A DNA stretch of 64,000 nucleotides from a virus, in IMG/VR virus record IMGVR_UViG_3300024239_000132, positions 1-64,000 of that record; one strand, written 5' to 3'. Positions within the stretch are counted from its first letter, which is position 1. Every line of letters starts with the position of its first letter. Under the pieces are notes generated by a model. The model did not search any database and was not told the origin of the DNA. It saw only the letters and a list, made by a program, of their open reading frames with translations. The position numbers were made by a program, and so were the translations under genes. Below are positions 1-64,000 of the stretch, piece after piece.

Positions 1-1
1 A

Positions 2-511
2 GGATGGGGTATCCGTCTTTACAGCCTGACGGTCGAGCATGCTTTGACGAACGCCACTGTTGCGACCAAGTACATCATCGACAGCGAAGCCAAGCCATTC
101 GTAGGCGACCTCATCAAGGTCCTCGAGGTCCGTGACCATCATGGCTGTGTGCTGCCGCTGAATGACCCTGAATCCTGCCGATCGGTGTTCACACCCCAGC
201 CTGAAGTCATCCAGGTTCCCAGCCCTGTCACTGGCATGCCTTTGGGTGTTGCTTACCAGGCACGGCACATTTCTATTCCGGCAGGCGATGAGACAGCCGA
301 GATCGTCATCCCGAACAGTCTCGAAGAAGCCTTGATGGCTTACATTGCCTACCAGCAGTACCGGGACCTCAACACGCAGGAAAGCACGGCAAAGGCTGCC
401 GAGCACCTCAGTCTCTATGAAGCCATGTGCTCCCAGGTCGAAGCCAGGGATCTCGTGAATGGCTCCTATTCCATGACAAATTCTCGTTTTGCCAAAGGTG
501 GTTGGGTATGA
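2..511 (+). CDS. Structural protein of unknown function, 5' end outside window
   Basis: The reading frame is open from base 2 to the TGA at 509-511, so the gene starts before the window. A TTG at 44 is in frame but has no convincing ribosome binding site, and the frame upstream (ending LYSLTVEHALT) also looks coding. No family is recognised. Its stop overlaps the ATG of the tailspike gene (ATGA at 508-511), so the two are translationally coupled. The position suggests a tail or adaptor protein of the late operon. Codon use is that of the phage core, unlike the GC-rich genes just downstream. Confidence 0.7.
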   Translation, partial: GWGIRLYSLTVEHALTNATVATKYIIDSEAKPFVGDLIKVLEVRDHHGCVLPLNDPESCRSVFTPQPEVIQVPSPVTGMPLGVAYQARHISIPAGDETAEIVIPNSLEEALMAYIAYQQYRDLNTQESTAKAAEHLSLYEAMCSQVEARDLVNGSYSMTNSRFAKGGWV

Positions 512-2445
512 TCAGCAATGTAAACGATCCCTGCAACGGGGCTACCGACTACGTTATCCCCGTGCTTGGTGAAGCCTACAACGTGGTCAAGCAGGTTCAA
601 TCGAACCTTGCTGCTATTCAGGCTGCCAGCGAGAACATTCAGGCAGTTATTGATGCCACTCCGGCAGCAGCAGCAGCTCAGGCTTGGGCAGAGGGAACCT
701 TGCCGGGAGGCATTGGAACCAAGAGCTCCAAGGAATGGTCTGCTGAAGCTGCTAGTAATAGCGCCACCGCCGCCGTCCTCGCCTACCTCGCCAGCAATCC
801 CTTTGCCAATACCACGGCTCTGTATGCCTATTCCAACGCTGCCCTTGCAGTAGGGATGAGCACCACGATTGTCGGTGATGGTCGGTATGAGGTGGCATCG
901 CTCGGGCCAGTGGTGTGGACGCGGACGGCAGATGATGGCGCTGGGCGGGCAGAAGCGGCGGCGGCGGACGCGGCGGACGCGGCGACCCAGGTTTCGTCGG
1001 ACTTCCTGAACGATGGCCTCGCCTTCGCCGTGGGCGACGACTACGGCTTCGCGACGATGACGGTTGACACCGCCGGTCAGATGATAGCGACGACGATCGC
1101 CGTGCAGACTGTCGCCACCGCCGAACTGACGCCCACTGGCCCCGATTTGACCATCGCAGGCGACGGCATCGCCATCGTCGACGATTACGGCTTCGTCGTC
1201 GCGCGGATCGATCCGGACGGGGTGGAGACCGCGACCAGCGCAGCCACTCCGGTCGTGCCGCAGAACGACTACGCCCGCCACATCGTCGGCGTCTACGGCC
1301 AGAGCCTGTCCTCGGGCACCGCCGCGCGCCCGCCGATTTCCACCGCGCAGCGCTACGGCAACAAGATGCTGTCAACCGGCGTGCGGGTTAACGGGCTGGC
1401 GGATGCGACGATCAACGCAGCAACGCTGGCCGATCTGATCGAGAGCGACAGCGGCACCGAGGGCGAGACGCCGGTGTCCGGGCACTGCGACGTGGTGCTG
1501 CAACTGCTCGACGCCGAGAACGCAGCCGGGTGGCCGACGCACCAGTTCCGCCTGCTGGGCTTCGACCCCGGCAAGCCTGCCACGGCCATCGCTGGCCTGT
1601 CGAAGACCACGACGCCCTACAACACCGCGAAGACCGCGCTGGCGCGGCTCGTGGCGCTGTCTCCCGACGATCCGGTCGTTCACCTCGCGATGGACTGGGT
1701 GCAGGGCGAGAGCGACATCCAGAACGGCACGGCGCGCGCAACCTACAAGACGGCGCTGAAGACGCTGCGCACCGATTGGGAAGCCGACGCGCAGGCAATC
1801 ACCGGCCAGGCCGAGGGCGTGAAGCTGCTGTCCTACCAAGGCTGCTCGCACAGCGCCTACAACGTCGCGACGCCCGACATCGCGCTAGCGCAGATCGACG
1901 CGGCGACAGAGGACGCGAATATCGTGATCGTCACGCCGGATTACATCTTCCGCCGGGCCGACAACGTTCATCTGATCGCCGCCGATTCCTGGCTGATGGG
2001 CGCTTATTTCGGCGCGGCCTACAAACGCATCTTCCTCGACGGCGGCACGTGGGAAACCGTCCGTCCGGTCAGCAAGACGATCCGGGGCGCGAGCTGCGAC
2101 GTGCGCTTCCGCGTGCCGCACGGCCCGCTGGTGTTCGATACCTCGGCGGTGACCAATCCCGGCAACTACGGCTTCAAGATGGTCGATTCCGGTGGTTCGG
2201 CGCTGACGATCACGGCGGTGACGCTGATGGGGCCGGACTGGGTGCGGATCACCTGTTCGGGCACGATCCCGACCGGGTCGAAGGTGCGCTACGCCTGGGG
2301 CACGTTCTCAGGCGTGACCGCAGCCGGTCCGAGCACCGGCCCGCGCGGCAACCTGCGCGACAGCGCCGGTGGCGCGCTGAAGGTCACCGATCCCACGGGC
2401 CTTGTCCGCCCGCTGCACAACTGGTGCGAACTCTTCGAAATCTGA
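508..2445 (+). CDS. Tailspike with SGNH/SASA-type carbohydrate esterase domain
   Basis: This is a 645-residue protein starting at ATG 508, which overlaps the previous stop. Residues 1 to about 130 are alanine-rich, phage-like and probably attach it to the virion. The rest carries the blocks of SGNH-hydrolase esterases related to sialate O-acetylesterases: GVYGQS with candidate nucleophile Ser266, WVQGESD at 397-403, and a D485-x-x-H488 pair in DNVHL. The inferred role is deacetylation of a capsular or O-antigen polysaccharide during adsorption. From about nt 900 the GC content and codon use become very different from the phage core, a mosaic junction expected when receptor-binding domains are swapped. 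The exact polysaccharide cannot be told from sequence. Confidence 0.85.
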   Translation: MISNVNDPCNGATDYVIPVLGEAYNVVKQVQSNLAAIQAASENIQAVIDATPAAAAAQAWAEGTLPGGIGTKSSKEWSAEAASNSATAAVLAYLASNPFANTTALYAYSNAALAVGMSTTIVGDGRYEVASLGPVVWTRTADDGAGRAEAAAADAADAATQVSSDFLNDGLAFAVGDDYGFATMTVDTAGQMIATTIAVQTVATAELTPTGPDLTIAGDGIAIVDDYGFVVARIDPDGVETATSAATPVVPQNDYARHIVGVYGQSLSSGTAARPPISTAQRYGNKMLSTGVRVNGLADATINAATLADLIESDSGTEGETPVSGHCDVVLQLLDAENAAGWPTHQFRLLGFDPGKPATAIAGLSKTTTPYNTAKTALARLVALSPDDPVVHLAMDWVQGESDIQNGTARATYKTALKTLRTDWEADAQAITGQAEGVKLLSYQGCSHSAYNVATPDIALAQIDAATEDANIVIVTPDYIFRRADNVHLIAADSWLMGAYFGAAYKRIFLDGGTWETVRPVSKTIRGASCDVRFRVPHGPLVFDTSAVTNPGNYGFKMVDSGGSALTITAVTLMGPDWVRITCSGTIPTGSKVRYAWGTFSGVTAAGPSTGPRGNLRDSAGGALKVTDPTGLVRPLHNWCELFEI

Positions 2446-2458
2446 TGGAGACCGAGAC

Positions 2459-3187
2459 ATGCTTCTGCTGAAAGACGCAACCGCGAACTACGCCGCCAAC
2501 AACGTTGGCCGTGCGATCCAGTTGACCACCGACCGCGCCAGCCTGATGGGCGAATTTCTTCTGGGCCGCGACGAGGCCACCACCGTGTTCAACTCGGCCT
2601 ACGAGGACGCTCCGGTCGGGACCATGGTCGGTGCGCCGACTTATGGCGATCACCGCATCACCGGCTGCGACCAGACGAAGTACCTGAACACCGGCATCGC
2701 CGACGCGGCGAACATCTCCATCCTCGCGATCTACTCGCCGGGTGGGGCGGTGACGGGTGACGGCGTGTTCGGCACGGGCGGGCTTTCGGGCGCGCAGATC
2801 GCGGGCTTCTCCAACGGAGGCAACCTTCAGTTGCAGTGCGCCACCTCGGGCAACTCCACCACCGGCTTGAGCGTCACCTGCACCGCGCCGGTTACCAACC
2901 TGTCCGACTATCGCGGCCTCGCTGGGCGCATCGGCGGCACCGTCAATCCGACGCTGAAGATCGACGACTTCAAGGACGGCGCGCGCGTCACCGGTGGCAG
3001 CGCCACCGGCAGTGCAACGCGCGGGATCGACACGCGCAACATCCGCATCGGCACCTGGGGTTCATCGACGGGCCTCGTAGACGTGGCCGCTGCGCTGATC
3101 TGGCACCGCCTGCTGACCGACGCCGAGATGCTCGCCGCCTACCAGGAAGTGCGCGCAACGCTGGCTCAGTGGAACCTGGCATGCTGA
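2459..3187 (+). CDS. LamG/concanavalin-like lectin domain protein
   Basis: This is a 242-residue protein starting at ATG 2459 behind GGAG at 2446-2449. The C-terminal segment with IRIGTW, VDVAAALIWHRLLTDAEM and the following helix is the usual end of a LamG/concanavalin-A-like jelly roll. It directly follows the esterase tailspike and shares its GC-rich composition, so it was probably acquired with it and binds carbohydrate on the host surface or forms part of the fibre. No catalytic motif was seen. The family call rests on pattern similarity of the C-terminal third only. Confidence 0.7.
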   Translation: MLLLKDATANYAANNVGRAIQLTTDRASLMGEFLLGRDEATTVFNSAYEDAPVGTMVGAPTYGDHRITGCDQTKYLNTGIADAANISILAIYSPGGAVTGDGVFGTGGLSGAQIAGFSNGGNLQLQCATSGNSTTGLSVTCTAPVTNLSDYRGLAGRIGGTVNPTLKIDDFKDGARVTGGSATGSATRGIDTRNIRIGTWGSSTGLVDVAAALIWHRLLTDAEMLAAYQEVRATLAQWNLAC

Positions 3188-3333
3188 CGATGAACAAGGA
3201 CAAGATCGCGAAGGAACTGGCCGAACTCGGGCATAGCGACTTTCGCTTGCTGTCGAAACTTGAGGCGCTGATCGGGCGCATCACTGACGTGTCGGCGGCT
3301 TCGGTTGCTCCCAAGGACGGCGGGGGCAAGTAA
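3181..3333 (+). CDS. Small protein of 50 residues, unknown function
   Basis: ATG 3181 lies inside the 3' end of the lectin-like gene (stop 3185-3187), so it is translationally coupled. A second ATG at 3190 is also possible. The product is a helical, lysine-rich peptide (KDKIAKELAELGHSDFRLL) ending in KDGGGK. It closes the GC-rich tailspike cassette and is followed at once by a strong terminator. Small accessory proteins or chaperones often follow tail-fibre genes, but no homology supports that here. Confidence 0.6.
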   Translation: MLTMNKDKIAKELAELGHSDFRLLSKLEALIGRITDVSAASVAPKDGGGK

Positions 3334-3337
3334 TGCT

Positions 3338-3382
3338 AACGAAAGCGATACCAGACATGAGTTTGGTATCGCTTTCGTTTTG
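3338..3382 (+). terminator. Rho-independent terminator after tailspike cassette
   Basis: A perfect 16-bp stem (3338-3353 with 3364-3379) with a 10-nt loop is followed by a T run. It separates the tailspike cassette from the lysis genes. The left arm begins AACGAAAGCG. The stem is almost self-complementary at both ends, so it could also act on the other strand. Confidence 0.85.
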
Positions 3383-3451
3383 GGCAATATAAACGCAGCA
3401 CAAGAGCAAGGGTTTCCCACTCTCCGTAAGAATTGTTCCCACGGGGGTGAC

Positions 3452-3763
3452 ATGATTTATACCTACTTCGCTCTGGCAGCTTGCGGCGTATCCGGGGCAC
3501 TGATCTACAGCTTCCCGGCCTACATCCGAGCACTGTCTAAGAAGCCTCCTGTTCAGTTCGCTCTGGCCACGCTGATCTTCTCTTTGTTCACTGGTTCCGT
3601 TTCTGCCGTGCTTTTCACCAAGCTTATCGGCTTTCACTGGCCGTGGACTGTTCAGCCTGAGCCTTGGCCGCTGGCTCTCGTCGTTGGTCTGGCAAGCAAT
3701 CCTCTTGTCCCGATCCTGCTGCGCCGCCTGGAAAACTGGGCAGACACTTTCGGAGGTAAGTGA
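3452..3763 (+). CDS. Putative holin, three membrane segments
   Basis: This is a 103-residue protein starting at ATG 3452 after a GGGGGTGA ribosome site. Three hydrophobic segments are visible at about residues 3-25, 37-59 and 72-91, followed by a short polar tail ending TFGGK. Size, topology and position directly before a second membrane protein, endolysin and spanin genes suggest a class I holin. It would form lesions in the inner membrane and time lysis. No holin family signature was recognised, so the call rests on context. Confidence 0.65.
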   Translation: MIYTYFALAACGVSGALIYSFPAYIRALSKKPPVQFALATLIFSLFTGSVSAVLFTKLIGFHWPWTVQPEPWPLALVVGLASNPLVPILLRRLENWADTFGGK

Positions 3764-3765
3764 GG

Positions 3766-4134
3766 ATGTCCTATTCTGCGACCATTATTCTAACGGGTGG
3801 CTGTTTCGTAGTCGGTGGGCTCTTGGCTCTCATGAGACAGAGCCTGCTCGAACCAGCATCAGGGCAATATCCCAAGGCACCATCCTGGCTGCGAAACTAC
3901 ATGTTCGCCTTTGCCAGTCTTCAGGTCTTCGTCGGTCTTCAGACACTCAATGCCCAACGTGATGTAGCTCATTCCATGGTTCTCATGGGCATGGGACTAG
4001 TTCTTTATAACGGCGCCATGCTCTTCAACCTGCTTCGGCAACGCTACCCTGAAGAAGTCTGGAACCGCCTCAACCTCATTAACGATCGCCTGTTCTGTAA
4101 GGATAGTCCGGTCAAACGGTGGATCTCCAAGTGA
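3766..4134 (+). CDS. Small membrane protein of the lysis cassette
   Basis: This is a 122-residue protein. ATG 3766 is preferred over GTG 3760 because GGAGG at 3752-3756 is correctly spaced from the ATG. It begins two bases after the holin-like stop. Hydrophobic segments lie at about residues 4-24, 44-62 and 70-90, with a basic C-terminus (SPVKRWISK). It may be a second holin or an antiholin. Its 3' end overlaps the endolysin start by 16 nt. Confidence 0.6.
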   Translation: MSYSATIILTGGCFVVGGLLALMRQSLLEPASGQYPKAPSWLRNYMFAFASLQVFVGLQTLNAQRDVAHSMVLMGMGLVLYNGAMLFNLLRQRYPEEVWNRLNLINDRLFCKDSPVKRWISK

Positions 4135-4856
4135 CCGACCCCCGCAAGCCAGTCTTCGATGCTGTCCGAGCAATCTGCCCCGGCAACGTCTTCAACTCCG
4201 CAGAGAACACCAATGCTCTGCACAATCTGCTGGATGCCTTTAAGGCCAAACGAGAAGTGCCGATGCAGTTCGCTATGCGAGATCCAGCCAAGTTCTTCGG
4301 TGAGCTTCGTAAGACTACAGGGGCTCTGAATCAGACCCAGGTGGATACTGTATCGCTGCTTTTGACTGCTGCATCCCAGTGGTCGGTCGGATGGCTGGCT
4401 TATGCTCTGGCCACGGCATGGCATGAGGCCCGATTCATCTCGCAGTTCGAGAAAGGTGGTCCCGGTTATCTCGCCAAGTACGATACCGGTGAGCTTGCCA
4501 AGCGTCTGGGCAATACGCCACAGGCCGACGGTGATGGCATCAAGTTTGCTGGCCGAGGTCTGGTTCAGCTGACCGGTACCACCAACTATCGCAATGCCGG
4601 CAAGTACCTTGGCATCGATCTGATCGCCAATCCGGACCTTGCTCTCGATCCCGCTATTGCCACCAAGATACTGATCTGGGGCATGCAGACTGGTGCTTTC
4701 ACCGGCCGTAAGCTTGCTGACTACATTGGCGAGCAAGGCAACCTCGAGAGCTTCCGTCAGGCCCGTCGGATCATCAATGGGATGGATCGGGCGGGTGACA
4801 TCGCTGGATATGCAATTGCCTTCCAGCAGGCTGTTCTTCTGGGGAAATGGGGATGA
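4119..4856 (+). CDS. Endolysin, GH19 chitinase/lysozyme-like
   Basis: This is a 245-residue peptidoglycan hydrolase. Motifs typical of the GH19-like lysozyme fold are AWHEAR with probable catalytic Glu103, and FAGRGLVQLTGTTNY at about 143-157. There is no signal peptide, so release through the holin is expected. The GTG at 4119 overlaps the previous gene and a GTG at 4131 is an alternative. The stop overlaps the Rz start (ATGA at 4853-4856). N4 itself uses an unrelated GH108 N-acetylmuramidase, so the lysis enzyme has been exchanged here. Confidence 0.85.
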   Translation: MDLQVTDPRKPVFDAVRAICPGNVFNSAENTNALHNLLDAFKAKREVPMQFAMRDPAKFFGELRKTTGALNQTQVDTVSLLLTAASQWSVGWLAYALATAWHEARFISQFEKGGPGYLAKYDTGELAKRLGNTPQADGDGIKFAGRGLVQLTGTTNYRNAGKYLGIDLIANPDLALDPAIATKILIWGMQTGAFTGRKLADYIGEQGNLESFRQARRIINGMDRAGDIAGYAIAFQQAVLLGKWG

Positions 4857-5221
4857 GCGGCTACTTGCTCTGGTGGACCAAGCTGCCTTCCCTGGTTCGC
4901 TATGCGATCGGCGTCCTTTCAGCATTCTGTGCTGTTCTGGCTCTGTTTTTGTTCTTCATGTCCAAGCTCAAGGACATGAGAGATGAAGCCTTTGCTCAAG
5001 GCCAAACCCAGGTTCGTGAACAAGCCTCTGCTGCTGTAATCGAAAACGTGGAGACTTCTCATGAGATACGACGGCAATTCGACCTTGAGGCTGCTCGTGG
5101 CAGCAGTGACGTTATCTACGCTAACTGCGTGCGTTCGGCTCGCACCCCCGAGAACTGTCAGCGATTTCTGCCTCGTGGATCAGAGGATCCAGATAGAGCC
5201 GTCCCCAGCCAAGAACGCTGA
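4853..5221 (+). CDS. Rz: Rz-like inner-membrane spanin
   Basis: This is a 122-residue protein with one N-terminal membrane segment (about residues 14-36) followed by a charged, helical region of the i-spanin type. ATG 4853 is chosen over 4847 because of its spacing from GGGGA at 4840-4844 and the ATGA overlap with the endolysin. It would join the Rz1 lipoprotein to bridge the periplasm and fuse the membranes at lysis. The identification rests on topology, position and the embedded Rz1 frame, because spanins are poorly conserved in sequence. Confidence 0.8.
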   Translation: MSGYLLWWTKLPSLVRYAIGVLSAFCAVLALFLFFMSKLKDMRDEAFAQGQTQVREQASAAVIENVETSHEIRRQFDLEAARGSSDVIYANCVRSARTPENCQRFLPRGSEDPDRAVPSQER

Positions 5222-5309
5222 TGACCTTGGCAATAAGTGGGACAGCGACACAACTGTCATGGATGTCCTAAAGCACAATGCCGTTATAGATAAACTTTGT
5301 GGACACTGA
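5061..5309 (+). CDS. Rz1: Rz1-like outer-membrane spanin lipoprotein
   Basis: This is an 82-residue protein in another frame inside Rz that extends 88 nt past its stop. ATG 5061 follows GGAGA. The N-terminus RLLVAAVTLSTLTAC is a lipoprotein signal with lipobox LTAC, making Cys24 the lipidated residue, followed by a proline-containing linker (LAPPRT). Overlapping Rz/Rz1 frames are the classic spanin arrangement. Confidence 0.85.
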   Translation: MRYDGNSTLRLLVAAVTLSTLTACVRLAPPRTVSDFCLVDQRIQIEPSPAKNADDLGNKWDSDTTVMDVLKHNAVIDKLCGH

Positions 5310-5402
5310 ACCCATAGATAAGTTGGGTTTCTAAAAGTGGACACAAAGAATCTTTAGATGCAAAGGGAGAATAACCACACTCAATCTTAGGTTGTTCCGA
5401 AA
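5297..5402 (+). promoter_or_regulatory. Intergenic region before portal: hairpin between GTGGACAC direct repeats
   Basis: Two copies of GTGGACAC (5299-5306 and 5337-5344) flank a hairpin with arms AACCCA (5309-5314) and TGGGTT (5324-5329). It may end lysis-cassette transcripts or mark a late promoter ahead of the head genes. No clear sigma-70 promoter is seen. The portal start at 5403 has only a weak ribosome site (TTAGG). Confidence 0.35.
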
Positions 5403-7592
5403 ATGCAGCAACAGCAATTGGCAGTTCTCAATCCGAAGCTGACTGATTGGCAGAATGAGCCAACTCTACAGTTGCTCAAAGCGGATCTAGAAGCTGCAAA
5501 GACAACCCACCAGAGCCAGGTCACGAAGATCTCCATGTGGAACGATCTTCTCAATGTGACCGGCAAGGCCAAGCCTCCCAAGGTCAAGGGCCGATCGAGT
5601 GTGCAGCCCAAGCTTATCCGGCGTCAGGCAGAGTGGCGTTATCCCGCTCTGTCCGAGCCTCTGCTGAGCAGCAAGAAGCCCTTCAGCGTAGAACCTCAGA
5701 CATTCGAGGATGGGCCGGCAGCTAAGCAGAATGAACTGGTTCTCAACTACCAGTTCCGTAACAAGATGAACCGGGTGAAGTTTGTTGACGACTTCATTCG
5801 ATCGGTGGTCGATGAGGGCACCGCGGTAATTCAGGTAGGCTGGGTCCGTCAGACGGTAACGGTCACCGAAGAGGTCCCGGTTTACCAGCATATTGCTCCG
5901 ACCTCCGAAGAGGAAGTGCAGGCATTCCAGCAGGCCATGGAGCTCAAGCAGCAGAATCCTCGTGGGTTCAATGAGCAAGCTTCTCCTGAGATCAAAGCTG
6001 CCCTCGATTTCTACGAGGAGAGCCAGCAGATCTCGGTTGCAGTCCAGATCGGAACTGAATCCCAGAAGATCGAAAAGATCGTACAGAACCATCCCACTGC
6101 TCGTGTGATGAATCCAGCCAATGTGATCATCGATCCTTCCTGTGAAGGCGATATCAACAAGGCCATGTTTGCTGTGGTCCAGTTCGAGACCAACAAGGCC
6201 AGCCTCCTGCTTGAAGGCAAGCGTTACAAGAATCTTGATCAGGTCGATTGGACAGGCGCCGGTCCTATCAACGAACCTGATTACCAGACTTCTACCCCAG
6301 GTGACTTTCAGCTGACAGACACTGCCCGCAAGAAGGTCGTAGCCTATGAGTACTGGGGCTTCTGGGACATCGATGGCACTGGCAAGCTAGAGCCGATCGT
6401 CTGTACCTGGATTGGCAATATCATGATCCGGATGGAGAAAAATCCCTTCCCGGACGGCAAACTTCCCTTCGTTCTGGTTCCATATCTACCGATCAAGCGT
6501 GAGCTGTACGGTGAGCCGGATGCTGAGCTGCTGGAAGATAACCAGCGGATCATGGGTGCCCTGGTTCGTGGTATGATCGACCTTCTGGGTCGCTCTGCAA
6601 ATAGCCAGCAGGGCTTTGCCAAGGGCATGCTCGATCCACTCAACCGCCGTCGGTATGAGAATGGGCAGGATTACGAGTTCAATCCCAACCTTACTCCGGC
6701 TGCTGGTCTGATTCAGCATAGCTACCCTGAGCTGCCTCAATCGGCTCTGCTGATGCTCAATCTCCAGAACCAGGATGCCGAGGCACTCTCTGGCGTAAAG
6801 AGCTTCTCAGGCGGGCTGTCCGGGGAATCCTACGGGGATGTTGCTGCCGGTATCAAGGGAGCACTGGACGCCTCTGCCAAGCGTGAGATGACCATCCTGC
6901 GCCGTGTTGCTCGGGGTATGGTTGAGATTGGCGAGAAGTTTGTCTCGATGAATGCCGAGTTCCTGTCAGAGCAGGAAGTCATTCGGATCACCAACCGTGA
7001 GTTTGTCACGGTCAACCGTGAAGAGCTCAAGGGCAACTTCGATCTGGTGGTCGATATTTCGACCGCCGAAGTCGACAATGCCAAGGCTCAGGATCTGGCG
7101 TTCATGCTCCAGACCTTGGGCAACACTGTTGACCAGACCCTGACGCTAATGATCCTCGCAGAGATCTGCGAGCTCAAGCGTATGCCGGAGCTGGCCGAGC
7201 AGCTTCGTAACTTCAAGCCACAGCCCAACCCGATGCAGGAGCAGCTGCAGCAACTGGAGCTGGCCAAGCTCGAAGCCGAAGTCGAAGAGATCAAGTCTCG
7301 TGCCGAGCTCAACCGAGCCAAGGCCATGGAAGCTGCCGGCAAAGCTCAGCAGCAGGATCTCGATACGATCGAGCAAGAGACCGGCATCAAGCACGAGCGT
7401 GAGAAGGATCTCATGCAGGGTCAGGCTCAGGGCAACAAGGAACTGGCCATTACGAAGGCTCTCACCACTCCCCGAAAGGAGGGCGAACGTGAGCCAGATA
7501 TTGAGGCTGCCGTCGGTTACAACAACTTTAGCGACAGTCGGCCAATACAAAGTCCAACTGTAGCTCCGCTTCCTGTTGACACTTTTGCATAA
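5403..7592 (+). CDS. Portal protein, N4 gp59 type
   Basis: This 729-residue protein is similar in length to the unusually large N4 portal. It corresponds to gp59 by order: lysis genes before it, gp58- and gp57-like genes and the capsid protein after it. As the dodecameric portal it would form the DNA channel at one capsid vertex and dock the terminase. Residues about 600-690 are a glutamate- and lysine-rich coiled coil ([20 protein letters not shown]). The frame is intact and uses phage-core codons. Confidence 0.9.
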
Positions 7593-7605
7593 AAAGTAGA
7601 GTTAG

Positions 7606-7650
7606 CTTTCACAGAGTCAGACTTTGTTTGGTGTCTGGCTCATGTGAAAG
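7606..7650 (+). other. Long stem-loop between portal and gp58-like gene
   Basis: CTTTCACAGAGTCAGAC (7606-7622) pairs with 7633-7650 apart from two short mismatches. No T run follows, so this is more likely an RNA processing or stability element than a terminator. Confidence 0.5.
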
Positions 7651-7683
7651 ACCAGGAACTCAAAGTTTAAGGATTTATCCTCA

Positions 7684-8052
7684 ATGTCGACCGTAGCAGA
7701 ACTCGAACAGCAGAAGGTGGACTTCAATGCTGCAATCGAGAAGCGCAAAGTTCTCCAGCGTCTGATGAACAACCGTGACTTCAAGAAGCTCATTCTTGAA
7801 GATTTCTGCGTGCAGGAATGTGCTCGCTATGCTCAGGCATCGGCTGACCCGAACCTCTCTGTCAACGAGCGGGCAGATGCCCTGGCTCTGGCTCAGTCGG
7901 CCGGCCATATCCGTCGGTATCTGAACGTTCTCGACATCATGGGCAATTCTGCCGAGAACCAGATGCAGCGTCTTGACGACGCTATCGAGGATGCTCGGCT
8001 CGACGAAGCCAACGTCGAAACCGCCCCTTACGCTGAAGAAGAGGAAGCGTAA
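7684..8052 (+). CDS. N4 gp58-like small virion or assembly protein
   Basis: This is a 122-residue, highly helical, acidic protein with start ATG 7684, ending in YAEEEEA. Its place between the portal and the scaffold-like gene matches N4 gene 58. No enzyme motif was seen. Inferred to take part in head assembly. Function unknown. Confidence 0.65.
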   Translation: MSTVAELEQQKVDFNAAIEKRKVLQRLMNNRDFKKLILEDFCVQECARYAQASADPNLSVNERADALALAQSAGHIRRYLNVLDIMGNSAENQMQRLDDAIEDARLDEANVETAPYAEEEEA

Positions 8053-8054
8053 GT

Positions 8055-9224
8055 ATGAGCGGGGTCAATCCTCTCGAGCTCTCGGATGAAGAGTTCCTCA
8101 ACATGAATGGCCCCGCTGAGGTTGCTGGGGGTGCTGATGAAAGCACTCCCACTACCCCTGTTGTAGAGGAGCCAGCTGTCGAAGCCGCAGCAACGACCGA
8201 GGCCAGCGAAGCTGCGCCGACCGAAGTTGCGGAAGGCGCAGACAGTGCAGCGACGGCTACAGAGCCTGCTGCACCTGTTACCGAAGAAAAGCCTGGAGAG
8301 GCTGCCCCGGTTGATCCAGCACCTGCTGCTGATCCCACATCTGCCGTTCAGGCGCCTGCTGCTGAAGCTCCTGCCCAGACGAACGCTCAGGCAATCGAAC
8401 CAGACAAGGCAGTCGAGTTTTACCAGCAAGTCATGAAGCCGTTCAAAGCCAACGGCAAGATGATCGAGCTTCGCTCCCCTGAAGAGGTCATCGGCCTCAT
8501 GCAGATGGGAGCCAACTTCACACGCAAAATGCAGGAAATTGCGCCTCACCGCAAAACCCTCATGATGCTTCAGAACAATGGTCTCGATGAGGCCAAACTC
8601 AATTTCCTGATCGACCTCGACAAGGGGGACCCCGAGGCGCTCAAGAAGTTCATCAAGGACCGGAACATCGATCCAATGGATATCGATGTCTCAACTGATC
8701 CTGCTTATCTTGGTGGCAATCACCAGGTCAGTGATGAAGAAGTCGCTTTCCGTACTGTTCTGGAAGACCTTCGGTCGACTCCAGAAGGCACGGCAACGCT
8801 CAAGGACATCAATGACCGTTGGGACAGCGCCAGCAAGGAATTGCTGTGGCAAGAACCTAGCCTTTTGGAAGTGATCCAGGAGCAGCGTGGGAATGGCGTT
8901 TATGACGCTATCGCTGCTGAGATTGATCGCCGCAAGACGCTTGGCACTCTTGGCTCCAACGTCAAGTTCCTCGACGCTTACAAGCTGGTCGGTGATGAGC
9001 TCTTTGCTCCCCGGCAGCCCGTGGACAATGCTCCGGCAGTCCAGACTCCCCAGGTCCTGGCAACTCGCCCTGCAACCCCGAAGCCAGTCGCAGACAACGA
9101 CAAGGTTACCGCAGCAGCTCCGTCAAGAGGCACCGCAACCAAAGCCAAGGAAACTCTCAATCCTCAGTCGATCCTGTCGATGTCGGATGATGAGTTCCTG
9201 AAGCAGATGCAAAATCGGGTCTGA
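8055..9224 (+). CDS. N4 gp57-like protein, probable scaffold
   Basis: This 389-residue protein starts two bases after the gp58-like stop. Residues 20 to about 115 are a low-complexity Ala/Glu/Pro/Thr region, the middle is acidic and helical, and the C-terminus (SILSMSDDEFLKQMQ) echoes the N-terminus (NPLELSDEEFLNM). An acidic, helical protein directly upstream of the major capsid gene is the usual position of a capsid scaffold. The function is inferred from position and composition, not from a signature. Confidence 0.65.
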   Translation: MSGVNPLELSDEEFLNMNGPAEVAGGADESTPTTPVVEEPAVEAAATTEASEAAPTEVAEGADSAATATEPAAPVTEEKPGEAAPVDPAPAADPTSAVQAPAAEAPAQTNAQAIEPDKAVEFYQQVMKPFKANGKMIELRSPEEVIGLMQMGANFTRKMQEIAPHRKTLMMLQNNGLDEAKLNFLIDLDKGDPEALKKFIKDRNIDPMDIDVSTDPAYLGGNHQVSDEEVAFRTVLEDLRSTPEGTATLKDINDRWDSASKELLWQEPSLLEVIQEQRGNGVYDAIAAEIDRRKTLGTLGSNVKFLDAYKLVGDELFAPRQPVDNAPAVQTPQVLATRPATPKPVADNDKVTAAAPSRGTATKAKETLNPQSILSMSDDEFLKQMQNRV

Positions 9225-9268
9225 CATTTCCCAAAGTTGGGAAGACCCGTGCCTAAGGATTCACGGTA

Positions 9269-10459
9269 ATGCTTAACTACAACGCACCTCCGGGTACCAA
9301 GTCGGACATCGACGTCGGCGGTAACTCGAGCCAGATGAACACCTTCTTCTATCTGAAAAAGGCTCTCATCACTGCTCGCAAGGACCAGTACTTCATGCAG
9401 CTGGCGCCGACGATCAACATGCCGAAGAACTTTGGCAAGACGATCAAGGTGTACGAGTACATCCCGATGCTCGACGACCGCAACATCAACGACATGGGTC
9501 TTGATGCTGCTGGTGCTGTCATCGCCAACGGTAACCTGTACGGCTCGAGCCGTGATATCGGTACGATCACCGGCAAGCTGCCGACTCTGACCGAAAACGG
9601 CGGCCGTGTGAACCGTGTCGGCTTCACGCGTATCCAGCGTGAAGGCTCCCTGTTCAAGTTCGGTTTCTTCACCGAATTTACCCAGGAAGCGATGGACTTC
9701 GATTCCGACGAAGACCTGATGGATCACCTGTCGCGTGAGCTGATGAACGGTGCTGTCCAGCTGACTGAAGCTGTCCTCCAGAAGGACCTTCTGACTGCTG
9801 CCAGCGTCATCGTCTATGCAGGCGCTGCAACCTCGAACGCTACGGTTACGGCCGAAGGCGCTGGCGCTGCCATCGTCAGCTACGCCAACCTGATGCGTCT
9901 CGACCAGATCCTGACGGACAACCGTACCCCGAAGCAGACCACGGTCATCACTGGTTCGCGCCTCGTCGACACCAAGACGATTGCTGCTGCCCGTGTCATG
10001 TACGTCGGCTCGCCGCTGGTTCCGACCCTGCGTGCGATGAAGGACCTGCACAACAATCCGGCCTTCATTCCGGTCCAGCACTACGCTGATGCCGGCAATG
10101 TCCTGAACGGTGAAATCGGTACCATTGATGCTTTCCGCATCATCCTGGTTCCGGAAATGCTTCACTGGGCAGGCGTTGGCGCCAACGTCGGCACCAACCC
10201 GGGCTACCGTGCAACCTCGGGCAAGTACAACGTCTATCCGATGCTCGTCGTCGGTGATGACAGCTTTGCCACCATCGGTTTCCAGACCGACGGCAAGACG
10301 GTGAAGTTCTCGGTCACCACCAAGATGCCGGGCAAGGAAACCGCGGATCGCAACGATCCTTACGGGGAGACCGGCTTCAGCTCGATCAAGTGGTACTATG
10401 GCTTCCTGGCCAAGCGTCCGGAACGTATCGGCATGATCCGCTGCGTAGCACCGCTCTAA
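9269..10459 (+). CDS. Major capsid protein, N4 gp56 type
   Basis: This is a 396-residue protein, about the length of N4 gp56 (around 400). ATG 9269 follows AAGGATT. It is preceded by the scaffold-like gene and followed by a strong terminator, as expected for the most abundant structural gene. The sequence has the mixed alpha/beta pattern of an HK97-fold capsid, with an N-terminal region ([19 protein letters not shown]) typical of N4-like capsid proteins. Codons are strongly biased, consistent with high expression. Confidence 0.9.
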
Positions 10460-10472
10460 GCTGAGCAACGAG

Positions 10473-10505
10473 AACTGGGAGAGCATTTGGCTCTCCCAGT
10501 TTTTC
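10473..10505 (+). terminator. Rho-independent terminator after capsid gene
   Basis: A 12-bp perfect stem (10473-10484 with 10490-10501) and 5-nt loop are followed by TTTTTC. It probably limits transcription of downstream genes relative to the capsid protein. Confidence 0.9.
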
Positions 10506-10529
10506 TTCCCCTGAATTTAGGAATTTTCC

Positions 10530-11183
10530 GTGACTGACCAGACGAACCAGGACCAGGAACAGCAGACTGACGCCGCTGACGAGCTGGCCCTTCTCAAGGC
10601 CCGTGCTACCCAGATGGGCATCAGCTTCTCGAACAACATCAAGGTCGAGACGCTTCGCACCAAGATCCAGGAAAAGCTGAACGCTGAGGATGCCGAGCTT
10701 GCCCAGGATACGGACGAAGACGAGCAGGATGGTCCTGCTGAATCTGTCCAGCCCAACGAAGCTCCCAAGGCTGCACGCAAGAAGACTCTGCGTGAGGAGC
10801 TTCTTGAATCGCAGATGAAGCTCGTGCGTTGCCGTATCTCGAATATGGATCCGAAGAAGCGCGATCTTCCCGGCGAGATTTTCACGATCGCCAACGAGTA
10901 CATCGGTACCGTTCGCAAGTTCGTGCCCTACGGTGAAGCCACCGATGAGGGTTATCACATTCCGTTTTGTATCTACACGGACCTCGAGAGCCGCCGCTTC
11001 CAGAACATTCGTGTGACCCGTGATCGTCGTACCGGTCAGACCAAGACCGAGACTTCGTTCGTCAAGGAGTTCGCCATCGAGATCCTGCCCGATCTGACGG
11101 CCGAAGAACTTGCTGCTCTGGCTCAGGCACAGCAGGCAGCCGGCAGCATCGAGAGCGCCTCGAACACGGACTACATGGTCTGA
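10530..11183 (+). CDS. N4 gp55-like protein, unknown function
   Basis: This is a 217-residue protein starting at GTG 10530 after a GGAATTT stretch. The N-terminal part is acidic and may hold a short helix-extended-loop-helix or SAP-like segment (ELALLKARATQMGISFSN); the remainder (SQMKLVRCRISNMDPKK) is basic and beta-rich. Its order after the capsid gene matches N4 gene 55. No enzyme motif was seen. Confidence 0.6.
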   Translation: MTDQTNQDQEQQTDAADELALLKARATQMGISFSNNIKVETLRTKIQEKLNAEDAELAQDTDEDEQDGPAESVQPNEAPKAARKKTLREELLESQMKLVRCRISNMDPKKRDLPGEIFTIANEYIGTVRKFVPYGEATDEGYHIPFCIYTDLESRRFQNIRVTRDRRTGQTKTETSFVKEFAIEILPDLTAEELAALAQAQQAAGSIESASNTDYMV

Positions 11184-11221
11184 TTTCAGACCTGATCTGA
11201 ATTGATCCAAGGATACCATCA

Positions 11222-11887
11222 ATGACCATTATCGGTGACGACCTCGAAATTCGTTTGAGCAACGATGCCCTTACCGAGAAGGTCGTTGATGGTGCCGGGA
11301 TCTTTGACGTTCTCATGAGGAGCGTCTCGGTCCACCTCAGGGCCGAGTATGATGCAAGCCGCATCACTGGAGCCGAGTACTCCAAGACTTATGCCGCCTT
11401 GGTAGAAGCGACACTGGCCAACTCGGTCCAGTTCCTCCTGGGGCGTGACAAGACCTATTGGGAAGCCAAGGCTTCCCGCTATCAGGTCGAAACCCTGTTG
11501 CCTGCCCAGCTGGCTCAGATCACCACCGAAACTGCTCGTGCTTCTGTCGAAAAGGACAAGGCAACCTACGAGCTCACTTACATCCTTCCTGAGCAGAAGA
11601 AGATCGTTAGCGAACAGGCTGAAGCCCAACGAGCTCAGACACTCAATACCCGCTTTGACGGCACAACTGTTGCAGGTGTCCTGGGTCAGCAGAAAGCCCT
11701 CTACACCCAGCAGATCACCTCGTATCAGCGTGATGCCGAGGTCAAGGCAGCCAAACTGTTTACTGATGCCTGGACCGTGCAGAAGACGATCGATGAAGGT
11801 TTGCTGGCTCCGACCAACTTCCAGAATGCTACGGTCGATACCGTGCTCAATGCCATCAAGGCCAACAATGGATTGGCCACTACCTAA
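11222..11887 (+). CDS. N4 gp54-like virion protein
   Basis: This is a 221-residue protein, shorter than the 32-kDa N4 gp54, in the same position. ATG 11222 follows AAGGATACC. It is mainly helical with a long coiled stretch at about 85-170 (QAEAQRAQTLNTRF) and is probably an internal or neck protein. It overlaps the next gene by one base (TAATG at 11887). Confidence 0.65.
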   Translation: MTIIGDDLEIRLSNDALTEKVVDGAGIFDVLMRSVSVHLRAEYDASRITGAEYSKTYAALVEATLANSVQFLLGRDKTYWEAKASRYQVETLLPAQLAQITTETARASVEKDKATYELTYILPEQKKIVSEQAEAQRAQTLNTRFDGTTVAGVLGQQKALYTQQITSYQRDAEVKAAKLFTDAWTVQKTIDEGLLAPTNFQNATVDTVLNAIKANNGLATT

Positions 11888-14022
11888 TGTCTAGACTTGT
11901 TGGCAGTCTCTCTGGGACCAACCTTGGTAATTCCAAACAGAAGCGCCACAAGTTTCTTCCTTTGGTGGTCCTTTCGCATATTCTTCAGGAGCGAAAGCAG
12001 ACCATCAGTCAAAGCATTGTCGACGCTCTCAAGCTGAGCCCTCTGGTTCAGGCAGAACGGGCTCGGAAGTGGTGGCGGACACCCGGTAATGCAAGCTACC
12101 TTGGTGACGTTTACGAAGCGATAGACCGCAGCCCCGAAATAGTCACATCCGATGGGGTGAGTACGGTACAACTCGACCGTGAAGGCATGACCTTCAATTA
12201 CAACTACCCCATCAGGGTAAGTGCCGAGCTGGAGTGGCTCTGGTTCGATAGCTGGCTTCGTCCCAGACAAGATTTTGTGTGGCGAGAAGGGTACGACTTT
12301 GCTCGCTTTCAGACCGAGCGAGCTGCCAGCAATCTGAGTTCGTTTTACCCCAGAGTGGGACCGGCCGTCTGGACATACTGGGCCAAGACCTATTGGCACG
12401 CTACGACACCAACTGATCCGTTTTCTCGTGAGAAGTCCTGGTACGCTACCTATGATTCCGCAACAGGAACCATCACGCTGACCAGTGACGGGAATTGGAC
12501 TCGATCGTTCAATCCAAGCATCGATATGAATGCCCAGTATCTTTATACCGGGTGGGACCTTGGGTTCTACCCGTACAAAGTGGGCGGCACAGACACGATT
12601 CTGAACCAGATTGTGGATGCATGCACAGCAACGCCTGAACCGGACTATGGTGCTTATCCGTTCATCCCGGTGCGCTTGAACAATGAGGCAGTGAATCAGA
12701 GTGGGCCTGAGATCAGTGCCCAAGCCAAGAAGCTCTTCAAGAAGGCTACCGGAAGCAAGTTGACCAAGCTCCTCGAAACTCTCGAGGATAATCCTGATGT
12801 CGAGGAGATCGACCTTGGGATGATCATGTTTGGCATCGAGGCCAACAATACGAAGGCTTATGCCAAGCGATATATCTACCGGTATTTCCAAGGTCTTCGA
12901 ACCAGAGCAGGAAATCCTAGTGGTGCATTCACGCTCAAGCTTGCCTCAAACGTACCTTACCCAGGTGGTTGGGCCAGTAATGCTGGTTATGCAGTCACAT
13001 TCAAGGGACTGTCCGAAACGACAGGCACAGGTCTCAGGATCCCTGGTTCGCAAGTGGGATCTCTTGTTTGGGAGGTTGTAGGCGAGGTAGCCAAGCTACA
13101 TTGGCAGGTTACCGCGGACGAATGGCGAACCATGTCGATCGACTGTGCCATTGCCCGCTGGATGGGTTTGCCTGGCGACAGTGTTATCAAGCTCTGGGAA
13201 GTAGTACTGACCACCACGGATACAGGGTTCCTGATTCCGTTTCACGCGCCAACACTCAAGGCCATGCGTAAGACTGACGGCATCGAGGTAGCTCAGGAAG
13301 GGCTTAATCTGATGGTTGGTACGTACACCTTGATCGACACATCAAGCATTACAGCCGGCATCATCTTCTTCATTGCTGGCGTGCTGCTTGTGGCTTTCCC
13401 CCCGGGTGCTCCGGGGGCTATTGGTCTGCTCGGTGCCAACGCAGCTGTAGGTGCAGCCATTGGTCTTGCCGGCACAGCTGCTGCTGTTGCCGGTGCAGTC
13501 ATTAATGCTGTTGCAGCAATCATCGTGATGAAGCTGATCCAGAAAGGGGCCATGCTTGTCTTTGGTGAGAAGATTGGAGCAATCATTGGTGCGGTGGTTG
13601 GCTTCGTTGCTGTGACCGTCGGCACGGGTCTCATGAATGGCCAGAGCATTTCCCAGATATGGGGAACCATGGGCTCAGCTCAGAACCTGTTGGCTCTAAC
13701 CAATGCAGTGGGCTCAGGCATATCAGGTTACATCTCAGCATCGATTGCCGATCTTCAGGCCGAAATGCAGGAGTATTCAGATCGCTACACTCAAAAGATG
13801 AGTGAGCTAGACGCTGCCTATGCAAAGGAATTTGCATATGGTAATCGCGTCATTGATCCAATGAGTTTAACCGGTACGCAGTCCGGAAACTTCCTGGAAA
13901 CTCCCTCACAATTTCTCTCCAGGACTCTGCTCACGGGGACGGATATTGCGGACATCTCTACGAGCATGATCAGCAGTTTCACCGATCTCACACTGACGAG
14001 CGAGCTTCCCGGCACTACCTAA
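11887..14022 (+). CDS. Large virion protein with membrane-like C-terminal region
   Basis: This is a 711-residue protein in the position of N4 gp53. Residues about 486-581 are a run of strongly hydrophobic, glycine- and alanine-rich segments (SITAGIIFFIAGVLLVAF and following), unusual for a soluble capsid protein. They suggest insertion into a host membrane during DNA and polymerase ejection. It is tightly linked to the neighbouring genes. No catalytic motif was recognised. Confidence 0.65.
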   Translation: MSRLVGSLSGTNLGNSKQKRHKFLPLVVLSHILQERKQTISQSIVDALKLSPLVQAERARKWWRTPGNASYLGDVYEAIDRSPEIVTSDGVSTVQLDREGMTFNYNYPIRVSAELEWLWFDSWLRPRQDFVWREGYDFARFQTERAASNLSSFYPRVGPAVWTYWAKTYWHATTPTDPFSREKSWYATYDSATGTITLTSDGNWTRSFNPSIDMNAQYLYTGWDLGFYPYKVGGTDTILNQIVDACTATPEPDYGAYPFIPVRLNNEAVNQSGPEISAQAKKLFKKATGSKLTKLLETLEDNPDVEEIDLGMIMFGIEANNTKAYAKRYIYRYFQGLRTRAGNPSGAFTLKLASNVPYPGGWASNAGYAVTFKGLSETTGTGLRIPGSQVGSLVWEVVGEVAKLHWQVTADEWRTMSIDCAIARWMGLPGDSVIKLWEVVLTTTDTGFLIPFHAPTLKAMRKTDGIEVAQEGLNLMVGTYTLIDTSSITAGIIFFIAGVLLVAFPPGAPGAIGLLGANAAVGAAIGLAGTAAAVAGAVINAVAAIIVMKLIQKGAMLVFGEKIGAIIGAVVGFVAVTVGTGLMNGQSISQIWGTMGSAQNLLALTNAVGSGISGYISASIADLQAEMQEYSDRYTQKMSELDAAYAKEFAYGNRVIDPMSLTGTQSGNFLETPSQFLSRTLLTGTDIADISTSMISSFTDLTLTSELPGTT

Positions 14023-14032
14023 GGAGCCTGCT

Positions 14033-14440
14033 GTGTCCGACTTCAACATTCTTGCTGGGCAGCCTGGGTACACTCAGGCTCTTCGTGCATATACGACCGA
14101 AAACATCCCGAGCTTTTCCGGCACGACCATTGCACCAAATATCGGTATGCCGGGTATTCCCGGTGGAATCGGTTCTCTGGATTTCAGTCAGAAGGTTGGT
14201 CTCGGTCTGCAAGGTCTAGGCACTGTCGCCAATCTCGTGCTTGGTCTCAAGCAGCTCAGCCTCGCCAACAAGCAGTACGGACTCCAGAAGCGAGCATTCG
14301 AGACCAACCTGACCAATCAGGTTCGCTCTTATAATGATGCTTTGGGTGACAGGCTTCGTGCTCGAGCCATGACCGAGACTGGCAATACCAACGGGGTCGA
14401 TCAACAGATCAAGGAACGCAGCCTGACCACGGGCATGTGA
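14033..14440 (+). CDS. N4 gp52-like small internal virion protein
   Basis: This is a 135-residue protein with start GTG 14033 after AAGGAG at 14021-14026. Its length fits the 15-kDa internal protein gp52 of N4, which lies in the same place before gp51 and gp50. It has a glycine-rich middle (GMPGIPGGIGSL) and a helical C-terminal half. Inferred internal virion protein. Confidence 0.6.
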   Translation: MSDFNILAGQPGYTQALRAYTTENIPSFSGTTIAPNIGMPGIPGGIGSLDFSQKVGLGLQGLGTVANLVLGLKQLSLANKQYGLQKRAFETNLTNQVRSYNDALGDRLRARAMTETGNTNGVDQQIKERSLTTGM

Positions 14441-14467
14441 TCTCTCTGGTTCCCGAAAGGATTTATA

Positions 14468-16780
14468 ATGGCACAGCTCCAATGGCGCGATGTAGCCGCA
14501 CCCAATTTCTCCGGAGCCATGGAAGGTGTTGATGCGGCCAGTCGGCTGATCAACAGTGCCTTGAACCAGGCTCAAGGCGGTGTGCGTGAATACCAGAAGA
14601 TCCAGGATGATGCCCTCAACAGCAGGCTCATGGCTCAGCTTGTGGGTATGGATTCCGCTGACGATGCAGCAGCTATTCCTGGCATGATTGCTGGGGTCAA
14701 GGATCCAAGCCGTATCAGCTCGGATGTCTTTTCGCTGATGATGGGCCGAAAAGGTCAACTCACTCAGCAAGAGCTAGGTGATCTGAACTTGCGGGATACC
14801 CGCAATACCTCAGATCGTAACATGGCATTCCAGCACCTGTTGGATGCAGCAACGCCTGAAATCCAGGCTTATAATGCCGCGGTAGCTGCCAACGACCCGA
14901 AGGCCATTGCAGCCACTAGGGCCGCTGTATTCAACAAGGTTCAGGGCGGTCCTGCCGAGAAGTTCCTGGCTCTATCAGGTCAGCTCAGCGGTATGGAGAG
15001 TAGTGCTCTGGGGATCGTTGGGTCTCGTCAGCGTATTGGAATTGACGCTGAGAACCAGGGATGGACCCGGGAAGACCGTGTGTTTGATCAAAAGGCAGCT
15101 GAAATCGCCGGGCAAATTCAGCTTGGCGGTGCTCTCACACGTGATGATTACGAGGCAATGGCCCGCAACATGGGGCTGGACGGCCGACTGTTTGAAGCCG
15201 TTATGCGTCGTGCTCCGCAGTTCTCTGACTTTGGTGGGTATGCTCCACCGGATCTGTTGGGTGGTGGTGGTGCTGACTCGAATGCTCTTCGTGCCATCAC
15301 CGGCGGTGGCGAGGGCAATCTTGGGATTGGCTCTGTACCTGCCAATGTGACCACGCTCGGTCAGGCCGTACAGTTCGGCAAGAGTCTGAACAATCGTGGT
15401 CAGGCTTCCAGTGCCATGGGTCTCTTCCAGATTACCCAGAGCACGATGGAAGAGTTCGCACCAAAAGCATTTGGCGCCAATTGGCAGAATCAACGTTTTG
15501 ACGATCCCCGGGTCCAGGATGCTGTTGCTCGTAAGATCTTCGAGGATGCGATAAGCAAACGCAATCCTGGTGAGGCTCTGCGAGGTCGTTGGGTATCACT
15601 CTCCCCACAGGATGCTGCCCGTGTCGCTCGCATGCCTTGGGAACAGGCACGAGAGATCATTTCTCAGAAGGAGTCCAGCAGCTCTGTCGGTGCTCTGATT
15701 GCACAGGCAGCAGGGCAGGCCGTGGATAATACCCAGCGTCGATCTGCATTCGTGGAAACCAATGCAGGCGACAATCTGGCACTGAACTTTGCCAATCTTG
15801 CAGGCAGCACGGAGACCCCGGCACAGGTAGCTCGTCGTATTGCCAAGGAGCTCCCCGGAGCCAATCCCGCCTGGGTCGAAGAACGGATCATCTCACTTCA
15901 AAGCAAGATTGCCGGTGCCGGCGGTTCACGCCGTAAGGTCAACGCTGCAATGGTGGGTCAGGCTCTGCTCGATAATGCCGGGGCGCAGTCTGCCCGTGAG
16001 GGTTGGTACAATCCCAAGCGTTGGCTGCCGGATTCTTTCCGTGGGAACACCCTCGGAGAAGACATCACGGTCGATATGGATGCAGCCTACAATTCGCTTG
16101 ATGGCTACGCCAAGGGTCGGATGGACGATCGCATTGCTGCGAACACAGCAATGGCTGCAACTGCTGGTGTACAGGCAAATGCTCAGCAGCAGTACCAGGC
16201 TGCCAAAGCTCGGTACGATGCCAAGGTTCGTGCAGCTCAGACAAAGGGTATCAGGAACCCTAATCTGAACCGAGAGCTGGCAGATCTGCGTATCGCAGAG
16301 AGCAACTATATGGGTGCCATGGGTCAGCCCTCAGGAGGTCTGCCAGGACGTGATGAGAGCAGGCAGGCTCCAAGTGCTCCTGCTCCACAAAGGCAAGCAC
16401 AGCGTCCTGCTCCGGCCCCGGCACCCAAGCCTGCTCCAAGGCAGGTTGCCCCACAGGCTCCAAGGCAACAAGTGGCAGAGCGTCCCTGGATCAAGCCGGA
16501 ACAGCGTCGAGCCATGGAAGCTGCTGCAAACCGTGATTCCAAAGATGCAGGTGGCTGGGGTGTTCAGCGTGCTTTTTGGGGCAAAGCCGGTGAAGCTATT
16601 GCCAATGCTTTGACGCCATCGAAGGTGACAAGTCCTCGAGGTGGTAATGGCCAGTCTGGATTGCAGAGGCTGGATAGCATTCTCGACAACGCGTCTTATC
16701 CGGTGGGCACTACTAGAAGTCAGGTTTTGGCCCAGCGAAATGAGTTGGCCAGACAACAAGGTAAGCCTTTAAGGAAGTGA
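14468..16780 (+). CDS. Internal virion protein with lytic transglycosylase domain
   Basis: This is a 770-residue protein in the position of N4 gp51. A lysozyme-like transglycosylase core is visible: candidate catalytic Glu282 in GGGEGN, then SSAMGLFQITQSTM at about 314-327. It would cut peptidoglycan locally during genome entry. Residues about 640-690 are a Pro/Ala/Gln-rich linker, and both ends are helical. ATG 14468 follows GAAAGGATTT. A terminator follows, so the virion polymerase gene has its own leader. Confidence 0.8.
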   Translation: MAQLQWRDVAAPNFSGAMEGVDAASRLINSALNQAQGGVREYQKIQDDALNSRLMAQLVGMDSADDAAAIPGMIAGVKDPSRISSDVFSLMMGRKGQLTQQELGDLNLRDTRNTSDRNMAFQHLLDAATPEIQAYNAAVAANDPKAIAATRAAVFNKVQGGPAEKFLALSGQLSGMESSALGIVGSRQRIGIDAENQGWTREDRVFDQKAAEIAGQIQLGGALTRDDYEAMARNMGLDGRLFEAVMRRAPQFSDFGGYAPPDLLGGGGADSNALRAITGGGEGNLGIGSVPANVTTLGQAVQFGKSLNNRGQASSAMGLFQITQSTMEEFAPKAFGANWQNQRFDDPRVQDAVARKIFEDAISKRNPGEALRGRWVSLSPQDAARVARMPWEQAREIISQKESSSSVGALIAQAAGQAVDNTQRRSAFVETNAGDNLALNFANLAGSTETPAQVARRIAKELPGANPAWVEERIISLQSKIAGAGGSRRKVNAAMVGQALLDNAGAQSAREGWYNPKRWLPDSFRGNTLGEDITVDMDAAYNSLDGYAKGRMDDRIAANTAMAATAGVQANAQQQYQAAKARYDAKVRAAQTKGIRNPNLNRELADLRIAESNYMGAMGQPSGGLPGRDESRQAPSAPAPQRQAQRPAPAPAPKPAPRQVAPQAPRQQVAERPWIKPEQRRAMEAAANRDSKDAGGWGVQRAFWGKAGEAIANALTPSKVTSPRGGNGQSGLQRLDSILDNASYPVGTTRSQVLAQRNELARQQGKPLRK

Positions 16781-16785
16781 AGTTG

Positions 16786-16813
16786 AAAAGGCCCAGGTGA
16801 TTCTGGGCCTTTT
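16786..16813 (+). terminator. Rho-independent terminator before virion RNA polymerase gene
   Basis: An 11-bp stem, AAAAGGCCCAG (16786-16796) with 16803-16813, has a 6-nt loop and ends in TTTTC. A smaller hairpin with arms TTGAG/CTCAA follows in the leader of the next gene. Confidence 0.9.
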
Positions 16814-16875
16814 CTCTTCTAATTTTCAAGTCTGGCTGATAACTCACTTGAGACTTTTCAACTCAAGGGGCTGCC

Positions 16876-19800
16876 ATGTCTGGCTACACCGACTTTCTCA
16901 AGCGCTTCACCGTAGCAAACGTAGGCCCTGTCCCTGTTCAGCAACCTAATGCTGACACATTCTATAAGATTGCCGCTGCTCGTCAGAATGGCACTGGCCA
17001 GTCTAATTCAGATCCAGTGGAACAGGATCTCCAGAGCTTGAGCACAAGCGAGATCATCGCCAAGTATGGTCCTGTCGGCCTCACCATGGTTCAACAAAGA
17101 GCCATGGGTGATGCCCGTTATACGCGAGATCGTTACGATCCAGCTGGCAGCACTCTGACCGATACAGCAATGTCTGTCGGTAAGGGCTTTGCCAATAGCG
17201 TCGGCGGTCTGGTCAACCTCGGTGTTGGCCTGGTCAATGATGATGCCGGAGCTTGGACTGCCGAGAAACTCGGAGACTTCAATAGCTGGGTTCAGTCCAA
17301 ACAATCTGATGGCCTGAATGCACATCGGCGTGCAAACAAGGTTACGAACGAAATTTCGTTCGCAGATAATAAGGCTATCTATGAAAACGAGCGCAAGTCC
17401 GAAGGTGATTTTCTTGCAAGCTTGCGCCGTATTGGCCGGGATGCAATGTCTGCCGTCGGTAATGCGAGTTCGGATGGAACCATACTGACAGACGGCATTG
17501 CCGATGCTGGTGGCTCACTGTTGAGTGGTGGCCTGATATCCAAGGGTGCCCGTGTTCTCGGCAGTAAACTGGTACAGGGTCTTTTGGCCAGAGGTGTCCT
17601 GTCCGAAGGTGCTGCACTAAAAGCAGCTGATGTCGGCGGTCGAGTTTCCATGCCTGGTACTATCGGCGGTATGGAAGCCGGTGGAGCTTACCAACAGACC
17701 GTTCAGCAAGTGATGGCCATGAGCCATGATGATCTTGTTGCTGGATCGCCAGAATATGTGAAACTTCTTCAGGAAGGTTGGGATCCGGAGGATGCCCAGG
17801 TAGAACTGGCTACGAGTGCCGGCCTTACAGCAGCTGCTATCCAGTTTCCTGTTGCAGCTGCCGCTGGTACTCTGGTCTCCAAGTTCGAGGCTAATCCATT
17901 CAAGGGTGCTTTCTCTGGTCTGGGTATTGTCAAGAATGGCGCCAACGAAGCCATCGAAGAAGCAGTACAGTCTGGTTTTGGACAGCTCGCCGGAAATGTC
18001 GGTACCCGGGCATTTGCCGATCAGAACCAAGACCTCACAGATGGTGTAGGTGAGCAGGCTGGCCTTGGTGCCCTTTATGGCTTCGGCTCGGCAGCAGCAG
18101 TTCAGGTCCCTGGTTCAGCAGCTTCGGCTGCCATTGCTGGAACTGTTGCAGCTGCCAAGGGAGCTAAGGTTCTAGGCAACAAGGCCGTTGACGCATTCGA
18201 CAAGCGCCTGACTTCGGTGAAGGAAGGCATTGATCAGCTCAATCCTGTCTCCAAGGATAACATCAATACTGCGGTCGAGCAGACCCTTACTGAAGCTCCT
18301 GCTGTTGCTCAGCAGGTTCAGGCTGATGTCGAAGCTGGCACACTGACCCCTGAACAGGGGGATGCAATCAAGCAGCGTCTGGATACGCTCCAGCAATCGA
18401 TCGCATTTGATCCAGTAGAGATCGAGGACCGGAATCTGTCTCCCGCCGTCAAGTCTGTGATTGGTTCGGCTACAAACAAGTTCGATGCATTGCAGAAGGC
18501 TGCTCAGCTGGCAGGCAGCAAGCAAGTCGATGTTCCGAGCAGGATCGAAGCTGCCCTCTACATCAATGACACTTTGAACAAGTTCGGCGCCCAGCTGATC
18601 GGTGATTTCACCAGTGCGATTGATATCGTTCCGGACGATCATGCCAGCCTGCCCAAGCTGCGTGAGTTCGAAGATGTTCTTATAAACTTCCAGCAGAACC
18701 CGGAGCTTCAGCAGGCTCGTCAGGCTGCCCAGCAATACGTAGAACGTATGCAGGCAGAAGCTCTGTCAGAGCAAGCTGTTGCCACCCCTAAAGGTCAGCA
18801 GGCTGTCCGTGGTGTGGTCAGCGTTGCCGAGAGCAACCCTGAATCAGTCAGCGAGGATCTGGCCAACCTGGTTCTCGAGCATGCTCGTATGGGCCGTGTG
18901 AAGCTGACGCCTCAGCAGACCCGAGTTCTGACCAATGCGGCCGTGCTCTCCAAGACGGGCAACACTTACAAGCTGGAAGCCAAGAAGCGTGAGCTGAAGC
19001 CTACTGATATTGTCCGTGCTCAGGTTCTGACTGACGAGATGAAGGCTACCCCTGAAGCCAAAGGTGAAGCTCTGTCCCTGGCTCAACATGTCCGCGGCAT
19101 CAATGATGCTTATCGGGCCAGCAATCTGGAGCTTGCTGCCCAGCGTCTCAAGAGACTGTCGGACTTTGCCCAGCATTTCCAGAACAAGGTAGCTGCACTC
19201 AACACCGCATATGAGACCGGAGCCAACTCCGATCGTAATGCTGTCGAGTTCGAGGGTCTGAGCCTCAAGGGTGCATGGGGAGCCAAGGGTCGAGCATGGA
19301 TTAGTCCCACCAAGGTTGGTTCGATCAAGCTGGCTCAGTCGGTGGCTCTTGAAGCCAAGGCTCTGGCTGACATGGCCAATGGTATGGCCCAGTCCATGCC
19401 TGAGCTTGGCATTGGTCCTGTAACACCTGTCGAGCTCAATCCGGATTTGGTTGGTCCGTCGACCAAGGTTGCCCAGCGTTTCCAGAATGCTCCTGAAAAA
19501 GCTCCTACCAAGCTCATCGAGCTTGAGGAGACAGCGAAGGTCGAGCCGGCACAGGCGGAGCCGAGCAAGGCTCAGACCGAGAGCGTGGCTCCGAAAGCGG
19601 AAGTGACTGAAAATGTCACCCCCTCTCCCACCAAAACTGTTGAGGCTGAGCCTGTCGACAAGCCTGTGGATGAAGTTTCCACAGAGCCTGTTGAAACTTC
19701 TCCGGCAGTCGAACCGGTCGAAGCACCGGAGAGTTCTGATCGCGCCAGCGATCAGGAATCGACAAAGGCTGAGACCCAGACTGAAGAAGCAAAAGCCGAT

Positions 19801-22800
19801 CCAGAACAGGAAGCAAAACCTGTTACAGTAGAGCAGGCATACCCGAATCTGTTCGAGACCGAGAAGGTCAAGAACTGGTTTCGTCGTGCCTACAAGTTCC
19901 CCAAGGAAGTTCGCTCTCGCTTGGTTGGCAAGGACAGTCCGCTATCGTTCATCAACGAAGCGGTGCAGTCGAATGATACTTACTCGAAGCTGCTCGAAGG
20001 CAAGTCGACCAAGACCCTGACGGCTGATGTCGCCAAGGCTTATGCTGACTTTCTGGCCGTTGGCAGTGATGTCTTTGTCGAAATGGACAAGAGCCTCGAG
20101 AAGTTCTTGGACAGTGCCCAGAACAAGAAAGAAGGCACCACTTTCCGTGATGCCCTGACCAATGGTCTGAGCCTTGATAGCGGCAATCAGGTCAATGGCT
20201 TTCCTCGCGGTAAAGCCCTGAACATTGTTGAGCAGAACGAAGATGGTTCGTTCTCTTACAATGAGCAGTTGGCTGAGGCTGCAATCCTCGCCGGCCTTCA
20301 GTGGATGGTCACTGCCAAGGATCGCATGCGTGAGCTCGATGCCGAGGAAATTGCCAAGATCACTGGCCTCACCGAAGCCGAAGCAACCGAGCATGTGAAC
20401 TTCTTTAATGATGGTCTGTGGCGTGTTGCTGCAAAGCGTGATCTCGCCAATCTCATCACACGCTACTGGGGTGTGCAAGGCAACCGTGAAGCTCCTGAGG
20501 GCTATGTCCGTGGTATTGCTGAAGGTGTGGCGTCTGAGGTTCTGCGTGGCTTGCAGGCTTCTGGTATGCTCATTGAGGATGGCCGCAAGATCGATGGTAA
20601 AGATCATGTGCTGTTCCGCTTTACGGACGAAGCCCAAGACCACTTTGACAGGATCGCTGCCTTCCCGTCAGCAATCGAAGAGGCAGTGCTCGTCGAACCG
20701 GAGAACGTGAACTACATTGGTTCGGCTCCGGGTGAGGTCGCAACCAATCAACTGCACGGATCTCCTGTTCCTCTGCTGGATCAGCAGAAGCAAGCACTGG
20801 AAGCTGCCCAGAATACACCATTCACGCTCAACCTGAATATGCTGAGCTTTCTTGAGATGCTCGGTGAGGAAGGTGTGTTGGCTCTGTTCGGAAAGGGTGA
20901 TCCCACTGGCCGTGGTCTCCTCAAGAAGACTGCCGAGACGATCAAAGGCTACAACCAGACAGTGCTGTCCGGCTATAAGCACCTGACCAATCTTGTCCGT
21001 GAGATGGACAACGTGGCCGACACTACCGGAACCAAGGTAGAAGAGCTGCCTGTGTTCTTCCGTTACGGTATCTCGTCGGTTGGCCGTATGCAGATGCAGG
21101 GCCGTGCTTCGCCCCAGGCAAGCAAGCTGGTTCGTGAGGTTCTGCTGCCTACGTGGAGCACCTTGGATCTGAGCCAGGTTGGTTCGGAACAGCATAATGC
21201 TTTCCTGCTGGCTGTGGGCCAACACATTGGGGTCAAGGTTCACAAGCTGAAGCCTGGCCAGGCCATCGAAAAGACCATGGATGAGCTCGGCACTAAGTAT
21301 GCTGGCATCGTCGAAATGATGTCGCAGTGGCTTGCTACCGAAGGCGCCGAAACTTGGGGTCAGGCAGAGATCGACCGGATCAAGTCGGTCTTGGGGAACA
21401 AGGTCGCTCCCGGTGCCGTGCATGCTTTAATGGAGTATGCCCGTTACCTCAACGACCTCGATGGTCGTAAGGCTCTCCGCACTGGCCTGTATCTTGAAGC
21501 TGACGGTGTGACCGATGGTCCAGTCAATGCCCTGATGAATCTGGTGGCTGGCAAGTTCACACCAGGGTGGCTGGATCTCATGAACCGTGGTGGCATGTAC
21601 CTTGGATCTAATCCGGTATCTCTTGCCGATTATGTCACCCGGTCAAAGGACAGCTCTGAGGATCTGTACCAGAAGACCACCAACTTCCTCTACGAGCACC
21701 TGTCTTCGTTGTGGGACAAGCTCTCGTCGAGCTCGCGTGCAAGCGAGATGAGCAACATGATGGGTGATCTGTTCATCGATCTGCTGCCTGATGTTCGGGT
21801 AGAAGATGGTCAGGTCAAGTTCGAGCGCGGCATTGCCAAGAATCCCCTGACCGTGACGGTATATGGTTCTGGTGTCCGCGGTATTGCATCGAAGCTGACC
21901 GCTGGTCTGTTGGAAGAGCTCTACGATAGGCTGTCCACCGGTGAGCAGCTGCTGCCTCAGACAGAGCGTGCTCTGCGTGTTTTGACCACTACCAAGCTGA
22001 CACGCAAGTTCGGCAAGTACAATGCTGTCCGGGTTGAAGGGATCAATCTCAACACCGGTTCTGGTGTCGACTTCGAGCTGACCAAGGACATGATCAAGAT
22101 CCTTGAAGATAACGTGATGCAGCTGTTTGCTCGGCCGCTGACCGGAGCTGTTCGAGAGATCATGGATGACGCTCTTGAGACTGCCACCACGCTACGGATG
22201 GCAACTCAGGCTCAGTCTATTTTCTTCAAGTATGCCTACCGTCAGGCCATCGCTGATGCGATTGCCAACAAGGACGGATCAGATGGCACTCTTGGTTCGG
22301 ACTTCCTGTCCCAGGCTGAACTGGATCAGATATTCAAGGATCTTCAGAAAAAGTTTCCGATGATCAATACCGGTACTCAGATGATCTGGGTAGGTGGCTC
22401 GGCTGAGGCCGATATCGAGCAAGCTGAATTCGGCGGTGCTCTGGATGGCAGTCTGCGTTCGCCGGGCTATACCTATGGTCCAGAGAACTCTGGTGTTTCG
22501 GGTATCCCATTCATTGTCATCTCGACGGGTGATGGTCAGATGATCCTGAATGCACTGACCGGAGAACAAGCGCCTCAAGGCACTCTGCCGGTGTTCGATG
22601 GCATCAACATGAAGCTCGACACGATCAAGTCTGACAGCGAGCAAATCAACAAGGCTGTCTATGATGGCTGGGCCAAGAATCCTGTTCGTGCTGTTCAGCA
22701 GAGCTTTGCCCGGTTCATGGCCAACCTCGATACCAGCAATGTCTCTGATGAGATGAATGCTGAACTTGAGCAGGCTTTCAGGGATGGACCTGATTTCACT

Positions 22801-25800
22801 TACGTCGACCCGGCTTTCCATCTTGGAGAGGTAGCCTATCAACTCGATAAGGCTGCCAATGAGCTAGATGCTCGCAAGGCAGTGTTGGCCAAGGTCAACA
22901 TGTCGGTTGATCACATGGCATCGGCTGCTGCACCGTTCACCAAAAGTGATGGTGTAGGGCTGCCAGCTGATCCGACTGAGGCCGCCAAGGTCCTCAACGA
23001 GATGTATGCTGAGGAACTGGCCAAGGTTACTAAGAAGAAGCCCGAACCAAGGGCAGAAGTGTCCGAAGATATCTCCGCTGCTCTTGGTTCAATCGGTACG
23101 CTCCACTCCAGTGGTGCCAGAATCATTAGCCGGGACGCTATCCGACAAATTGTCGGTGAGCTCAACATCCCTCTGGATCAGCGGGGCCTGTTGCGTTCGT
23201 CGGTCAATGCTCTGGCAACCAAGGGCTGGACAGTGCTCCATGGCACGCCTGAGCAGCTCATCGAGTATGCCCGTGAGAATGGCCTTAAGGTTCCTTACGG
23301 CTTCAACGACAGCAACGGCATGGTCTTGCCAGCAGACAAGGTGATGTTCCTCACCTCTGCCAATAGCGAGACCATGACCCATGAATTCCTGCATGCTGCT
23401 ACCGTGCAGCTGATCCACGCCCACTACTCGGGCAATGGTCAGGTAGCCAAGGCAGTGCCTGATGCTGTTAAGCGTCTCGAACTGCTGATGGCAGACTTCC
23501 TGGCGATCGATCCAAGCACGATTGAAGATCAGGAAACTCGTGCAGAATTTAAATTTGTTAAAGAGCAGATCGACAAGTTCGATGAGAGCTCAATGAGCGA
23601 TGCCAATATCAAAACCGGCAAGCTCTCCGAGTTCATGGCTTGGACCCTTGCGAACCAGAAGCTGTCGGATCTCGCTCGCAAGACCAAGGTCAAGAGCAAA
23701 CTGGCTCTGATTGCTGACAAAGTTCTCGAGACGCTCAAGAAGCTATGGCGCCAGACTGGTCTGGCTCCCACCCCTCGAGATGATATCTACAGCAACGTCC
23801 GTTTCAACACTCTGTTGCTGATGGAGAACAAGCAGAAGTCGGTGCTGGATCCTGCATCGGTCACCAGCATGGCCCAGTTCCAGGCTCGCAACTACGGTGG
23901 CAGTGATCGGCTGATCGAGCTAGAGAAGTCGTTTGCTCGCAAGATGTTGGCTGCGCTTCCTACTGAACCAACACGACGATTCCGTATCGATCAGAAGTAT
24001 GAAGCGATGCACCGCATGGCTGGTCAGGTTCGCAAGACTTTCCAGTCCAATGGCTTTGCCATGAACCAGAAAGAAGCATCGTTCTTCGAGACCTTGGTCA
24101 TGGCTCTGGCCGTCGACAAGTCGCTCAACGCCAATGCTCAGTCTCGGGCTGAAGAAGTCTTCCGTGAGGTTCTGTCGAAGCTCAAGGTCGAAGATTTCAT
24201 GGAAGATCCTGATAGCCAGGATCAGTACGATCGTGATCAAGCGAACCTCAAGTTCAACACCGTGGTGGGCAATGCTTTCGTCGGACGGGATCTGTCTAGC
24301 CGTACCATGCTCATGCCTGCGTTCCTGGCTCTGGCAATGGTACATGAGCCCTTCCGCAATGCCCTTTCCAAGATGGATCTGCCCAAGTTTCAGAAGAGCT
24401 CTGAGGGCACTCTGGATGCATTGCTCAGTAACCTTGGCAATGAAGGTCTCGATCGCCTTGGCCGTACCCTCTCCGGTGAAGGCAAGTCGGATAATGTGCT
24501 CGATGCTGTCGAAGCCCTAACCCGCAAGCTGGCTGAGGTCCAGTCTGAGCGGGAAGCTGTTATCGAGACGCATATCGATGCCGTCGGCAATACGATCGAC
24601 AAGACGAATAACTTCGTGGTCGATCAGATGAATCGCTTGAGCCGTGAAGGGTACGATCGGCTTCAGGATGTTGTTGAAAACTCCGACAACAAGTATGCCC
24701 GGGGTGCAGCTCGTGCAGCAGCTGCCGTGGTGAGCTTCTTCAATGAGGACATCTCCGGCGCCAATGCCGAGTTCGCTCTGAAGCTGTCGGACAAGTCCAC
24801 TGTCTGGAAGCCTTTGCGTGAGCTTCTGGTGGAAGTGATCGGCCGTACTGACGAGAATGCTCCGATCTACGATATGATCAAGGCTGTCCGGTCCTACATC
24901 CAGCAGACCCGTCAGATCTATCGTGAGCGTCTGCCCAAGTTTCTGTCGGAGAAGTTTTCGAGGAAGCTCTCGAAGCAGGAATGGTCTGGCATGTACCATG
25001 TCATGGCCAAGACTGATCTGGCTGCCGTTGCTTCCCTTGGTTCAAAGCGTGTTCTGGATATGCTCCGGGATGCTGGCAAGCTGCGTCAGGAGACTGCTGC
25101 TCTGGAGCGTCAGATTGACAAGCTGGATTCGGTGCATTCGACCAAACTCAAGACTAAAGCCCGAGAGCTGGCTGAATACATGATGCTGCGTAAGGTAAGC
25201 AGCAATTTGCTGACCAATGCTGAAAGTGTGGCCAACCTTTATGGTGAGCTCACGGCTCAGCAGCGCAATAGCCGTGGTGTACCTAAGAAGGCTCTGATCC
25301 AGGCAGTCGATCAGCTGGCTACGCTGTACGCTCTGGATCTTAGCGGAGCCAAGAATCGTCAGGTTGTGGCTGAGCTTGCTGCCAAGGAAACCGGCGGCGT
25401 GGAGTTCATGTTGAATTACCTGAAGGGTCAGCGTCAGAATGAACAGGGCAAGGCTCGTAGTGGCCGGGCACAGGTCAACCACATCAAGGGCTACGTCCCG
25501 ACGGAAATCCGTTCAGGTGCAAGCCTGATTGTCGCTCCGGATTTGCAGCACAACGATCTGGCGGCTCGTGGTTATACCCGGGTTGCTCCTTACAAGGGCT
25601 CGGCTGCCGAGGGTCCTTCTGGTTCGCAGAGCTATTATTTTGCTCCGCTGTCTGCCCGGGCACAGTTCAATCAGGGCATTGCCCAGAACGTTCGCTCGAC
25701 CTTTTCTGGCGTTGATCCGGCATCGGGCTTCAGCATTGAAAATTATGGCCTTGGTCGAATTACGAACCAGGAAGCTGTTCGCAAGATCACTAGCCGCATT

Positions 25801-27234
25801 CGGATGAACCGCGGATCTGAGGCTCTCATACCCATTCGTGACGAGTTCGGTGATGTTGTGGCTTACGAACGCACGCTGGATCCTGCTCAGCTGGCCAAGC
25901 TGGAACGTGAAGAAGATCTGTCCAAAGTTTTGGGTATCTGGCGTGGTAGGCAGCTGGAAGAAGCTTCTGCTGACCAGTTCAATCAGATTCTGGTCGAGCG
26001 TCTTCACGATATGTGGGACAAGCGCTCGGTCGGTGACGAGGAAGCGTTCGTCGACTTGTTCGATCCCAAGTCCCACAAGGATCCGGTGGTAAGTGATGCC
26101 GTGAAGCTGTTCACTCCCCAGATGCGTCGACACATCGAGAACGCTTTTGGTGGTGAAGGCTTCATGGTTCGCAAGAGCATGATCAACGATGTCGTCGGGT
26201 ATCGCTCGGCTTCGATCGGTGATCTGTGGACTGGTGTGACGAGGGTACCGCCTGAGACTGCCAAGGTGGCTGCCAATGTACTGACCGCGGTAATGGGCAA
26301 GGATGCCTACAAGTACCTCGTTACTGGCGAGAAGCTATGGCAGAACTTTGTGTCTGATGCTCGTACTACGATCGTGGTTCGCTCGGTAATCGTTCCTGCC
26401 TCGAACATCATCAGCAACGTCTATCAGCTGGCTTCTCGAGGTGTACCGCTCAAGGATATTCTTCGTGGCATGCCCAAGAAGCTTGCTGAGATTCAGGCAT
26501 ATCACGAGAACCACCAGAAGGAGATCAAGCTGGAAGCAGAGCTCCTCTCGGTGCAGAATGATCCTACCAAGAGCCGCGCTCTGAAAGCTCAGATCCAGTC
26601 CCTCAAAGATGGACACCGGCGCCTGAGCATTTGGCCTCTGATTGCCGCCGGTGAGTTCTCGTCGGTTTCGGAAGCTACCGTGATGCGGGAAGAGTCGACG
26701 TTGTTTGAAGGCAAGGTGACCCAGTACATGGAGAGCCTGGTCGACAAGCTGCCTGACTTGGTTCGCACTGCTGGACGTTATGCGATTATCTCGCGGGATA
26801 CTGCCCTGTTCCAGGGTCTCCAGCGTGCTGTCGAGTACGGGGACTTCCTGGCCAAGGCAGTTCTCTATGATGATCTGACCAAGCGTCAGGGCTTGGATAA
26901 GGACAAGGCTCGAGCCAAGGTTAGTGAAGAGTTCGTGAACTACGATCGTCTGCCTGGCCGTTTCCGCGGTACCTTGGAAAATATGGGTCTGATCTGGTTC
27001 TGGCACTTCAAGCTTCGGGCCATCAAGATTGCCATGTCGACGCTCCGGAACAATCCGTTGCATTTCCTCATGGCAGCTGCTGTCCCGGCTCCTGACTTCT
27101 TCGGATCGGTGGGTCTGCCGGTTACGGATAACGCTCTGGCAGTGGCAGCTGAGGGCAAGCTGAACTATTCCATCGGACCATTGCAGGGCCTTCATGCCCA
27201 TGCACTTAATCCTTGGATGAATCTGTTGGGATAA
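16876..27234 (+). CDS. Giant virion-encapsidated RNA polymerase, N4 gp50 type
   Basis: At 3452 residues this is close to the 3500-residue N4 vRNAP, which is injected with the DNA and transcribes early genes from single-stranded hairpin promoters. The N-terminal 450 residues contain glycine/alanine-rich, membrane-prone stretches. An acidic Pro/Glu/Thr linker at about 885-980 leads into the polymerase core. Candidate T7-family motifs there are motif A around Asp1431 (STLDLSQ), motif B ending TVYGSG with Tyr1663-Gly1664, and motif C around Asp1908 (PVFDGINMK). Further on, HEFLH at 2169-2173 resembles a zinc metallopeptidase site. The C-terminal third is helical and unknown. The gene ends the late operon. 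Confidence 0.93.
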   Translation: MSGYTDFLKRFTVANVGPVPVQQPNADTFYKIAAARQNGTGQSNSDPVEQDLQSLSTSEIIAKYGPVGLTMVQQRAMGDARYTRDRYDPAGSTLTDTAMSVGKGFANSVGGLVNLGVGLVNDDAGAWTAEKLGDFNSWVQSKQSDGLNAHRRANKVTNEISFADNKAIYENERKSEGDFLASLRRIGRDAMSAVGNASSDGTILTDGIADAGGSLLSGGLISKGARVLGSKLVQGLLARGVLSEGAALKAADVGGRVSMPGTIGGMEAGGAYQQTVQQVMAMSHDDLVAGSPEYVKLLQEGWDPEDAQVELATSAGLTAAAIQFPVAAAAGTLVSKFEANPFKGAFSGLGIVKNGANEAIEEAVQSGFGQLAGNVGTRAFADQNQDLTDGVGEQAGLGALYGFGSAAAVQVPGSAASAAIAGTVAAAKGAKVLGNKAVDAFDKRLTSVKEGIDQLNPVSKDNINTAVEQTLTEAPAVAQQVQADVEAGTLTPEQGDAIKQRLDTLQQSIAFDPVEIEDRNLSPAVKSVIGSATNKFDALQKAAQLAGSKQVDVPSRIEAALYINDTLNKFGAQLIGDFTSAIDIVPDDHASLPKLREFEDVLINFQQNPELQQARQAAQQYVERMQAEALSEQAVATPKGQQAVRGVVSVAESNPESVSEDLANLVLEHARMGRVKLTPQQTRVLTNAAVLSKTGNTYKLEAKKRELKPTDIVRAQVLTDEMKATPEAKGEALSLAQHVRGINDAYRASNLELAAQRLKRLSDFAQHFQNKVAALNTAYETGANSDRNAVEFEGLSLKGAWGAKGRAWISPTKVGSIKLAQSVALEAKALADMANGMAQSMPELGIGPVTPVELNPDLVGPSTKVAQRFQNAPEKAPTKLIELEETAKVEPAQAEPSKAQTESVAPKAEVTENVTPSPTKTVEAEPVDKPVDEVSTEPVETSPAVEPVEAPESSDRASDQESTKAETQTEEAKADPEQEAKPVTVEQAYPNLFETEKVKNWFRRAYKFPKEVRSRLVGKDSPLSFINEAVQSNDTYSKLLEGKSTKTLTADVAKAYADFLAVGSDVFVEMDKSLEKFLDSAQNKKEGTTFRDALTNGLSLDSGNQVNGFPRGKALNIVEQNEDGSFSYNEQLAEAAILAGLQWMVTAKDRMRELDAEEIAKITGLTEAEATEHVNFFNDGLWRVAAKRDLANLITRYWGVQGNREAPEGYVRGIAEGVASEVLRGLQASGMLIEDGRKIDGKDHVLFRFTDEAQDHFDRIAAFPSAIEEAVLVEPENVNYIGSAPGEVATNQLHGSPVPLLDQQKQALEAAQNTPFTLNLNMLSFLEMLGEEGVLALFGKGDPTGRGLLKKTAETIKGYNQTVLSGYKHLTNLVREMDNVADTTGTKVEELPVFFRYGISSVGRMQMQGRASPQASKLVREVLLPTWSTLDLSQVGSEQHNAFLLAVGQHIGVKVHKLKPGQAIEKTMDELGTKYAGIVEMMSQWLATEGAETWGQAEIDRIKSVLGNKVAPGAVHALMEYARYLNDLDGRKALRTGLYLEADGVTDGPVNALMNLVAGKFTPGWLDLMNRGGMYLGSNPVSLADYVTRSKDSSEDLYQKTTNFLYEHLSSLWDKLSSSSRASEMSNMMGDLFIDLLPDVRVEDGQVKFERGIAKNPLTVTVYGSGVRGIASKLTAGLLEELYDRLSTGEQLLPQTERALRVLTTTKLTRKFGKYNAVRVEGINLNTGSGVDFELTKDMIKILEDNVMQLFARPLTGAVREIMDDALETATTLRMATQAQSIFFKYAYRQAIADAIANKDGSDGTLGSDFLSQAELDQIFKDLQKKFPMINTGTQMIWVGGSAEADIEQAEFGGALDGSLRSPGYTYGPENSGVSGIPFIVISTGDGQMILNALTGEQAPQGTLPVFDGINMKLDTIKSDSEQINKAVYDGWAKNPVRAVQQSFARFMANLDTSNVSDEMNAELEQAFRDGPDFTYVDPAFHLGEVAYQLDKAANELDARKAVLAKVNMSVDHMASAAAPFTKSDGVGLPADPTEAAKVLNEMYAEELAKVTKKKPEPRAEVSEDISAALGSIGTLHSSGARIISRDAIRQIVGELNIPLDQRGLLRSSVNALATKGWTVLHGTPEQLIEYARENGLKVPYGFNDSNGMVLPADKVMFLTSANSETMTHEFLHAATVQLIHAHYSGNGQVAKAVPDAVKRLELLMADFLAIDPSTIEDQETRAEFKFVKEQIDKFDESSMSDANIKTGKLSEFMAWTLANQKLSDLARKTKVKSKLALIADKVLETLKKLWRQTGLAPTPRDDIYSNVRFNTLLLMENKQKSVLDPASVTSMAQFQARNYGGSDRLIELEKSFARKMLAALPTEPTRRFRIDQKYEAMHRMAGQVRKTFQSNGFAMNQKEASFFETLVMALAVDKSLNANAQSRAEEVFREVLSKLKVEDFMEDPDSQDQYDRDQANLKFNTVVGNAFVGRDLSSRTMLMPAFLALAMVHEPFRNALSKMDLPKFQKSSEGTLDALLSNLGNEGLDRLGRTLSGEGKSDNVLDAVEALTRKLAEVQSEREAVIETHIDAVGNTIDKTNNFVVDQMNRLSREGYDRLQDVVENSDNKYARGAARAAAAVVSFFNEDISGANAEFALKLSDKSTVWKPLRELLVEVIGRTDENAPIYDMIKAVRSYIQQTRQIYRERLPKFLSEKFSRKLSKQEWSGMYHVMAKTDLAAVASLGSKRVLDMLRDAGKLRQETAALERQIDKLDSVHSTKLKTKARELAEYMMLRKVSSNLLTNAESVANLYGELTAQQRNSRGVPKKALIQAVDQLATLYALDLSGAKNRQVVAELAAKETGGVEFMLNYLKGQRQNEQGKARSGRAQVNHIKGYVPTEIRSGASLIVAPDLQHNDLAARGYTRVAPYKGSAAEGPSGSQSYYFAPLSARAQFNQGIAQNVRSTFSGVDPASGFSIENYGLGRITNQEAVRKITSRIRMNRGSEALIPIRDEFGDVVAYERTLDPAQLAKLEREEDLSKVLGIWRGRQLEEASADQFNQILVERLHDMWDKRSVGDEEAFVDLFDPKSHKDPVVSDAVKLFTPQMRRHIENAFGGEGFMVRKSMINDVVGYRSASIGDLWTGVTRVPPETAKVAANVLTAVMGKDAYKYLVTGEKLWQNFVSDARTTIVVRSVIVPASNIISNVYQLASRGVPLKDILRGMPKKLAEIQAYHENHQKEIKLEAELLSVQNDPTKSRALKAQIQSLKDGHRRLSIWPLIAAGEFSSVSEATVMREESTLFEGKVTQYMESLVDKLPDLVRTAGRYAIISRDTALFQGLQRAVEYGDFLAKAVLYDDLTKRQGLDKDKARAKVSEEFVNYDRLPGRFRGTLENMGLIWFWHFKLRAIKIAMSTLRNNPLHFLMAAAVPAPDFFGSVGLPVTDNALAVAAEGKLNYSIGPLQGLHAHALNPWMNLLG

Positions 27235-27236
27235 TA

Positions 27237-27272
27237 AAAAAGACCCCTACCAGGGCAAGTGGTAGGGGTCTT
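27237..27272. terminator. Bidirectional terminator between convergent late and middle operons
   Basis: A stem of at least 13 bp, with CCCCTACCA on the left (27237-27252) and TGGTAGGGG on the right (27260-27272), carries an A run on the left and TCTT on the right. It can serve the plus-strand virion polymerase gene and, through its T run on the minus strand, the replication operon. Confidence 0.85.
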
Positions 27273-27449
27273 CGTTCCTCTTGACGGCGGGGCCCGACTC
27301 ATCTGGCAGGGAGCTTTCCTGACCGGAGCTTTCCGAGCAAGTCGATTACCGGCTACTTGACTTGCAAGTTTGATCCCGTCTCGTGGGATCAGGCCGCTGG
27401 TTCCTCCACATTCGGATGCCGTTGCAGGGACCAGAAACCCGCCCAGCAT
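27273..27449. other. Non-coding spacer with stem-loops
   Basis: This spacer contains a 7-bp inverted repeat GCAAGTC/GACTTGC with a 16-nt gap near 27337-27367 and a 6-bp hairpin GATCCC/GGGATC near 27370-27390. A minus-strand frame crosses it but runs through the terminator and is judged not coding. Confidence 0.35.
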
Positions 27450-27614
27450 TCAGTCTGGCTGTTTATCCATCCAGTGCATCAGCCATTTGCCAATGAGCCA
27501 GAGCACAATGATGGCAGCCAAATAAGGTGCTGCGAATGCAATAGCGGCTCCCAGTAGGGATACCGTGGCAAGAGCCAGGATCCCTACCAGAAGGATCCTG
27601 GCCAGGTATATCAC
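27450..27614 (-). CDS. 54-residue membrane protein at end of replication operon
   Basis: GTG at 27614-27612 overlaps the upstream stop (GTGA), and TGA is at 27452-27450. The product has two hydrophobic segments, at about residues 3-29 (YLARILLVGILALATVS) and 31-45 (LAAIIVLWLIGKW), joined by a Pro-Tyr turn, then a polar tail ending DKQPD. Translational coupling and clear membrane topology support a real gene. Function unknown. Confidence 0.7.
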   Translation of the reverse strand: MIYLARILLVGILALATVSLLGAAIAFAAPYLAAIIVLWLIGKWLMHWMDKQPD

Positions 27615-28138
27615 GCCGCTTCAGGCTTCGCATTTACCGGCTTGCTGAGACCACCGAAGATCTTCTTCACAGCCGGCTTGGGATCGGCATCGAACGGAAC
27701 ATTGTCCTGTCCTTCAGCTGCCTGCACTTCCGGTTCCTTGACCGAATCAGCCTTCTTGCCGAAGACTGCACGCAGAGGCTTGGTTGCCGGAGCTTCTTCA
27801 GCAACAGGCTCATCTGCTACTGGTTCAGCCTCAGGCTCTGTCTCTGCCACTTCGACGACAGGCTCCTCGACCTTAACTTCAGCTTTGGGGGCTTCTGCCT
27901 TGGTCTCGGTCTTCTCAGCCTTGATGGCTGCCTTCACTTCCGCCTTGCTGACTTCCTCAGGCTTACCGCCCTTGGGTCCATCTTGCGGAGTGATGTCGAT
28001 GACAGCCGTAAAGCCTTCGGTGCCACGGGTGGCCTTGAGATCGATATCGACCCGCATATTTTCCCGCACTGCAATGAGTGCAAGAACGTGGTTGCGGATA
28101 GCCGTTTCGATCTCGGTCTGAGTGATGGTGATCTGCAT
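27611..28138 (-). CDS. Acidic protein of unknown function
   Basis: This is a 175-residue protein with start ATG 28138. About 50 residues form an alpha/beta domain (ITQTEIETAIRNHVLALIAV). A long Glu/Ala/Lys/Pro linker follows, then a tail with two short repeats, PLRAVFGKKAD and VKKIFGGLSK. The linker composition suggests a flexible protein of the replication complex. It sits directly after the RuvC-like gene and two genes after SSB. Not assigned to a family. Confidence 0.6.
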   Translation of the reverse strand: MQITITQTEIETAIRNHVLALIAVRENMRVDIDLKATRGTEGFTAVIDITPQDGPKGGKPEEVSKAEVKAAIKAEKTETKAEAPKAEVKVEEPVVEVAETEPEAEPVADEPVAEEAPATKPLRAVFGKKADSVKEPEVQAAEGQDNVPFDADPKPAVKKIFGGLSKPVNAKPEAA

Positions 28139-28141
28139 CTG

Positions 28142-28699
28142 CTAAATCCCTGTAAAGAGTCTCATGAGGTTCTGGAACATTGGCGTCCTTACCCCAGCAT
28201 GGATTGCTCCTATGGCATCTGCCATATGTTCTGCCTTCTCGGCACTGAGCTTTCCATGATGGTATGGAAAGTTTGCCTCCGGATACCAGGACATTGCACT
28301 CTGAATCATTTGGTTCTTTGTGGCACTCTTGGTTCCTGCCAATGCGAGTTTGACCTCGATCGGTGTCACCTCGATCAGAGGAATTCCCTCTGATCTTATT
28401 ACCCCCAATATACCAACACACATGCCATAGCTAGCCATTGCACGCGCAGATTGAGATCCAACCGGCACTTCGACAAAAACTACCTTAGCTTTCCTGGCCT
28501 CTTCCAGAGCAATCTTGGACAATTGCTCCGCTTGCTCGAGGTCCTTGGAATTCTGTCTGACCTGTTTTGAAACAGTCTTGACCGGAGTGACGGTCTGTAA
28601 ATGCGGTGTGTCAAGCACCCCCGCAGTCAGATCAAGAATTCCTGAGGCGATGCCCCAGTTGGACATGCTCGGATCCATTCCGACTACGGGGATACGCAT
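28142..28699 (-). CDS. RuvC-like Holliday junction resolvase
   Basis: This is a 185-residue protein with the RNase H-like resolvase pattern: Asp9 in GMDPSMSNWG, Glu77 in VFVEVP, and AEHMADAIGAIH with Asp161 near the C-terminus. Such enzymes cut four-way junctions and resolve branched replication or packaging intermediates. The gene lies between SSB and the acidic protein on the minus strand with a short spacer. Confidence 0.85.
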   Translation of the reverse strand: MRIPVVGMDPSMSNWGIASGILDLTAGVLDTPHLQTVTPVKTVSKQVRQNSKDLEQAEQLSKIALEEARKAKVVFVEVPVGSQSARAMASYGMCVGILGVIRSEGIPLIEVTPIEVKLALAGTKSATKNQMIQSAMSWYPEANFPYHHGKLSAEKAEHMADAIGAIHAGVRTPMFQNLMRLFTGI

Positions 28700-28715
28700 G
28701 AGACTCTACGCTCCC

Positions 28716-29471
28716 TTAGGCCGCGTTCTTGTTGCCGAAGAGACGCTTGGTCTCGGGCTTGGCGCCAGCCTGTGGAGCTGCACCCGAACCAGGACGGCCG
28801 GACTTGCCTGCCTGATTGTCATTCTTGGCAGTCTTGTCACGGGTCTGGCCCTTGTTGCGTTCGGTCCAGGCATCGATGAACACGCCGGTCTCGAGACCCT
28901 TACGGGCTTCTGCGACAGTCAGCTTCGAGTCGAGGTCATAGACCTTCTCGATGGTGTTCTCGTCACGGGTCTTGCCCGTCGGGATGTAGTTGCCGGCATC
29001 GTCCTTCTTGCTGACGTCGACGGTCGACTTGACGATGGCCACACCGACTTCCTTGCCGATGAGCTCGACGAGAACATGGGCTGCCTTGGGCAGTTCCTTC
29101 TTCTCTTCGTAATCCCACTGCTTGACGAGCTTTTCCTCGGTGGGCTGGTTCTCGAGCGATTCCCCAGTTGCCACGAGGCAGAGGTCATCGATCGTGGTGA
29201 AGCCTGGCAGAGGGACTTTCTTGGTCTTGTCTTCCTTGTTCAGGAAGTAGTTCTCACCCTTCTTGTTGGTGATGTAGATCGTCTCGCTGTAGTCAGCGCC
29301 ATTGATCTTGCCCTGAACGGTCACGTTGCGAGCACCGCCTGCCGACTGGCCGGCATATGCCATGGTGATCTTCATGGTATAAACGTCGGTATCCAGTGCC
29401 GGAGTGCCGCCGCCCAGACGATCTTCCGATTCCTCGAGACCGTCGCTGTTCAGATTTTTGAAAATGCTCAT
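28716..29471 (-). CDS. ssb: Single-stranded DNA-binding protein, N4 gp45 type
   Basis: This is a 251-residue protein, close to the 265-residue N4 SSB. The start is ATG 29471 (MSIFKNLN) behind AAAGAG rather than the longer frame. N4 SSB is needed for replication and recombination and activates late promoters for host RNA polymerase. The core is followed by a basic, glycine- and proline-rich tail ending ETKRLFGNKNAA, the region that in N4 contacts other proteins. The gene lies just after the homing-gene insertion. Confidence 0.85.
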   Translation of the reverse strand: MSIFKNLNSDGLEESEDRLGGGTPALDTDVYTMKITMAYAGQSAGGARNVTVQGKINGADYSETIYITNKKGENYFLNKEDKTKKVPLPGFTTIDDLCLVATGESLENQPTEEKLVKQWDYEEKKELPKAAHVLVELIGKEVGVAIVKSTVDVSKKDDAGNYIPTGKTRDENTIEKVYDLDSKLTVAEARKGLETGVFIDAWTERNKGQTRDKTAKNDNQAGKSGRPGSGAAPQAGAKPETKRLFGNKNAA

Positions 29472-29508
29472 TGTACTCTTTGTCTTTCTTTTTGTGCTGT
29501 CTTGACGA

Positions 29509-29559
29509 TCAGTTGCCGTAGAAGGCAGCGAGGTGATCCAGCAGAAGCTGGACATCGTT
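29509..29559 (-). pseudogene. Duplicated 3' end of the ATPase gene, left by homing-gene insertion
   Basis: Reading the minus strand from 29559, sixteen codons and a TGA encode NDVQLLLDHLAAFYGN. This matches the C-terminus of the ATPase gene upstream (NCVQLLLDHLTEFYRA) with the same length and order but diverged codons. The HNH gene sits exactly between the two copies, and its stop overlaps the first codon of this remnant. It has no start of its own. Confidence 0.8.
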
Positions 29560-30016
29560 ATGCGGCGCGATAAATTCTGTTTATCGTTGAGATACTCACA
29601 CCATACTCGGATGCAAGATATCGCGTCTTTTCACCGCTCTGTTTCCGGCGAATTATTTCGTCTGCTTGTGCAGTTGTGATTTTCAGTTTGCAAGTGATCC
29701 TGCCACTGGATCTTCCAACAACAGCAATCATGTTTGCACGCCGAGTTACCACTAAGCATGTATCAGGCGAGTAAAGCTTGCTGCCAGGGACCTTGATGTC
29801 CTTGTCAACTTGCATTCCCGGCTTCCACCCCTGGGCTAAGCACCAGTTGATGTAGGCTACGGGATCTTCTCGCCATTCATCACAGACGGTGACACCTTTG
29901 GCGCCGTACCAAGGGTATCGGCTATCGCTGGGCACATGGCACCTACGCACCATGTCCTGCCAGCGGCTGTACAGGGGATGCTTTGACATCCCATGTTCAA
30001 CTCGTTGCTTACGCAC
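29558..30016 (-). CDS. HNH-type homing endonuclease-like protein
   Basis: This is a 152-residue protein. GTG 30016 is favoured over ATG 29989 because EHGMSKHPLY is part of the family's conserved opening. The sequence follows the phage HNH pattern: HPLYSRWQDMVRRCH, then WYGAKGVTVCDEW, a DKDI segment and SPDTCLVVTRRAN. Residues about 113-150 are a resolvase-like helix-turn-helix (LASEYGVSISTINRIY). It overlaps the stop of the ATPase gene and is followed by a second copy of that gene's 3' end, as expected for a mobile gene that invaded the 3' end and carried a replacement tail. Confidence 0.8.
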   Translation of the reverse strand: MRKQRVEHGMSKHPLYSRWQDMVRRCHVPSDSRYPWYGAKGVTVCDEWREDPVAYINWCLAQGWKPGMQVDKDIKVPGSKLYSPDTCLVVTRRANMIAVVGRSSGRITCKLKITTAQADEIIRRKQSGEKTRYLASEYGVSISTINRIYRAA

Positions 30017-30755
30017 GGTAGAACTCGGTCAAGTGATCGAGCAGCAGCTGTACGCAGTTGTCCATGTAGGTCTGGCTCTTGGAGAACATTCCCATCGGAG
30101 AACGAATACGGGTTCCGATTGTCTTTTCAGTCAACCGGGTCTGGAAGACGTACTTGAACCCAAGATCCTGCTCATCTTCGGAGACATGAAGCAGTGTTTC
30201 GTCGTACTTGGGCAGATCTTTTACAGGGATCTTCGTAGCTTCCACCACGGTGGAGAAGTAAGCTTCCACACCCTGGTTCTTGAGGGCACCCTTGATAGGT
30301 ACCGAACGCTTCATTTCCATGGCTTTTTCATCATACACATCGAGAACGTGTGCAATGATGACCACAGGCTTGCCGAACTTGACCAGCTTGACCTGGATCA
30401 GTTCTTTCCAGAACTGGGCGTAGTTGCTCCAGCCCTTCATGGTGTCAGCAGTGCCGAGAACGTACTGGCTCTCGAACATGTCCATCATGAAGGTCGAGCT
30501 ATCGATGATGATGCCATCGAGATCATCTCGGTTCTCGATGGCTTGGTCCACGTACTCATGAACTTGCCATGGGTCGGTGATCCGAACATTCATGAAGCTG
30601 TTCCGGAAAGGCAGACGCTTGCCTGCCTCAGTATTGATGTAGAGCCAGCGATCCTGGTTCCGGATGTTGCGGAGCGATGCCGACTTACCTGCACCTGATA
30701 CTCCGCCAACCAGTACCAGCTGATCGTTGACTTCAATGTCCTGTTCGTCGCTCAT
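30009..30755 (-). CDS. RecA-fold ATPase, N4 gp44-like
   Basis: This is a 248-residue protein with Walker A GGVSGAGKSA at 17-26 and a Walker B-like DGIIIDSS near 79-86. Size and motif spacing resemble Sak4-type phage ATPases that work with SSB in annealing and recombination. Its neighbours (primase-like protein before, SSB after) fit such a role. The C-terminus NCVQLLLDHLTEFYRA exists again downstream of the HNH gene. Start ATG 30755. The Sak4 assignment is tentative. Confidence 0.7.
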   Translation of the reverse strand: MSDEQDIEVNDQLVLVGGVSGAGKSASLRNIRNQDRWLYINTEAGKRLPFRNSFMNVRITDPWQVHEYVDQAIENRDDLDGIIIDSSTFMMDMFESQYVLGTADTMKGWSNYAQFWKELIQVKLVKFGKPVVIIAHVLDVYDEKAMEMKRSVPIKGALKNQGVEAYFSTVVEATKIPVKDLPKYDETLLHVSEDEQDLGFKYVFQTRLTEKTIGTRIRSPMGMFSKSQTYMDNCVQLLLDHLTEFYRA

Positions 30756-30780
30756 GGCGATTGTAATTCCTTAATTTGCG

Positions 30781-30831
30781 ACAGCTTCGGCCAGCATTCC
30801 TGAACCCCAAGAAAGGGCTGACCGAAGCTGT
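30781..30831 (-). promoter_or_regulatory. Stable stem-loop in the leader of the ATPase gene
   Basis: A 15-bp stem (30781-30795 with 30817-30831, one G-U pair) holds a loop that reads CTTTCTTGGGGTTCAGG on the minus strand. No T run follows. It carries the TTTCTTGG-type motif seen in several other minus-strand leaders. Confidence 0.55.
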
Positions 30832-30846
30832 TGCGGGGGTGACCGG

Positions 30847-33039
30847 TTAGGCCGCTGCCTTCGAATACCGCTTGGCCACGGTGACCATGACGGTGCTGTC
30901 CAGTTCCTCTTCCGTCAGGGGAGTGTTCAGCTTGGCATTGAAGGCATGCACTTGCTTCTGGACCGTGATGAGGTCCATGCCGCTATCAACCAGAGCCAAG
31001 GCGAACTTGATCATCTGGTTGTTGCGGTTGCCTTGAGCGATGCTCTGGGCGAACCAGCGCTCAAGGTTATCGAGGCTTCCCAGCTCCTGGTTCTTCTTGA
31101 GGTACTCCTCATTCCCCTTTGTCTTGGGAATGAAGGGCAGAGCATCGAGGAGCTTGCCATCATTGTAGTGATAGGCACAGTTGGGATTGGTAAGCCACTT
31201 CTTCGAACGCTGCTTGGCAGCTTCGTCCGTCTTGAATGGCAACCATTCGAGCACGGAATCCATGAATTCCTTGTACTCGGTCTTGTCCATTTCGAGCCGG
31301 TAGTTGATCGGCAATACGAGACGGAAGCGATCGACAGCAGGCGTAGGATTGCCATCCTTGTCCTTGCCGGCGATCTGGTGACGCTTCGTGGTATAGGTGA
31401 AGAACTTGTAGTCCTTCAGCAGGTCGTGGACCATTGCCATGGTGATCCCGTCCTCACCGTCGCAATCAACGACGATGGTATCGAAGCCGGGAATGACGTT
31501 ATCATCGGAACGGTGACCACCCTTGAAGTGGTGGTTGGCCCAATGCATATCATCCTGCTGAGCCAGGATGTGAAGCTTGTCGAACGGTGCTCTCTCGGCC
31601 TCATAGCCATAGGCAAAGTTGTCCGAGTAGCTGACCGTGAGGCTGTCGATATCAGTTTCCTTGAGGGTCTCCCCCTTGAAGAACTCGATACCGTCGACGA
31701 ACGTCTTCTTGATGATGATGTGGTTCTTGTGTCCCCATGCTGTTGCCAGCGTCATCATCTCATTCCGTCGGGCATTGGAGCCAGAATAGAACGGAAGCGT
31801 CTCCACGAGATCCGACTGTGTGACCTCAGTGCCTACCTCGGCAATGTACCGAGCCAGGCGAACATAGGACTTCTCACGGTTGAGAATTCGCTGGAAGCCT
31901 CTGCCAGACTCCTCGACCAGAAGAATGGCCGAAAGCAGATGCTCCATCTCGACTTCACTGGATTCATCGACGAACGCCAGAGCCCCAGCAATCTTGAGCA
32001 CCTTGAAATAGCGGTGGCTCATCTCTGCCTTACGGATTTCGTCGTGCTGACCCATCTTCTCAGCTTCACGTTCGCACTGAAGCTTGTAGGTGATCAGCTT
32101 GATGGCAACGTCATCCTCGACGGTCATTCGCCAGGCAAACTTGGCTGGATCAGCCAGCTTGTGGAAATGGGCTGACCACTTGTTGATGGAAGCGTCGTTA
32201 GAGGGCTGGATCAGCTTGGCATAGATCAGTGCCGGATCTGTCTCTTCTGTTGCAGTGGCACGGCTTTCACCATGGCCGAACAGGCAGCGACGAGCATAAC
32301 CGGTCTCCATGAATGACCAGAATTGGTCCTCGGTGGAGCCACCGTCGAGCAGCTTTGAAGGGGCGCCGAACAGCAGCATGTTGGCTGGCGTCTTGCCATC
32401 CACATCTTCGCCACGCTGGTTCTCAGCGTTCTGCTTGGTGAGCTTGAGCTTGGTCTTGCCCTGATCGAACAGTTCCAGGAACACGGTCAGGACCTCGGTC
32501 GAGTTAATCAGGTTGAGTCCGATCTCATCGACTTGGAAGTTGATGGCCCCTGCACCGCTCATAAGCAGCTTCTGACGCAGCTGCTTGACGGCCGGAGTTG
32601 TGCCGGAGTCGAACGTGAACGGATAAGGCCCCAGTCCCTGATAGGACTTCTCAGCCTTATTGAACTCTTCCTGTGGATCAGTTCCATTGTGGCCGGCACG
32701 GCGATTGGCAATCTTCCACAGCTCGTTTTCCGTGATGTGAGGAAGCGTGTTATCCATGAACCGACGGCGGAATGGGGCGAGGAATTCCTCTTCCATGATG
32801 CCGATCGAATGACCCTTGCCGAAGCCTGAGGTGGCCAGCAGTAGAGCATAGAGATTGACCGGGATTTCACCGCGGTCTTTCGTAGCGATGACAGCCCGCA
32901 TCGAGGCAGCCATCTTGGCAAGGAAATAGGCGACCTCAACACGAAAGAAGCTGAGGTCCTTGTTCTGGGTCTTGTTTGCGAGGACTTCTGAAATTTCCTC
33001 AATGGCCGGGTGATGGGTCACCCCCGTTAAATCGATCAT
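30847..33039 (-). CDS. Primase-helicase-like replication protein
   Basis: This is a 730-residue protein starting at ATG 33039 behind GGGGTGA. A P-loop ATPase half comes first (LLATSGFGKGHSIG at 68-80). A C-terminal half follows with marks of archaeo-eukaryotic-type primases (VVDCDGE near 523, TYTTKRHQ near 550, DRFRLVLP near 570) and a PriCT-1-like end (NNQMIKFALALVDSGMDL and following, about 670-728). Fusion of ATPase and primase modules in one chain fits DNA unwinding and priming. By gene order it corresponds to N4 gp43. Domain assignment is by pattern only. Confidence 0.7.
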   Translation of the reverse strand: MIDLTGVTHHPAIEEISEVLANKTQNKDLSFFRVEVAYFLAKMAASMRAVIATKDRGEIPVNLYALLLATSGFGKGHSIGIMEEEFLAPFRRRFMDNTLPHITENELWKIANRRAGHNGTDPQEEFNKAEKSYQGLGPYPFTFDSGTTPAVKQLRQKLLMSGAGAINFQVDEIGLNLINSTEVLTVFLELFDQGKTKLKLTKQNAENQRGEDVDGKTPANMLLFGAPSKLLDGGSTEDQFWSFMETGYARRCLFGHGESRATATEETDPALIYAKLIQPSNDASINKWSAHFHKLADPAKFAWRMTVEDDVAIKLITYKLQCEREAEKMGQHDEIRKAEMSHRYFKVLKIAGALAFVDESSEVEMEHLLSAILLVEESGRGFQRILNREKSYVRLARYIAEVGTEVTQSDLVETLPFYSGSNARRNEMMTLATAWGHKNHIIIKKTFVDGIEFFKGETLKETDIDSLTVSYSDNFAYGYEAERAPFDKLHILAQQDDMHWANHHFKGGHRSDDNVIPGFDTIVVDCDGEDGITMAMVHDLLKDYKFFTYTTKRHQIAGKDKDGNPTPAVDRFRLVLPINYRLEMDKTEYKEFMDSVLEWLPFKTDEAAKQRSKKWLTNPNCAYHYNDGKLLDALPFIPKTKGNEEYLKKNQELGSLDNLERWFAQSIAQGNRNNQMIKFALALVDSGMDLITVQKQVHAFNAKLNTPLTEEELDSTVMVTVAKRYSKAAA

Positions 33040-33108
33040 GCTCACCCCCGTGAGATGTTGATGGGAAAGCAGCTGGGAGTATTTCATCCCAGCCACCAAT
33101 GGCTCAGA

Positions 33109-34152
33109 TCAGGAGCTGAAGATGGCACCCAGCAAATCGTTGCTGAGTTCCGTTGCTCCTGGTTCAAGACCGAGCCTGTCTTTCTGCGTGCAAGCGTGAA
33201 AAGCGGGGCAATAAGCACACGCCTTGGGCTCACCTGGAACGGTGACGATCACGCCCTTACCGCCCTTTTCGGCCTGGAACTTGCGAGCCTCGTTGAGATC
33301 ATCGAAGTTCTTGGTCGAACGGGCATTGGGATCCTTGGCTTTCGCTGGATCGGAGAAGAACTTGAATTTGGGCAATGAGCGCCAGAGTTCTTCGTCTGTG
33401 CATTCCGGTATCTCGGATTCCGGTGCATCCTTGTAGCGTTCGATCAGGAGCAGCCGGCTACGAATCCAGCTCTCTGTCTCCTTCTCGGAAGTTAGAGGAA
33501 TGTCCTTGTACTCTACACGCTTCTGAGGATAGGCCGGGTTCGTCTTCACCATAGACTTCTGCCAGTCAGTGAAGATGAAATTGATCCGGATGTAATCCTC
33601 TTCGATCTTGTCCTTGTGGAGCCAGCGGTAGATGCTTCCCTGACGGGAATAATCATCATCTTTGGTTCCCTTGATCCAGGACCAGACAGAGGTAGACTTG
33701 AAGTCCTGAACGATGCCTTCGGCAACCATGTCGAACTTGCCACCGATGGTGTAGGTGGTGCCGTTCACATCAACTTCCCGGAAACCTCGTTGCTCGAAGT
33801 AAACCGGGATGATGTCGTTGCTGGCTCGAAGCTGTTCAGGAGACGGATTGACGACGATCCGCTCGATGATCTCCTTGGAATACCCCAGGAGCTTGAGCGG
33901 TGTTTCCTTGCCGTTGACCCAGGCATGCTCAATAGCCGTGTGGATGGCATGTCCCAGTGCCCGAGCAATATACTCGGACACATCTGGAGCCTGCTTTTCC
34001 TTGGGTACCCGCTTTGACAGGATGAGCTGTCGAACAGGTTTCATCAGCGAGGTAGCCGAGACGTAGTTCGGCTTGTCGACGTAATCGTATTCGTCGTGCA
34101 GAAGCCAAACTGCGATCGGCAAGCTGATGTCAAGATTATTGGAGACTCTCAT
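33109..34152 (-). CDS. PD-(D/E)XK exonuclease, RecB/Cas4-like
   Basis: This is a 347-residue protein. The nuclease core is visible as GGKFDMVAEGIVQDFKST with Asp141, Asp150 and Lys152. A C-terminal cysteine group (CAYCPAFHAC near 318-327) resembles the metal-binding end of Cas4/AddB-type nucleases. It lies between the DNA polymerase group and the primase-like gene, so it probably processes DNA ends in replication or recombination. By order it corresponds to N4 gp42. Start ATG 34152 overlaps the previous gene by 4 nt. Confidence 0.8.
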   Translation of the reverse strand: MRVSNNLDISLPIAVWLLHDEYDYVDKPNYVSATSLMKPVRQLILSKRVPKEKQAPDVSEYIARALGHAIHTAIEHAWVNGKETPLKLLGYSKEIIERIVVNPSPEQLRASNDIIPVYFEQRGFREVDVNGTTYTIGGKFDMVAEGIVQDFKSTSVWSWIKGTKDDDYSRQGSIYRWLHKDKIEEDYIRINFIFTDWQKSMVKTNPAYPQKRVEYKDIPLTSEKETESWIRSRLLLIERYKDAPESEIPECTDEELWRSLPKFKFFSDPAKAKDPNARSTKNFDDLNEARKFQAEKGGKGVIVTVPGEPKACAYCPAFHACTQKDRLGLEPGATELSNDLLGAIFSS

Positions 34153-34580
34153 TTGAGTTTGGCTCCTCTCCAGACGACACGCTGACCTTCGATGAGTTCC
34201 TTTGCCGACTGTTGGAGCTCTTCGAGAAGCTCGGGGTCGGTGAGAATGGTAGCTCCAGTTGACGGGAGTCCTCCTGTCGGGAGACCGGGGAGTGATTGTG
34301 ATTCATGTTCCTGATCCTTCAGGATCCGGTCAGCCACGAGTTTGGTGTAGCCAACAATGTCGTGCCAGCTGTCGTGGTAGTTTGGATCCCCATTGAGGAT
34401 GCGGCCCATCTTGTGAGCCAGCATTCCCAGGGATTCCTTCATATCGTCTGCGAGAGAATCCCAGTTGCGACCAAGCATCATCGCACGCTTGATAGCCTGC
34501 GTGATCTTTGCATGGTCGGTGAACTCACCGTAACGGGTTCCCCGTTCAGCGAGAGTGGCGTCAATATCAGCCGGCTGCAT
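34149..34580 (-). CDS. DUF6378-like phage protein
   Basis: This is a 143-residue protein starting at ATG 34580 (MQPADIDATL) behind GGGGAA. The segment RILNGDPNYHDSWHDIVGY is the signature of a family widespread in phages and linked with nucleotide or replication genes, sometimes near MazG-like enzymes. A proline-rich tail follows. The molecular function of the family is not known to me. The start overlaps the upstream gene. Confidence 0.7.
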   Translation of the reverse strand: MQPADIDATLAERGTRYGEFTDHAKITQAIKRAMMLGRNWDSLADDMKESLGMLAHKMGRILNGDPNYHDSWHDIVGYTKLVADRILKDQEHESQSLPGLPTGGLPSTGATILTDPELLEELQQSAKELIEGQRVVWRGAKLK

Positions 34581-34872
34581 TCTGGAGTTCCCCAACGCCT
34601 TCCATGAACTTGGCCTGGGTCATGACACCAAGGTAGCTCACCGAGATGATGAAGACATCGTGGACCTGGGTGTTGGGGTTGCCGATACGCTCGAACAGAC
34701 GCATCTGGATACCCTGCTGAGCCATGCCGATGTGCTTGGCCGTGACGTTGCGACCATCACCAGTAAGCGTGGTGTTGATGTTCATCTGCTCGATCTCTTC
34801 GGATCCCTCACGGGTGAAGATGACCATGCCCGACACCAGATGATAGTGCTGGGGCTTGTTTGTTTTGGACAT
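34567..34872 (-). CDS. Small conserved-looking protein downstream of DNA polymerase
   Basis: This is a 101-residue protein with start ATG 34872 behind GGAGAC. The sequence is beta-rich with HYHLVSGMVIFTR at the start and VHDVFIISVSYLGVM later. No family recognised. It follows the DNA polymerase gene in the same transcript. Confidence 0.6.
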   Translation of the reverse strand: MSKTNKPQHYHLVSGMVIFTREGSEEIEQMNINTTLTGDGRNVTAKHIGMAQQGIQMRLFERIGNPNTQVHDVFIISVSYLGVMTQAKFMEGVGELQNAAG

Positions 34873-34958
34873 GCATGTCTCCTGTGCCGGAAGACAGAGG
34901 TCAACCGGGGTATTGGAACCAGAAAAAGGAATGACAGTGGGTGGCTGCTAACCTTAGG

Positions 34959-37688
34959 TCAGGCAGCCAATCCCGTCTGCTTGGTTACGTGGTCTTCGAT
35001 GACATTGAGAATGTCTGCCTCTGTTGCTCCGTTGGGGAGCGTTATCTCTGTCGTCCAGTTGGGGTAGAAGAGACCCAAACTTCCCCCGAGTTTCACCTGT
35101 GGGTGGTAAATCTCAGGATGGTTTTGCCATTTGACGGCATCAACTAGATGAGTGTTGGCATAGACAATAACTTTAATGTCGTCCTTCATCAAGAAATATC
35201 CTGCGTCATGAATTTGAGCACAGGGTTTTATCGACAGTCTGTGAACACTCTTTCGAACTTTGCCCATAAACTCTGAGCCAGCACGGGAATTGAGCAGACA
35301 CCAGCTTTGTCCAAGGGCATTGCCAGCAGTCCTCCCCTCAGCTTCAGCAGCTTGTGGGGTGGCCTTGGCTCCACGGATAACCTGAGCCAGCAGAGGTGTG
35401 CGAAGTCTCAGACCAAAAGCGATGGTGATGTATCCATCCTTGGTGGCCTGATCGAGCTTGTCCGAGACCCATTGATCACTGACTGCGTAAAGCTCGTGAT
35501 ACCTCGCCTCGATGGTTTTGGCCTTTTCTTCCGAGAAACCACAATTCTTGACGAGTGTGGACCACGTTCCCTGATAGGTCAGGGCAAAGGTTGGTGCCTT
35601 TGAATCCTGACGTTCAGCAGGATATTTGGATGCGATCGAGTTGACGCTTTCGACAGAGTTAGGGTCGATACCCGTCATGCTCTCACCGAAGTAGGATAAA
35701 GCACGAAGGCAATGGCCGTCGAACCCGTCAGTATAGACACGTAATTTGGCAGGATCCTTGGTGGTCAGGGCCGAGATACGATCCTCAAGAGAATCGAAAT
35801 CGAGTCCTGCAAAGATCCAGCCATCGGGTGCCTCGAAACAGCTCTTGATGAGCTTGCCCAGGCTGAGCTTGTTGCCTTTCATGTATGGCGCCAGAACGGT
35901 TCCATAGAGCTTCATGAGGTACTCGGAGATGACCATCATTACATTGGCCGGCAAGTTCTGGAGATTGGGTCCAGACGAGCTTAGACGGCCACTCTTAGTT
36001 CCCCCAAGATTGAAGTTACCAAAGAGGTAATGCCAACCATCTCTTCCCTGTTGAGCATTCTTCAGGGATGGGATGAAGTCGGTGATGATCTTGTTGACCG
36101 CCTTGAAGTCGATCAGTGCTCCAAGGAATTCCAAGGTATCTGCGTCTTTGGTGTGGTTCCTCAGATTCTTCAGGGTGTCGCCGTCTGTCGACGGCTGCCC
36201 CGCATCGGTCAGACCCAGGACAGGCAATTCCAGCACCTCGAACAAGAGTTCTTGTAGCTGGGGGTTGGAGTTCGGATTGAACTCTACGGCCTGGGTCTCA
36301 TCATCCTCGAAAGAGATCTGCTTCTTTTTCAGAGCCTCGTTACGCTTGGCTACGTGCTTGTGGCGCAGCAGATGGTTGTAGTGCTGGATGACCTTGGAAT
36401 GACCCAAGGTCTGGAGTGCTGAACCCTCGATGGCATTGAGGATCTGTTCGACCTTCAGGACCTGGTTCATGTTCACCGGCATGCCAGTGAGCTGCATCTG
36501 GATGATATCCACCATGGCAGGCTGAAACAGGTCCCGGTAAACCGGGAGCTGCTGGTCTGCTACGAGAGTGTCCCAGTGCTTTTCATAGACGTGCCAGGTG
36601 CATAGGCTGTCGACTAGATTGTACTTGAGCAGCTCAGGTTGCGGAATCCGACGGATGTCCTTGATTTCATCCTGAGCATAGTTGCCCGCAAAGTCCTGAG
36701 CCTGATCTTTCAGGCTCAGCTTATTGCCAGCACATGAGTTGGTTGCGAGGTAGGTTATGAGCTTGGTGCAATCCCAGCCACCACTCTCGCCCAACATGAT
36801 GTCCATGCCATAGAGCAGACCTTCCTGATCCAGGAGATGCTCCATAAAAAGCTGATAGATCAGGACGTAAACGTCATAGCCGATGTTGTGCCACTTGAAC
36901 TCAATGCCGAGCTCACGGGCCACGATGAAGAATTCCTTCAACATTGCCCGACGGTAAGCATGGGGGACCTGAATGCCGTATAGGCCCAGCCCATTCTTCT
37001 GGTTCGGATCAGCGGGATCGATCGGCAAATAATCTACCGGAAAAGCAATGCCTTCATGCTTGGACCAGGCAAACGAGATGGTGCCGATGCCAGCATCATA
37101 GTGCTTGAGGCTGAATGCCTCGATATCCGCGGTCAGGGGCTTGCCCTGTTCTAACAGCTTGCGAAGCCACTGTTCGATGCCTTTGTCTGTAGTGGGGTAG
37201 GCAGCGAACTTGATGATGTTCTGGCCAGGTACCTTGTAACCACCGGCAATGTGATCGATCAGGGCATTCATTCCTGCGGCGATCTTGGCTGTCCCTGCCT
37301 CGGGATCATAGAATACCGCGGCATAGTTGGGCACATAGACAACCTTGAAGTCACCCAGAGCACAATCCACGACGTAGCCGAGATTGGCTTCCACTTTGGG
37401 AAGCTTGGTTAGGACCTTGAAATAGTCAGCGTCTGCAACCAGCAGGTATTTGGTGCCCAGATCCGTCAGGGTTGGTTCGAGCTCTTCGGCAAACCATGCC
37501 TTGATTTCTCCGGCCGACGGCTTCTTTTTACCTTCGGACTTGAAGGTCTCCACCACGAGAAGGTCATTCTCATTAAATGGGTATGGATCGGTGTAGTGCT
37601 TGCGAATGTCGTCCTTGCGAATCTTGGGAACCAGTAGGACCACAGGATAGTGGGTGAGTTCGGGATCTGCGAACGACAGGTAACGCAT
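34959..37688 (-). CDS. DNA polymerase, family A, with 3'-5' exonuclease
   Basis: This is a 909-residue replicative polymerase of the N4 gp39 type. The exonuclease domain has TADIEAFS with Asp188 and Glu190, and EFKWHNIGYDVYVL as Exo II. The polymerase domain has motif A GLDFDSLEDR with Asp630, motif B RQDSKAPTFALTYQG, and motif C QIHDAG with His827-Asp828. All catalytic residues appear present. The ATG at 37688 overlaps the upstream stop by one base. A 6-bp hairpin GGCTGC/GCAGCC lies at the 3' end. Confidence 0.95.
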   Translation of the reverse strand: MRYLSFADPELTHYPVVLLVPKIRKDDIRKHYTDPYPFNENDLLVVETFKSEGKKKPSAGEIKAWFAEELEPTLTDLGTKYLLVADADYFKVLTKLPKVEANLGYVVDCALGDFKVVYVPNYAAVFYDPEAGTAKIAAGMNALIDHIAGGYKVPGQNIIKFAAYPTTDKGIEQWLRKLLEQGKPLTADIEAFSLKHYDAGIGTISFAWSKHEGIAFPVDYLPIDPADPNQKNGLGLYGIQVPHAYRRAMLKEFFIVARELGIEFKWHNIGYDVYVLIYQLFMEHLLDQEGLLYGMDIMLGESGGWDCTKLITYLATNSCAGNKLSLKDQAQDFAGNYAQDEIKDIRRIPQPELLKYNLVDSLCTWHVYEKHWDTLVADQQLPVYRDLFQPAMVDIIQMQLTGMPVNMNQVLKVEQILNAIEGSALQTLGHSKVIQHYNHLLRHKHVAKRNEALKKKQISFEDDETQAVEFNPNSNPQLQELLFEVLELPVLGLTDAGQPSTDGDTLKNLRNHTKDADTLEFLGALIDFKAVNKIITDFIPSLKNAQQGRDGWHYLFGNFNLGGTKSGRLSSSGPNLQNLPANVMMVISEYLMKLYGTVLAPYMKGNKLSLGKLIKSCFEAPDGWIFAGLDFDSLEDRISALTTKDPAKLRVYTDGFDGHCLRALSYFGESMTGIDPNSVESVNSIASKYPAERQDSKAPTFALTYQGTWSTLVKNCGFSEEKAKTIEARYHELYAVSDQWVSDKLDQATKDGYITIAFGLRLRTPLLAQVIRGAKATPQAAEAEGRTAGNALGQSWCLLNSRAGSEFMGKVRKSVHRLSIKPCAQIHDAGYFLMKDDIKVIVYANTHLVDAVKWQNHPEIYHPQVKLGGSLGLFYPNWTTEITLPNGATEADILNVIEDHVTKQTGLAA

Positions 37689-38023
37689 CAGTCTTGGGCC
37701 TTTTTAATGCGATCAATTACGAGGGCAGCTTCAAACAACGCAGTATCTAAAGCTATCAGGTGACGGTCTTTGCCGTGCTCTAAAAAGTTAACGGCAGCCG
37801 TGTGTAATGCCTCTAACAGTGCGATTAGAACTGGAGCCTCAGCCATCATTGCTGCGAGTTTTTGAGGATCGTACCCAGCACTTATGCAGCCGTGAAAATT
37901 GGTGATTGCCACACACATTGTGGGCTGGGTTTCAGGTACACGGGCGGAAGCACCAACAGCCCAGTCCCACCTTCCATGAGCTACATCCCCATATTTGTAG
38001 GGGAAGAGTGGCTTCTGCTTCAT
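37688..38023 (-). CDS. Small replication-operon protein, unknown
   Basis: This is a 111-residue protein linked by single-base overlaps to the genes on both sides (38023 and 37688). The N-terminal half is polar and aromatic, and the C-terminal half is helical (VLIALLEALHTAAVNFLEHG). No family recognised. It is cotranscribed with helicase and polymerase. Confidence 0.6.
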   Translation of the reverse strand: MKQKPLFPYKYGDVAHGRWDWAVGASARVPETQPTMCVAITNFHGCISAGYDPQKLAAMMAEAPVLIALLEALHTAAVNFLEHGKDRHLIALDTALFEAALVIDRIKKAQD

Positions 38024-38505
38024 CAGTAAATCAGCCTTACTGCTGTGAAGAATTCCAGCTTGGGAATGATCTTCAGATATTGGCGGTATGCCCTGCTTCC
38101 TGGTTCGATATTCCAGGCTTCAGGGCGAGTTCTTGGCAGCTTGATCCAATCATAATCGACACATTGGATCAGGCATTCTGGCAGGGCGTCTCTCAGGTCT
38201 TGAGTGGTCTGACTGTTCTGAACCAGTGGCAGGAGACCCTGCTTGATCAGTTGAATGTCATCAGACACCTGCTTGTGGCTGAGCCTGAGGGCCTCACCTT
38301 CCTCTTCGAGTGAGGGGTCCAAGGCAGGCCAGAGACTTCTTTTGGGTGCCTGAGAGTGCTTGAGCAGATATCCTCTGTGCAGCACTCCCAGAGCAGTGTT
38401 GTTGGCAGTCTTTTGGTTGAGGATAACCAAACGATCTATCGCGGCTTGAATCCTTCGGGCTTCGCCTCGAGAAATGGATTCGAGCATGGCATCGAGAAGA
38501 ACCAT
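38023..38505 (-). CDS. N4 gp38-like protein by position, unknown
   Basis: This is a 160-residue helical protein between the helicase and polymerase genes, the position of N4 gene 38. ATG 38505 lies ten bases after the helicase stop. The middle carries EEEGEALRLSHKQVSDDIQL. No catalytic motif was seen. Confidence 0.55.
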   Translation of the reverse strand: MVLLDAMLESISRGEARRIQAAIDRLVILNQKTANNTALGVLHRGYLLKHSQAPKRSLWPALDPSLEEEGEALRLSHKQVSDDIQLIKQGLLPLVQNSQTTQDLRDALPECLIQCVDYDWIKLPRTRPEAWNIEPGSRAYRQYLKIIPKLEFFTAVRLIY

Positions 38506-38514
38506 GACGGTCTC

Positions 38515-39810
38515 CTAAAAGTGAAGACCTCCGTATTTGTCAGCGAGATGCCCGTAGAGGAATATACGATGTCTTGGCCGGCTGAGAGCCACGTACAACA
38601 TACGGGCTACCATGTTCGGATTGGGGCATGTGCTGATGTTTCCGAGATCCACAAACACGGAATCGTAGGTAGAACCTTGCGACTTGTGGACCGTGCTGGA
38701 ATCCAGTGGGCGGAGATCGGGGAATGTCCCCTTGAGGTTGAAATATTCGGGCCACTGCTTCTTGCGCTGATAGTGCTTGACCAGCTTGTTGAAGTGGTCC
38801 CGGTCGACAGGGATAGGAACTTTTTCGACGTAACCACCACTGCTCATACCGAGTGTGGCATAAACAACTTCGAGTTTGGTTCCTGCCGTATCGACTTCGA
38901 TGAAGGTTGACCTGGGTGCCAGCTCAATGACCTCGAGCTCTTGCTCGATCGAGATCCTTTTCTTGCCGATGTTGACCATGGAGTTGCTGACCAGCAGCTC
39001 TCCGACGGTGTACTCATCGGGCAGGTGACGCAGGCTACGAATGTGATCGTTGAACTGGTTCACCCGGGCGTTGGTATATGAAAGGATCTTGGACGCCTTG
39101 GTTTGCTGGGCAAAGGTCTGATCGATCATGCTCTGCATCTGATCATCGTCGAGCCAGTCGATGACACCAGGCTTGATCTCGATCGGATAGAATTCGTGGT
39201 TCTCAACCTGATACCGGAGCTGTTCGTGCAGAGCCTTGAACTCAGGAACACTGGTTCGCATCTGTTCGGTCAGCTCATAGGTGCGGATATTGAGCTTATC
39301 GACTGGACAGATAGCTTCGGTGACCGGGCTGAGCTGGCAATGATCTCCGACGTAGATAATCTTGCAGTCGATGGCAGCATCACGGACAGCATTGAGCATG
39401 CCGGTATCCATCATGGTGTACTCGTCGACGAAGATGATCTTCTTCTCGTGAGGCTTCCAGTCGTTGCGACGGGTAAGCTTGGTTTCGCCCGTGCTGTAAT
39501 CTTCTGTGACCTTGAGACACAGCAGAGAAGCGAGAGTCGAGGTAGGACGTTGAGTAGCAATAGCCAGTACCTCGGCTGCCTTGTTGGTTGTGGCAGTCAT
39601 GTGGACGCCATCGTACTTGGGCTCGATGCCCATGATGCCACAGAGCTCGAAGTACCGCGGCATGATCTTATCGATCATGTTGCTCATGAGATGGGTCTTA
39701 CCGGTGCCACCGGGACCCGAGACTTTCATCTCTCTCTCATTGTCAGCCAGCAGGAATTCCAGAAACCCTTCAGCCGCAGCGGTTTGTCCCTGGTTCAGGG
39801 TTGATGTCAT
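38515..39810 (-). CDS. SF1 DNA helicase, Dda/RecD-like (N4 gp37 type)
   Basis: This is a 431-residue helicase. Walker A GPGGTGKT is at 32-39, then IIFVDEYTMMD as motif II, a Q-containing motif III (GDHCQLSPV), and the C-terminal ALSRPRHRIFLYG of motif VI. Length and motifs fit T4 Dda and N4 gp37, 5'-3' helicases that act with the DNA polymerase. ATG 39810 follows AGGAAATCTAA. Cotranscribed with the polymerase. Confidence 0.92.
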   Translation of the reverse strand: MTSTLNQGQTAAAEGFLEFLLADNEREMKVSGPGGTGKTHLMSNMIDKIMPRYFELCGIMGIEPKYDGVHMTATTNKAAEVLAIATQRPTSTLASLLCLKVTEDYSTGETKLTRRNDWKPHEKKIIFVDEYTMMDTGMLNAVRDAAIDCKIIYVGDHCQLSPVTEAICPVDKLNIRTYELTEQMRTSVPEFKALHEQLRYQVENHEFYPIEIKPGVIDWLDDDQMQSMIDQTFAQQTKASKILSYTNARVNQFNDHIRSLRHLPDEYTVGELLVSNSMVNIGKKRISIEQELEVIELAPRSTFIEVDTAGTKLEVVYATLGMSSGGYVEKVPIPVDRDHFNKLVKHYQRKKQWPEYFNLKGTFPDLRPLDSSTVHKSQGSTYDSVFVDLGNISTCPNPNMVARMLYVALSRPRHRIFLYGHLADKYGGLHF

Positions 39811-39836
39811 TTAGATTTCCTCAGGGATGGTTGTGG

Positions 39837-39870
39837 GAGCCAGGGAAAGAAGGAGGACTTTCCCTGGCTC
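39837..39870 (-). promoter_or_regulatory. 13-bp perfect hairpin in helicase leader
   Basis: GAGCCAGGGAAAG (39837-39849) pairs with CTTTCCCTGGCTC (39858-39870), with an 8-nt loop. No T run lies on either side. It is related in sequence to the hairpin at 41913-41955, so both belong to one repeat family. Confidence 0.65.
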
Positions 39871-39876
39871 GACCAC

Positions 39877-40326
39877 TCAAACGAACGGTGTCAGGTCAGG
39901 CGGGGAATAGTCTTTCCCCTTGCCGATCTTGCCGTTCGGAAGCAGGACGGGCTTGCCGTCTTCGAACTTGGAGTAGTTGGAGCGATTGACCTCGGCCAGA
40001 CCACCGGGAGCATCCATGCCAGCAAGGACAGCAGTACCGGTAGCCGTCACGAGCTGATCGCAGATGGCATCGAAGAACTGAGGACGATCATTCTCATGCA
40101 GAATGAGGAACGGCTCAGCGCCCTTGTTCTTGAAGTGATTGGCAAGGTTGGTGATTGCCGATCGAGCAGCTTCCTTGAGACGATCGCCAGTGTAATTGAC
40201 GGGCGTGAGCTCATCGATCATTTCACCAACTTCTTCGAAGTGTACACCCATCTGGACGTAGAAGTTGGCCAGGGTAGGCTCAGGCTTGGCAGCCTTGAAC
40301 CAGTTGGCGGTGTCTTCAAGCGGCAA
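39877..40326 (-). CDS. MazG-like nucleotide pyrophosphohydrolase
   Basis: This is a 149-residue protein with an all-alpha NTP pyrophosphohydrolase pattern: EEVGEMIDEL at 31-40 as the metal-binding EExxE helix, a second acidic helix FFDAICDQLV, and the C-terminal LAEVNRSNYSKFEDGKPVL with a GKIGKGKDY tail common in phage PRA-PH/MazG-like enzymes. It probably removes unwanted or alarmone-type nucleotides during infection. It overlaps the next gene by 11 nt. Confidence 0.75.
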   Translation of the reverse strand: MPLEDTANWFKAAKPEPTLANFYVQMGVHFEEVGEMIDELTPVNYTGDRLKEAARSAITNLANHFKNKGAEPFLILHENDRPQFFDAICDQLVTATGTAVLAGMDAPGGLAEVNRSNYSKFEDGKPVLLPNGKIGKGKDYSPPDLTPFV

Positions 40327-40636
40327 GGGACTTCTCCTGTTCAGCGAGGTATCGCTCCATCAAGAGATTCTTGATGTAGGTTTTGATGGGAGTGTGGGCA
40401 CCTAGCTGGGATTCCAACCAGGTCTTTTGGTCTTGGCTCATGGACAGATAAATATCTTCCATAAAAGCCCGCCGAGTGTCAGCAGGTTGAACACCAAGGG
40501 CATGAAGCCTCTGGGTAACCGTAGAAGTGTGGCAGCCAAGTGTCTCAGCAATGGTGGCGAGTGACAGTCCGACGCTGTTCAAACGAACCAAGTCGGAATC
40601 TGTCACCCTTCTGTTTGAACGGTAAACGTCAGTCAT
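40316..40636 (-). CDS. Helix-turn-helix DNA-binding protein
   Basis: This is a 106-residue protein starting at ATG 40636 (MTDVYRSNRR); an in-frame ATG at 40654 lies inside the upstream inverted repeat. The segment LSLATIAETLGCHTSTVTQRLHALG at about 23-47 is a clear helix-turn-helix. The C-terminal half is helical and may dimerise. The inverted repeat just upstream (40647-40686) could be its operator. It is one of two possible regulators seen for an integrative life cycle, but that is inference. Confidence 0.65.
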   Translation of the reverse strand: MTDVYRSNRRVTDSDLVRLNSVGLSLATIAETLGCHTSTVTQRLHALGVQPADTRRAFMEDIYLSMSQDQKTWLESQLGAHTPIKTYIKNLLMERYLAEQEKSLAA

Positions 40637-40646
40637 GCGATAAACC

Positions 40647-40686
40647 CTGTGCAATTATCAACTCTGTCTTAGTTGAGTTTGCACAG
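40647..40686. promoter_or_regulatory. Nested inverted repeat upstream of HTH gene
   Basis: CTGTGCAA (40647-40654) is matched by TTGCACAG (40679-40686), and inside lie CAACT and AGTTG. It can fold as a hairpin or act as an operator for the HTH protein that starts 10 bases away. Confidence 0.5.
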
Positions 40687-40707
40687 AATGCCTAGAGTTT
40701 TGAAGAT

Positions 40708-41268
40708 TCACCCGGCAAAGTTATCGATGACCCGACGAACCACATGAACTGATACCCCGAGTTGCCGAGCAATCTCGGCTTTGGAGTGACCCAGACCGCG
40801 GAGTCTTGCGACCTCAAGGTCACGGCTCTTACGGATCTTGTCAGCATCTGAGATAGTCTCTGCAAAGCTGCTGGCCTTGTCTGCGTGCAGCATCTTGGAC
40901 AGGCTCTGGGCCTTGCGTGAGACCTTCACTTTGGGCTCATCACCGATGATGTCGAGCATCATGCGGACTTCAGCTTGGGATACGCCAAGGACTTCCCAGC
41001 TGACCTTGTGCTTTTTCTTGAGCGCACGAAGATCATAGGCGGCAGTTCGGCGGATATCGCCGGGAGTTTCAAGACCCATCAGATCATTGCAGATCTCACG
41101 GGCTTGCTCCTTGCGGGTGGGAACGACATAGGGGTTCAGCACAGGCTTGGTTTCCTCAGCTGGTTCAGCGGGAGCTACTTCGAGCTCTGGTTCAATGGTT
41201 GGTTGTGGGGCTGGCAGGCGCCTTGAAAGCAAGCGCATGAAATTGGGTAGTCTGTGGCGGAATCGCAT
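40708..41268 (-). CDS. HTH-containing protein with long linker
   Basis: This is a 186-residue protein. ATG 41268 follows GAAGGA with good spacing and is preferred over an upstream ATG. Residues about 25-55 are a Pro/Glu linker. The C-terminal 45 residues (LGHSKAEIARQLGVSVHVVRRVIDNF) are a helix-turn-helix. The middle region is helical with several lysines. A transcription or replication regulator is possible. Target unknown. Confidence 0.6.
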   Translation of the reverse strand: MRFRHRLPNFMRLLSRRLPAPQPTIEPELEVAPAEPAEETKPVLNPYVVPTRKEQAREICNDLMGLETPGDIRRTAAYDLRALKKKHKVSWEVLGVSQAEVRMMLDIIGDEPKVKVSRKAQSLSKMLHADKASSFAETISDADKIRKSRDLEVARLRGLGHSKAEIARQLGVSVHVVRRVIDNFAG

Positions 41269-41305
41269 TTGAATTTCCTTCAGCAAGACCGCAGCACAGA
41301 GCCCA

Positions 41306-41326
41306 AGGAAAACCGTAGGTTTTCCT
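41306..41326. promoter_or_regulatory. 9-bp hairpin with 3-base loop
   Basis: AGGAAAACC (41306-41314), loop GTA, GGTTTTCCT (41318-41326). It lies in the leader of the minus-strand HTH gene. Stem-plus-triloop is the geometry of N4 vRNAP promoters, but this copy has a longer stem and lies in the middle region, so its role is open. Confidence 0.5.
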
Positions 41327-41356
41327 GACAGGCTCGGATGTGCGTAGGTCTTGCGG

Positions 41357-41617
41357 TTATGCTGCCTTGGGCGTGGTAACAGGAACCATGGAAGGGTCTT
41401 CGATGGTCACCTTGAAAGTGCGGCCGTCGGCAAAGATGATGTCACGTTCGATGGCACGAACACACTTGTCTTCGATAAGGTCGGCAACCAGACCGAGCAT
41501 GACCTGATCGGTCACCTCAGCGACCTTGCGGAAACGCTGGCCAGGCTTCTTGATAACGATCCAGAACGTACCGTCCTTGGGGTCGATCTGGACGGTGAAC
41601 TGCTTGCTGGGATTCAT
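41357..41617 (-). CDS. Small beta-rich protein, unknown
   Basis: This is an 86-residue protein with start ATG 41617 behind ATCCTCCC and a weak ribosome site. The N-terminal QFTVQIDPKDGTFWIVIKK and later FADGRTFKVTIED suggest a small beta sandwich. Its leader has AAAGC-TTA-GCTTT (41658-41670) followed, on the minus strand, by TTTTTCTTGGCTTC. No family recognised. Confidence 0.55.
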   Translation of the reverse strand: MNPSKQFTVQIDPKDGTFWIVIKKPGQRFRKVAEVTDQVMLGLVADLIEDKCVRAIERDIIFADGRTFKVTIEDPSMVPVTTPKAA

Positions 41618-41672
41618 GGGAGGATTTCTCTCTAATGGTCAGGAACGAAGCCAAGAAAAAGCTTAGCTTTCC

Positions 41673-42008
41673 TCAGATGCCTCGGACGTTCTGGAGATGA
41701 TCGTGCTGCTCTCTGAAGCAACGATAGGACCCGTTCCAGCGATGCCGGCCCACGATCCGGTAGATCTGTGTGGTAGGGTCCTGAGATTTTTTGCGACCAT
41801 CGAGACGGATGTCGAAACCACATTCGTACTCAAGGCGTTGCATATACTTCAGGAGTGTCTGTTGGTCTGGGATAAGCTGCTGTTGAATGGCAACCGAGGC
41901 TGATAACCCACGGGGAGCCAGAGCAAGCAGAACTAGCCTTCTTGCTCTGGTTCCCTTAGGTGGACTGACGAATCCATATCTAACGATATAGTGCCGACGA
42001 TCTCTCAT
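41673..42008 (-). CDS. Small protein after thyX, start uncertain
   Basis: The frame begins with an ATG (42008) that overlaps the thyX stop as ATGA, giving 111 residues. However, a strong hairpin (41913-41955) lies inside the first third, where the encoded sequence (KGTRARRLVLLALAPRG) is poorly protein-like. The true product may start further down, near VAIQQQLIPDQQ. The body (LEYECGFDIRLDGRKK) is basic and could bind nucleic acid. Function unknown. Confidence 0.4.
   Translation of the reverse strand: MRDRRHYIVRYGFVSPPKGTRARRLVLLALAPRGLSASVAIQQQLIPDQQTLLKYMQRLEYECGFDIRLDGRKKSQDPTTQIYRIVGRHRWNGSYRCFREQHDHLQNVRGI
41913..41955. promoter_or_regulatory. 15-bp hairpin, relative of 39837-39870
   Basis: GGGAGCCAGAGCAAG (41913-41927) pairs with CTTGCTCTGGTTCCC (41941-41955) apart from one wobble, with a 13-nt loop. 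It shares GAGCCAG(A/G)G(C/A)AAG with the hairpin in the helicase leader. It follows thyX on the minus strand and may act as a processing or attenuation site. Confidence 0.6.
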
Positions 42009-42913
42009 CCGGCGACGAACTCGTTAGGCAATTGCTTACGAAGCTGTCGCCAGCCTACGAGGTTGCCGTGCTCTTCAGGATACATCCAAGATGAATCTCC
42101 TCGTGGGTCTGAGGTAGACCAATCTGGTGTTGCCTGATGCTCGGCAGGGCTAGCATGGAGAGGCTGGCTGACGACGAGCTTCTCATAGAGAGCAATGTCC
42201 TCCTCGACAGTGGTCTGCCGGCCATCATGGGTCAGGTAGCTGACACGAGCACAACGAGCGACGGAGACCTTCTTAATGGGCTCTACCAGTTCATCATACA
42301 TGGGCTCATCACGAGTGATGCGGCCCTTCTTGGCCAGATAACGAGCAGTGCTCCAATCTTCCTTGGTGATGTAGGGCAGATGCCACTCACCGGGTTGCAG
42401 GAAGTGGGGATCACTCTGAGCCATGGCAGCCATCATGGCTTCTGCCAATACCTTGATCTCCGGCTGTGCATCAGGGTGAGCACGAAGAGCGAAGAAGTTC
42501 GCCCATTCGGTTCCGGAACACACGACATTGATGTGTGCCCACGGCTCAAGAATGCGATTGGCAATTTGCTTGTGCAAGCCATTGCTGACCAACCATTCAG
42601 CCTTACTGATCATCTGTTCCATGGCGTCGAGCCAGATGGACTGGCAGACGCCGATGGCTTCTGGATCAAGCTCTGCTCCGGCCTGCATACCAGGCTTATT
42701 GGAGCCCCAGTAAACTGGCATTGCTGGATCACGGCGAAGATCTGCGATCATCCGTTCCACCGGTATTGCACGGGAGCTGGAAGCGTTTCGGCTGAAGACC
42801 CTATGGGTCATAAATTCCGAATGCACCATACGAGGATAGCGCAATTGAAATGTGGTGAGGCGCTTTCCCTCAGGGGAAACGCTGTCTGCGATCACGATTG
42901 CTGAGATTGTCAT
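42005..42913 (-). CDS. thyX: Flavin-dependent thymidylate synthase
   Basis: This is a 302-residue ThyX that makes dTMP from dUMP with FAD and methylenetetrahydrofolate. The signature is present in variant form as THRVFSRNASSSRA at 36-49 (family RHRxxSxNxxSxR). WEHLPY-type and C-terminal RxxL-containing regions follow (GEWHLPY, VGWRQLRKQL). Start ATG 42913 (MTISAIVIAD) is preferred over a longer frame. Part of the nucleotide-supply set with dCTP deaminase and the MazG-like enzyme. Confidence 0.92.
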   Translation of the reverse strand: MTISAIVIADSVSPEGKRLTTFQLRYPRMVHSEFMTHRVFSRNASSSRAIPVERMIADLRRDPAMPVYWGSNKPGMQAGAELDPEAIGVCQSIWLDAMEQMISKAEWLVSNGLHKQIANRILEPWAHINVVCSGTEWANFFALRAHPDAQPEIKVLAEAMMAAMAQSDPHFLQPGEWHLPYITKEDWSTARYLAKKGRITRDEPMYDELVEPIKKVSVARCARVSYLTHDGRQTTVEEDIALYEKLVVSQPLHASPAEHQATPDWSTSDPRGDSSWMYPEEHGNLVGWRQLRKQLPNEFVAG

Positions 42914-43026
42914 GTCTGTTCCATACGAAGAGACCGGAGAGTCGCCTCCCCGGTCTGATATTTTCAAACAAATGTCTAGTCTGTTTGAGGTGAGCTCCCA
43001 CAATCTTTGAGATTGTCAGGCTTGAG
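42914..43026 (-). promoter_or_regulatory. thyX leader with three small hairpins
   Basis: Three inverted repeats are packed in 113 bases: AGACCGG/CCGGTCT, TCAAACA/TGTTTGA, and ACAATCT-TTG-AGATTGT (43000-43016, 7-bp stem with a 3-base loop). This suggests a regulated or processed leader upstream of thyX. None carries a T run. Confidence 0.45.
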
Positions 43027-43323
43027 CTACCACTTATATCCCAGACACTCGAACTCTGTCTCGCTGTATGGGCGATCACAGAGCACCCTGCCAACGTAAT
43101 TTACCGTGGCAAAGCCTGGGACGATGTAGAGCTTTCCTTCACAGTCCACGACTGTCCAGACATAGCGGGGATCAACGTCTGAACCGATCGTGCTGTGATC
43201 ACGGATGATGGACCCGTCGGGTGCGGAGATAGGTTTGTAGCGTCTCTCGAAGACAAAATAGCCGCCGGCTCTGGACCGCTTGCGAATGCGGATAGGCGCC
43301 TTGATGACCTTAGGCTGCTGCAT
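43027..43323 (-). CDS. Small basic protein, unknown
   Basis: This is a 98-residue protein with start ATG 43323, overlapping the glutaredoxin stop by 14 nt. It is basic at the N-terminus (KAPIRIRKRSRAGGYFVF) and beta-rich after that (YVWTVVDCEGKLYIVPG), with a C-terminal ETEFECLGYKW. No family recognised. Confidence 0.55.
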   Translation of the reverse strand: MQQPKVIKAPIRIRKRSRAGGYFVFERRYKPISAPDGSIIRDHSTIGSDVDPRYVWTVVDCEGKLYIVPGFATVNYVGRVLCDRPYSETEFECLGYKW

Positions 43324-43534
43324 TGCTCAGATCCTGATTCAGTTCATCAAAGCCACCGACCACCTTGAGAACCAAGGGAAGCGTCTGGCGTCCGATCGAT
43401 GCAGGTAGGGCACCGAGCTCAGGCACATTCATGATGTTGTGCTCGGCATAAGTCAGTCCCTTCTGGTTCAGAAGTTCCTTGGCCTTGTCGCAATAAGGAC
43501 AGTTGTCCATAGTAACGATGATGTAGTCTTTCAC
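43310..43534 (-). CDS. Glutaredoxin-like protein
   Basis: This is a 74-residue protein with start GTG 43534 spaced 7 nt from GGAG. The fold is recognised from IIVTMDNCPYCDKAKELL with the CPYC active site, the TLPLV cis-proline region and a GGFDEL end. Phage glutaredoxins usually feed electrons to ribonucleotide reductase. No reductase gene is in the window, so the partner may be the host enzyme or lie outside. Confidence 0.85.
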   Translation of the reverse strand: MKDYIIVTMDNCPYCDKAKELLNQKGLTYAEHNIMNVPELGALPASIGRQTLPLVLKVVGGFDELNQDLSNAAA

Positions 43535-43614
43535 TCGTGAACTCCGTGATAAGTCTGTGTGGAGAGATTTAAGCTTTATATGTAGGAAGTCTCCAAACTT
43601 CTGGAGATTCCCCC

Positions 43615-43887
43615 ATGTCAAGTGCAAAAGTCAGGGTAGCTGTTCCAGCTGTTTGGACTGATATCTCAGGTGCGGCTGCCAATGTGGCCGGTATGTCGTG
43701 GTATAACGACCCACGTTTCAGCTTCGGTCCAGTTGCTTTGGCATTTCAGGCCAGCAGTCCTGTCGCTGGTGATCCTTTTGTCACGCTTCAGCGTGGGGAT
43801 TCCTGGTATGACAAGGCTGGGTCAGCAAAGATCTGGGCGATGAAGCTCAGCGATCAGCCTGTTCTTCTCACTGGCATGGCGGACTGA
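43615..43887 (+). CDS. Small structural protein linked to tailspike
   Basis: This is a 90-residue protein with start ATG 43615 behind GGAG. It is beta-rich with alternating small and aromatic residues (VRVAVPAVWTDISG, SWYNDPRFSFGPVALAFQ). It lies 5 bases before the tailspike gene and is read in the same direction, against all genes around. A decoration or fibre-linking protein is likely. Codons are of phage-core type. Confidence 0.55.
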   Translation: MSSAKVRVAVPAVWTDISGAAANVAGMSWYNDPRFSFGPVALAFQASSPVAGDPFVTLQRGDSWYDKAGSAKIWAMKLSDQPVLLTGMAD

Positions 43888-43892
43888 ACCAA

Positions 43893-46454
43893 ATGGGCCA
43901 CTCTCGCACGCTCAATCGACCCGTGACAGGTGACGGTGGCCTGTTTTCATATGGCTTTGCAGGCGCTCGTGGTAGAGTTGGAGGTGGTACTCCTACGCCT
44001 ACCCCGACGCCTACGCCTACTCCCGATCCGTCATGGGCGATCGGACTAGCCCGCACACCCGCGTATGTGCCTTCTTGGACGCGACCAGCCTCGTTTATAC
44101 AGGGGACGATCACTGGCAGCATTCCGGTCGATGCGATTGATTACGCAACTGGAAATGGCGGCGGAGCATTCTCCGACCTGTTCGCATGGATCGATGCCTG
44201 CAACGCGGCCAACAAACCCGGCGCGCTCGGGCAGGACATCACGATCACCACGACGGAAGCATCGCTTGGTCGGCGCTATCTCTATCGTGGCATTTACGGC
44301 TACGGAGCGGCAAATCCGAAGATCACATGGACAGGCCGCACGACCGGTTCGGGTTCGCAAAAGGCGCTGTTCCACGCCTATCTTGAAGACATCACCATTC
44401 GCGGCGTCGAGTTTGTGGATTGGGGTTGTGTTCTGGCCGTTGGTCAAAAGACGCTTCCACTGATCGAAACCGCCACCTTCACCGCTTCGTTCAGCGGCAC
44501 GGCGATGACTGTTTCGTCGGGCAGCGTCAGCACTGGCATGAGCATTTATGTTCCGGGATCGGTGCCTTACGGGACAACTGTTGTTAGTGGCTCAGCTCCG
44601 AATTGGGTCATCTCTGCCAACGTCGGCACGGTTGCGTCCACCACGGTAAACGTTGTCGATCCACAGCCTTACCACACCAGCACGCAGCCACTTACCCGCA
44701 TTGCCGATCCCGTTGTCGGTTCTGCTTCGGGCCTGCACTGCCCGCGCCTTGGCAAGATCGTCACATCGGGCACGTTCAATATCAGCCAGATCGCCATCAA
44801 GCGGCAGATCGAAGGCACTACCGCGATGGGGCAAGCCAGCGGCGGGGCAAACAACAACTATTATTTCAGCGATGCGGCATGGGCTGCGGTGCTTGAAACG
44901 GTCAATCTCTTCACCGGGGCGAGCTGCACAACGAATGCCCAGATTGTTTCGGCCATCAATGCCAACACTACGGCGGGCTTTGCGCACGGCTATGCAGCCG
45001 TCCTGTCCCTGTCTGGCGACGTGCTGATTACGGCAAACACGGTCAACACCAAGTCGTTTGTCGATATGGTCATCACACAGACCGGCACGGCGGCGACGTT
45101 CGATGTCAAGACGCCAGCGGTCACGATCACGCATTGCACCTTTACAGACTGCAACATGACCTACGCCGCCTTGCTCGATGTTTCGGAGCTTGGTGCGGTC
45201 GAGTTCCACAAGAACAGCCTGCCGGGTACTTGGTCCGCCATTTATGCGCAGGTCACGCGATGGGGGCATCTGCGCGCGGCAAACAACGAATGGTATGATT
45301 GCCTTCGGCTTCGCCATAGTCTGCGCCGTGCGCAAACTGGCCGAGGCCATACTGCGGACAGTGGGGCAACCACTACCTACGCGGGAATGCCCGCTGGTTC
45401 CTCCCTATCGGAGTTCAACACTTTCATTTATGCGGGCACCGATAGCCCGCTGATGATGCGCTACATGACGGCCGGAACAACCTGCCTGATCGAAAACAAC
45501 TATGCCCACGATGTCGAGAGCTACAACTCCACCAACACCGTGAACGCCGCTGTCTTTGCTGATATCCGCAACTGCTGGCAGCGCACGTCCAACGGCAAGG
45601 TCAACCGGATTGCCTACAACCGGATTGTCTCGGTCAAGGGCGTGCGCGGGGCCGAGGATGCCAACGCGTTCTATGCTAAGCCTCGCGGGCTCGATGTGAT
45701 CGCGAACTATATCGAGGACGTTGGCGCGGCATATTACGGGCCTATCTCACAAGATGGCTCCGAGTTCAGCAACGGGTTCAAGAACCCCGGCCCATGGAAC
45801 CAGGAATACACCTCCACCTGGGGAACCAACGAAATCGGGGAGCCGTTCCGCTTCCTCGGCAACGAGCTTGTCAACATGCCTCCCGGCATCCCGCCCTTCA
45901 AGATCGATGAGGTTTACACCTCTGGCACGATCATCGAAGACAACATCATTCGGAACTGGCGGAACTACAAGAATGGCGTCGAGCAAACGTCCGGATCTGT
46001 GGCGGGCGGCTTCCGTATCACGGATGGCCATCGCTTCGTATCGTTCAAGCGCAACCGCTTCATCAACTGCGATCCGGGACCGACCGATCCCGGCCTTTTG
46101 ATAAATCTGCACAACATAAAAGAGGCCAACAACACGACCTTTACGACGGCTGATTTCCAGATCGACAACAACTCAATCCACAACGATGGCAGCGCTCATG
46201 CTGATGGCAGCTACCCGGTATATGGTGCGAACACGATTTTGGTCCGCTTTGACTTCGGATCAAACAACCCTGCGACGGGCTTTGCTGCCGGATTGGCAAC
46301 TGGCTCCAATCGCATCTTGACGGCGTTGGGAGCAGACAGCGGCTATCGGTTTGTCATGAACCACACCGATCGCACAGAAACCAGTGTTGGGACTAACGCA
46401 GTGCCACAGGCGTCGGTGGTCAACTACCTGTCGAGCTATGGGGCTAATTTGTGA
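43893..46454 (+). CDS. Tailspike, right-handed beta-helix (pectate lyase-like)
   Basis: This is an 853-residue protein. Residues 1 to about 30 are phage-like, a Thr-Pro repeat linker lies at about 32-45, then a long body with many Asn- and Gly-rich turns typical of parallel beta-helices (ENNYAHDVESYNSTNT, AYNRIVSVKG, VIANYIEDVG). The body is GC-rich and differs in codon use from its first 30 residues, so the linker marks a recombination joint. It probably binds and cleaves surface polysaccharide. ATG 43893. The stop overlaps a small membrane-protein gene. Confidence 0.8.
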   Translation: MGHSRTLNRPVTGDGGLFSYGFAGARGRVGGGTPTPTPTPTPTPDPSWAIGLARTPAYVPSWTRPASFIQGTITGSIPVDAIDYATGNGGGAFSDLFAWIDACNAANKPGALGQDITITTTEASLGRRYLYRGIYGYGAANPKITWTGRTTGSGSQKALFHAYLEDITIRGVEFVDWGCVLAVGQKTLPLIETATFTASFSGTAMTVSSGSVSTGMSIYVPGSVPYGTTVVSGSAPNWVISANVGTVASTTVNVVDPQPYHTSTQPLTRIADPVVGSASGLHCPRLGKIVTSGTFNISQIAIKRQIEGTTAMGQASGGANNNYYFSDAAWAAVLETVNLFTGASCTTNAQIVSAINANTTAGFAHGYAAVLSLSGDVLITANTVNTKSFVDMVITQTGTAATFDVKTPAVTITHCTFTDCNMTYAALLDVSELGAVEFHKNSLPGTWSAIYAQVTRWGHLRAANNEWYDCLRLRHSLRRAQTGRGHTADSGATTTYAGMPAGSSLSEFNTFIYAGTDSPLMMRYMTAGTTCLIENNYAHDVESYNSTNTVNAAVFADIRNCWQRTSNGKVNRIAYNRIVSVKGVRGAEDANAFYAKPRGLDVIANYIEDVGAAYYGPISQDGSEFSNGFKNPGPWNQEYTSTWGTNEIGEPFRFLGNELVNMPPGIPPFKIDEVYTSGTIIEDNIIRNWRNYKNGVEQTSGSVAGGFRITDGHRFVSFKRNRFINCDPGPTDPGLLINLHNIKEANNTTFTTADFQIDNNSIHNDGSAHADGSYPVYGANTILVRFDFGSNNPATGFAAGLATGSNRILTALGADSGYRFVMNHTDRTETSVGTNAVPQASVVNYLSSYGANL

Positions 46455-46573
46455 GAGAGTTTATCCTCTTGATTGGCCCTTTGGTGCTGGCTTGGATCAG
46501 TGGCTACCTCTTTGGCTTCCATGAGGCTAAGAGGAAGATCACTGGCATTATAGTGAGGCATTTTCGCTTGTAA
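46451..46573 (+). CDS. 40-residue single-pass membrane protein
   Basis: GTG 46451 overlaps the tailspike stop (GTGA). The product begins MREFILLIGPLVLAWISGYL, one membrane segment, followed by a basic tail (EAKRKITGIIVRHFRL). The overlap, clear topology and low-GC codons like the phage core support it as real. Function unknown; it may affect receptors or lysis. Confidence 0.6.
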   Translation: MREFILLIGPLVLAWISGYLFGFHEAKRKITGIIVRHFRL

Positions 46574-46996
46574 CGGCCAAGGATAGCGCGGGCGGCAATC
46601 GTTGAGAGGCCGTTCCCGCGCAAATCTGGTGAACGAGGTGGTGTAGCTGCGGGCCGGATTGTTTACCGGCTCAGTTTACTAAGCAGTTGCGCACTGCTGT
46701 TCTCGTCTCGTCGCGCACCCTCTTTTTTCGGAGGGGTCCTTGCCGTGTGTCCATCCACACCGCCGCAGCCCGCACACTCTATCACATTCCAGCGCTATGT
46801 GAATCCCTGAAACGACTAAGGGCGGCGCGACCGGGAACCCCCAATCCTTCGCCGCCCTCGAATGCTCGCACTACGCATGGCAGCCGAGACTAAGCCCGAA
46901 TATCGTTGCTGCGGCCCCCGGCTCTTGATCCACGCATAAAGCGCTGCCACCCGTCGGCAACCCAGAGTTGTTCCGGCGCTTGCCGCAGCCCATCCC
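46574..46996. other. Structured non-coding region between convergent genes
   Basis: This region of 423 bases shows no convincing gene. Several inverted repeats are visible: GCGCGGGCGGC (46586-46596) with 46609-46621; a GCCGG/CCGGC hairpin and a GCAGT-TGCGC-ACTGC hairpin near 46652-46695; a pyrimidine run CCCTCTTTTTTC before GGAGGGG near 46730; and GGGCGGCG (46820-46827) with CGCCGCCC (46850-46857). Some probably terminate the plus-strand tailspike unit and the minus-strand accessory operon. Base composition is GC-rich like the accessory block. Confidence 0.5.
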
Positions 46997-47356
46997 CTAT
47001 ACCACAGGCGGGGGTGAAGGGGAATCCCCTGTTTCGAGTGCGGCCAGTTCTGACAATGCCTGCGACCTTGCAACACGTCGCGCCTCTGCCTGCTCCGCCA
47101 TTGCTGGTGAATAGAACGGGTCTGCACTTTCCGGCACTTGGCCCATCGGACGGCGGATTGCGTCATGCAGGGCAATCGTGATGGCCTTCACCCGCCCCTC
47201 TGCCTCTGCAAGCGAGGTTTCGAGGGCCTGGATGCGGGCGGCGGCGCGATTGATCCGAACGCTGGCAAGGCTGAATTGAGCGTCGTCTTGACCATTGGTG
47301 GCTTTGACGGTGCGAAGGAACTCTGCGCTTTCCCTGAGGGCCACCAGATCATCCAT
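46997..47356 (-). CDS. Accessory protein, coiled coil
   Basis: This is a 119-residue protein, last gene of the GC-rich accessory operon. ATG 47356 (MDDLVALRESAEF) is favoured over an upstream alternative. The central region (ASVRINRAAARIQALETSLAEAE) predicts a coiled coil. It overlaps the membrane protein upstream by 8 nt. Similar short helical proteins are common in alphaproteobacterial prophages. Role unknown. Confidence 0.55.
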   Translation of the reverse strand: MDDLVALRESAEFLRTVKATNGQDDAQFSLASVRINRAAARIQALETSLAEAEGRVKAITIALHDAIRRPMGQVPESADPFYSPAMAEQAEARRVARSQALSELAALETGDSPSPPPVV

Positions 47357-47492
47357 CACCGTTCTCCCTAGCCTTGCGGCAGGCACTGAAGCCGTCGCGG
47401 TGTCCCTGCCAGTAGCCTTTGCTGAAACCGATTATTGCGCCGGTGATCAAGGGCAATCCAAATAGAGCTGCAATGCCGAGGAGGTCGCTCAT
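47349..47492 (-). CDS. 47-residue membrane protein
   Basis: ATG 47492 overlaps the upstream stop (ATGA). It has one hydrophobic segment (LLGIAALFGLPLITGAIIGF) and a polar tail with GYWQGHRDGF. It is coupled on both sides, typical of this operon. Function unknown. Confidence 0.55.
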   Translation of the reverse strand: MSDLLGIAALFGLPLITGAIIGFSKGYWQGHRDGFSACRKARENGDG

Positions 47493-47857
47493 TGCTTCCC
47501 CCTTACCGCGTCCAAGGCGGCGATTGCTGCGGTGGCTTGGTCCCATGCTAGCGCAACGTGCGGATTGTCCCGACGCTCAATTGCCCAATCCCTCACAAAG
47601 CAAGCGCCGTTCATCACCATGATAGCCCGCGCCACCGCCTCCACCTCATCCTCGCTCGGCTGCGCGCGTGGGCATCCGTGTTCCGCGCAATAGCCACAGT
47701 CGCTGGATGATGGGCACGTCTCACTCGGCACAGCATGGATAAGCTGGCCGGTGCGGTAGGCATCGAATAGCGCGTTCACGAAAGCCGCGTATTCCTCAGG
47801 CCCCTGCGTTGCCTTCTTGCTCAACGCCTCAAGCGCTTCTGGTGTTATCTCAGTCAT
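47489..47857 (-). CDS. Accessory protein with cysteine cluster
   Basis: This is a 122-residue protein. The middle has CPSSSDCGYCAEHGCP, a possible zinc site. The last part (EVEAVARAIMVMNGACF ... ATAAIAALDAVRG) follows a pattern common in small proteins of sphingomonad and related prophages. It overlaps the neighbouring genes by 4 and 8 nt. Function unknown. Confidence 0.6.
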   Translation of the reverse strand: MTEITPEALEALSKKATQGPEEYAAFVNALFDAYRTGQLIHAVPSETCPSSSDCGYCAEHGCPRAQPSEDEVEAVARAIMVMNGACFVRDWAIERRDNPHVALAWDQATAAIAALDAVRGKQ

Positions 47858-48317
47858 GGGTGGCCTCGGGTTTGTAGGCGATGATCTGGTCGCACTCAGG
47901 CACTCTATTATCCCAAATCAGGGATGCGGCAGTCCCGAGTTGGCTCCGGTCGATCACGCCATCTCGCATCATGTAGATCGGCCTGCTGTCTAGCGGTACC
48001 GGACACGGCCCGCCATCATGCTCGATCCACCCTTCCGCCTTCATCGCTTCATTGAGCATCGGGGTCTCCTTGAGGGATTGGCGTGCGAAGTAACAGGCCC
48101 TGCACTTTTCGACACACCATCCGTGTCGGGTTTCAATCCCCTTCAGCGCCTCCCGCAGCTTCCGCTCCCGTTCCTCGAAAGCGCGTTGGATCAGGACTGC
48201 GGCATGGCCACAGCCGTAGTTTCCGAGAACAATCGTGCTGGCGAGGCTAAATGCCCAATCCGGCGCTCCTTCGATGTCGGCTTCGGTCACCGCCCACTGT
48301 TCCGGTTCAGTCTGCAT
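47850..48317 (-). CDS. Accessory protein, unknown
   Basis: This is a 155-residue protein with start ATG 48317 (MQTEPEQWAV). It contains WCVEKCRACYFAR, a possible metal site, and GWIEHDGGPCPVPLDSRPIYMMRDG, a motif common in prophage proteins that end with WDNR...I.AYKP. It overlaps the upstream gene by 11 nt. Function unknown. Confidence 0.6.
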   Translation of the reverse strand: MQTEPEQWAVTEADIEGAPDWAFSLASTIVLGNYGCGHAAVLIQRAFEERERKLREALKGIETRHGWCVEKCRACYFARQSLKETPMLNEAMKAEGWIEHDGGPCPVPLDSRPIYMMRDGVIDRSQLGTAASLIWDNRVPECDQIIAYKPEATHD

Positions 48318-48540
48318 GGCTGCTTCCTTCAACAATAGAGCGGACCTGCATTCCAATGGCGGTTGCCCATGAGGGGATCATTGAGGATGTTGCCAAGCCC
48401 TTCTTGTGCAATCCCGGCAACGCGCGCCATAAATTGCCGTGATACGGGAAGCTAAGTTCTCCGCTGATCGTCTTCTGTGCTGCTAGCATCATCTGCTTCT
48501 GCGCAGGCGTCAGTCCCGCCGCTATCTCTTCCGCAGTCAT
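48307..48540 (-). CDS. Small accessory protein, unknown
   Basis: This is a 77-residue protein with start ATG 48540 (MTAEEIAAGLTPAQKQ), coupled by a 4-nt overlap to the gene upstream. The helix AGLTPAQKQMMLAA followed by LWRALPGLHKKGL looks like a winged-helix-like pattern seen in small prophage proteins. Not assigned. Confidence 0.5.
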   Translation of the reverse strand: MTAEEIAAGLTPAQKQMMLAAQKTISGELSFPYHGNLWRALPGLHKKGLATSSMIPSWATAIGMQVRSIVEGSSHAD

Positions 48541-48812
48541 GGATACGGCCTCCCCCAAGGATTGACTGTCGCGCGCAAACCGCAAGTGCATGGCGCATGG
48601 TCAAGTGGATCTAGGTCATTCGCCTTGCAGGTGACGGAGTGCTCAGGATCATCGAACATGGCAGGCGGGGCTGTCTCCGGAATACTGCCGTCGCTTAAGC
48701 GGCAATCAGGCTCGTCGTCCCGCATCCACCACTTGCCAGAGGGGCCGTATCCACCATTCCACATATCGCGTTCAAAGTCGGTCATTCCGCGCATTTCACC
48801 AAAGCCGCTCAT
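48537..48812 (-). CDS. Small accessory protein with C-terminal cysteines
   Basis: This is a 91-residue protein with start ATG 48812 overlapping the upstream stop (ATGA). It has an aromatic N-terminal half (MWNGGYGPSGKWWMRDDE) and a C-terminal part SVTCKANDLDPLDHAPCTCG with cysteines that may bind metal. Function unknown. Confidence 0.5.
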   Translation of the reverse strand: MSGFGEMRGMTDFERDMWNGGYGPSGKWWMRDDEPDCRLSDGSIPETAPPAMFDDPEHSVTCKANDLDPLDHAPCTCGLRATVNPWGRPYP

Positions 48813-49552
48813 TATCCTGCCTCCGGTGGTGTGGTTGGCCGCCATGCGGTCGGTTGCAGGCTCATGGCCTCATTTTCATTTGAGGCCCAGCAAGCTCCAC
48901 CAGACCAGCACGGCGGATGTTCGCCGTCGATCTCTGCCTGCCATTGGTCGCAAGTCTCATCGAGCGAGGACATCGAGGCATCGGGCAAAAGGCGAGCAAG
49001 GAAGGTCATGCTTCCGACCTTGACCTCAACCGGCGTGTCATACGGAGCCGTCTCTATCGGCCTCCAAGCCTCGGCAGGTGGTGCGGGGAGGGTGGTGCGC
49101 CGCACGTCTGTGAGGATAGCACCGCCATTGATAAGGCGCAGAAGCTCATCGACGCTTTCGATTGTCTTGGTCTGGCGGCGAATACCTACAGTCGCGGTGA
49201 ATGCAGTTGCCACCGGTGGTGTGGGGAGGGCGTAGAGGGGCATTGTCGCCATGCCCGATGGACGGGAATGCAGCACAATTCCGTTCGCTTCGAACTCGCT
49301 CTTGCGGTTCAACATCTCCGGAATGATGTAGCCCACCACCTCCCCGCGCTCGGCAGACTGGCGGTGACGGGCGAAGGCTTGGACAAGATAGTGATCGTCA
49401 TACTTTCCCGCCCGCACCTCACCGATAAAGAGGGCTGGTTCCTCATCCTTTCTCACATAGAGGTGGCACAGTATTGGAAGCGCCGCATCGCGATCCGCCT
49501 GAGTGACCGTCACTTCCGCTTCCCGCGCCTCTTGGCTTACTGTGGTGGTCAT
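48812..49552 (-). CDS. DUF551-type accessory protein
   Basis: This is a 246-residue protein. The C-terminal 80 residues show the DUF551 pattern (AWRPIETAPYDTPVEVKVG, CWASNENEAMSL, TAWRPTTPP), found mainly in phages and prophages. The N-terminal part includes ERGEVVGYIIPEMLNRK, a second common prophage segment, so two modules are fused. ATG 49552 overlaps the neighbour by 4 nt. No biochemical role is known. Confidence 0.65.
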   Translation of the reverse strand: MTTTVSQEAREAEVTVTQADRDAALPILCHLYVRKDEEPALFIGEVRAGKYDDHYLVQAFARHRQSAERGEVVGYIIPEMLNRKSEFEANGIVLHSRPSGMATMPLYALPTPPVATAFTATVGIRRQTKTIESVDELLRLINGGAILTDVRRTTLPAPPAEAWRPIETAPYDTPVEVKVGSMTFLARLLPDASMSSLDETCDQWQAEIDGEHPPCWSGGACWASNENEAMSLQPTAWRPTTPPEAG

Positions 49553-49749
49553 CGGGTGGGTTCCTTGGGTTCACAACGCCAATACGTGGTGGTGGTCACT
49601 TCCATGGCGAATATCTTGTCGCATGCCTCGCAGGCGTATTCGATCAGGTCTTCATTGTAGAAGAAGCCCCCATCGTGCTGATGGACGTGGCCGCAGTATG
49701 GACATTCCGGCGCGGCATCACTGAGCGTAGTTCCACAGGTCTTATCCAC
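49549..49749 (-). CDS. Zinc-ribbon protein
   Basis: This is a 66-residue protein with GTG start 49749. CPYCGH at about 16-21 and CEACDK at about 40-45 form a four-cysteine zinc ribbon. It begins with the same GTGGATAAGAC as the next gene upstream, pointing to a short duplication. Coupled by overlaps. It probably binds nucleic acid or protein. Confidence 0.6.
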   Translation of the reverse strand: MDKTCGTTLSDAAPECPYCGHVHQHDGGFFYNEDLIEYACEACDKIFAMEVTTTTYWRCEPKEPTR

Positions 49750-49969
49750 GGCTTGGTTCCTTGGGTTGGTGGGCCGCGACGATCTCCTTCACCACGTCCA
49801 CAATGATTGCGTCCTGCTCGGTGTTGATACCGCAGGGCATTCTGCTGGTTGCCTTGCAGACAGGGCACTTGCCTGGGGAAAAGGTGTGATCCCTGCGGAT
49901 CGGGCACTTCAGAAGCGCTGCCTTGCGGGCATTCAGTGCCTCAGCGAGTTGGCTGACGGTCTTATCCAC
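49742..49969 (-). CDS. Small protein with CPxC pair
   Basis: This is a 75-residue protein. GTG 49969 with GAGGAGG ahead is preferred over longer frames. CPIRRDHTFSPGKCPVC suggests a zinc site, and the N-terminal part (VSQLAEALNARKAALL) is helical. It overlaps both neighbours by 8 nt. Function unknown. Confidence 0.5.
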   Translation of the reverse strand: MDKTVSQLAEALNARKAALLKCPIRRDHTFSPGKCPVCKATSRMPCGINTEQDAIIVDVVKEIVAAHQPKEPSRG

Positions 49970-50147
49970 GGCCTGCCTCCTCAATAGCATCGGCAGCTTC
50001 AATCTCGGTGTGGTGCAGTGACTGGACGACGCACTTGCAACCACCATCGACGCGCTTGCTTGGATCTATCGCGATGACGGCAAATCTTTCTCCGTTGACG
50101 CCCTTATAGGCTTCATCAAGAGTGGCTATTGCGAGGTAAGGCTTCAT
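49962..50147 (-). CDS. 61-residue accessory protein
   Basis: ATG 50147 overlaps the upstream stop by 4 nt. The sequence is a small alpha/beta protein (KPYLAIATLDEAYKGVNG, KCVVQSLHHTEIEAADAIEE). No family recognised. Confidence 0.5.
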   Translation of the reverse strand: MKPYLAIATLDEAYKGVNGERFAVIAIDPSKRVDGGCKCVVQSLHHTEIEAADAIEEAGRG

Positions 50148-50344
50148 CGGCCTGCCTCCGGTCCATACAGCGGGTCTGGTTCGCTACCGTCTTCCGCAAT
50201 CCAATGTTCTGCGCTGCGGTCTCCATCATCACAGAGATTGCACTTGTCGTGCTCAATGCGGGCGACCCAATCGGGCACGTCGGGGAAACTGGAGCGCTGA
50301 AACTCAACAGACCGTTTACACTTGCGGCAATGTAGGGAGATCAT
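50144..50344 (-). CDS. Zinc-binding accessory protein
   Basis: This is a 66-residue protein with CRKC at 6-9 and CNLCDDGDRSAEHWI in the middle, a four-cysteine site with a following His. ATG 50344 is coupled to the gene upstream by a 4-nt overlap. Function unknown. Confidence 0.55.
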   Translation of the reverse strand: MISLHCRKCKRSVEFQRSSFPDVPDWVARIEHDKCNLCDDGDRSAEHWIAEDGSEPDPLYGPEAGR

Positions 50345-50715
50345 CGGCCTGCCTCCTTGAGTGCTGCGAGAAGGTCGCGGGCGCGTTCAAAGTCCTCGTA
50401 TGAGAACCAGTCCTGCACCCTGTCGCGGTAGATCATTTCCCAGACGGCTTGCGTGTCTTTCGGGTCATCCTCGCCGACGAACGCAAACGCCTCCAGCGCC
50501 TCAACAAGCCGGTGATGGCTGTTCACTGCATGGACGATGAAGGCGGCGTTGGCTTCGACACGCGAGTATTCACCGGCGTCAATTTCGGTCGGCCAAGGCA
50601 GTGCTGCGCAAACAAGCCCGCCAAGGTTACTGCCAACAATATACACGCCGGGGTCATTTTCGGTTTCCAGCACCTGCGCTTCCCAAGGCAAAGGCGTATG
50701 TGCAGTCTCAGTCAT
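50341..50715 (-). CDS. Prophage-type accessory protein (HTPLPW family)
   Basis: This is a 124-residue protein with start ATG 50715 (MTETAHTPLPW). The opening HTPLPW with a later EANAAFIVHAVNSHHRLVEAL is a widespread phage and prophage pattern of unknown function. It overlaps the zinc-ribbon gene upstream by 8 nt. GC-rich codons. Confidence 0.6.
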   Translation of the reverse strand: MTETAHTPLPWEAQVLETENDPGVYIVGSNLGGLVCAALPWPTEIDAGEYSRVEANAAFIVHAVNSHHRLVEALEAFAFVGEDDPKDTQAVWEMIYRDRVQDWFSYEDFERARDLLAALKEAGR

Positions 50716-51058
50716 GGCGGGCATCCCCAAAGCAAATCTCACCGGCCCGTGAAATGTCCTTGCCGCAGACCTTGCATCGCAGCGTGTGCAGTTCGCCGTT
50801 GCGGGCTTTGATCTCGGGCGGGCAGTCTGGATCACCCGGCCCCCACGAGACGTGCTTGCGGCTGATGGCGCGGTCAAAGGCTTCCGCGATCTGCACAGCC
50901 AGCCATGCAATGCGCGGTTCCTCGGTGTTGCTTTCCAGCCAAAGCGCGATGTGGCCCGCGTTGGTGATGTCGAGTTCGGCACAGTAGCGCTCGACTGCAT
51001 TGCTTGCCTTTTCCATCGCCTCGGGGGTGAATGGTGATTGCTTCTGGTTCTCACTCAT
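50708..51058 (-). CDS. Accessory protein with C-terminal zinc ribbon
   Basis: This is a 116-residue protein with start ATG 51058. It has a helical N-terminal half (EAMEKASNAVERYCAEL) and a C-terminal CKVCGKDISRAGEICFG, likely a zinc site. It overlaps neighbours by 4 and 8 nt. Function unknown. Confidence 0.55.
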   Translation of the reverse strand: MSENQKQSPFTPEAMEKASNAVERYCAELDITNAGHIALWLESNTEEPRIAWLAVQIAEAFDRAISRKHVSWGPGDPDCPPEIKARNGELHTLRCKVCGKDISRAGEICFGDARHD

Positions 51059-51201
51059 TTCGCTTCACTCCAATGCGGCACACCCCGCCCCGCCAGCGTG
51101 AATTGATCCATCATCTTGTTCCATTGAATCCTGGCCCAGATCGCTAGTCCAACCAGACAAAGAAAGACGAACGTGGCAGGAATCATTATGACAAAGAGCA
51201 T
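51055..51201 (-). CDS. 48-residue membrane protein, first gene of accessory operon
   Basis: ATG 51201 begins MLFVIMIPATFVFLCLVGLA, a single membrane segment, followed by a polar tail. It overlaps the next gene by 4 nt. It is the gene nearest the attP on this side, so after integration it would lie near a prophage end. Confidence 0.5.
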   Translation of the reverse strand: MLFVIMIPATFVFLCLVGLAIWARIQWNKMMDQFTLAGRGVPHWSEAK

Positions 51202-51253
51202 GCTGTGTTCCCTTTCTGGTTCGCAGCTAGCGGAGCCGGGTGTAATTGCCAAT

Positions 51254-51272
51254 CCATACAAAGCCCATACAG
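51254..51272 (+). repeat. Left arm-type integrase sites
   Basis: CCATACAAA at 51254-51262 and CCATACAG at 51265-51272 are spaced 11 bases apart in direct orientation. The same word returns on the other side of the core. Confidence 0.6.
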
Positions 51273-51333
51273 TAGCTTTTTAAGATGAGCATTTTATCAC
51301 ATAAATTTAGTATCTTAGTGGAATTCGCCTTGT

Positions 51334-51381
51334 CCCTTCACACGGGTGGGGTCACAGGTTCAATCCCTGTCGCGCCCACCA
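51334..51381 (+). other. attP core identical to a tRNA-Val(CAC) 3' part
   Basis: This segment has the exact layout of a tRNA from the anticodon stem to CCA. CCC (51334-51336), loop TTCACAC with anticodon CAC (51339-51341), GGGTG, variable GGGTC, T arm ACAGG-TTCAATC-CCTGT (51354-51370), acceptor CGCGCCC, A, CCA. Upstream bases GT break the anticodon stem, so it is not a working tRNA. Integrases often recombine in such segments and restore the host tRNA. Host identity is inferred and needs the host genome. Confidence 0.85.
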
Positions 51382-51464
51382 CTTAAACCCCTGAAATTAC
51401 TAGGTTTTAAGTGGCTTGGTTGACCGAACCAAGAAAGCCAAAATACGGCAAAACACGTCAAATT

Positions 51465-51483
51465 TCATACAAATCCATACAAA
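51465..51483 (+). repeat. Right arm-type integrase sites
   Basis: TCATACAAA at 51465-51473 and CCATACAAA at 51475-51483 are direct repeats 10 bases apart. They mirror the left arm sites and are typical of tyrosine-integrase arm binding. Confidence 0.6.
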
Positions 51484-51579
51484 ACGCATGCAGAGCCCAG
51501 ACGGTGCAGCAGATAACTTCAGCACTAGGCGTTGCATGATTCGTTTGGCATAAGCCTCTCACACTTATGAGGAATGCTT

Positions 51580-51900
51580 ATGCGGACGATGATTGTGTTG
51601 GGTCTGAGCCTGGCTTTGGGAGCATGCTCTTCGACAATGACCCAGGAACAGGCCATGGCTCGATACGGTACTACTGATCCTGCTACGATCGCTGCGATTC
51701 AGCAGAGGAATTACAACCAGACCATGAACAATCTGACTGCCATGAACAGCCAGATGCAACAGAACGTAGCCACGGGATGGGTTACCTTGAGCCAAGGGCA
51801 ACAGCCCCCAGCTGTAGGCAATTACCAGTACCAGGGATCCGATGGATCATGGATCTACTGTGTTCGTGTAAGCGCCAGTGTCGTTAACTGCCGCCAATGA
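51580..51900 (+). CDS. Lipoprotein next to attP
   Basis: This is a 106-residue protein. ATG 51580 with GAGGA at good spacing is chosen over ATG 51574. The N-terminus MRTMIVLGLSLALGACSST is a lipoprotein signal with lipobox LGAC. The mature part is Gln/Asn-rich (NYNQTMNNLTAMNSQMQQN) with a beta-rich end containing two cysteines. Its place beside attP, read alone on the plus strand, is typical of genes expressed from a prophage, such as superinfection exclusion or surface change. That role is inference. Confidence 0.7.
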   Translation: MRTMIVLGLSLALGACSSTMTQEQAMARYGTTDPATIAAIQQRNYNQTMNNLTAMNSQMQQNVATGWVTLSQGQQPPAVGNYQYQGSDGSWIYCVRVSASVVNCRQ

Positions 51901-52119
51901 GTTGTGGGCAATCTCAGGATAGAGGGCGTCCGACCAGGGTTTCCCGGAAGCAACCCAACCAGCATAGAAAGCTGGGAGGTCAGCTTCCGGGAGAGATGCT
52001 TCCAAGGCTGCATTCTCATAGGTTCCCGCGGTGAACAGAAGACCTGTCACCTCCAGCTCTGGATGGGCAACAGCAACTTCATCGAAGTCTTCGAGTAGGA
52101 TGCTTTTAAGGGATTGCAT
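51847..52119 (-). CDS. Small protein downstream of integrase, unknown
   Basis: This is a 90-residue protein. ATG 52119 follows GGAG with proper spacing. Its 3' end overlaps the lipoprotein gene by 54 nt in a convergent arrangement. It is acidic (LLEDFDEVAVAHPELEV). It lies 47 nt after the integrase stop on the same strand and may belong to the integration unit. No family recognised. Confidence 0.55.
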   Translation of the reverse strand: MQSLKSILLEDFDEVAVAHPELEVTGLLFTAGTYENAALEASLPEADLPAFYAGWVASGKPWSDALYPEIAHNSLAAVNDTGAYTNTVDP

Positions 52120-52166
52120 GGCAAGGCTCCGTGAAAATTTACACGTTGAGTCTTGCTACCCTCAAG

Positions 52167-53273
52167 TCAAGCCTTCCTCAGTTTGATCTTGGTCTTGGCC
52201 TCGGCTCTAGCAATGCCTGCGAGCTGGGCTTCATGGACCTTGTTGGCGATCTCTTCTGCGTGGGTGTAGGTACGCTTCATCAAATTGACGTCAGCCCACC
52301 CACCAAAGGCAGCAGCTGCCTTCTCGTCGATAGAGTGCCTGACGTTCAGTTCCTGACCGAAGCCATGTCTGCCGGCGGCATGGAACGGGATGAATTCTAT
52401 CTTGGCTTTCTCGATAGCCTTGTTCCAAGCCTTGCGAGGAGAAGATCTTTCGGCATAGCCGAATAGGCGCCGGTTACGATCGGTATGTTCCCAGCCTCTG
52501 GGATAGAGTTCAGGTGGCAGCTCTCTGAGTTCGGCCGCCAGCCATTCAGGGATATCGAGCCAGCGATCTCCCATTCCCTTGGCTCCAGGAATGCACAGCC
52601 TTGATCCGGCAGAATCGAAATGGCTGGGGTGCATTTCCATAGCCTGAGAAATTCGAGCACCGGTAGCGAACATGGTCAGAGCCAGAGCTCTCACTCTTGG
52701 TTCGGCATGCTCGCAGAATTGGAGGATCCATTCCCATGAGCCAGGAGGATAATGCTTTCGGCCAGATGAGCCTCGTCTCTTGTCCTGCCTGGTTCGCTCC
52801 TGACGATCATAGCCCTTGATTTTAATGGGGGCACATTTGCCCAGATCATGGGCATTGTTGATGACAGATCGGACAGGAGTCAGAACCTGACGGGTCCATG
52901 TGACGGTACCAGCATCAGGGTAGATTTCTCGAGCGAGTTCTCTCACCATTTTGGGGGTGATCTCGATCAGAGGCTTTTCACCCCATTCCTCGAGTATCGG
53001 TATAAGATAGCCGGCAGTCTTGGCATTGGCCTCGTACAGCAGACAGGCTTCGGCAAAGGTGAATGCCTTTTCCTCTTCCTTGTCTGCTGTTTCAGGACCA
53101 AGCAGAAAGCGTCGGACTATCCTTGCTTCTTCCTGCCTGCACCACTCCCACGCACCTTGCTCTGATAGAGCTCCAGTGCTTTTCTGGTAGTAGTCTGAGA
53201 TGGGCCGGCCTTCGTGCGTGACTCGACCTTTGGCCCACCATTTGGTGCCTCTGAGGTACGGTTCGAGCGGCAC
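52167..53273 (-). CDS. int: Tyrosine site-specific integrase
   Basis: This is a 368-residue integrase. Catalytic residues are visible: Arg207 in ATGARISQ, His298 and Arg302 in FHAAGRHGFG, Trp326 in FGGWADV, and Tyr336 in RTYTH. The N-terminal part (MPLEPYLRGTKWWAKG) looks like an arm-binding domain. GTG 53273 lies behind AAGGAAGGTGA, which itself is inside the xis-like gene. It should recombine attP (51334-51381) with a tRNA-Val gene. Integrases are not part of the classic N4 gene set. Confidence 0.93.
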   Translation of the reverse strand: MPLEPYLRGTKWWAKGRVTHEGRPISDYYQKSTGALSEQGAWEWCRQEEARIVRRFLLGPETADKEEEKAFTFAEACLLYEANAKTAGYLIPILEEWGEKPLIEITPKMVRELAREIYPDAGTVTWTRQVLTPVRSVINNAHDLGKCAPIKIKGYDRQERTRQDKRRGSSGRKHYPPGSWEWILQFCEHAEPRVRALALTMFATGARISQAMEMHPSHFDSAGSRLCIPGAKGMGDRWLDIPEWLAAELRELPPELYPRGWEHTDRNRRLFGYAERSSPRKAWNKAIEKAKIEFIPFHAAGRHGFGQELNVRHSIDEKAAAAFGGWADVNLMKRTYTHAEEIANKVHEAQLAGIARAEAKTKIKLRKA

Positions 53274-53512
53274 TTCTCACCTTCCTTGAGTATCAGTTCC
53301 ATGTGACCCACGGTGATCAGCATGGTTCGTCCGAGCTTTATCCGAGCACCGAGCTTGTTGGCCTTCTCTCTGAGACTCCGTTCAGAGATGGTAATGCCCT
53401 TCTCGGCCAGCAACTCCACCCATTCGGATGGTTGCTTTCCGTGTTCGATGACATGGGGAACAGACGGGTTCAAGGGAATGAAAGAGCGACCGATGAAGTC
53501 ATGCACAGCCAT
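53117..53512 (-). CDS. Excisionase-like winged-helix protein
   Basis: This is a 131-residue protein starting at ATG 53512. Residues about 29-75 (WVELLAEKGITISERSLREK, then LGARIKLGRTMLITVGHMEL) follow the small winged-helix pattern of excisionases. The C-terminal 50 residues are basic and low in complexity, and overlap the integrase gene by 157 nt in another frame. It would bind attP/attR and steer the integrase to excision. The overlap couples expression of both. The Xis call is by pattern and position. Confidence 0.7.
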   Translation of the reverse strand: MAVHDFIGRSFIPLNPSVPHVIEHGKQPSEWVELLAEKGITISERSLREKANKLGARIKLGRTMLITVGHMELILKEGEKCRSNRTSEAPNGGPKVESRTKAGPSQTTTRKALELYQSKVRGSGAGRKKQG

Positions 53513-53523
53513 GGGTCAGCCTT

Positions 53524-54042
53524 TCACTCAAAGATCGATGCCACCGGCTCGTCAGCTTGGTTGGCGTACTTGCCAGTGTAAGCAGCTGGATGAGCGATCT
53601 GGTGGAATATCACTTGTGCGATTCCCGAACCAGCAGGGACGTGAATGAGTTCCGGCCCATTGAAGGTCAGTTCCAGGGTCAAGTGGCCCGACCATCCCGG
53701 TTCAAGGTTGGTAGTCCTACTGGCGTCGAGACCTACCCTCGCCCAGGTGGATTTGTTGAGCACATGGCCCATCAGGTCATTGGGAAGGTCGAAGCATTCT
53801 AGAGATGATGCCAGAACGAATGAACCGTAGGTTCTCGGACCATCATCTACACGATACATCGGTGGTCGATGCATTTCCCCGCTGAAGTGATACAGTGGGG
53901 GGTAGAATGTGACGCTCTGCTTGATCCGAATATCGTAGCCACATTCCGTCAGGCCATGGCTAACGCCATTATGTTTGACCTTGCGAGCGAGCATGTCCTT
54001 GATCGGAGCTGCCTTGAGCAAGCTGGGTCCGTTGATGACCAT
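53524..54042 (-). CDS. dcd: dCTP deaminase
   Basis: This is a 172-residue enzyme with the trimeric dUTPase/dCTP deaminase fold: GLTECGYDIRIKQS, SFVLASSLECFDLP, MGHVLNKSTWARVGL and NLEPGWSGHLTLELTF with the catalytic Glu region. It deaminates dCTP to dUTP and so feeds dTMP synthesis by ThyX. ATG 54042 overlaps the upstream stop (TAATG). Phage-core codons. Confidence 0.88.
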   Translation of the reverse strand: MVINGPSLLKAAPIKDMLARKVKHNGVSHGLTECGYDIRIKQSVTFYPPLYHFSGEMHRPPMYRVDDGPRTYGSFVLASSLECFDLPNDLMGHVLNKSTWARVGLDASRTTNLEPGWSGHLTLELTFNGPELIHVPAGSGIAQVIFHQIAHPAAYTGKYANQADEPVASIFE

Positions 54043-54209
54043 TAGATCACTCCTGTGAGTACGGACAGCAGCCGGGTATGTTCGAAATCGAGCCTACCCT
54101 GTGCCTTGTTCCGCTCATTTGCATCACGGTGCCCGGCACTTACATGTTCACGGACAGCGTATTCGAAGTCAGCGATCAGCTTGAAAGCTGCACGCTTGGA
54201 AGTGGCCAT
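54042..54209 (-). CDS. 55-residue protein before dcd
   Basis: ATG 54209 overlaps the upstream stop (TGATG) and the stop overlaps the dcd start (TAATG), so it is coupled on both sides. The product is a charged helical peptide (ATSKRAAFKLIADFEYAV, then DFEHTRLLSVLTGVI). The tight fit between two clear genes supports it. Function unknown. Confidence 0.75.
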   Translation of the reverse strand: MATSKRAAFKLIADFEYAVREHVSAGHRDANERNKAQGRLDFEHTRLLSVLTGVI

Positions 54210-54628
54210 CAGCCTCGATCCTCCCGAAGCATCTCACCGATGCGGCAGCCGATAGCGTTGTAGATCCGTTCGATCTCACGCTGGTCTGCATCTTCGATGA
54301 GCCAGTTCTGGATGTACTCGACAGTCAGGATCTTGCTGAGCTGAGGCGTCATCGGAGCAGGCTTGGGATCAGCCCTCACTTCTTCCACTGGTTCAGCCGG
54401 AATGCTGTCCGACAGGTCGACCGCGGTATCCGTGACCTCGATGTTCTCAGGCGCCTGAGGCTGGCTGTTAAGCAGTTCGTCGAGCATCTGCTGGACCCAT
54501 GCCATGAGACCAGACTTGTCGGTCGGGATATCGATCTGGGAATAGTCCTTGTTGACCTTCCCTGCATCAGCCTGGGTACCAAGTATCCTGGTATGGCCCG
54601 CTACATCGACGGCGAGATAGAAAATCAT
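54209..54628 (-). CDS. Early protein of unknown function
   Basis: This is a 139-residue protein with start ATG 54628. The N-terminal part (MIFYLAVDVAGHTRILGTQ) is beta-rich. An acidic Pro/Glu linker occupies about 58-92, and a helical end (VEYIQNWLIEDADQREIERI) follows. No family recognised. It lies downstream of the plus-strand mini unit and may have its own promoter. Confidence 0.55.
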   Translation of the reverse strand: MIFYLAVDVAGHTRILGTQADAGKVNKDYSQIDIPTDKSGLMAWVQQMLDELLNSQPQAPENIEVTDTAVDLSDSIPAEPVEEVRADPKPAPMTPQLSKILTVEYIQNWLIEDADQREIERIYNAIGCRIGEMLREDRG

Positions 54629-54666
54629 CTAAATCTCTTTCTTTTTGATTGACAATGTGAAGTATA

Positions 54667-54698
54667 GTCGCAATAACGGCTACGCCGTTATTGGCGAC
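54667..54698 (+). promoter_or_regulatory. Long hairpin with 3-base loop upstream of the mini gene
   Basis: CAATAACGGC (54671-54680), loop TAC, GCCGTTATTG (54684-54693) form a 10-bp perfect stem, extended by GTCG/CGAC with one bulged base. TTGACA (54649-54654) and TATAGT (54663-54668) lie just before, but only 8 bases apart, so they do not form a normal sigma-70 promoter. The stem with a 3-base loop resembles N4 vRNAP promoters. Confidence 0.5.
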
Positions 54699-54724
54699 AC
54701 TCCAACATTATTGAGGAAATACTA

Positions 54725-54787
54725 ATGGAACTCAGCACTATTGCTTGGATAGCACTGGACGTTGCCATCTGGTTGTTCGGAGACTGA
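54725..54787 (+). CDS. 20-residue hydrophobic microprotein
   Basis: The sequence GAGGAAATACTAATG gives a good ribosome site, and 20 codons end in TGA. The product MELSTIAWIALDVAIWLFGD is almost wholly a membrane segment with acidic ends. It is the only plus-strand gene within the early minus-strand operon, preceded by a strong hairpin and followed 8 bases later by a near-ideal terminator. It could be a toxin-like or regulatory peptide, or the unit could instead be a small RNA. Confidence 0.5.
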   Translation: MELSTIAWIALDVAIWLFGD

Positions 54788-54795
54788 CTCAACCA

Positions 54796-54821
54796 CCCCC
54801 GGAGTGATCCGGGGGTTTTTT
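54796..54821 (+). terminator. Terminator of the plus-strand mini unit
   Basis: CCCCCGGA (54796-54803), loop GTGA, TCCGGGGG (54808-54815), then six T. It ends exactly at the stop codon of the convergent VWA gene. There is no T run on the minus strand, so it works for the plus strand only. Confidence 0.9.
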
Positions 54822-56014
54822 CATGCGTTGATGCAAATGAGCTGGCCAAACGGAACCTTGGCTTCTCTGCCATTGATGGCGATCCAGATGGTGGGACACT
54901 TGGGTCCCGGCTGCATCGGTGTGACGTACATATCGGAGAAGATGATGGCTGCCGTCGGATTGACATCCATCATGTGCTGACGGATTTCCTTGAAGCAGGT
55001 GCCACCACGACCTTGAACATCGATCCCATCGAAGGGATCATCTTCGGTCAGCTCGACAATCTTCTGAATCTTGGTGTCAAACATGACGATGGTCATCTTC
55101 TCAGGATTGTACTTGGTCTTGATGGCCTTCACTTCGGAGTTCATCCGGTCGGTGACTGGTCCTCTGGTGGAACCAGAAACGTCCCAGTAGAATGCCAGAT
55201 GAGTAAGGCGTTCATCGCTTTCCAGGGAGGGCATGTAGATGTCCGGATACCGACGGTTTGGACGCCGGTAGGTATAGTCATCCGAGCACCTCTCATCGAG
55301 AAAGCGATCGAGCAGCACATCCCAAGCAACCTTAGGGGTAAGGAACTTGTTGATGTGCTCAACAACAGATCCAGGAACAGCGCCAGGCTTGCCGGCCGCT
55401 ACTGCTGTGTGAGCAGCCTGGATCACATTGTTGATGGCCCTCTGGGTATCTTCCATGGACATTTGAGGAGCCATATCCTGCCCATTGGTTCCACCTGTAG
55501 GCATATTCCCTTGTGGACCAGACGATGGATCTCCATCAGCTGAACCAGGACCACGAGGGGCACATGGGGGGTCTGGCAGATCGGCATAGATATCTTCTAC
55601 TGCCCATCCCCGGTACTTTTCGTCCCAAATGAAGTAAGGACTCTCAACGGCATAGCCGTCTTTCTTGAGGTTGTTGTTGATGTCGATATCGCAGGCGATG
55701 TTCCATTTCTTCGGATCCCTGTCGCCCATACGAGCGAAGTGAAGATTGGCGGGATGCCAGATCTCGTGAAGCAGAGTGGATTTCCTGAGCTCAGGGGTGA
55801 GCTCAAGGAAATCATTGGGATTCCACCAGACATGGATGCCGTCAGTCGCAGCTGTCTGCACATCCAATGTCCAGATGAATTCCATACCGCACATCAGGGG
55901 ACCCAGGAATGCTCCATTGTCCCCCAGAAATGCTGCTGTCTTGGCTCGATCGAACTCCTGATTAAGGGAGTCCATATCGAAGCCAGAATCGCTGGAAAGC
56001 GGTCGGAAGCTCAT
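54821..56014 (-). CDS. VWA-domain metallopeptidase-like protein, N4 gp25 type
   Basis: This is a 397-residue protein starting at ATG 56014, fixed by the ATGA overlap with the gene before and AAGGTGGG upstream. The N-terminal half has HEIWH at 83-87 with a following WNIACDIDINNNL, the DUF2201-type putative metallopeptidase pattern. The C-terminal half is a von Willebrand A domain (FYWDVSGSTRG with the DxSxS metal site). It pairs with the AAA+ ATPase upstream, as MoxR/VWA chaperone pairs do. Its role in N4-like phages is not established. Confidence 0.85.
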   Translation of the reverse strand: MSFRPLSSDSGFDMDSLNQEFDRAKTAAFLGDNGAFLGPLMCGMEFIWTLDVQTAATDGIHVWWNPNDFLELTPELRKSTLLHEIWHPANLHFARMGDRDPKKWNIACDIDINNNLKKDGYAVESPYFIWDEKYRGWAVEDIYADLPDPPCAPRGPGSADGDPSSGPQGNMPTGGTNGQDMAPQMSMEDTQRAINNVIQAAHTAVAAGKPGAVPGSVVEHINKFLTPKVAWDVLLDRFLDERCSDDYTYRRPNRRYPDIYMPSLESDERLTHLAFYWDVSGSTRGPVTDRMNSEVKAIKTKYNPEKMTIVMFDTKIQKIVELTEDDPFDGIDVQGRGGTCFKEIRQHMMDVNPTAAIIFSDMYVTPMQPGPKCPTIWIAINGREAKVPFGQLICINA

Positions 56015-56172
56015 CGATCCCACCTTTTGAAAGTAAGCCGGTGTGCCCATTCCCTTCCTAGATCGTAAGCGTAATCCAGATGGGTGTATGGGCACTCTTC
56101 GGTGCGGTTGGGGTCAGCCCAGGTAAAGCCCAAGCGAAACTCGAACATGCCCAGTAGAAAGGCTCGAAGCAT
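56011..56172 (-). CDS. 53-residue protein between AAA+ and VWA genes
   Basis: ATG 56172 follows GGAGG with ideal spacing, and the stop overlaps the VWA start (ATGA). The product begins MLRAFLLGMFEFRLGFTW and ends with YAYDLGREWAHRLTF, a pattern seen in other small phage proteins. Coupling on the downstream side and a strong ribosome site support a real gene. Function unknown. Confidence 0.75.
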   Translation of the reverse strand: MLRAFLLGMFEFRLGFTWADPNRTEECPYTHLDYAYDLGREWAHRLTFKRWDR

Positions 56173-56187
56173 AATTGCCTCCCTGGT

Positions 56188-57267
56188 TCAGGCAGCGTTC
56201 TTGAGCTGGCGATCCTGAGGATTAAGATACTGCGACAGTGCCACCATTGCCTTGATGAAAGTCGGATGGCTGTGCAGCTTAGCGTTGCCGGCAATCGCAG
56301 TGCGATAGAACAGGATACGGTTCTCGATACCGAAGCGGTCCATGTACTGAGCCAGAGGACCAAAGGTCTTGTCGTCAGCTTCAGTGGCCAGCTTCATCGT
56401 CACTGCCCAACGGGTAGCCGTATCCCCAGGGATGTTGGCTGACATTGGGTCATTGATGATGGCCCGGATATCCGGAAGCGAAGCGTAGACCTTGGTGAAC
56501 TGCACGAAGTCGACAGCTACGCCTGGGCTGATGGTGCCGACATAGAGAGGAGTCTTGGCATCAGTGATCTCCTGATCTTTGATTAAGCGATTCATGAACT
56601 CCCAGGTACGTTGGCAGCAGAACGTATCGTTCTTGTGATCCGGCTTGAAGTCGTTGAGCGAGCTGGGCTTCCAGTTGAGGTAAGCAATGATCCGCGGATC
56701 ATACTTCTGGGGCGTAGCTACGTCTTCGAGCCACTCCTTGAAGTCCGTCCGCATCTTGATGTGAACCACACGGCTCTGGAGTGCAGTGCCGATACGGGTA
56801 GTGATGGCGCCGTCGGTATCATGGTTGCCGGCCATGGTTGGGGCAACGAATTCATGCAGACGGTGCTGGCCTACCATGCGATCGAGAATCAGCTTGTAGG
56901 AAGCTGCCTGGACTGCCTTGGTGGCCGAGTTGGCCTCATCAAGGAATAGCATCCAGCCCTGCTTGTTCTTGGGCAGAGGAATGCCTTCCAGTGGGAAGAG
57001 CTCCTCGAATGGCATGAAGGCAGCCTTACCATCTTCAGTGAAGCGGGGCAGACCATTCATGTCCGTCGGTTCAGAGGTGCTGAGACGATGATCGATCAGC
57101 TGGAGTTCCAGCTTGTCAGCGACCTGACGCATGATCGAGCTCTTGCCCATCCCGGGCGAGCTTTTCACGAAAGGAACCAGACCAGCATAGATACAGTCTT
57201 CGACGAACTGTGCGGTCTGGCGGGGAGTGCATTCGTAAATGGAATCGAGAGTTGCCTGGTTCGACAT
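56188..57267 (-). CDS. MoxR-type AAA+ ATPase, N4 gp24 type
   Basis: This is a 359-residue protein with start ATG 57267 (MSNQATLDSI). Walker A SSPGMGKSS is at 36-44 and Walker B GWMLFLDEANSA further on; the arginine and sensor region follows (TRIGTALQSRVVHIKM). MoxR-family ATPases work with VWA partners to remodel proteins or insert metal. The VWA protein is encoded two genes downstream. In N4 the pair is early and non-virion. Confidence 0.87.
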   Translation of the reverse strand: MSNQATLDSIYECTPRQTAQFVEDCIYAGLVPFVKSSPGMGKSSIMRQVADKLELQLIDHRLSTSEPTDMNGLPRFTEDGKAAFMPFEELFPLEGIPLPKNKQGWMLFLDEANSATKAVQAASYKLILDRMVGQHRLHEFVAPTMAGNHDTDGAITTRIGTALQSRVVHIKMRTDFKEWLEDVATPQKYDPRIIAYLNWKPSSLNDFKPDHKNDTFCCQRTWEFMNRLIKDQEITDAKTPLYVGTISPGVAVDFVQFTKVYASLPDIRAIINDPMSANIPGDTATRWAVTMKLATEADDKTFGPLAQYMDRFGIENRILFYRTAIAGNAKLHSHPTFIKAMVALSQYLNPQDRQLKNAA

Positions 57268-57289
57268 GGGGTATTCCTCTATTGAGAGC

Positions 57290-57736
57290 TTAAAAAGGGA
57301 AGATTGGTTCGATGCTGTCACCTAAAGGAACCGCATCTAAGTTGATCTCTGGAGTCGGAACAGTAAGTAAACAGCTGTCGTCTGCCGAGGTACGACGTTC
57401 CACGTCGCCATCTTCTTCTCCGCAGCGATAGAACTCGTAAGAGAGATCGAATGCCTCTTCAGCCGTTTCTAGGAGCTGGTTCCATGCTCTGACGCAAGTG
57501 TAGTCGTCGTACCACTTCCATCCGGATACTTCTAATTCCAGCATACCGAATACGGTCGGCAGATACTGTTCAGCCTTGGCGTCCCAAGTTTTGGTTTCGA
57601 AGAGATAGCGCTTTAGGGCGCCATCAAACTCCTTGAGACCCATGTCTTCTCCGGAGAGCTGCTTTGAAGCAAGCAGAGCAGTGATCTTGTCATTGTCGCC
57701 ATAAATGATTGAGCGGACGTTTGAGCGGTAGCCCAT
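57290..57736 (-). CDS. Early protein, paralogue A
   Basis: This is a 148-residue protein with start ATG 57736 behind GAGGAAAACC. It is related to the gene just upstream: both open with a (Y/F)R...GLIYG or SIIYG segment followed by D(N/D)xITA(L/A)(L/I)AS(K/W)QL, share an aromatic middle and a Leu-Asp...P end. MGYRSNVRSIIYG openings occur in other phage proteins of unknown role. It lies in the early operon just upstream of the AAA+ gene. Confidence 0.65.
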   Translation of the reverse strand: MGYRSNVRSIIYGDNDKITALLASKQLSGEDMGLKEFDGALKRYLFETKTWDAKAEQYLPTVFGMLELEVSGWKWYDDYTCVRAWNQLLETAEEAFDLSYEFYRCGEEDGDVERRTSADDSCLLTVPTPEINLDAVPLGDSIEPIFPF

Positions 57737-57762
57737 GGTTTTCCTCGGTGAGTTGATGGGTC

Positions 57763-58194
57763 TCAGAGAGCCAAGAAAGGTCTCTCAGTATCGGGGATTG
57801 GGAGAGCGTCGCTATCTAGTTCATAGCGAAGTCTAAGCATGTTCAGATTTCTCTCGGACCGGTGAGATATGATTTTACCTCTGCCGGTTTCAGGATTGAA
57901 TTCAAGATGCTCATATTGGAGCAAGAATAATTGGTCACAATGAACTAGGAAGTCTTTCCAAAGGGAGCCATTCCATGGAACTTGGCTGTCGAAAAGATCA
58001 TGAACATTTAAATCGATGACGCCAAGGTTGTCCTCCTTTCCTGAAGTGTAGGTAGGTAATGAGAGCCTGTAACGCTTCAGGTAAGGAGTGATGTGGTCGA
58101 ACAGCCCATTGCCTTTGATCAACTGCCATGATGCTATCGCAGCAGTGATCGTATCATCAGGGCCATAAATTAGACCCTTGATCCGGAAACTCAT
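57763..58194 (-). CDS. Early protein, paralogue B
   Basis: This is a 143-residue protein with start ATG 58194 (MSFRIKGLIYGPDDTITAAI), overlapping the upstream stop by 4 nt. It aligns along its whole length with the next gene, so the two come from a tandem duplication that has diverged far. The end encodes RPFLAL from CCTTTCTTGGCTCTCTGA, which also carries the TTTCTTGG motif. Function unknown. Confidence 0.6.
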   Translation of the reverse strand: MSFRIKGLIYGPDDTITAAIASWQLIKGNGLFDHITPYLKRYRLSLPTYTSGKEDNLGVIDLNVHDLFDSQVPWNGSLWKDFLVHCDQLFLLQYEHLEFNPETGRGKIISHRSERNLNMLRLRYELDSDALPIPDTERPFLAL

Positions 58195-58445
58195 TTTTGC
58201 AGGGTCTTGGAAAATTGCCGATTGAAGTACCCGGTCATCCACTCTGCCTGGATCAGGAGAGCTCGCTGTACTGGTGTTGGCTCGATGAACTGGATGACGG
58301 GGATAGCTTCTTGCTCCTGTCTATCAGGAGCATTGGGACATTCATTGCCCAGAGCAAAGCGGATCTCGGTGTCGAGAGCCTTGCAGTGCTTGCACTGTAA
58401 GTGAAAGCCCTCGACCTCCGACGGCACCATTTCGTGGTCTGCCAT
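58191..58445 (-). CDS. Small early protein with CxxC pair
   Basis: This is an 84-residue protein with start ATG 58445. FHLQCKHCKALDTEIRFALGNECPN may bind zinc. The C-terminal half is helical with an aromatic patch (QAEWMTGYFNRQF). Coupled by a 4-nt overlap to the paralogue pair. Function unknown. Confidence 0.55.
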   Translation of the reverse strand: MADHEMVPSEVEGFHLQCKHCKALDTEIRFALGNECPNAPDRQEQEAIPVIQFIEPTPVQRALLIQAEWMTGYFNRQFSKTLQK

Positions 58446-58447
58446 GG

Positions 58448-58681
58448 TCAGTCCTCCGGATCATCAACTTCGGAGGATTCGATGGTCCATCCGGTGGCTT
58501 CATTGATCGCACTGGTGGCGCCTTCTTCGGATTGAACCGTGTTCCAGGCTTCGACTTCATCTTCCTCAGGGCTGAGGCTGATCGATACGTAATCCTGAGC
58601 TGCCTGAAGTGCTTCGGATTCCGAATCAGCTTCGACGATTACGGAGATTGAGGCTGTGATGCCTACGGTGAAATTCGCCAT
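58448..58681 (-). CDS. Small acidic early protein
   Basis: This is a 77-residue protein with start ATG 58681 behind AGGAG. The N-terminal MANFTVGITASISVIVEADSE has the beta pattern of a ferredoxin-like domain, with an EALQAAQDYV helix. The rest is acidic and ends DDPED. No family recognised. Confidence 0.55.
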   Translation of the reverse strand: MANFTVGITASISVIVEADSESEALQAAQDYVSISLSPEEDEVEAWNTVQSEEGATSAINEATGWTIESSEVDDPED

Positions 58682-58743
58682 TGTGGTGCTCCTAGAGCTG
58701 TAGTTTTCCTCTTGGTTCCCGGATTCGTTGACCGAAAGCCGAG

Positions 58744-58776
58744 AAAAAAGAGGACCACCCCTTGTGAGGGTGGTCC
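58744..58776 (-). terminator. Terminator after RNAP2 gene
   Basis: On the minus strand GGACCACCC and GGGTGGTCC (58752-58760 with 58768-58776) form a 9-bp stem, followed by TCTTTTTT. It lies 112 bases after the RNAP2 stop. The 58682-58887 spacer has no other clear gene. Confidence 0.85.
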
Positions 58777-58887
58777 GATAGTCAAGGGAGAGTGCCTGAA
58801 GGCATTTTCTGTTTAGCCAGACGCAAAGTTTGCGCAAGCTATTTTTGGGATTGTTCCGTCATTAGACGTAGAAACCCGCAGATTGTA

Positions 58888-60093
58888 TCAGGAAAGTGAG
58901 TAGTTGGACGCCGCAATGTCCGCGGCAAGCGTCGGATCGAGCTTACCAATCTGGACTTTGCGTCCAATCAGCTGGCTGATGATGCTGGAGAGCAGCTCTG
59001 ATTCTGCAATCATCTGGAGCTGGAGATTGTACTGCCGGCGCAGATCGTTGGCGTAGTGGGGCAGACAGCGGAAGCAGTCATGGATGGGCATGACGCTGAA
59101 CGGCTTGTTCGGGAGGCTGTTGAGCAGCTTGCGAATTACCGCGGCATCGACATGACCAAGGTTGTCCTCATTGAGGTGATCCAGGATGCGAGCCGAGAGG
59201 TATCCCGTTTCGAGGTAGTTGGTCCACAAGGTGCAGACCATCTTGTCATCCTTGGTTCGGTTGAATGTGCCACGAGGCCCTGAGTGAATGGCATCAGCGA
59301 TCATGTCGACCTTACGCTGGTCATAAGAGCAGCGACGGACGATCTCACGCACGATCATGCCATCAATGGAGTGAACCATGTTGGCGCCGAGAGCCCTGCC
59401 CTCTGGCATGGGCTGGTTCACCTTGTAGCTGATCTCGATCGGCTGCTCGTCGAAGTGAATCGTCTCATAGACGGTATCCATGACCTTGGTTCGAACGTGG
59501 AAATTGTCCGGGAGAACCCAGTCATGGCTAAGTGTTGTGGGATTCCACAGATCTCGCATGGTCTCATTGAGTTCCCAGGCAGCTGGGCAGAATTCCTTGA
59601 GGATATCGTAGAAGAGCTCGAGGAGCTCACCTTCTCCGAAGATCTTCTTGGGCATGGCAGTGGAGCTATAGAGCGAGGTCATAATCGCTTGCTTGGTATC
59701 GCTCCGCTTGATCTTGGCATTGCCACCTGAGCGCTGGAGCATCAGGTCATAGATATTGGTGTAAGCGTCCTCACGGTGGCCAGTGTCGACGACATTGCAG
59801 AGCTCGGCAGCTGAGCGATCACCGGTAAGGCAAGCAAGAATCTGAAGCCCACTGGAAGTGGCATCGAGACCCACGCAGTAGCCAATAGGCAGACCCTTCT
59901 GAACCTCCCTGTACGCCTTTACAGCGGCGAAATAGAGGGCAGGTTCTTCTGCCTGGGTCATCAGGCTCTCGAGGTGAGGCTCATTGGCCTCGAACCAGGC
60001 AAGGCGATCGTCCCAGTCGAGCTTGTCGTGGCCCATGTGGTTGGCGATATCGATCTGAAGGTACTGCTTTCCGGTGAAGAGTTGCATGGTCAT
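58888..60093 (-). CDS. RNAP2, catalytic subunit of split T7-like RNA polymerase
   Basis: This is a 401-residue protein, near the 404 of N4 RNAP2. ATG 60093 (MTMQLFTGKQYLQ) follows GAAGGAAACC. It holds the C-terminal polymerase motifs: motif A GLDATSSGLQ with Asp77, motif B KRSDTKQAIMTSLY with Lys134 and Tyr142, and motif C PIHDCF with His338-Asp339. It must combine with RNAP1, encoded upstream, to give a T7-type enzyme for the middle genes. A terminator follows. Confidence 0.93.
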   Translation of the reverse strand: MTMQLFTGKQYLQIDIANHMGHDKLDWDDRLAWFEANEPHLESLMTQAEEPALYFAAVKAYREVQKGLPIGYCVGLDATSSGLQILACLTGDRSAAELCNVVDTGHREDAYTNIYDLMLQRSGGNAKIKRSDTKQAIMTSLYSSTAMPKKIFGEGELLELFYDILKEFCPAAWELNETMRDLWNPTTLSHDWVLPDNFHVRTKVMDTVYETIHFDEQPIEISYKVNQPMPEGRALGANMVHSIDGMIVREIVRRCSYDQRKVDMIADAIHSGPRGTFNRTKDDKMVCTLWTNYLETGYLSARILDHLNEDNLGHVDAAVIRKLLNSLPNKPFSVMPIHDCFRCLPHYANDLRRQYNLQLQMIAESELLSSIISQLIGRKVQIGKLDPTLAADIAASNYSLS

Positions 60094-60106
60094 GGTTCGG
60101 TTTCCT

Positions 60107-60298
60107 TCAGTGTTCGACTTCAGCAGATATAAAAGAGGTGACGCCAGCTGGCGGCTGTATTCCGAGACCTCGAATGAGATGGTATCCGCTGCCCTGATGC
60201 TTGAGCACGATGCCGTACCTGTCCCAGACACCTGGGAAGACGACACGCTGACCCGGTTGGGCAGTGGTGCGGAGCTGGTAGAGAAATCCGTGAGCCAA
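60107..60298 (-). CDS. 63-residue protein before RNAP2, TTG start
   Basis: TTG 60298 has AGGAG at good spacing, and the frame ends 14 bases before the RNAP2 start. The product (QRVVFPGVWDRYGIVLKHQG) is beta-rich and looks like a small SH3/KOW-like barrel. A terminator lies just upstream (60319-60352), so this gene and RNAP2 may have their own promoter. Moderate confidence because of the rare start codon. Confidence 0.55.
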   Translation of the reverse strand: MAHGFLYQLRTTAQPGQRVVFPGVWDRYGIVLKHQGSGYHLIRGLGIQPPAGVTSFISAEVEH

Positions 60299-60318
60299 GG
60301 TGGACTCCTGTTGGCAAT

Positions 60319-60352
60319 AAAAAGCCGACCGTCAGGGGGACTGGCGGCCGGC
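60319..60352 (-). terminator. Terminator between early genes and RNAP2 unit
   Basis: On the minus strand a 12-position stem with one mismatch and one G-U pair, starting GCCGGCCGCCAG, has a 5-nt loop and ends in TTTTT. It may be an attenuator, since RNAP2 lies downstream on the same strand. Confidence 0.7.
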
Positions 60353-60434
60353 GTGTGTGGCTATGATGTGTGGTTTGATTAACGCATGATCAGTCTCCTG
60401 GGTTTGAGCGAGTGCCGAACCAAGAAAAGGACTA

Positions 60435-60683
60435 TCACTGAACCTCGGGCAATTCGTCGGTCCACCAAGCTAAGAGATGAGGTCCTTTCAGAATGACATC
60501 CAGAGGTGGTACAGCAGGTATGTGGAATATCCTTTCGGGAATTCTGTCCGCTTCTTCCTCGATGTCATCTATTACCCAGTCAGCTTGCTTCCATAAGTAC
60601 GCAGCCTCATTCGGAGTATTGGCCCAGACTAGGCCATCGTAGTTTTCCCGCCCTACTTGTTTCATTACAATGTAAAGGTTCAT
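60435..60683 (-). CDS. Small early protein, unknown
   Basis: This is an 82-residue protein with start ATG 60683 overlapping the upstream stop by one base. It is aromatic and acidic (DGLVWANTPNEAAYLW, WVIDDIEEEADRI). Its 136-bp downstream leader contains TTTTCTTGGTTCGG on the minus strand and the terminator above. No family recognised. Confidence 0.55.
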   Translation of the reverse strand: MNLYIVMKQVGRENYDGLVWANTPNEAAYLWKQADWVIDDIEEEADRIPERIFHIPAVPPLDVILKGPHLLAWWTDELPEVQ

Positions 60684-60904
60684 CAGCTGTCCTTGCGTCC
60701 GAGGATCTCATAGACATGATCCCACAGGGCTCGATCGACGATCCGTCGGTCCCCGAAGAACCAGACTGAGACAACATCCTGGCGCCATATGCCATCATCT
60801 CCCATTACGAGAGCAGGAGCTCCCGGAACACCGAATACGGGCTCGGAGATGATGTGACCTTCACAGGTCAAGGGCGAGTCATTGGTGTTGAGTTGAGTAG
60901 CCAT
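60683..60904 (-). CDS. Small early protein, unknown
   Basis: This is a 73-residue protein with start ATG 60904, two bases after the gene upstream. The sequence is beta-rich (EPVFGVPGAPALVMGDDGIW) with a helical end (VDRALWDHVYEILGRK). No family recognised. Confidence 0.55.
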   Translation of the reverse strand: MATQLNTNDSPLTCEGHIISEPVFGVPGAPALVMGDDGIWRQDVVSVWFFGDRRIVDRALWDHVYEILGRKDS

Positions 60905-60906
60905 GA

Positions 60907-61155
60907 TTAATCTCGCTTAGGTGGGAGATAGCTGATCAGATTCTCGATCTGATCCAGGCGAGTACGCAGCATTTGCAGGTTCTCAGGGGTGGCTTCACCC
61001 AAAGGAACCAGGGCCTCTACAGAGTCACCATTCATGTGTTTGATTGAGAGCTGTCGATCAGCGTCGACGACGAGGTAGCTGGCTTGCCTACCCTTCAGAA
61101 AGAATCTGAAGGAGGCTGAACCAGGCTCCTGCTTGAGGAGTCGGAGAGCGACCAT
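60907..61155 (-). CDS. Small early protein, unknown
   Basis: This is an 82-residue protein with start ATG 61155. The basic beta-rich N-terminal part (SASFRFFLKGRQASYLVV) is followed by a helix (ENLQMLRTRLDQIENLISYL) suited to dimer formation. It lies between RNAP1 and RNAP2. Function unknown. Confidence 0.55.
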   Translation of the reverse strand: MVALRLLKQEPGSASFRFFLKGRQASYLVVDADRQLSIKHMNGDSVEALVPLGEATPENLQMLRTRLDQIENLISYLPPKRD

Positions 61156-61158
61156 AAT

Positions 61159-61329
61159 TCATGCTCGGTGTCTGGTATTCATGGGTATGGGCTTCGGTTG
61201 AGCCCTGATTGGTCTGGCCCTTAGGGCATCAGACTTGAACTTTGAAGGTTTAATTCTCCTTTGTGATCCTGCTCCACGTTCAGTGAGTATGATCTGAACC
61301 AGAAAGTGAAGCAGGATATCGGTGGTCAA
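61159..61329 (-). CDS. Possible 56-residue basic protein after RNAP1
   Basis: TTG 61329 has AGGAG eleven bases upstream, and 56 codons end 3 bases before the next gene's ATG. The product starts with a hydrophobic stretch (DILLHFLVQIILTE) and then is rich in Arg, Lys and Pro. The same DNA also contains nested inverted repeats (ATCCTGCT/AGCAGGAT, GTTCAG/CTGAAC), so it may instead be a structured leader. Low confidence. Confidence 0.3.
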   Translation of the reverse strand: MTTDILLHFLVQIILTERGAGSQRRIKPSKFKSDALRARPIRAQPKPIPMNTRHRA

Positions 61330-61337
61330 GGTGGATC

Positions 61338-61359
61338 ACTCCTGAGAATTGTCAGGAGT
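61338..61359 (-). other. Hairpin directly after RNAP1 stop
   Basis: ACTCCTGA (61338-61345) pairs with TCAGGAGT (61352-61359), loop of 6. It touches the RNAP1 stop codon. There is no T run, so partial termination or mRNA 3' processing is more likely than full termination. Confidence 0.55.
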
Positions 61360-62205
61360 TTATTCCACTAGCTCCTTGTCAGCAAGCTGGACTACGGCCT
61401 TGTTCCAGCTCGTGCCCATGTACGAAATGAAATAGCCCTGACAGTACGTCCGACCTCGCTTGTCGTACTTGTGGGTGAGGTAGAAGCTGTTGCCTAAGGA
61501 CAGGATCTTGCCGATCACTTCCTTGGCTCCGCGGTCGTATTTTTCAAACGCACGGACACGCTTTTGGAAGTCGGTCTTGGACTCGCCTTCCTTGGGCTTG
61601 TCGAGGTTACGCCACTCATTGCGAACCAGGAATGCCGTACCCTCGTCGATCGAGAAGCGGATCTTGTTCATGCGATTGATGTGGTCGAGGCACACATCGT
61701 CATCATGATGGTTCTGCTTCAGGATGATCGAGCCACGGGCAGTGAGGTAGCCGGTCTCACGGTTGTTGGTTACCGGCTCTGGTTCGATGACCATAGGCAG
61801 TGGGAACTGGTACTTGGCAATCTCTTCGTGGACTTCAGGCCCTACGTCGAACTCCATGATGAACTTGCCGGTGATCTCGTCATAAGTGACCAGATCAACC
61901 TCGGCACACTTGTAGAGCATGTCAGCAGCCAGCTGGCTGGCATTGTGAAGAGGCTCGAAGTGCTTACGCAGGATGCCCACCAGAGTGCTGACATCAGCAC
62001 GCTTGTGCAGGACCATCTGAACCAGAAGTTCGATACCGAACTCTGGCAGGATCGAGTGCTCCTTCATGTGGGCTACGAAATCTTCCTCCTCGCACTCAAG
62101 GAATTCCTTGCGAATGCGTGGGAGGAGCTGGTTCTTCGAATAAAGGTGCTCCAGCTCCATCTGGAGATCCAGACGAGCAGCGTCGATGTCGGTTCTAGCG
62201 AGCAA
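61360..62205 (-). CDS. RNAP1, N-terminal subunit of split T7-like RNA polymerase
   Basis: This is a 281-residue protein, near the 269 of N4 RNAP1. It ends with the T7-polymerase region before motif A: THKYDKRGRTYCQGYFIS with Asp248, Arg252 and Tyr254. The catalytic motifs lie in RNAP2, so the enzyme is split at the same place as in N4. The two genes are separated here by about 1.3 kb and four to five small genes. ATG 62205 overlaps the upstream gene by 11 nt. Confidence 0.92.
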   Translation of the reverse strand: MLARTDIDAARLDLQMELEHLYSKNQLLPRIRKEFLECEEEDFVAHMKEHSILPEFGIELLVQMVLHKRADVSTLVGILRKHFEPLHNASQLAADMLYKCAEVDLVTYDEITGKFIMEFDVGPEVHEEIAKYQFPLPMVIEPEPVTNNRETGYLTARGSIILKQNHHDDDVCLDHINRMNKIRFSIDEGTAFLVRNEWRNLDKPKEGESKTDFQKRVRAFEKYDRGAKEVIGKILSLGNSFYLTHKYDKRGRTYCQGYFISYMGTSWNKAVVQLADKELVE

Positions 62206-62437
62206 TGATACTCTCCTTCAGCTTATCTCGTAGGGATGCTTTGAGGTAGCGACGCTTGAAACCCATGAGTTCACGGGTGGCATCTGCTGCATCGATGGCT
62301 TCTTTGGTCTCAGCTGAGCCAAATTCGCCTATCATCATTTTTCGATGACTGACCCGTCTCTCGAAATCCTCGATAGACACATGCTCCCAAGCGACCTCCT
62401 CGACAGTCTTCGAGGCCATGTCTGATCGGACGGTCAT
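62195..62437 (-). CDS. Small early protein, distant member of the right-end family
   Basis: This is an 80-residue protein with start ATG 62437, overlapping neighbours by 4 and 11 nt. The central part (FGSAETKEAIDAADATRELMGFKRR) matches the C-terminal pattern (ADAIRRAQVIRKLMG) of the tandem family at 63154-63879. It directly precedes RNAP1. Function unknown. Confidence 0.6.
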   Translation of the reverse strand: MTVRSDMASKTVEEVAWEHVSIEDFERRVSHRKMMIGEFGSAETKEAIDAADATRELMGFKRRYLKASLRDKLKESIIAR

Positions 62438-62736
62438 GGATCTGTCCCTTCAGCGTACATGTTGAACCCTGCCCAGTAGCCTTCTGGTTCTCCTTTCGAA
62501 TATGAAATGGACACAACATCTCGGTGAGCTCTGGCAAGTTTGCCGGCTCTGCTGATGATGTCTTTGGTCTTGTTGTTGAGCGGTCGATCCCCGATCCATA
62601 AATGGATGTTCACACCGTCAGGACCTGCAAGCTCAGTATCGTAGGGGATTGGATCTTCCCCTTTGAGCCAGATGGTTCCTTCAGCTTTGGTGTTGGGATT
62701 GGGGATCTGGATGGGACTGCGAGAAGCCCGTCTCAT
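62434..62736 (-). CDS. Small early protein, unknown
   Basis: This is a 100-residue protein with start ATG 62736 (MRRASRSPIQ), in 4-nt overlap with both neighbours. It is beta-rich with GPDGVNIHLWIGDRPLNN and a C-terminal GYWAGFNMYAEGTDP. No family recognised. Confidence 0.55.
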   Translation of the reverse strand: MRRASRSPIQIPNPNTKAEGTIWLKGEDPIPYDTELAGPDGVNIHLWIGDRPLNNKTKDIISRAGKLARAHRDVVSISYSKGEPEGYWAGFNMYAEGTDP

Positions 62737-62918
62737 GCTGCATGTCCGCGGATAAGGGCATCGACGATCAGCTGTCGACGGCGCTTCTCTGCTGCCACTT
62801 TGGAGATGAGACCAGGATTGCATTGAACCAGGTAGGGATAGCTCCCTTGGGTCGTGTGTCCTGCTTTCAGGGTGATGAGGTCATCACTGCGAAAGGTGAA
62901 TGGAAAGATGTTGGTCAT
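62733..62918 (-). CDS. 61-residue early protein
   Basis: ATG 62918 overlaps the upstream stop (ATGA). The product has a beta-rich start (TNIFPFTFRSDDLITLKAG) and a basic helical end (VAAEKRRRQLIVDALIRG), which suggests nucleic-acid contact. Function unknown. Confidence 0.55.
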   Translation of the reverse strand: MTNIFPFTFRSDDLITLKAGHTTQGSYPYLVQCNPGLISKVAAEKRRRQLIVDALIRGHAA

Positions 62919-63106
62919 GCTTCACCTGATTCGACTACGTCGACCCACTCAATACGGCATTCTCCGTCATGAGCTTCGCAGTAACTGCCTTTGTCGAAGG
63001 TAGTGGAAAGTTCCCATTGATTGGTCTCGAGGTTCCAGGATGCATAAGCATCAGCGAGTACCTCATCGCTCCCACACGAGGAGCATACAGGTTTTTGTTT
63101 GGTCAT
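62915..63106 (-). CDS. Zinc-ribbon-like early protein
   Basis: This is a 63-residue protein with start ATG 63106. CSSCGSDEVL at 8-17 and YCEAHDGEC further on provide four cysteines for a zinc ribbon. Coupled to the next gene by ATGA. It may act on host transcription, but that is only a guess from size and timing. Confidence 0.6.
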   Translation of the reverse strand: MTKQKPVCSSCGSDEVLADAYASWNLETNQWELSTTFDKGSYCEAHDGECRIEWVDVVESGEA

Positions 63107-63134
63107 GATCTTATCCTTGGTTCAGAGCCCAAGA

Positions 63135-63147
63135 GGCGCGAAGCGCC
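63135..63147. promoter_or_regulatory. GGCGC-GAA-GCGCC mini-hairpin
   Basis: A 5-bp stem with a GAA loop contains GCGAAGC, a DNA mini-hairpin known to be very stable and found in N4 early promoters. It lies in the only gap (63107-63153) of the right-end operon. The GAA loop is on the plus strand, while the genes here are on the minus strand, so its use as their promoter is doubtful. Confidence 0.45.
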
Positions 63148-63153
63148 AGGGCA

Positions 63154-63348
63154 TTAGGGAACCAGAAGCCGAACTGTATCGATCGCTCTGCCTAAGGCAT
63201 CGAACACGGCATCTTCAGGAAAGCGTCTGAGCATCTCCTGAAACATGTTCCATCTTATATCCTGGGCTGCCCTGTTATCCAGCCAGTCGGGGAACAGGTA
63301 GGGATAATGCTCGTATTCCAGAGCGAGTTCATCGAGGCTTTTGGTCAT
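63154..63348 (-). CDS. Tandem early family, copy 4
   Basis: This is a 64-residue protein with start ATG 63348 (MTKSLDELALEY), overlapping the upstream stop by 4 nt. It shares the family plan: LxxLAxxY opening, aromatic/Arg middle, and a C-terminal helix AxxAIxxVRxL. It ends with CTTCTGGTTCCCTAA, another copy of the intergenic motif. Function unknown. Confidence 0.6.
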   Translation of the reverse strand: MTKSLDELALEYEHYPYLFPDWLDNRAAQDIRWNMFQEMLRRFPEDAVFDALGRAIDTVRLLVP

Positions 63349-63539
63349 TGACCCATCAAGGCTTTGATCTCGTACCATCGCTCGATCGCTCTCTTGGTGG
63401 CCTTCTTCCCATGAAGCCGGATCATCTTAAGATAGATCTGGTCACGGGTGTTGTGGCTTTCCAACCATTTCCAGTCGGCCACTGGTTTTGTGAATACGAA
63501 GCGTTTCGCCAAGAGCTCAAGGTCTTTGTTGGCTTTCAT
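63345..63539 (-). CDS. Tandem early family, copy 3
   Basis: This is a 64-residue protein with start ATG 63539. Family pattern: LELLAKRFVFTKPVADW at the start and ATKRAIERWYEIKALMG at the end, closely matching copy 2. 4-nt overlaps on both sides. Basic and helical. Confidence 0.62.
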   Translation of the reverse strand: MKANKDLELLAKRFVFTKPVADWKWLESHNTRDQIYLKMIRLHGKKATKRAIERWYEIKALMGQ

Positions 63540-63700
63540 AGTCCCATCAGCTTTCTGATTACTTGAGCTCTACGAATGGCGTCTGCGGCTGCTTGGCTGC
63601 CATAAAGGACATCCATTCTTTGGCGTCGGTTCCATTTTTCAGTGACGCTCTTGGAGCAGCAATATTCAGCAGCCAGTTGATCAAGATCAGGCTTGCTCAT
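63536..63700 (-). CDS. Tandem early family, copy 2
   Basis: This is a 54-residue protein with start ATG 63700. It shows the pattern most clearly: LDQLAAEYCCSKSVTEKW, then RRQRMDVLYGSQAAADAIRR and VIRKLMG. 4-nt overlaps with both neighbours. Confidence 0.62.
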   Translation of the reverse strand: MSKPDLDQLAAEYCCSKSVTEKWNRRQRMDVLYGSQAAADAIRRAQVIRKLMGL

Positions 63701-63879
63701 TGCTTGGCTCCGATGAGCTCGAAAACATGACGCATCCTTCTGATGGCCCTGTCTGTCTCGACACCACCGAATACACCGCACATCTGTGCATAGAGGGTGA
63801 TACTATGGTGTACCGAGATCGATGGATCGAGGTACTTGGCAGCCAGTTCTTCGAGGGATTCTCGCTTAGCTTTTGCCAT
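63697..63879 (-). CDS. Tandem early family, copy 1
   Basis: This is a 60-residue protein with start ATG 63879, the first gene of this operon in the window. SLEELAAKYLDPS and TDRAIRRMRHVFELIG match the family ends. It is read from the structured region at 63880-64000. Function unknown. Confidence 0.62.
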   Translation of the reverse strand: MAKAKRESLEELAAKYLDPSISVHHSITLYAQMCGVFGGVETDRAIRRMRHVFELIGAKQ

Positions 63880-64000
63880 GGTGAGATAACCTTGCCATCA
63901 GCTGCCGACCGCTCTCGCTACGCTTCGCGATCTGGCAGCTTGAATGCCTGGTGAAGAGGGATGTGTAGTAGGCAACAGTTTTGCCTGTCACATCCTTCCT
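63880..64000 (-). promoter_or_regulatory. Leader and candidate early promoter region at right edge
   Basis: There is no gene in these 121 bases. On the minus strand the region holds CGC-GAA-GCG (63921-63929), which contains GCGAAGC, inside a larger inverted repeat AGCTGCC/GGCAGCT (63900-63906 with 63934-63940). Another nested repeat, GGATGTG/CACATCC with AGGCAA/TTGCCT, lies at 63959-63995. It sits 42 bases before the first ATG of the early operon, in the right direction for a vRNAP-type promoter. The rest of the leader is outside the window. Confidence 0.45.

Follow-up and report, generated by a model that had tools for sequence, protein, structure and literature searches.

Phage N4 and the classic Schitoviridae carry a giant virion RNA polymerase (vRNAP), the RNA polymerase subunits RNAP1 and RNAP2, and a DNA polymerase, primase and ssb, all of which are shared by the phage described here. 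Transcription of the early genes of N4 depends on the injected polymerase, and that of the middle genes on RNAP1 and RNAP2 made in the early phase; the late genes, among them the one for the polymerase itself, require a middle product together with the host polymerase. T7-type polymerase is made after infection; the N4-type enzyme enters the cell along with the DNA. tRNA-matching attP sites are known from integrase-bearing T7-like cyanophages, which we take as a lead only. The T7-like phage LUZ100 and the marine T7-like viruses with integrases that PMC10654107 cites resemble our phage: they belong to a lineage regarded as strictly lytic, encode their own RNA polymerase, and have acquired temperate features.

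Temperate N4-type phages are themselves already known, from recent computational work: a 2023 mSystems survey lists lysogeny hallmark genes, integrases among them, in 54 N4-like genomes and describes 40 integrated N4-like proviral regions, mostly in Moraxella (PMC10654107). The viruses in that survey share with our phage the combination of N4-type core genes and lysogeny hallmark genes. The portions of the survey used for this comparison mention no attP sites, arm sites or tRNA targets; what is worked out here, for a phage with Sphingomonadales as its predicted hosts, is the integration target, the att core, the arm sites, the donor of the cassette, and selection between sister strains. In the open-access texts searched we found no report of how the attP is built, which tRNA it targets, where the cassette came from, or the repeated slot use described below, and the attP anatomy, donor and slot appear to be new.

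An N4-type genome and its integration module

The window analyzed here is a 64,000-nucleotide stretch, bases 1-64000 of the 73,249-bp IMG/VR record IMGVR_UViG_3300024239_000132. An overlap of ~131 bp between the ends of the record, containing a single G-run indel, lets it close as a circle of ~73.1 kb; this overlap demonstrates closure as a circle only, and fits direct terminal repeats without demonstrating them. The phage is N4-type (Schitoviridae), and the window covers most of its genome. Its vRNAP (16876..27234, plus strand) is 3452 amino acids long, in keeping with the ~3,500-residue vRNAP of the family, and matches phrog_2206 over residues 22-3451 with 2610 bits; the C-terminal part of the protein has matches in 462 phage records, with a best identity of 49%. 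Also present are the RNAP2 (58888..60246, minus strand; phrog_2051, 1.3e-157) and RNAP1 (61360..62205, minus strand; phrog_2166, 1.5e-101) subunits, and a PHROG-identified N4-type DNA polymerase (34959-37688), primase (30847-33099) and ssb (28716-29555). The large terminase gene terL (record positions 70,325-72,904, outside the window) is homologous to terL of other N4-type records. Next to the integration module lie, all on the minus strand, a dCTP deaminase (53524..54042; Pfam and PHROG) that is the first phage gene beyond the module, a conserved gene for a 139-residue product (54209..54628), an N4-type VWA/metallopeptidase-like (DUF2201) protein (54821..56095; Pfam and PHROG), and an N4-type ATPase (56188..57321; PHROG). 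A preliminary description of this DNA had placed the module between N4-type genes on both sides, and the polymerases, primase and ssb bear this out.

The terL gene contains an in-frame, intein-like insert of ~320 residues that other N4-type terL genes lack, their flanking parts being contiguous. About five small ORFs of 60-81 residues in the early region (62195-63879) resemble diverged paralogues. An 853-residue ORF (43893-46454), on the strand opposite its neighbors and without a PHROG family, has an N-terminal (PT)n stretch and could encode a tail spike or adhesin. The block at 46500-51250 is richer in GC (58.9% versus 54.5%); for most of its small ORFs no family is known, and several have no homologue in the sister phage introduced below.

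The module itself begins at the left arm of attP (51255), which corrects the earlier start at 51254. Its integrase gene (int; 52167..53273, minus strand) encodes a 368-residue tyrosine integrase matching Pfam PF00589 (E = 4.9e-11) and the PHROG integrase family (2.4e-22). Residues R207, K232, H298, R302, W326 and Y336, which supply the catalytic R, K, H, R, H/W and Y of phage tyrosine integrases, are all present and are invariant in a 12-sequence alignment with relatives. The integrase box reads H-x-x-x-R rather than the canonical H-x-x-R, placing the histidine one residue farther from the arginine; this form is common to the whole family, which is evidently active. A 131-residue helix-turn-helix (HTH)/Xis-like protein is encoded immediately upstream (53117..53512, minus strand), and its gene overlaps the start of int by 157 bp in a different frame. 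Its Pfam HTH match is marginal (23 bits), but in nearly all relatives a homologue with 40-54% identity lies upstream of int and overlaps it in the same way. The earlier reading of these two genes, as a tyrosine integrase with R-H-R-(W)-Y residues and an Xis-like protein, thus stands, in the first case on the family matches and invariant residues and in the second on co-conservation with int at the same overlap. The overlap (53117-53273) is maintained in relatives at 56-64% identity.

Between attP and int we add two ORFs to the module as first described. One, on the strand opposite int (51574..51900, plus strand), encodes a 108-residue lipoprotein-like product with an LGAC lipobox; it has no match in phage records, is conserved in the sister phage (pN/pS ~0.07), and is possibly cargo expressed during lysogeny, making it a candidate lysogenic-conversion or exclusion gene. 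The other (51847..52119, minus strand) encodes 90 residues, belongs to no Pfam family, and is found in the sister phage only, at 92% identity. Scans of the module for sigma-70 promoters and terminators gave no more hits than in shuffled sequence.

The attP site and its relatives in Sphingomonadales

The attP core (51333..51384, plus strand) consists of the 3′ end of a tRNA-Val(CAC) gene plus 3 bp. This 52-bp core agrees at all 52 positions with the distal att copy of three Novosphingobium assemblies; four others match it at 49/49. We took the identity of the tRNA from ARAGORN predictions on the relatives; the tRNA half in the window is called by neither ARAGORN nor Rfam, as expected of a gene fragment. 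Flanking the core are two pairs of CATACA repeats, one on the left (51255..51271, plus strand; copies at 51255-51260 and 51266-51271, 11-bp spacing, −78/−67 from the core start) and one on the int side (51466..51481, plus strand; copies at 51466 and 51476, 10-bp spacing, +133/+143). The motif was picked after inspecting the sequence, and its offsets in relatives serve as an independent check: integrated relatives have CGTACA pairs at −79/−68 and about +151/+162 from the core start. No other C[AG]TACA pair with 10-11 bp spacing occurs on either strand elsewhere in the 73-kb genome. The paired repeats around the core have the layout of arm-type integrase sites, and we regard them as the strongest single evidence for a functional attP.

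Relatives of the integrase, at 56-64% identity, were found on 15 GTDB contigs of Sphingomonadales type and four viral contigs, aside from the sister phage. A tRNA-Val(CAC) gene that faces int just past its 3′ end, ~130 bp away, was identified by ARAGORN at 13 of these 15 bacterial loci, and several contigs have a second copy of the core 18-52 kb off, as would be expected of attL and attR in integrated elements. The locus combines a tRNA 3′-end core, arm sites on both sides, and related integrases integrated at that target, as is typical of tRNA-targeting modules. The tRNA-derived attP of the preliminary description is confirmed, its core being the 3′ part of tRNA-Val(CAC); the concern that host genomes might lack this core in a tRNA-Val gene does not apply, since Novosphingobium genomes carry it there.

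These cassettes, in Erythrobacter rubeus KMU-140, Novosphingobium, Blastomonas, Qipengyuania, IMG/VR 3300035015_000016 and others, share with our phage the homologous int, the overlapping HTH gene, the tRNA-Val(CAC) core and the paired arm sites. Unlike our phage, none of the elements bearing them encodes a vRNAP, and those checked hold other replication, tail or repressor genes. The explanation we consider likely is that a near-complete N4-type genome captured an int + HTH/Xis cassette together with its attP, that ordinary temperate phages of Sphingomonadales were the donor, and that the phage integrates into tRNA-Val(CAC). The identity of the tRNA and the relatives of the cassette suggest Sphingomonadales, such as Novosphingobium and Erythrobacter-like bacteria, as the predicted hosts.

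In the proposed pathway, the linear virion DNA would circularize after injection through its putative terminal repeats. The integrase, bound to the core and to both pairs of arm sites, would recombine attP with the 3′ end of the host tRNA-Val(CAC) gene. Since the tRNA 3′ end is part of attP, integration would leave that gene restored. The overlapping HTH protein would probably act as a directionality factor, a regulator, or both. Recombination activity, the role of the HTH gene in excision, and lysogeny of this particular phage are the parts of this explanation that we infer.

A search with a vRNAP profile found no N4-type prophage in 401 Sphingomonadaceae, 196 Novosphingobium, 401 Sphingomonadales and 385 Alphaproteobacteria genomes, a weak negative since these samples overlap and hold one genome per species; the same search recovered the sister phage at E = 0. 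Weak vRNAP matches in bacterial genomes were rejected as N4-type because they were short and scored 34 bits at most. A check proposed in the preliminary description, for prophages with the 3452-residue polymerase, thus yielded no lysogen of this phage in the genomes sampled. The record itself is the closed, attP-intact form, and represents a non-integrated, replicating or virion state only. The earlier claim of a temperate N4-type phage is accordingly upheld for the complete-looking module and its tRNA-Val attP, and is not matched by a lysogen in the genomes sampled.

Retention in a sister phage and integrases of other N4-type records

A sister phage is represented by the 39.7-kb contig 3300034072_000840, which stops within vRNAP and is about 94% identical around attP; it was the sole relative recovered through the VWA gene. 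Gene order is unchanged, running from RNAP2 through VWA, dCTP deaminase, the HTH gene, int and attP to thymidylate synthase. Both int and xis are retained, and the core and all four arm repeats are identical base for base. Between the two strains, int shows a pS of 0.119 and a pN of 0.0053 (pN/pS ~0.045), values similar to those of RNAP2 (pS 0.133, pN 0.011). The integrase is under purifying selection in this pair, and its retention shows that the module is not the stray insertion in one isolate that the preliminary description had allowed for.

We next consider whether the cassette could be a recent hitch-hiker in a strictly virulent phage, with no role in the life cycle and destined for loss. 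The failure to find a lysogen in the genomes sampled would fit this idea, as would the abundance of homologous cassettes in other elements of the host group and the two extra small ORFs between attP and int, which the relatives lack. Purifying selection on the cassette in the sister phage, with all att repeats kept, speaks against it, as do the intact attP arms and the finding that in different N4-type phages distinct integrases occupy this slot or one close to it. We judge this alternative improbable.

The evidence on slots comes from a scan of 50 N4-type IMG/VR records. PF00589 was found in five, namely the sister phage and four others (G1014, G1015, G1017 and G1021), and was absent from the remaining 45, as in classic Schitoviridae. 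The earlier statement that classic N4-like phages lack an integration set agrees with these 45 records, and the novelty it implied is reduced by the 2023 survey (PMC10654107). The four other integrases are distant from that of our phage (best 28% over 144 residues) and from one another, with G1014 and G1021 27% identical and other pairs lower. In a check also put forward earlier, for Schitoviridae integrases beside tRNA 3′ ends, at least three of these four proved to have tRNA sequence next to int. In G1021, int occupies the same slot as in our phage, between thymidylate synthase and a homologue of the N-terminal part of the 54209-54628 product, and a tRNA-Met(CAT)-type 3′ end lies ~80 bp past it. 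In G1017, G1015 and G1014, int is located between RNAP2 and the ATPase/VWA genes. The G1017 int faces the 3′ end of a CAT-anticodon tRNA, assigned by ARAGORN to tRNA-Met, again ~80 bp past the gene. G1014 is likewise opened at int, and its end coincides exactly with the stop codon of int, as would be the case for a provirus trimmed to gene boundaries; tRNA sequence is absent from this record, and phage records contain no near-match to it. Together, these arrangements suggest that different integrases have entered the region around the RNAP2/ATPase/VWA genes on several occasions.

Record G1015 (IMG/VR 3300037589_000163) opens (1-2474) with a host-like gene, followed by an entire tRNA-Ser(GCT) gene and int, continues through RNAP2, RNAP1 and an internal terL, and ends at the ATPase. 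It looks like a provirus end, in which a circularized N4-type genome was opened at attP next to apparent host DNA. The host origin of the first gene is assigned from context alone, as the gene has no Pfam hit, and no homologue of it was found beside tRNA-Ser(GCT) in eight loci compared. The right end contains no second att copy, the record stopping within phage genes.

This arrangement bears on a further alternative, in which the integrase would serve a non-lysogenic task such as resolving genome multimers or integrating briefly during infection (pseudolysogeny). No repressor was recognized among the scanned ORFs of our phage, the form that assembled has an intact attP, and pseudolysogeny in N4-like phages is cited in PMC10654107. 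A core made of a host tRNA 3′ end is, however, the signature of chromosomal integration, and in G1015 an N4-type genome adjoins a host-like gene and an entire tRNA gene; we consider a purely non-lysogenic role still less probable than a hitch-hiking cassette. Finally, an assembly chimera joining a prophage fragment to an N4-type contig, which could be suspected from the occurrence of the cassette's relatives in elements without N4-type polymerase, is highly improbable and already largely refuted by the second contig, 3300034072_000840, in which the genes from RNAP2 via int to thymidylate synthase are arranged identically and vRNAP is present as well, and by the GC and GC3 of int, which are like those of the rest of the genome. 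Capture of an intact-looking integration cassette by an N4-type phage remains our preferred explanation, and phages of this kind can probably lie dormant.

Prophage silence and the life cycle of N4-type phages

The preliminary description asked how early genes could stay silent in a lysogen when their promoters need an injected enzyme, and the question is a legitimate one. A prophage would start without injected polymerase, so early genes would stay off, and with them the middle genes, the late genes, and the polymerase gene itself. This default-off loop is the simplest idea for how such a prophage is kept silent, and we offer it as a tentative hypothesis that may well be wrong. We think it unlikely that silence arises by architecture without any dedicated repressor, such that an integrase cassette alone makes an N4-type phage temperate. 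A profile scan, which covered part of the small ORFs, revealed no recognizable repressor among the ORFs of this phage. Small HTH proteins are encoded in three of the five integrase-bearing N4-type records but in just 1 of the remaining 45 (Fisher p ~0.002, with relatedness ignored); they may be repressors, or candidate lysogeny regulators, and their enrichment counts against purely passive silencing. These proteins, which have no homologue in our phage, lie at L146 6667-6909, in the last 190 bp of L145, at L143 4325-4543 and in L166, sometimes in two copies. Of 40 hairpins with a 3-nt loop in the whole genome, considered as possible vRNAP promoters, 7 fall in the early region at 64-68.7 kb, and they share no motif.

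Schitoviridae are treated as strictly lytic, also in choosing phages for therapy. Now that attP and the target gene are defined and hosts can be predicted, lysogeny of an N4-type phage becomes testable by junction PCR, and the dormancy of a phage that injects its own polymerase becomes an experimental question. If silence does follow from the architecture of the transcription program, this would explain the repeated gain of different integrases by N4-type phages.
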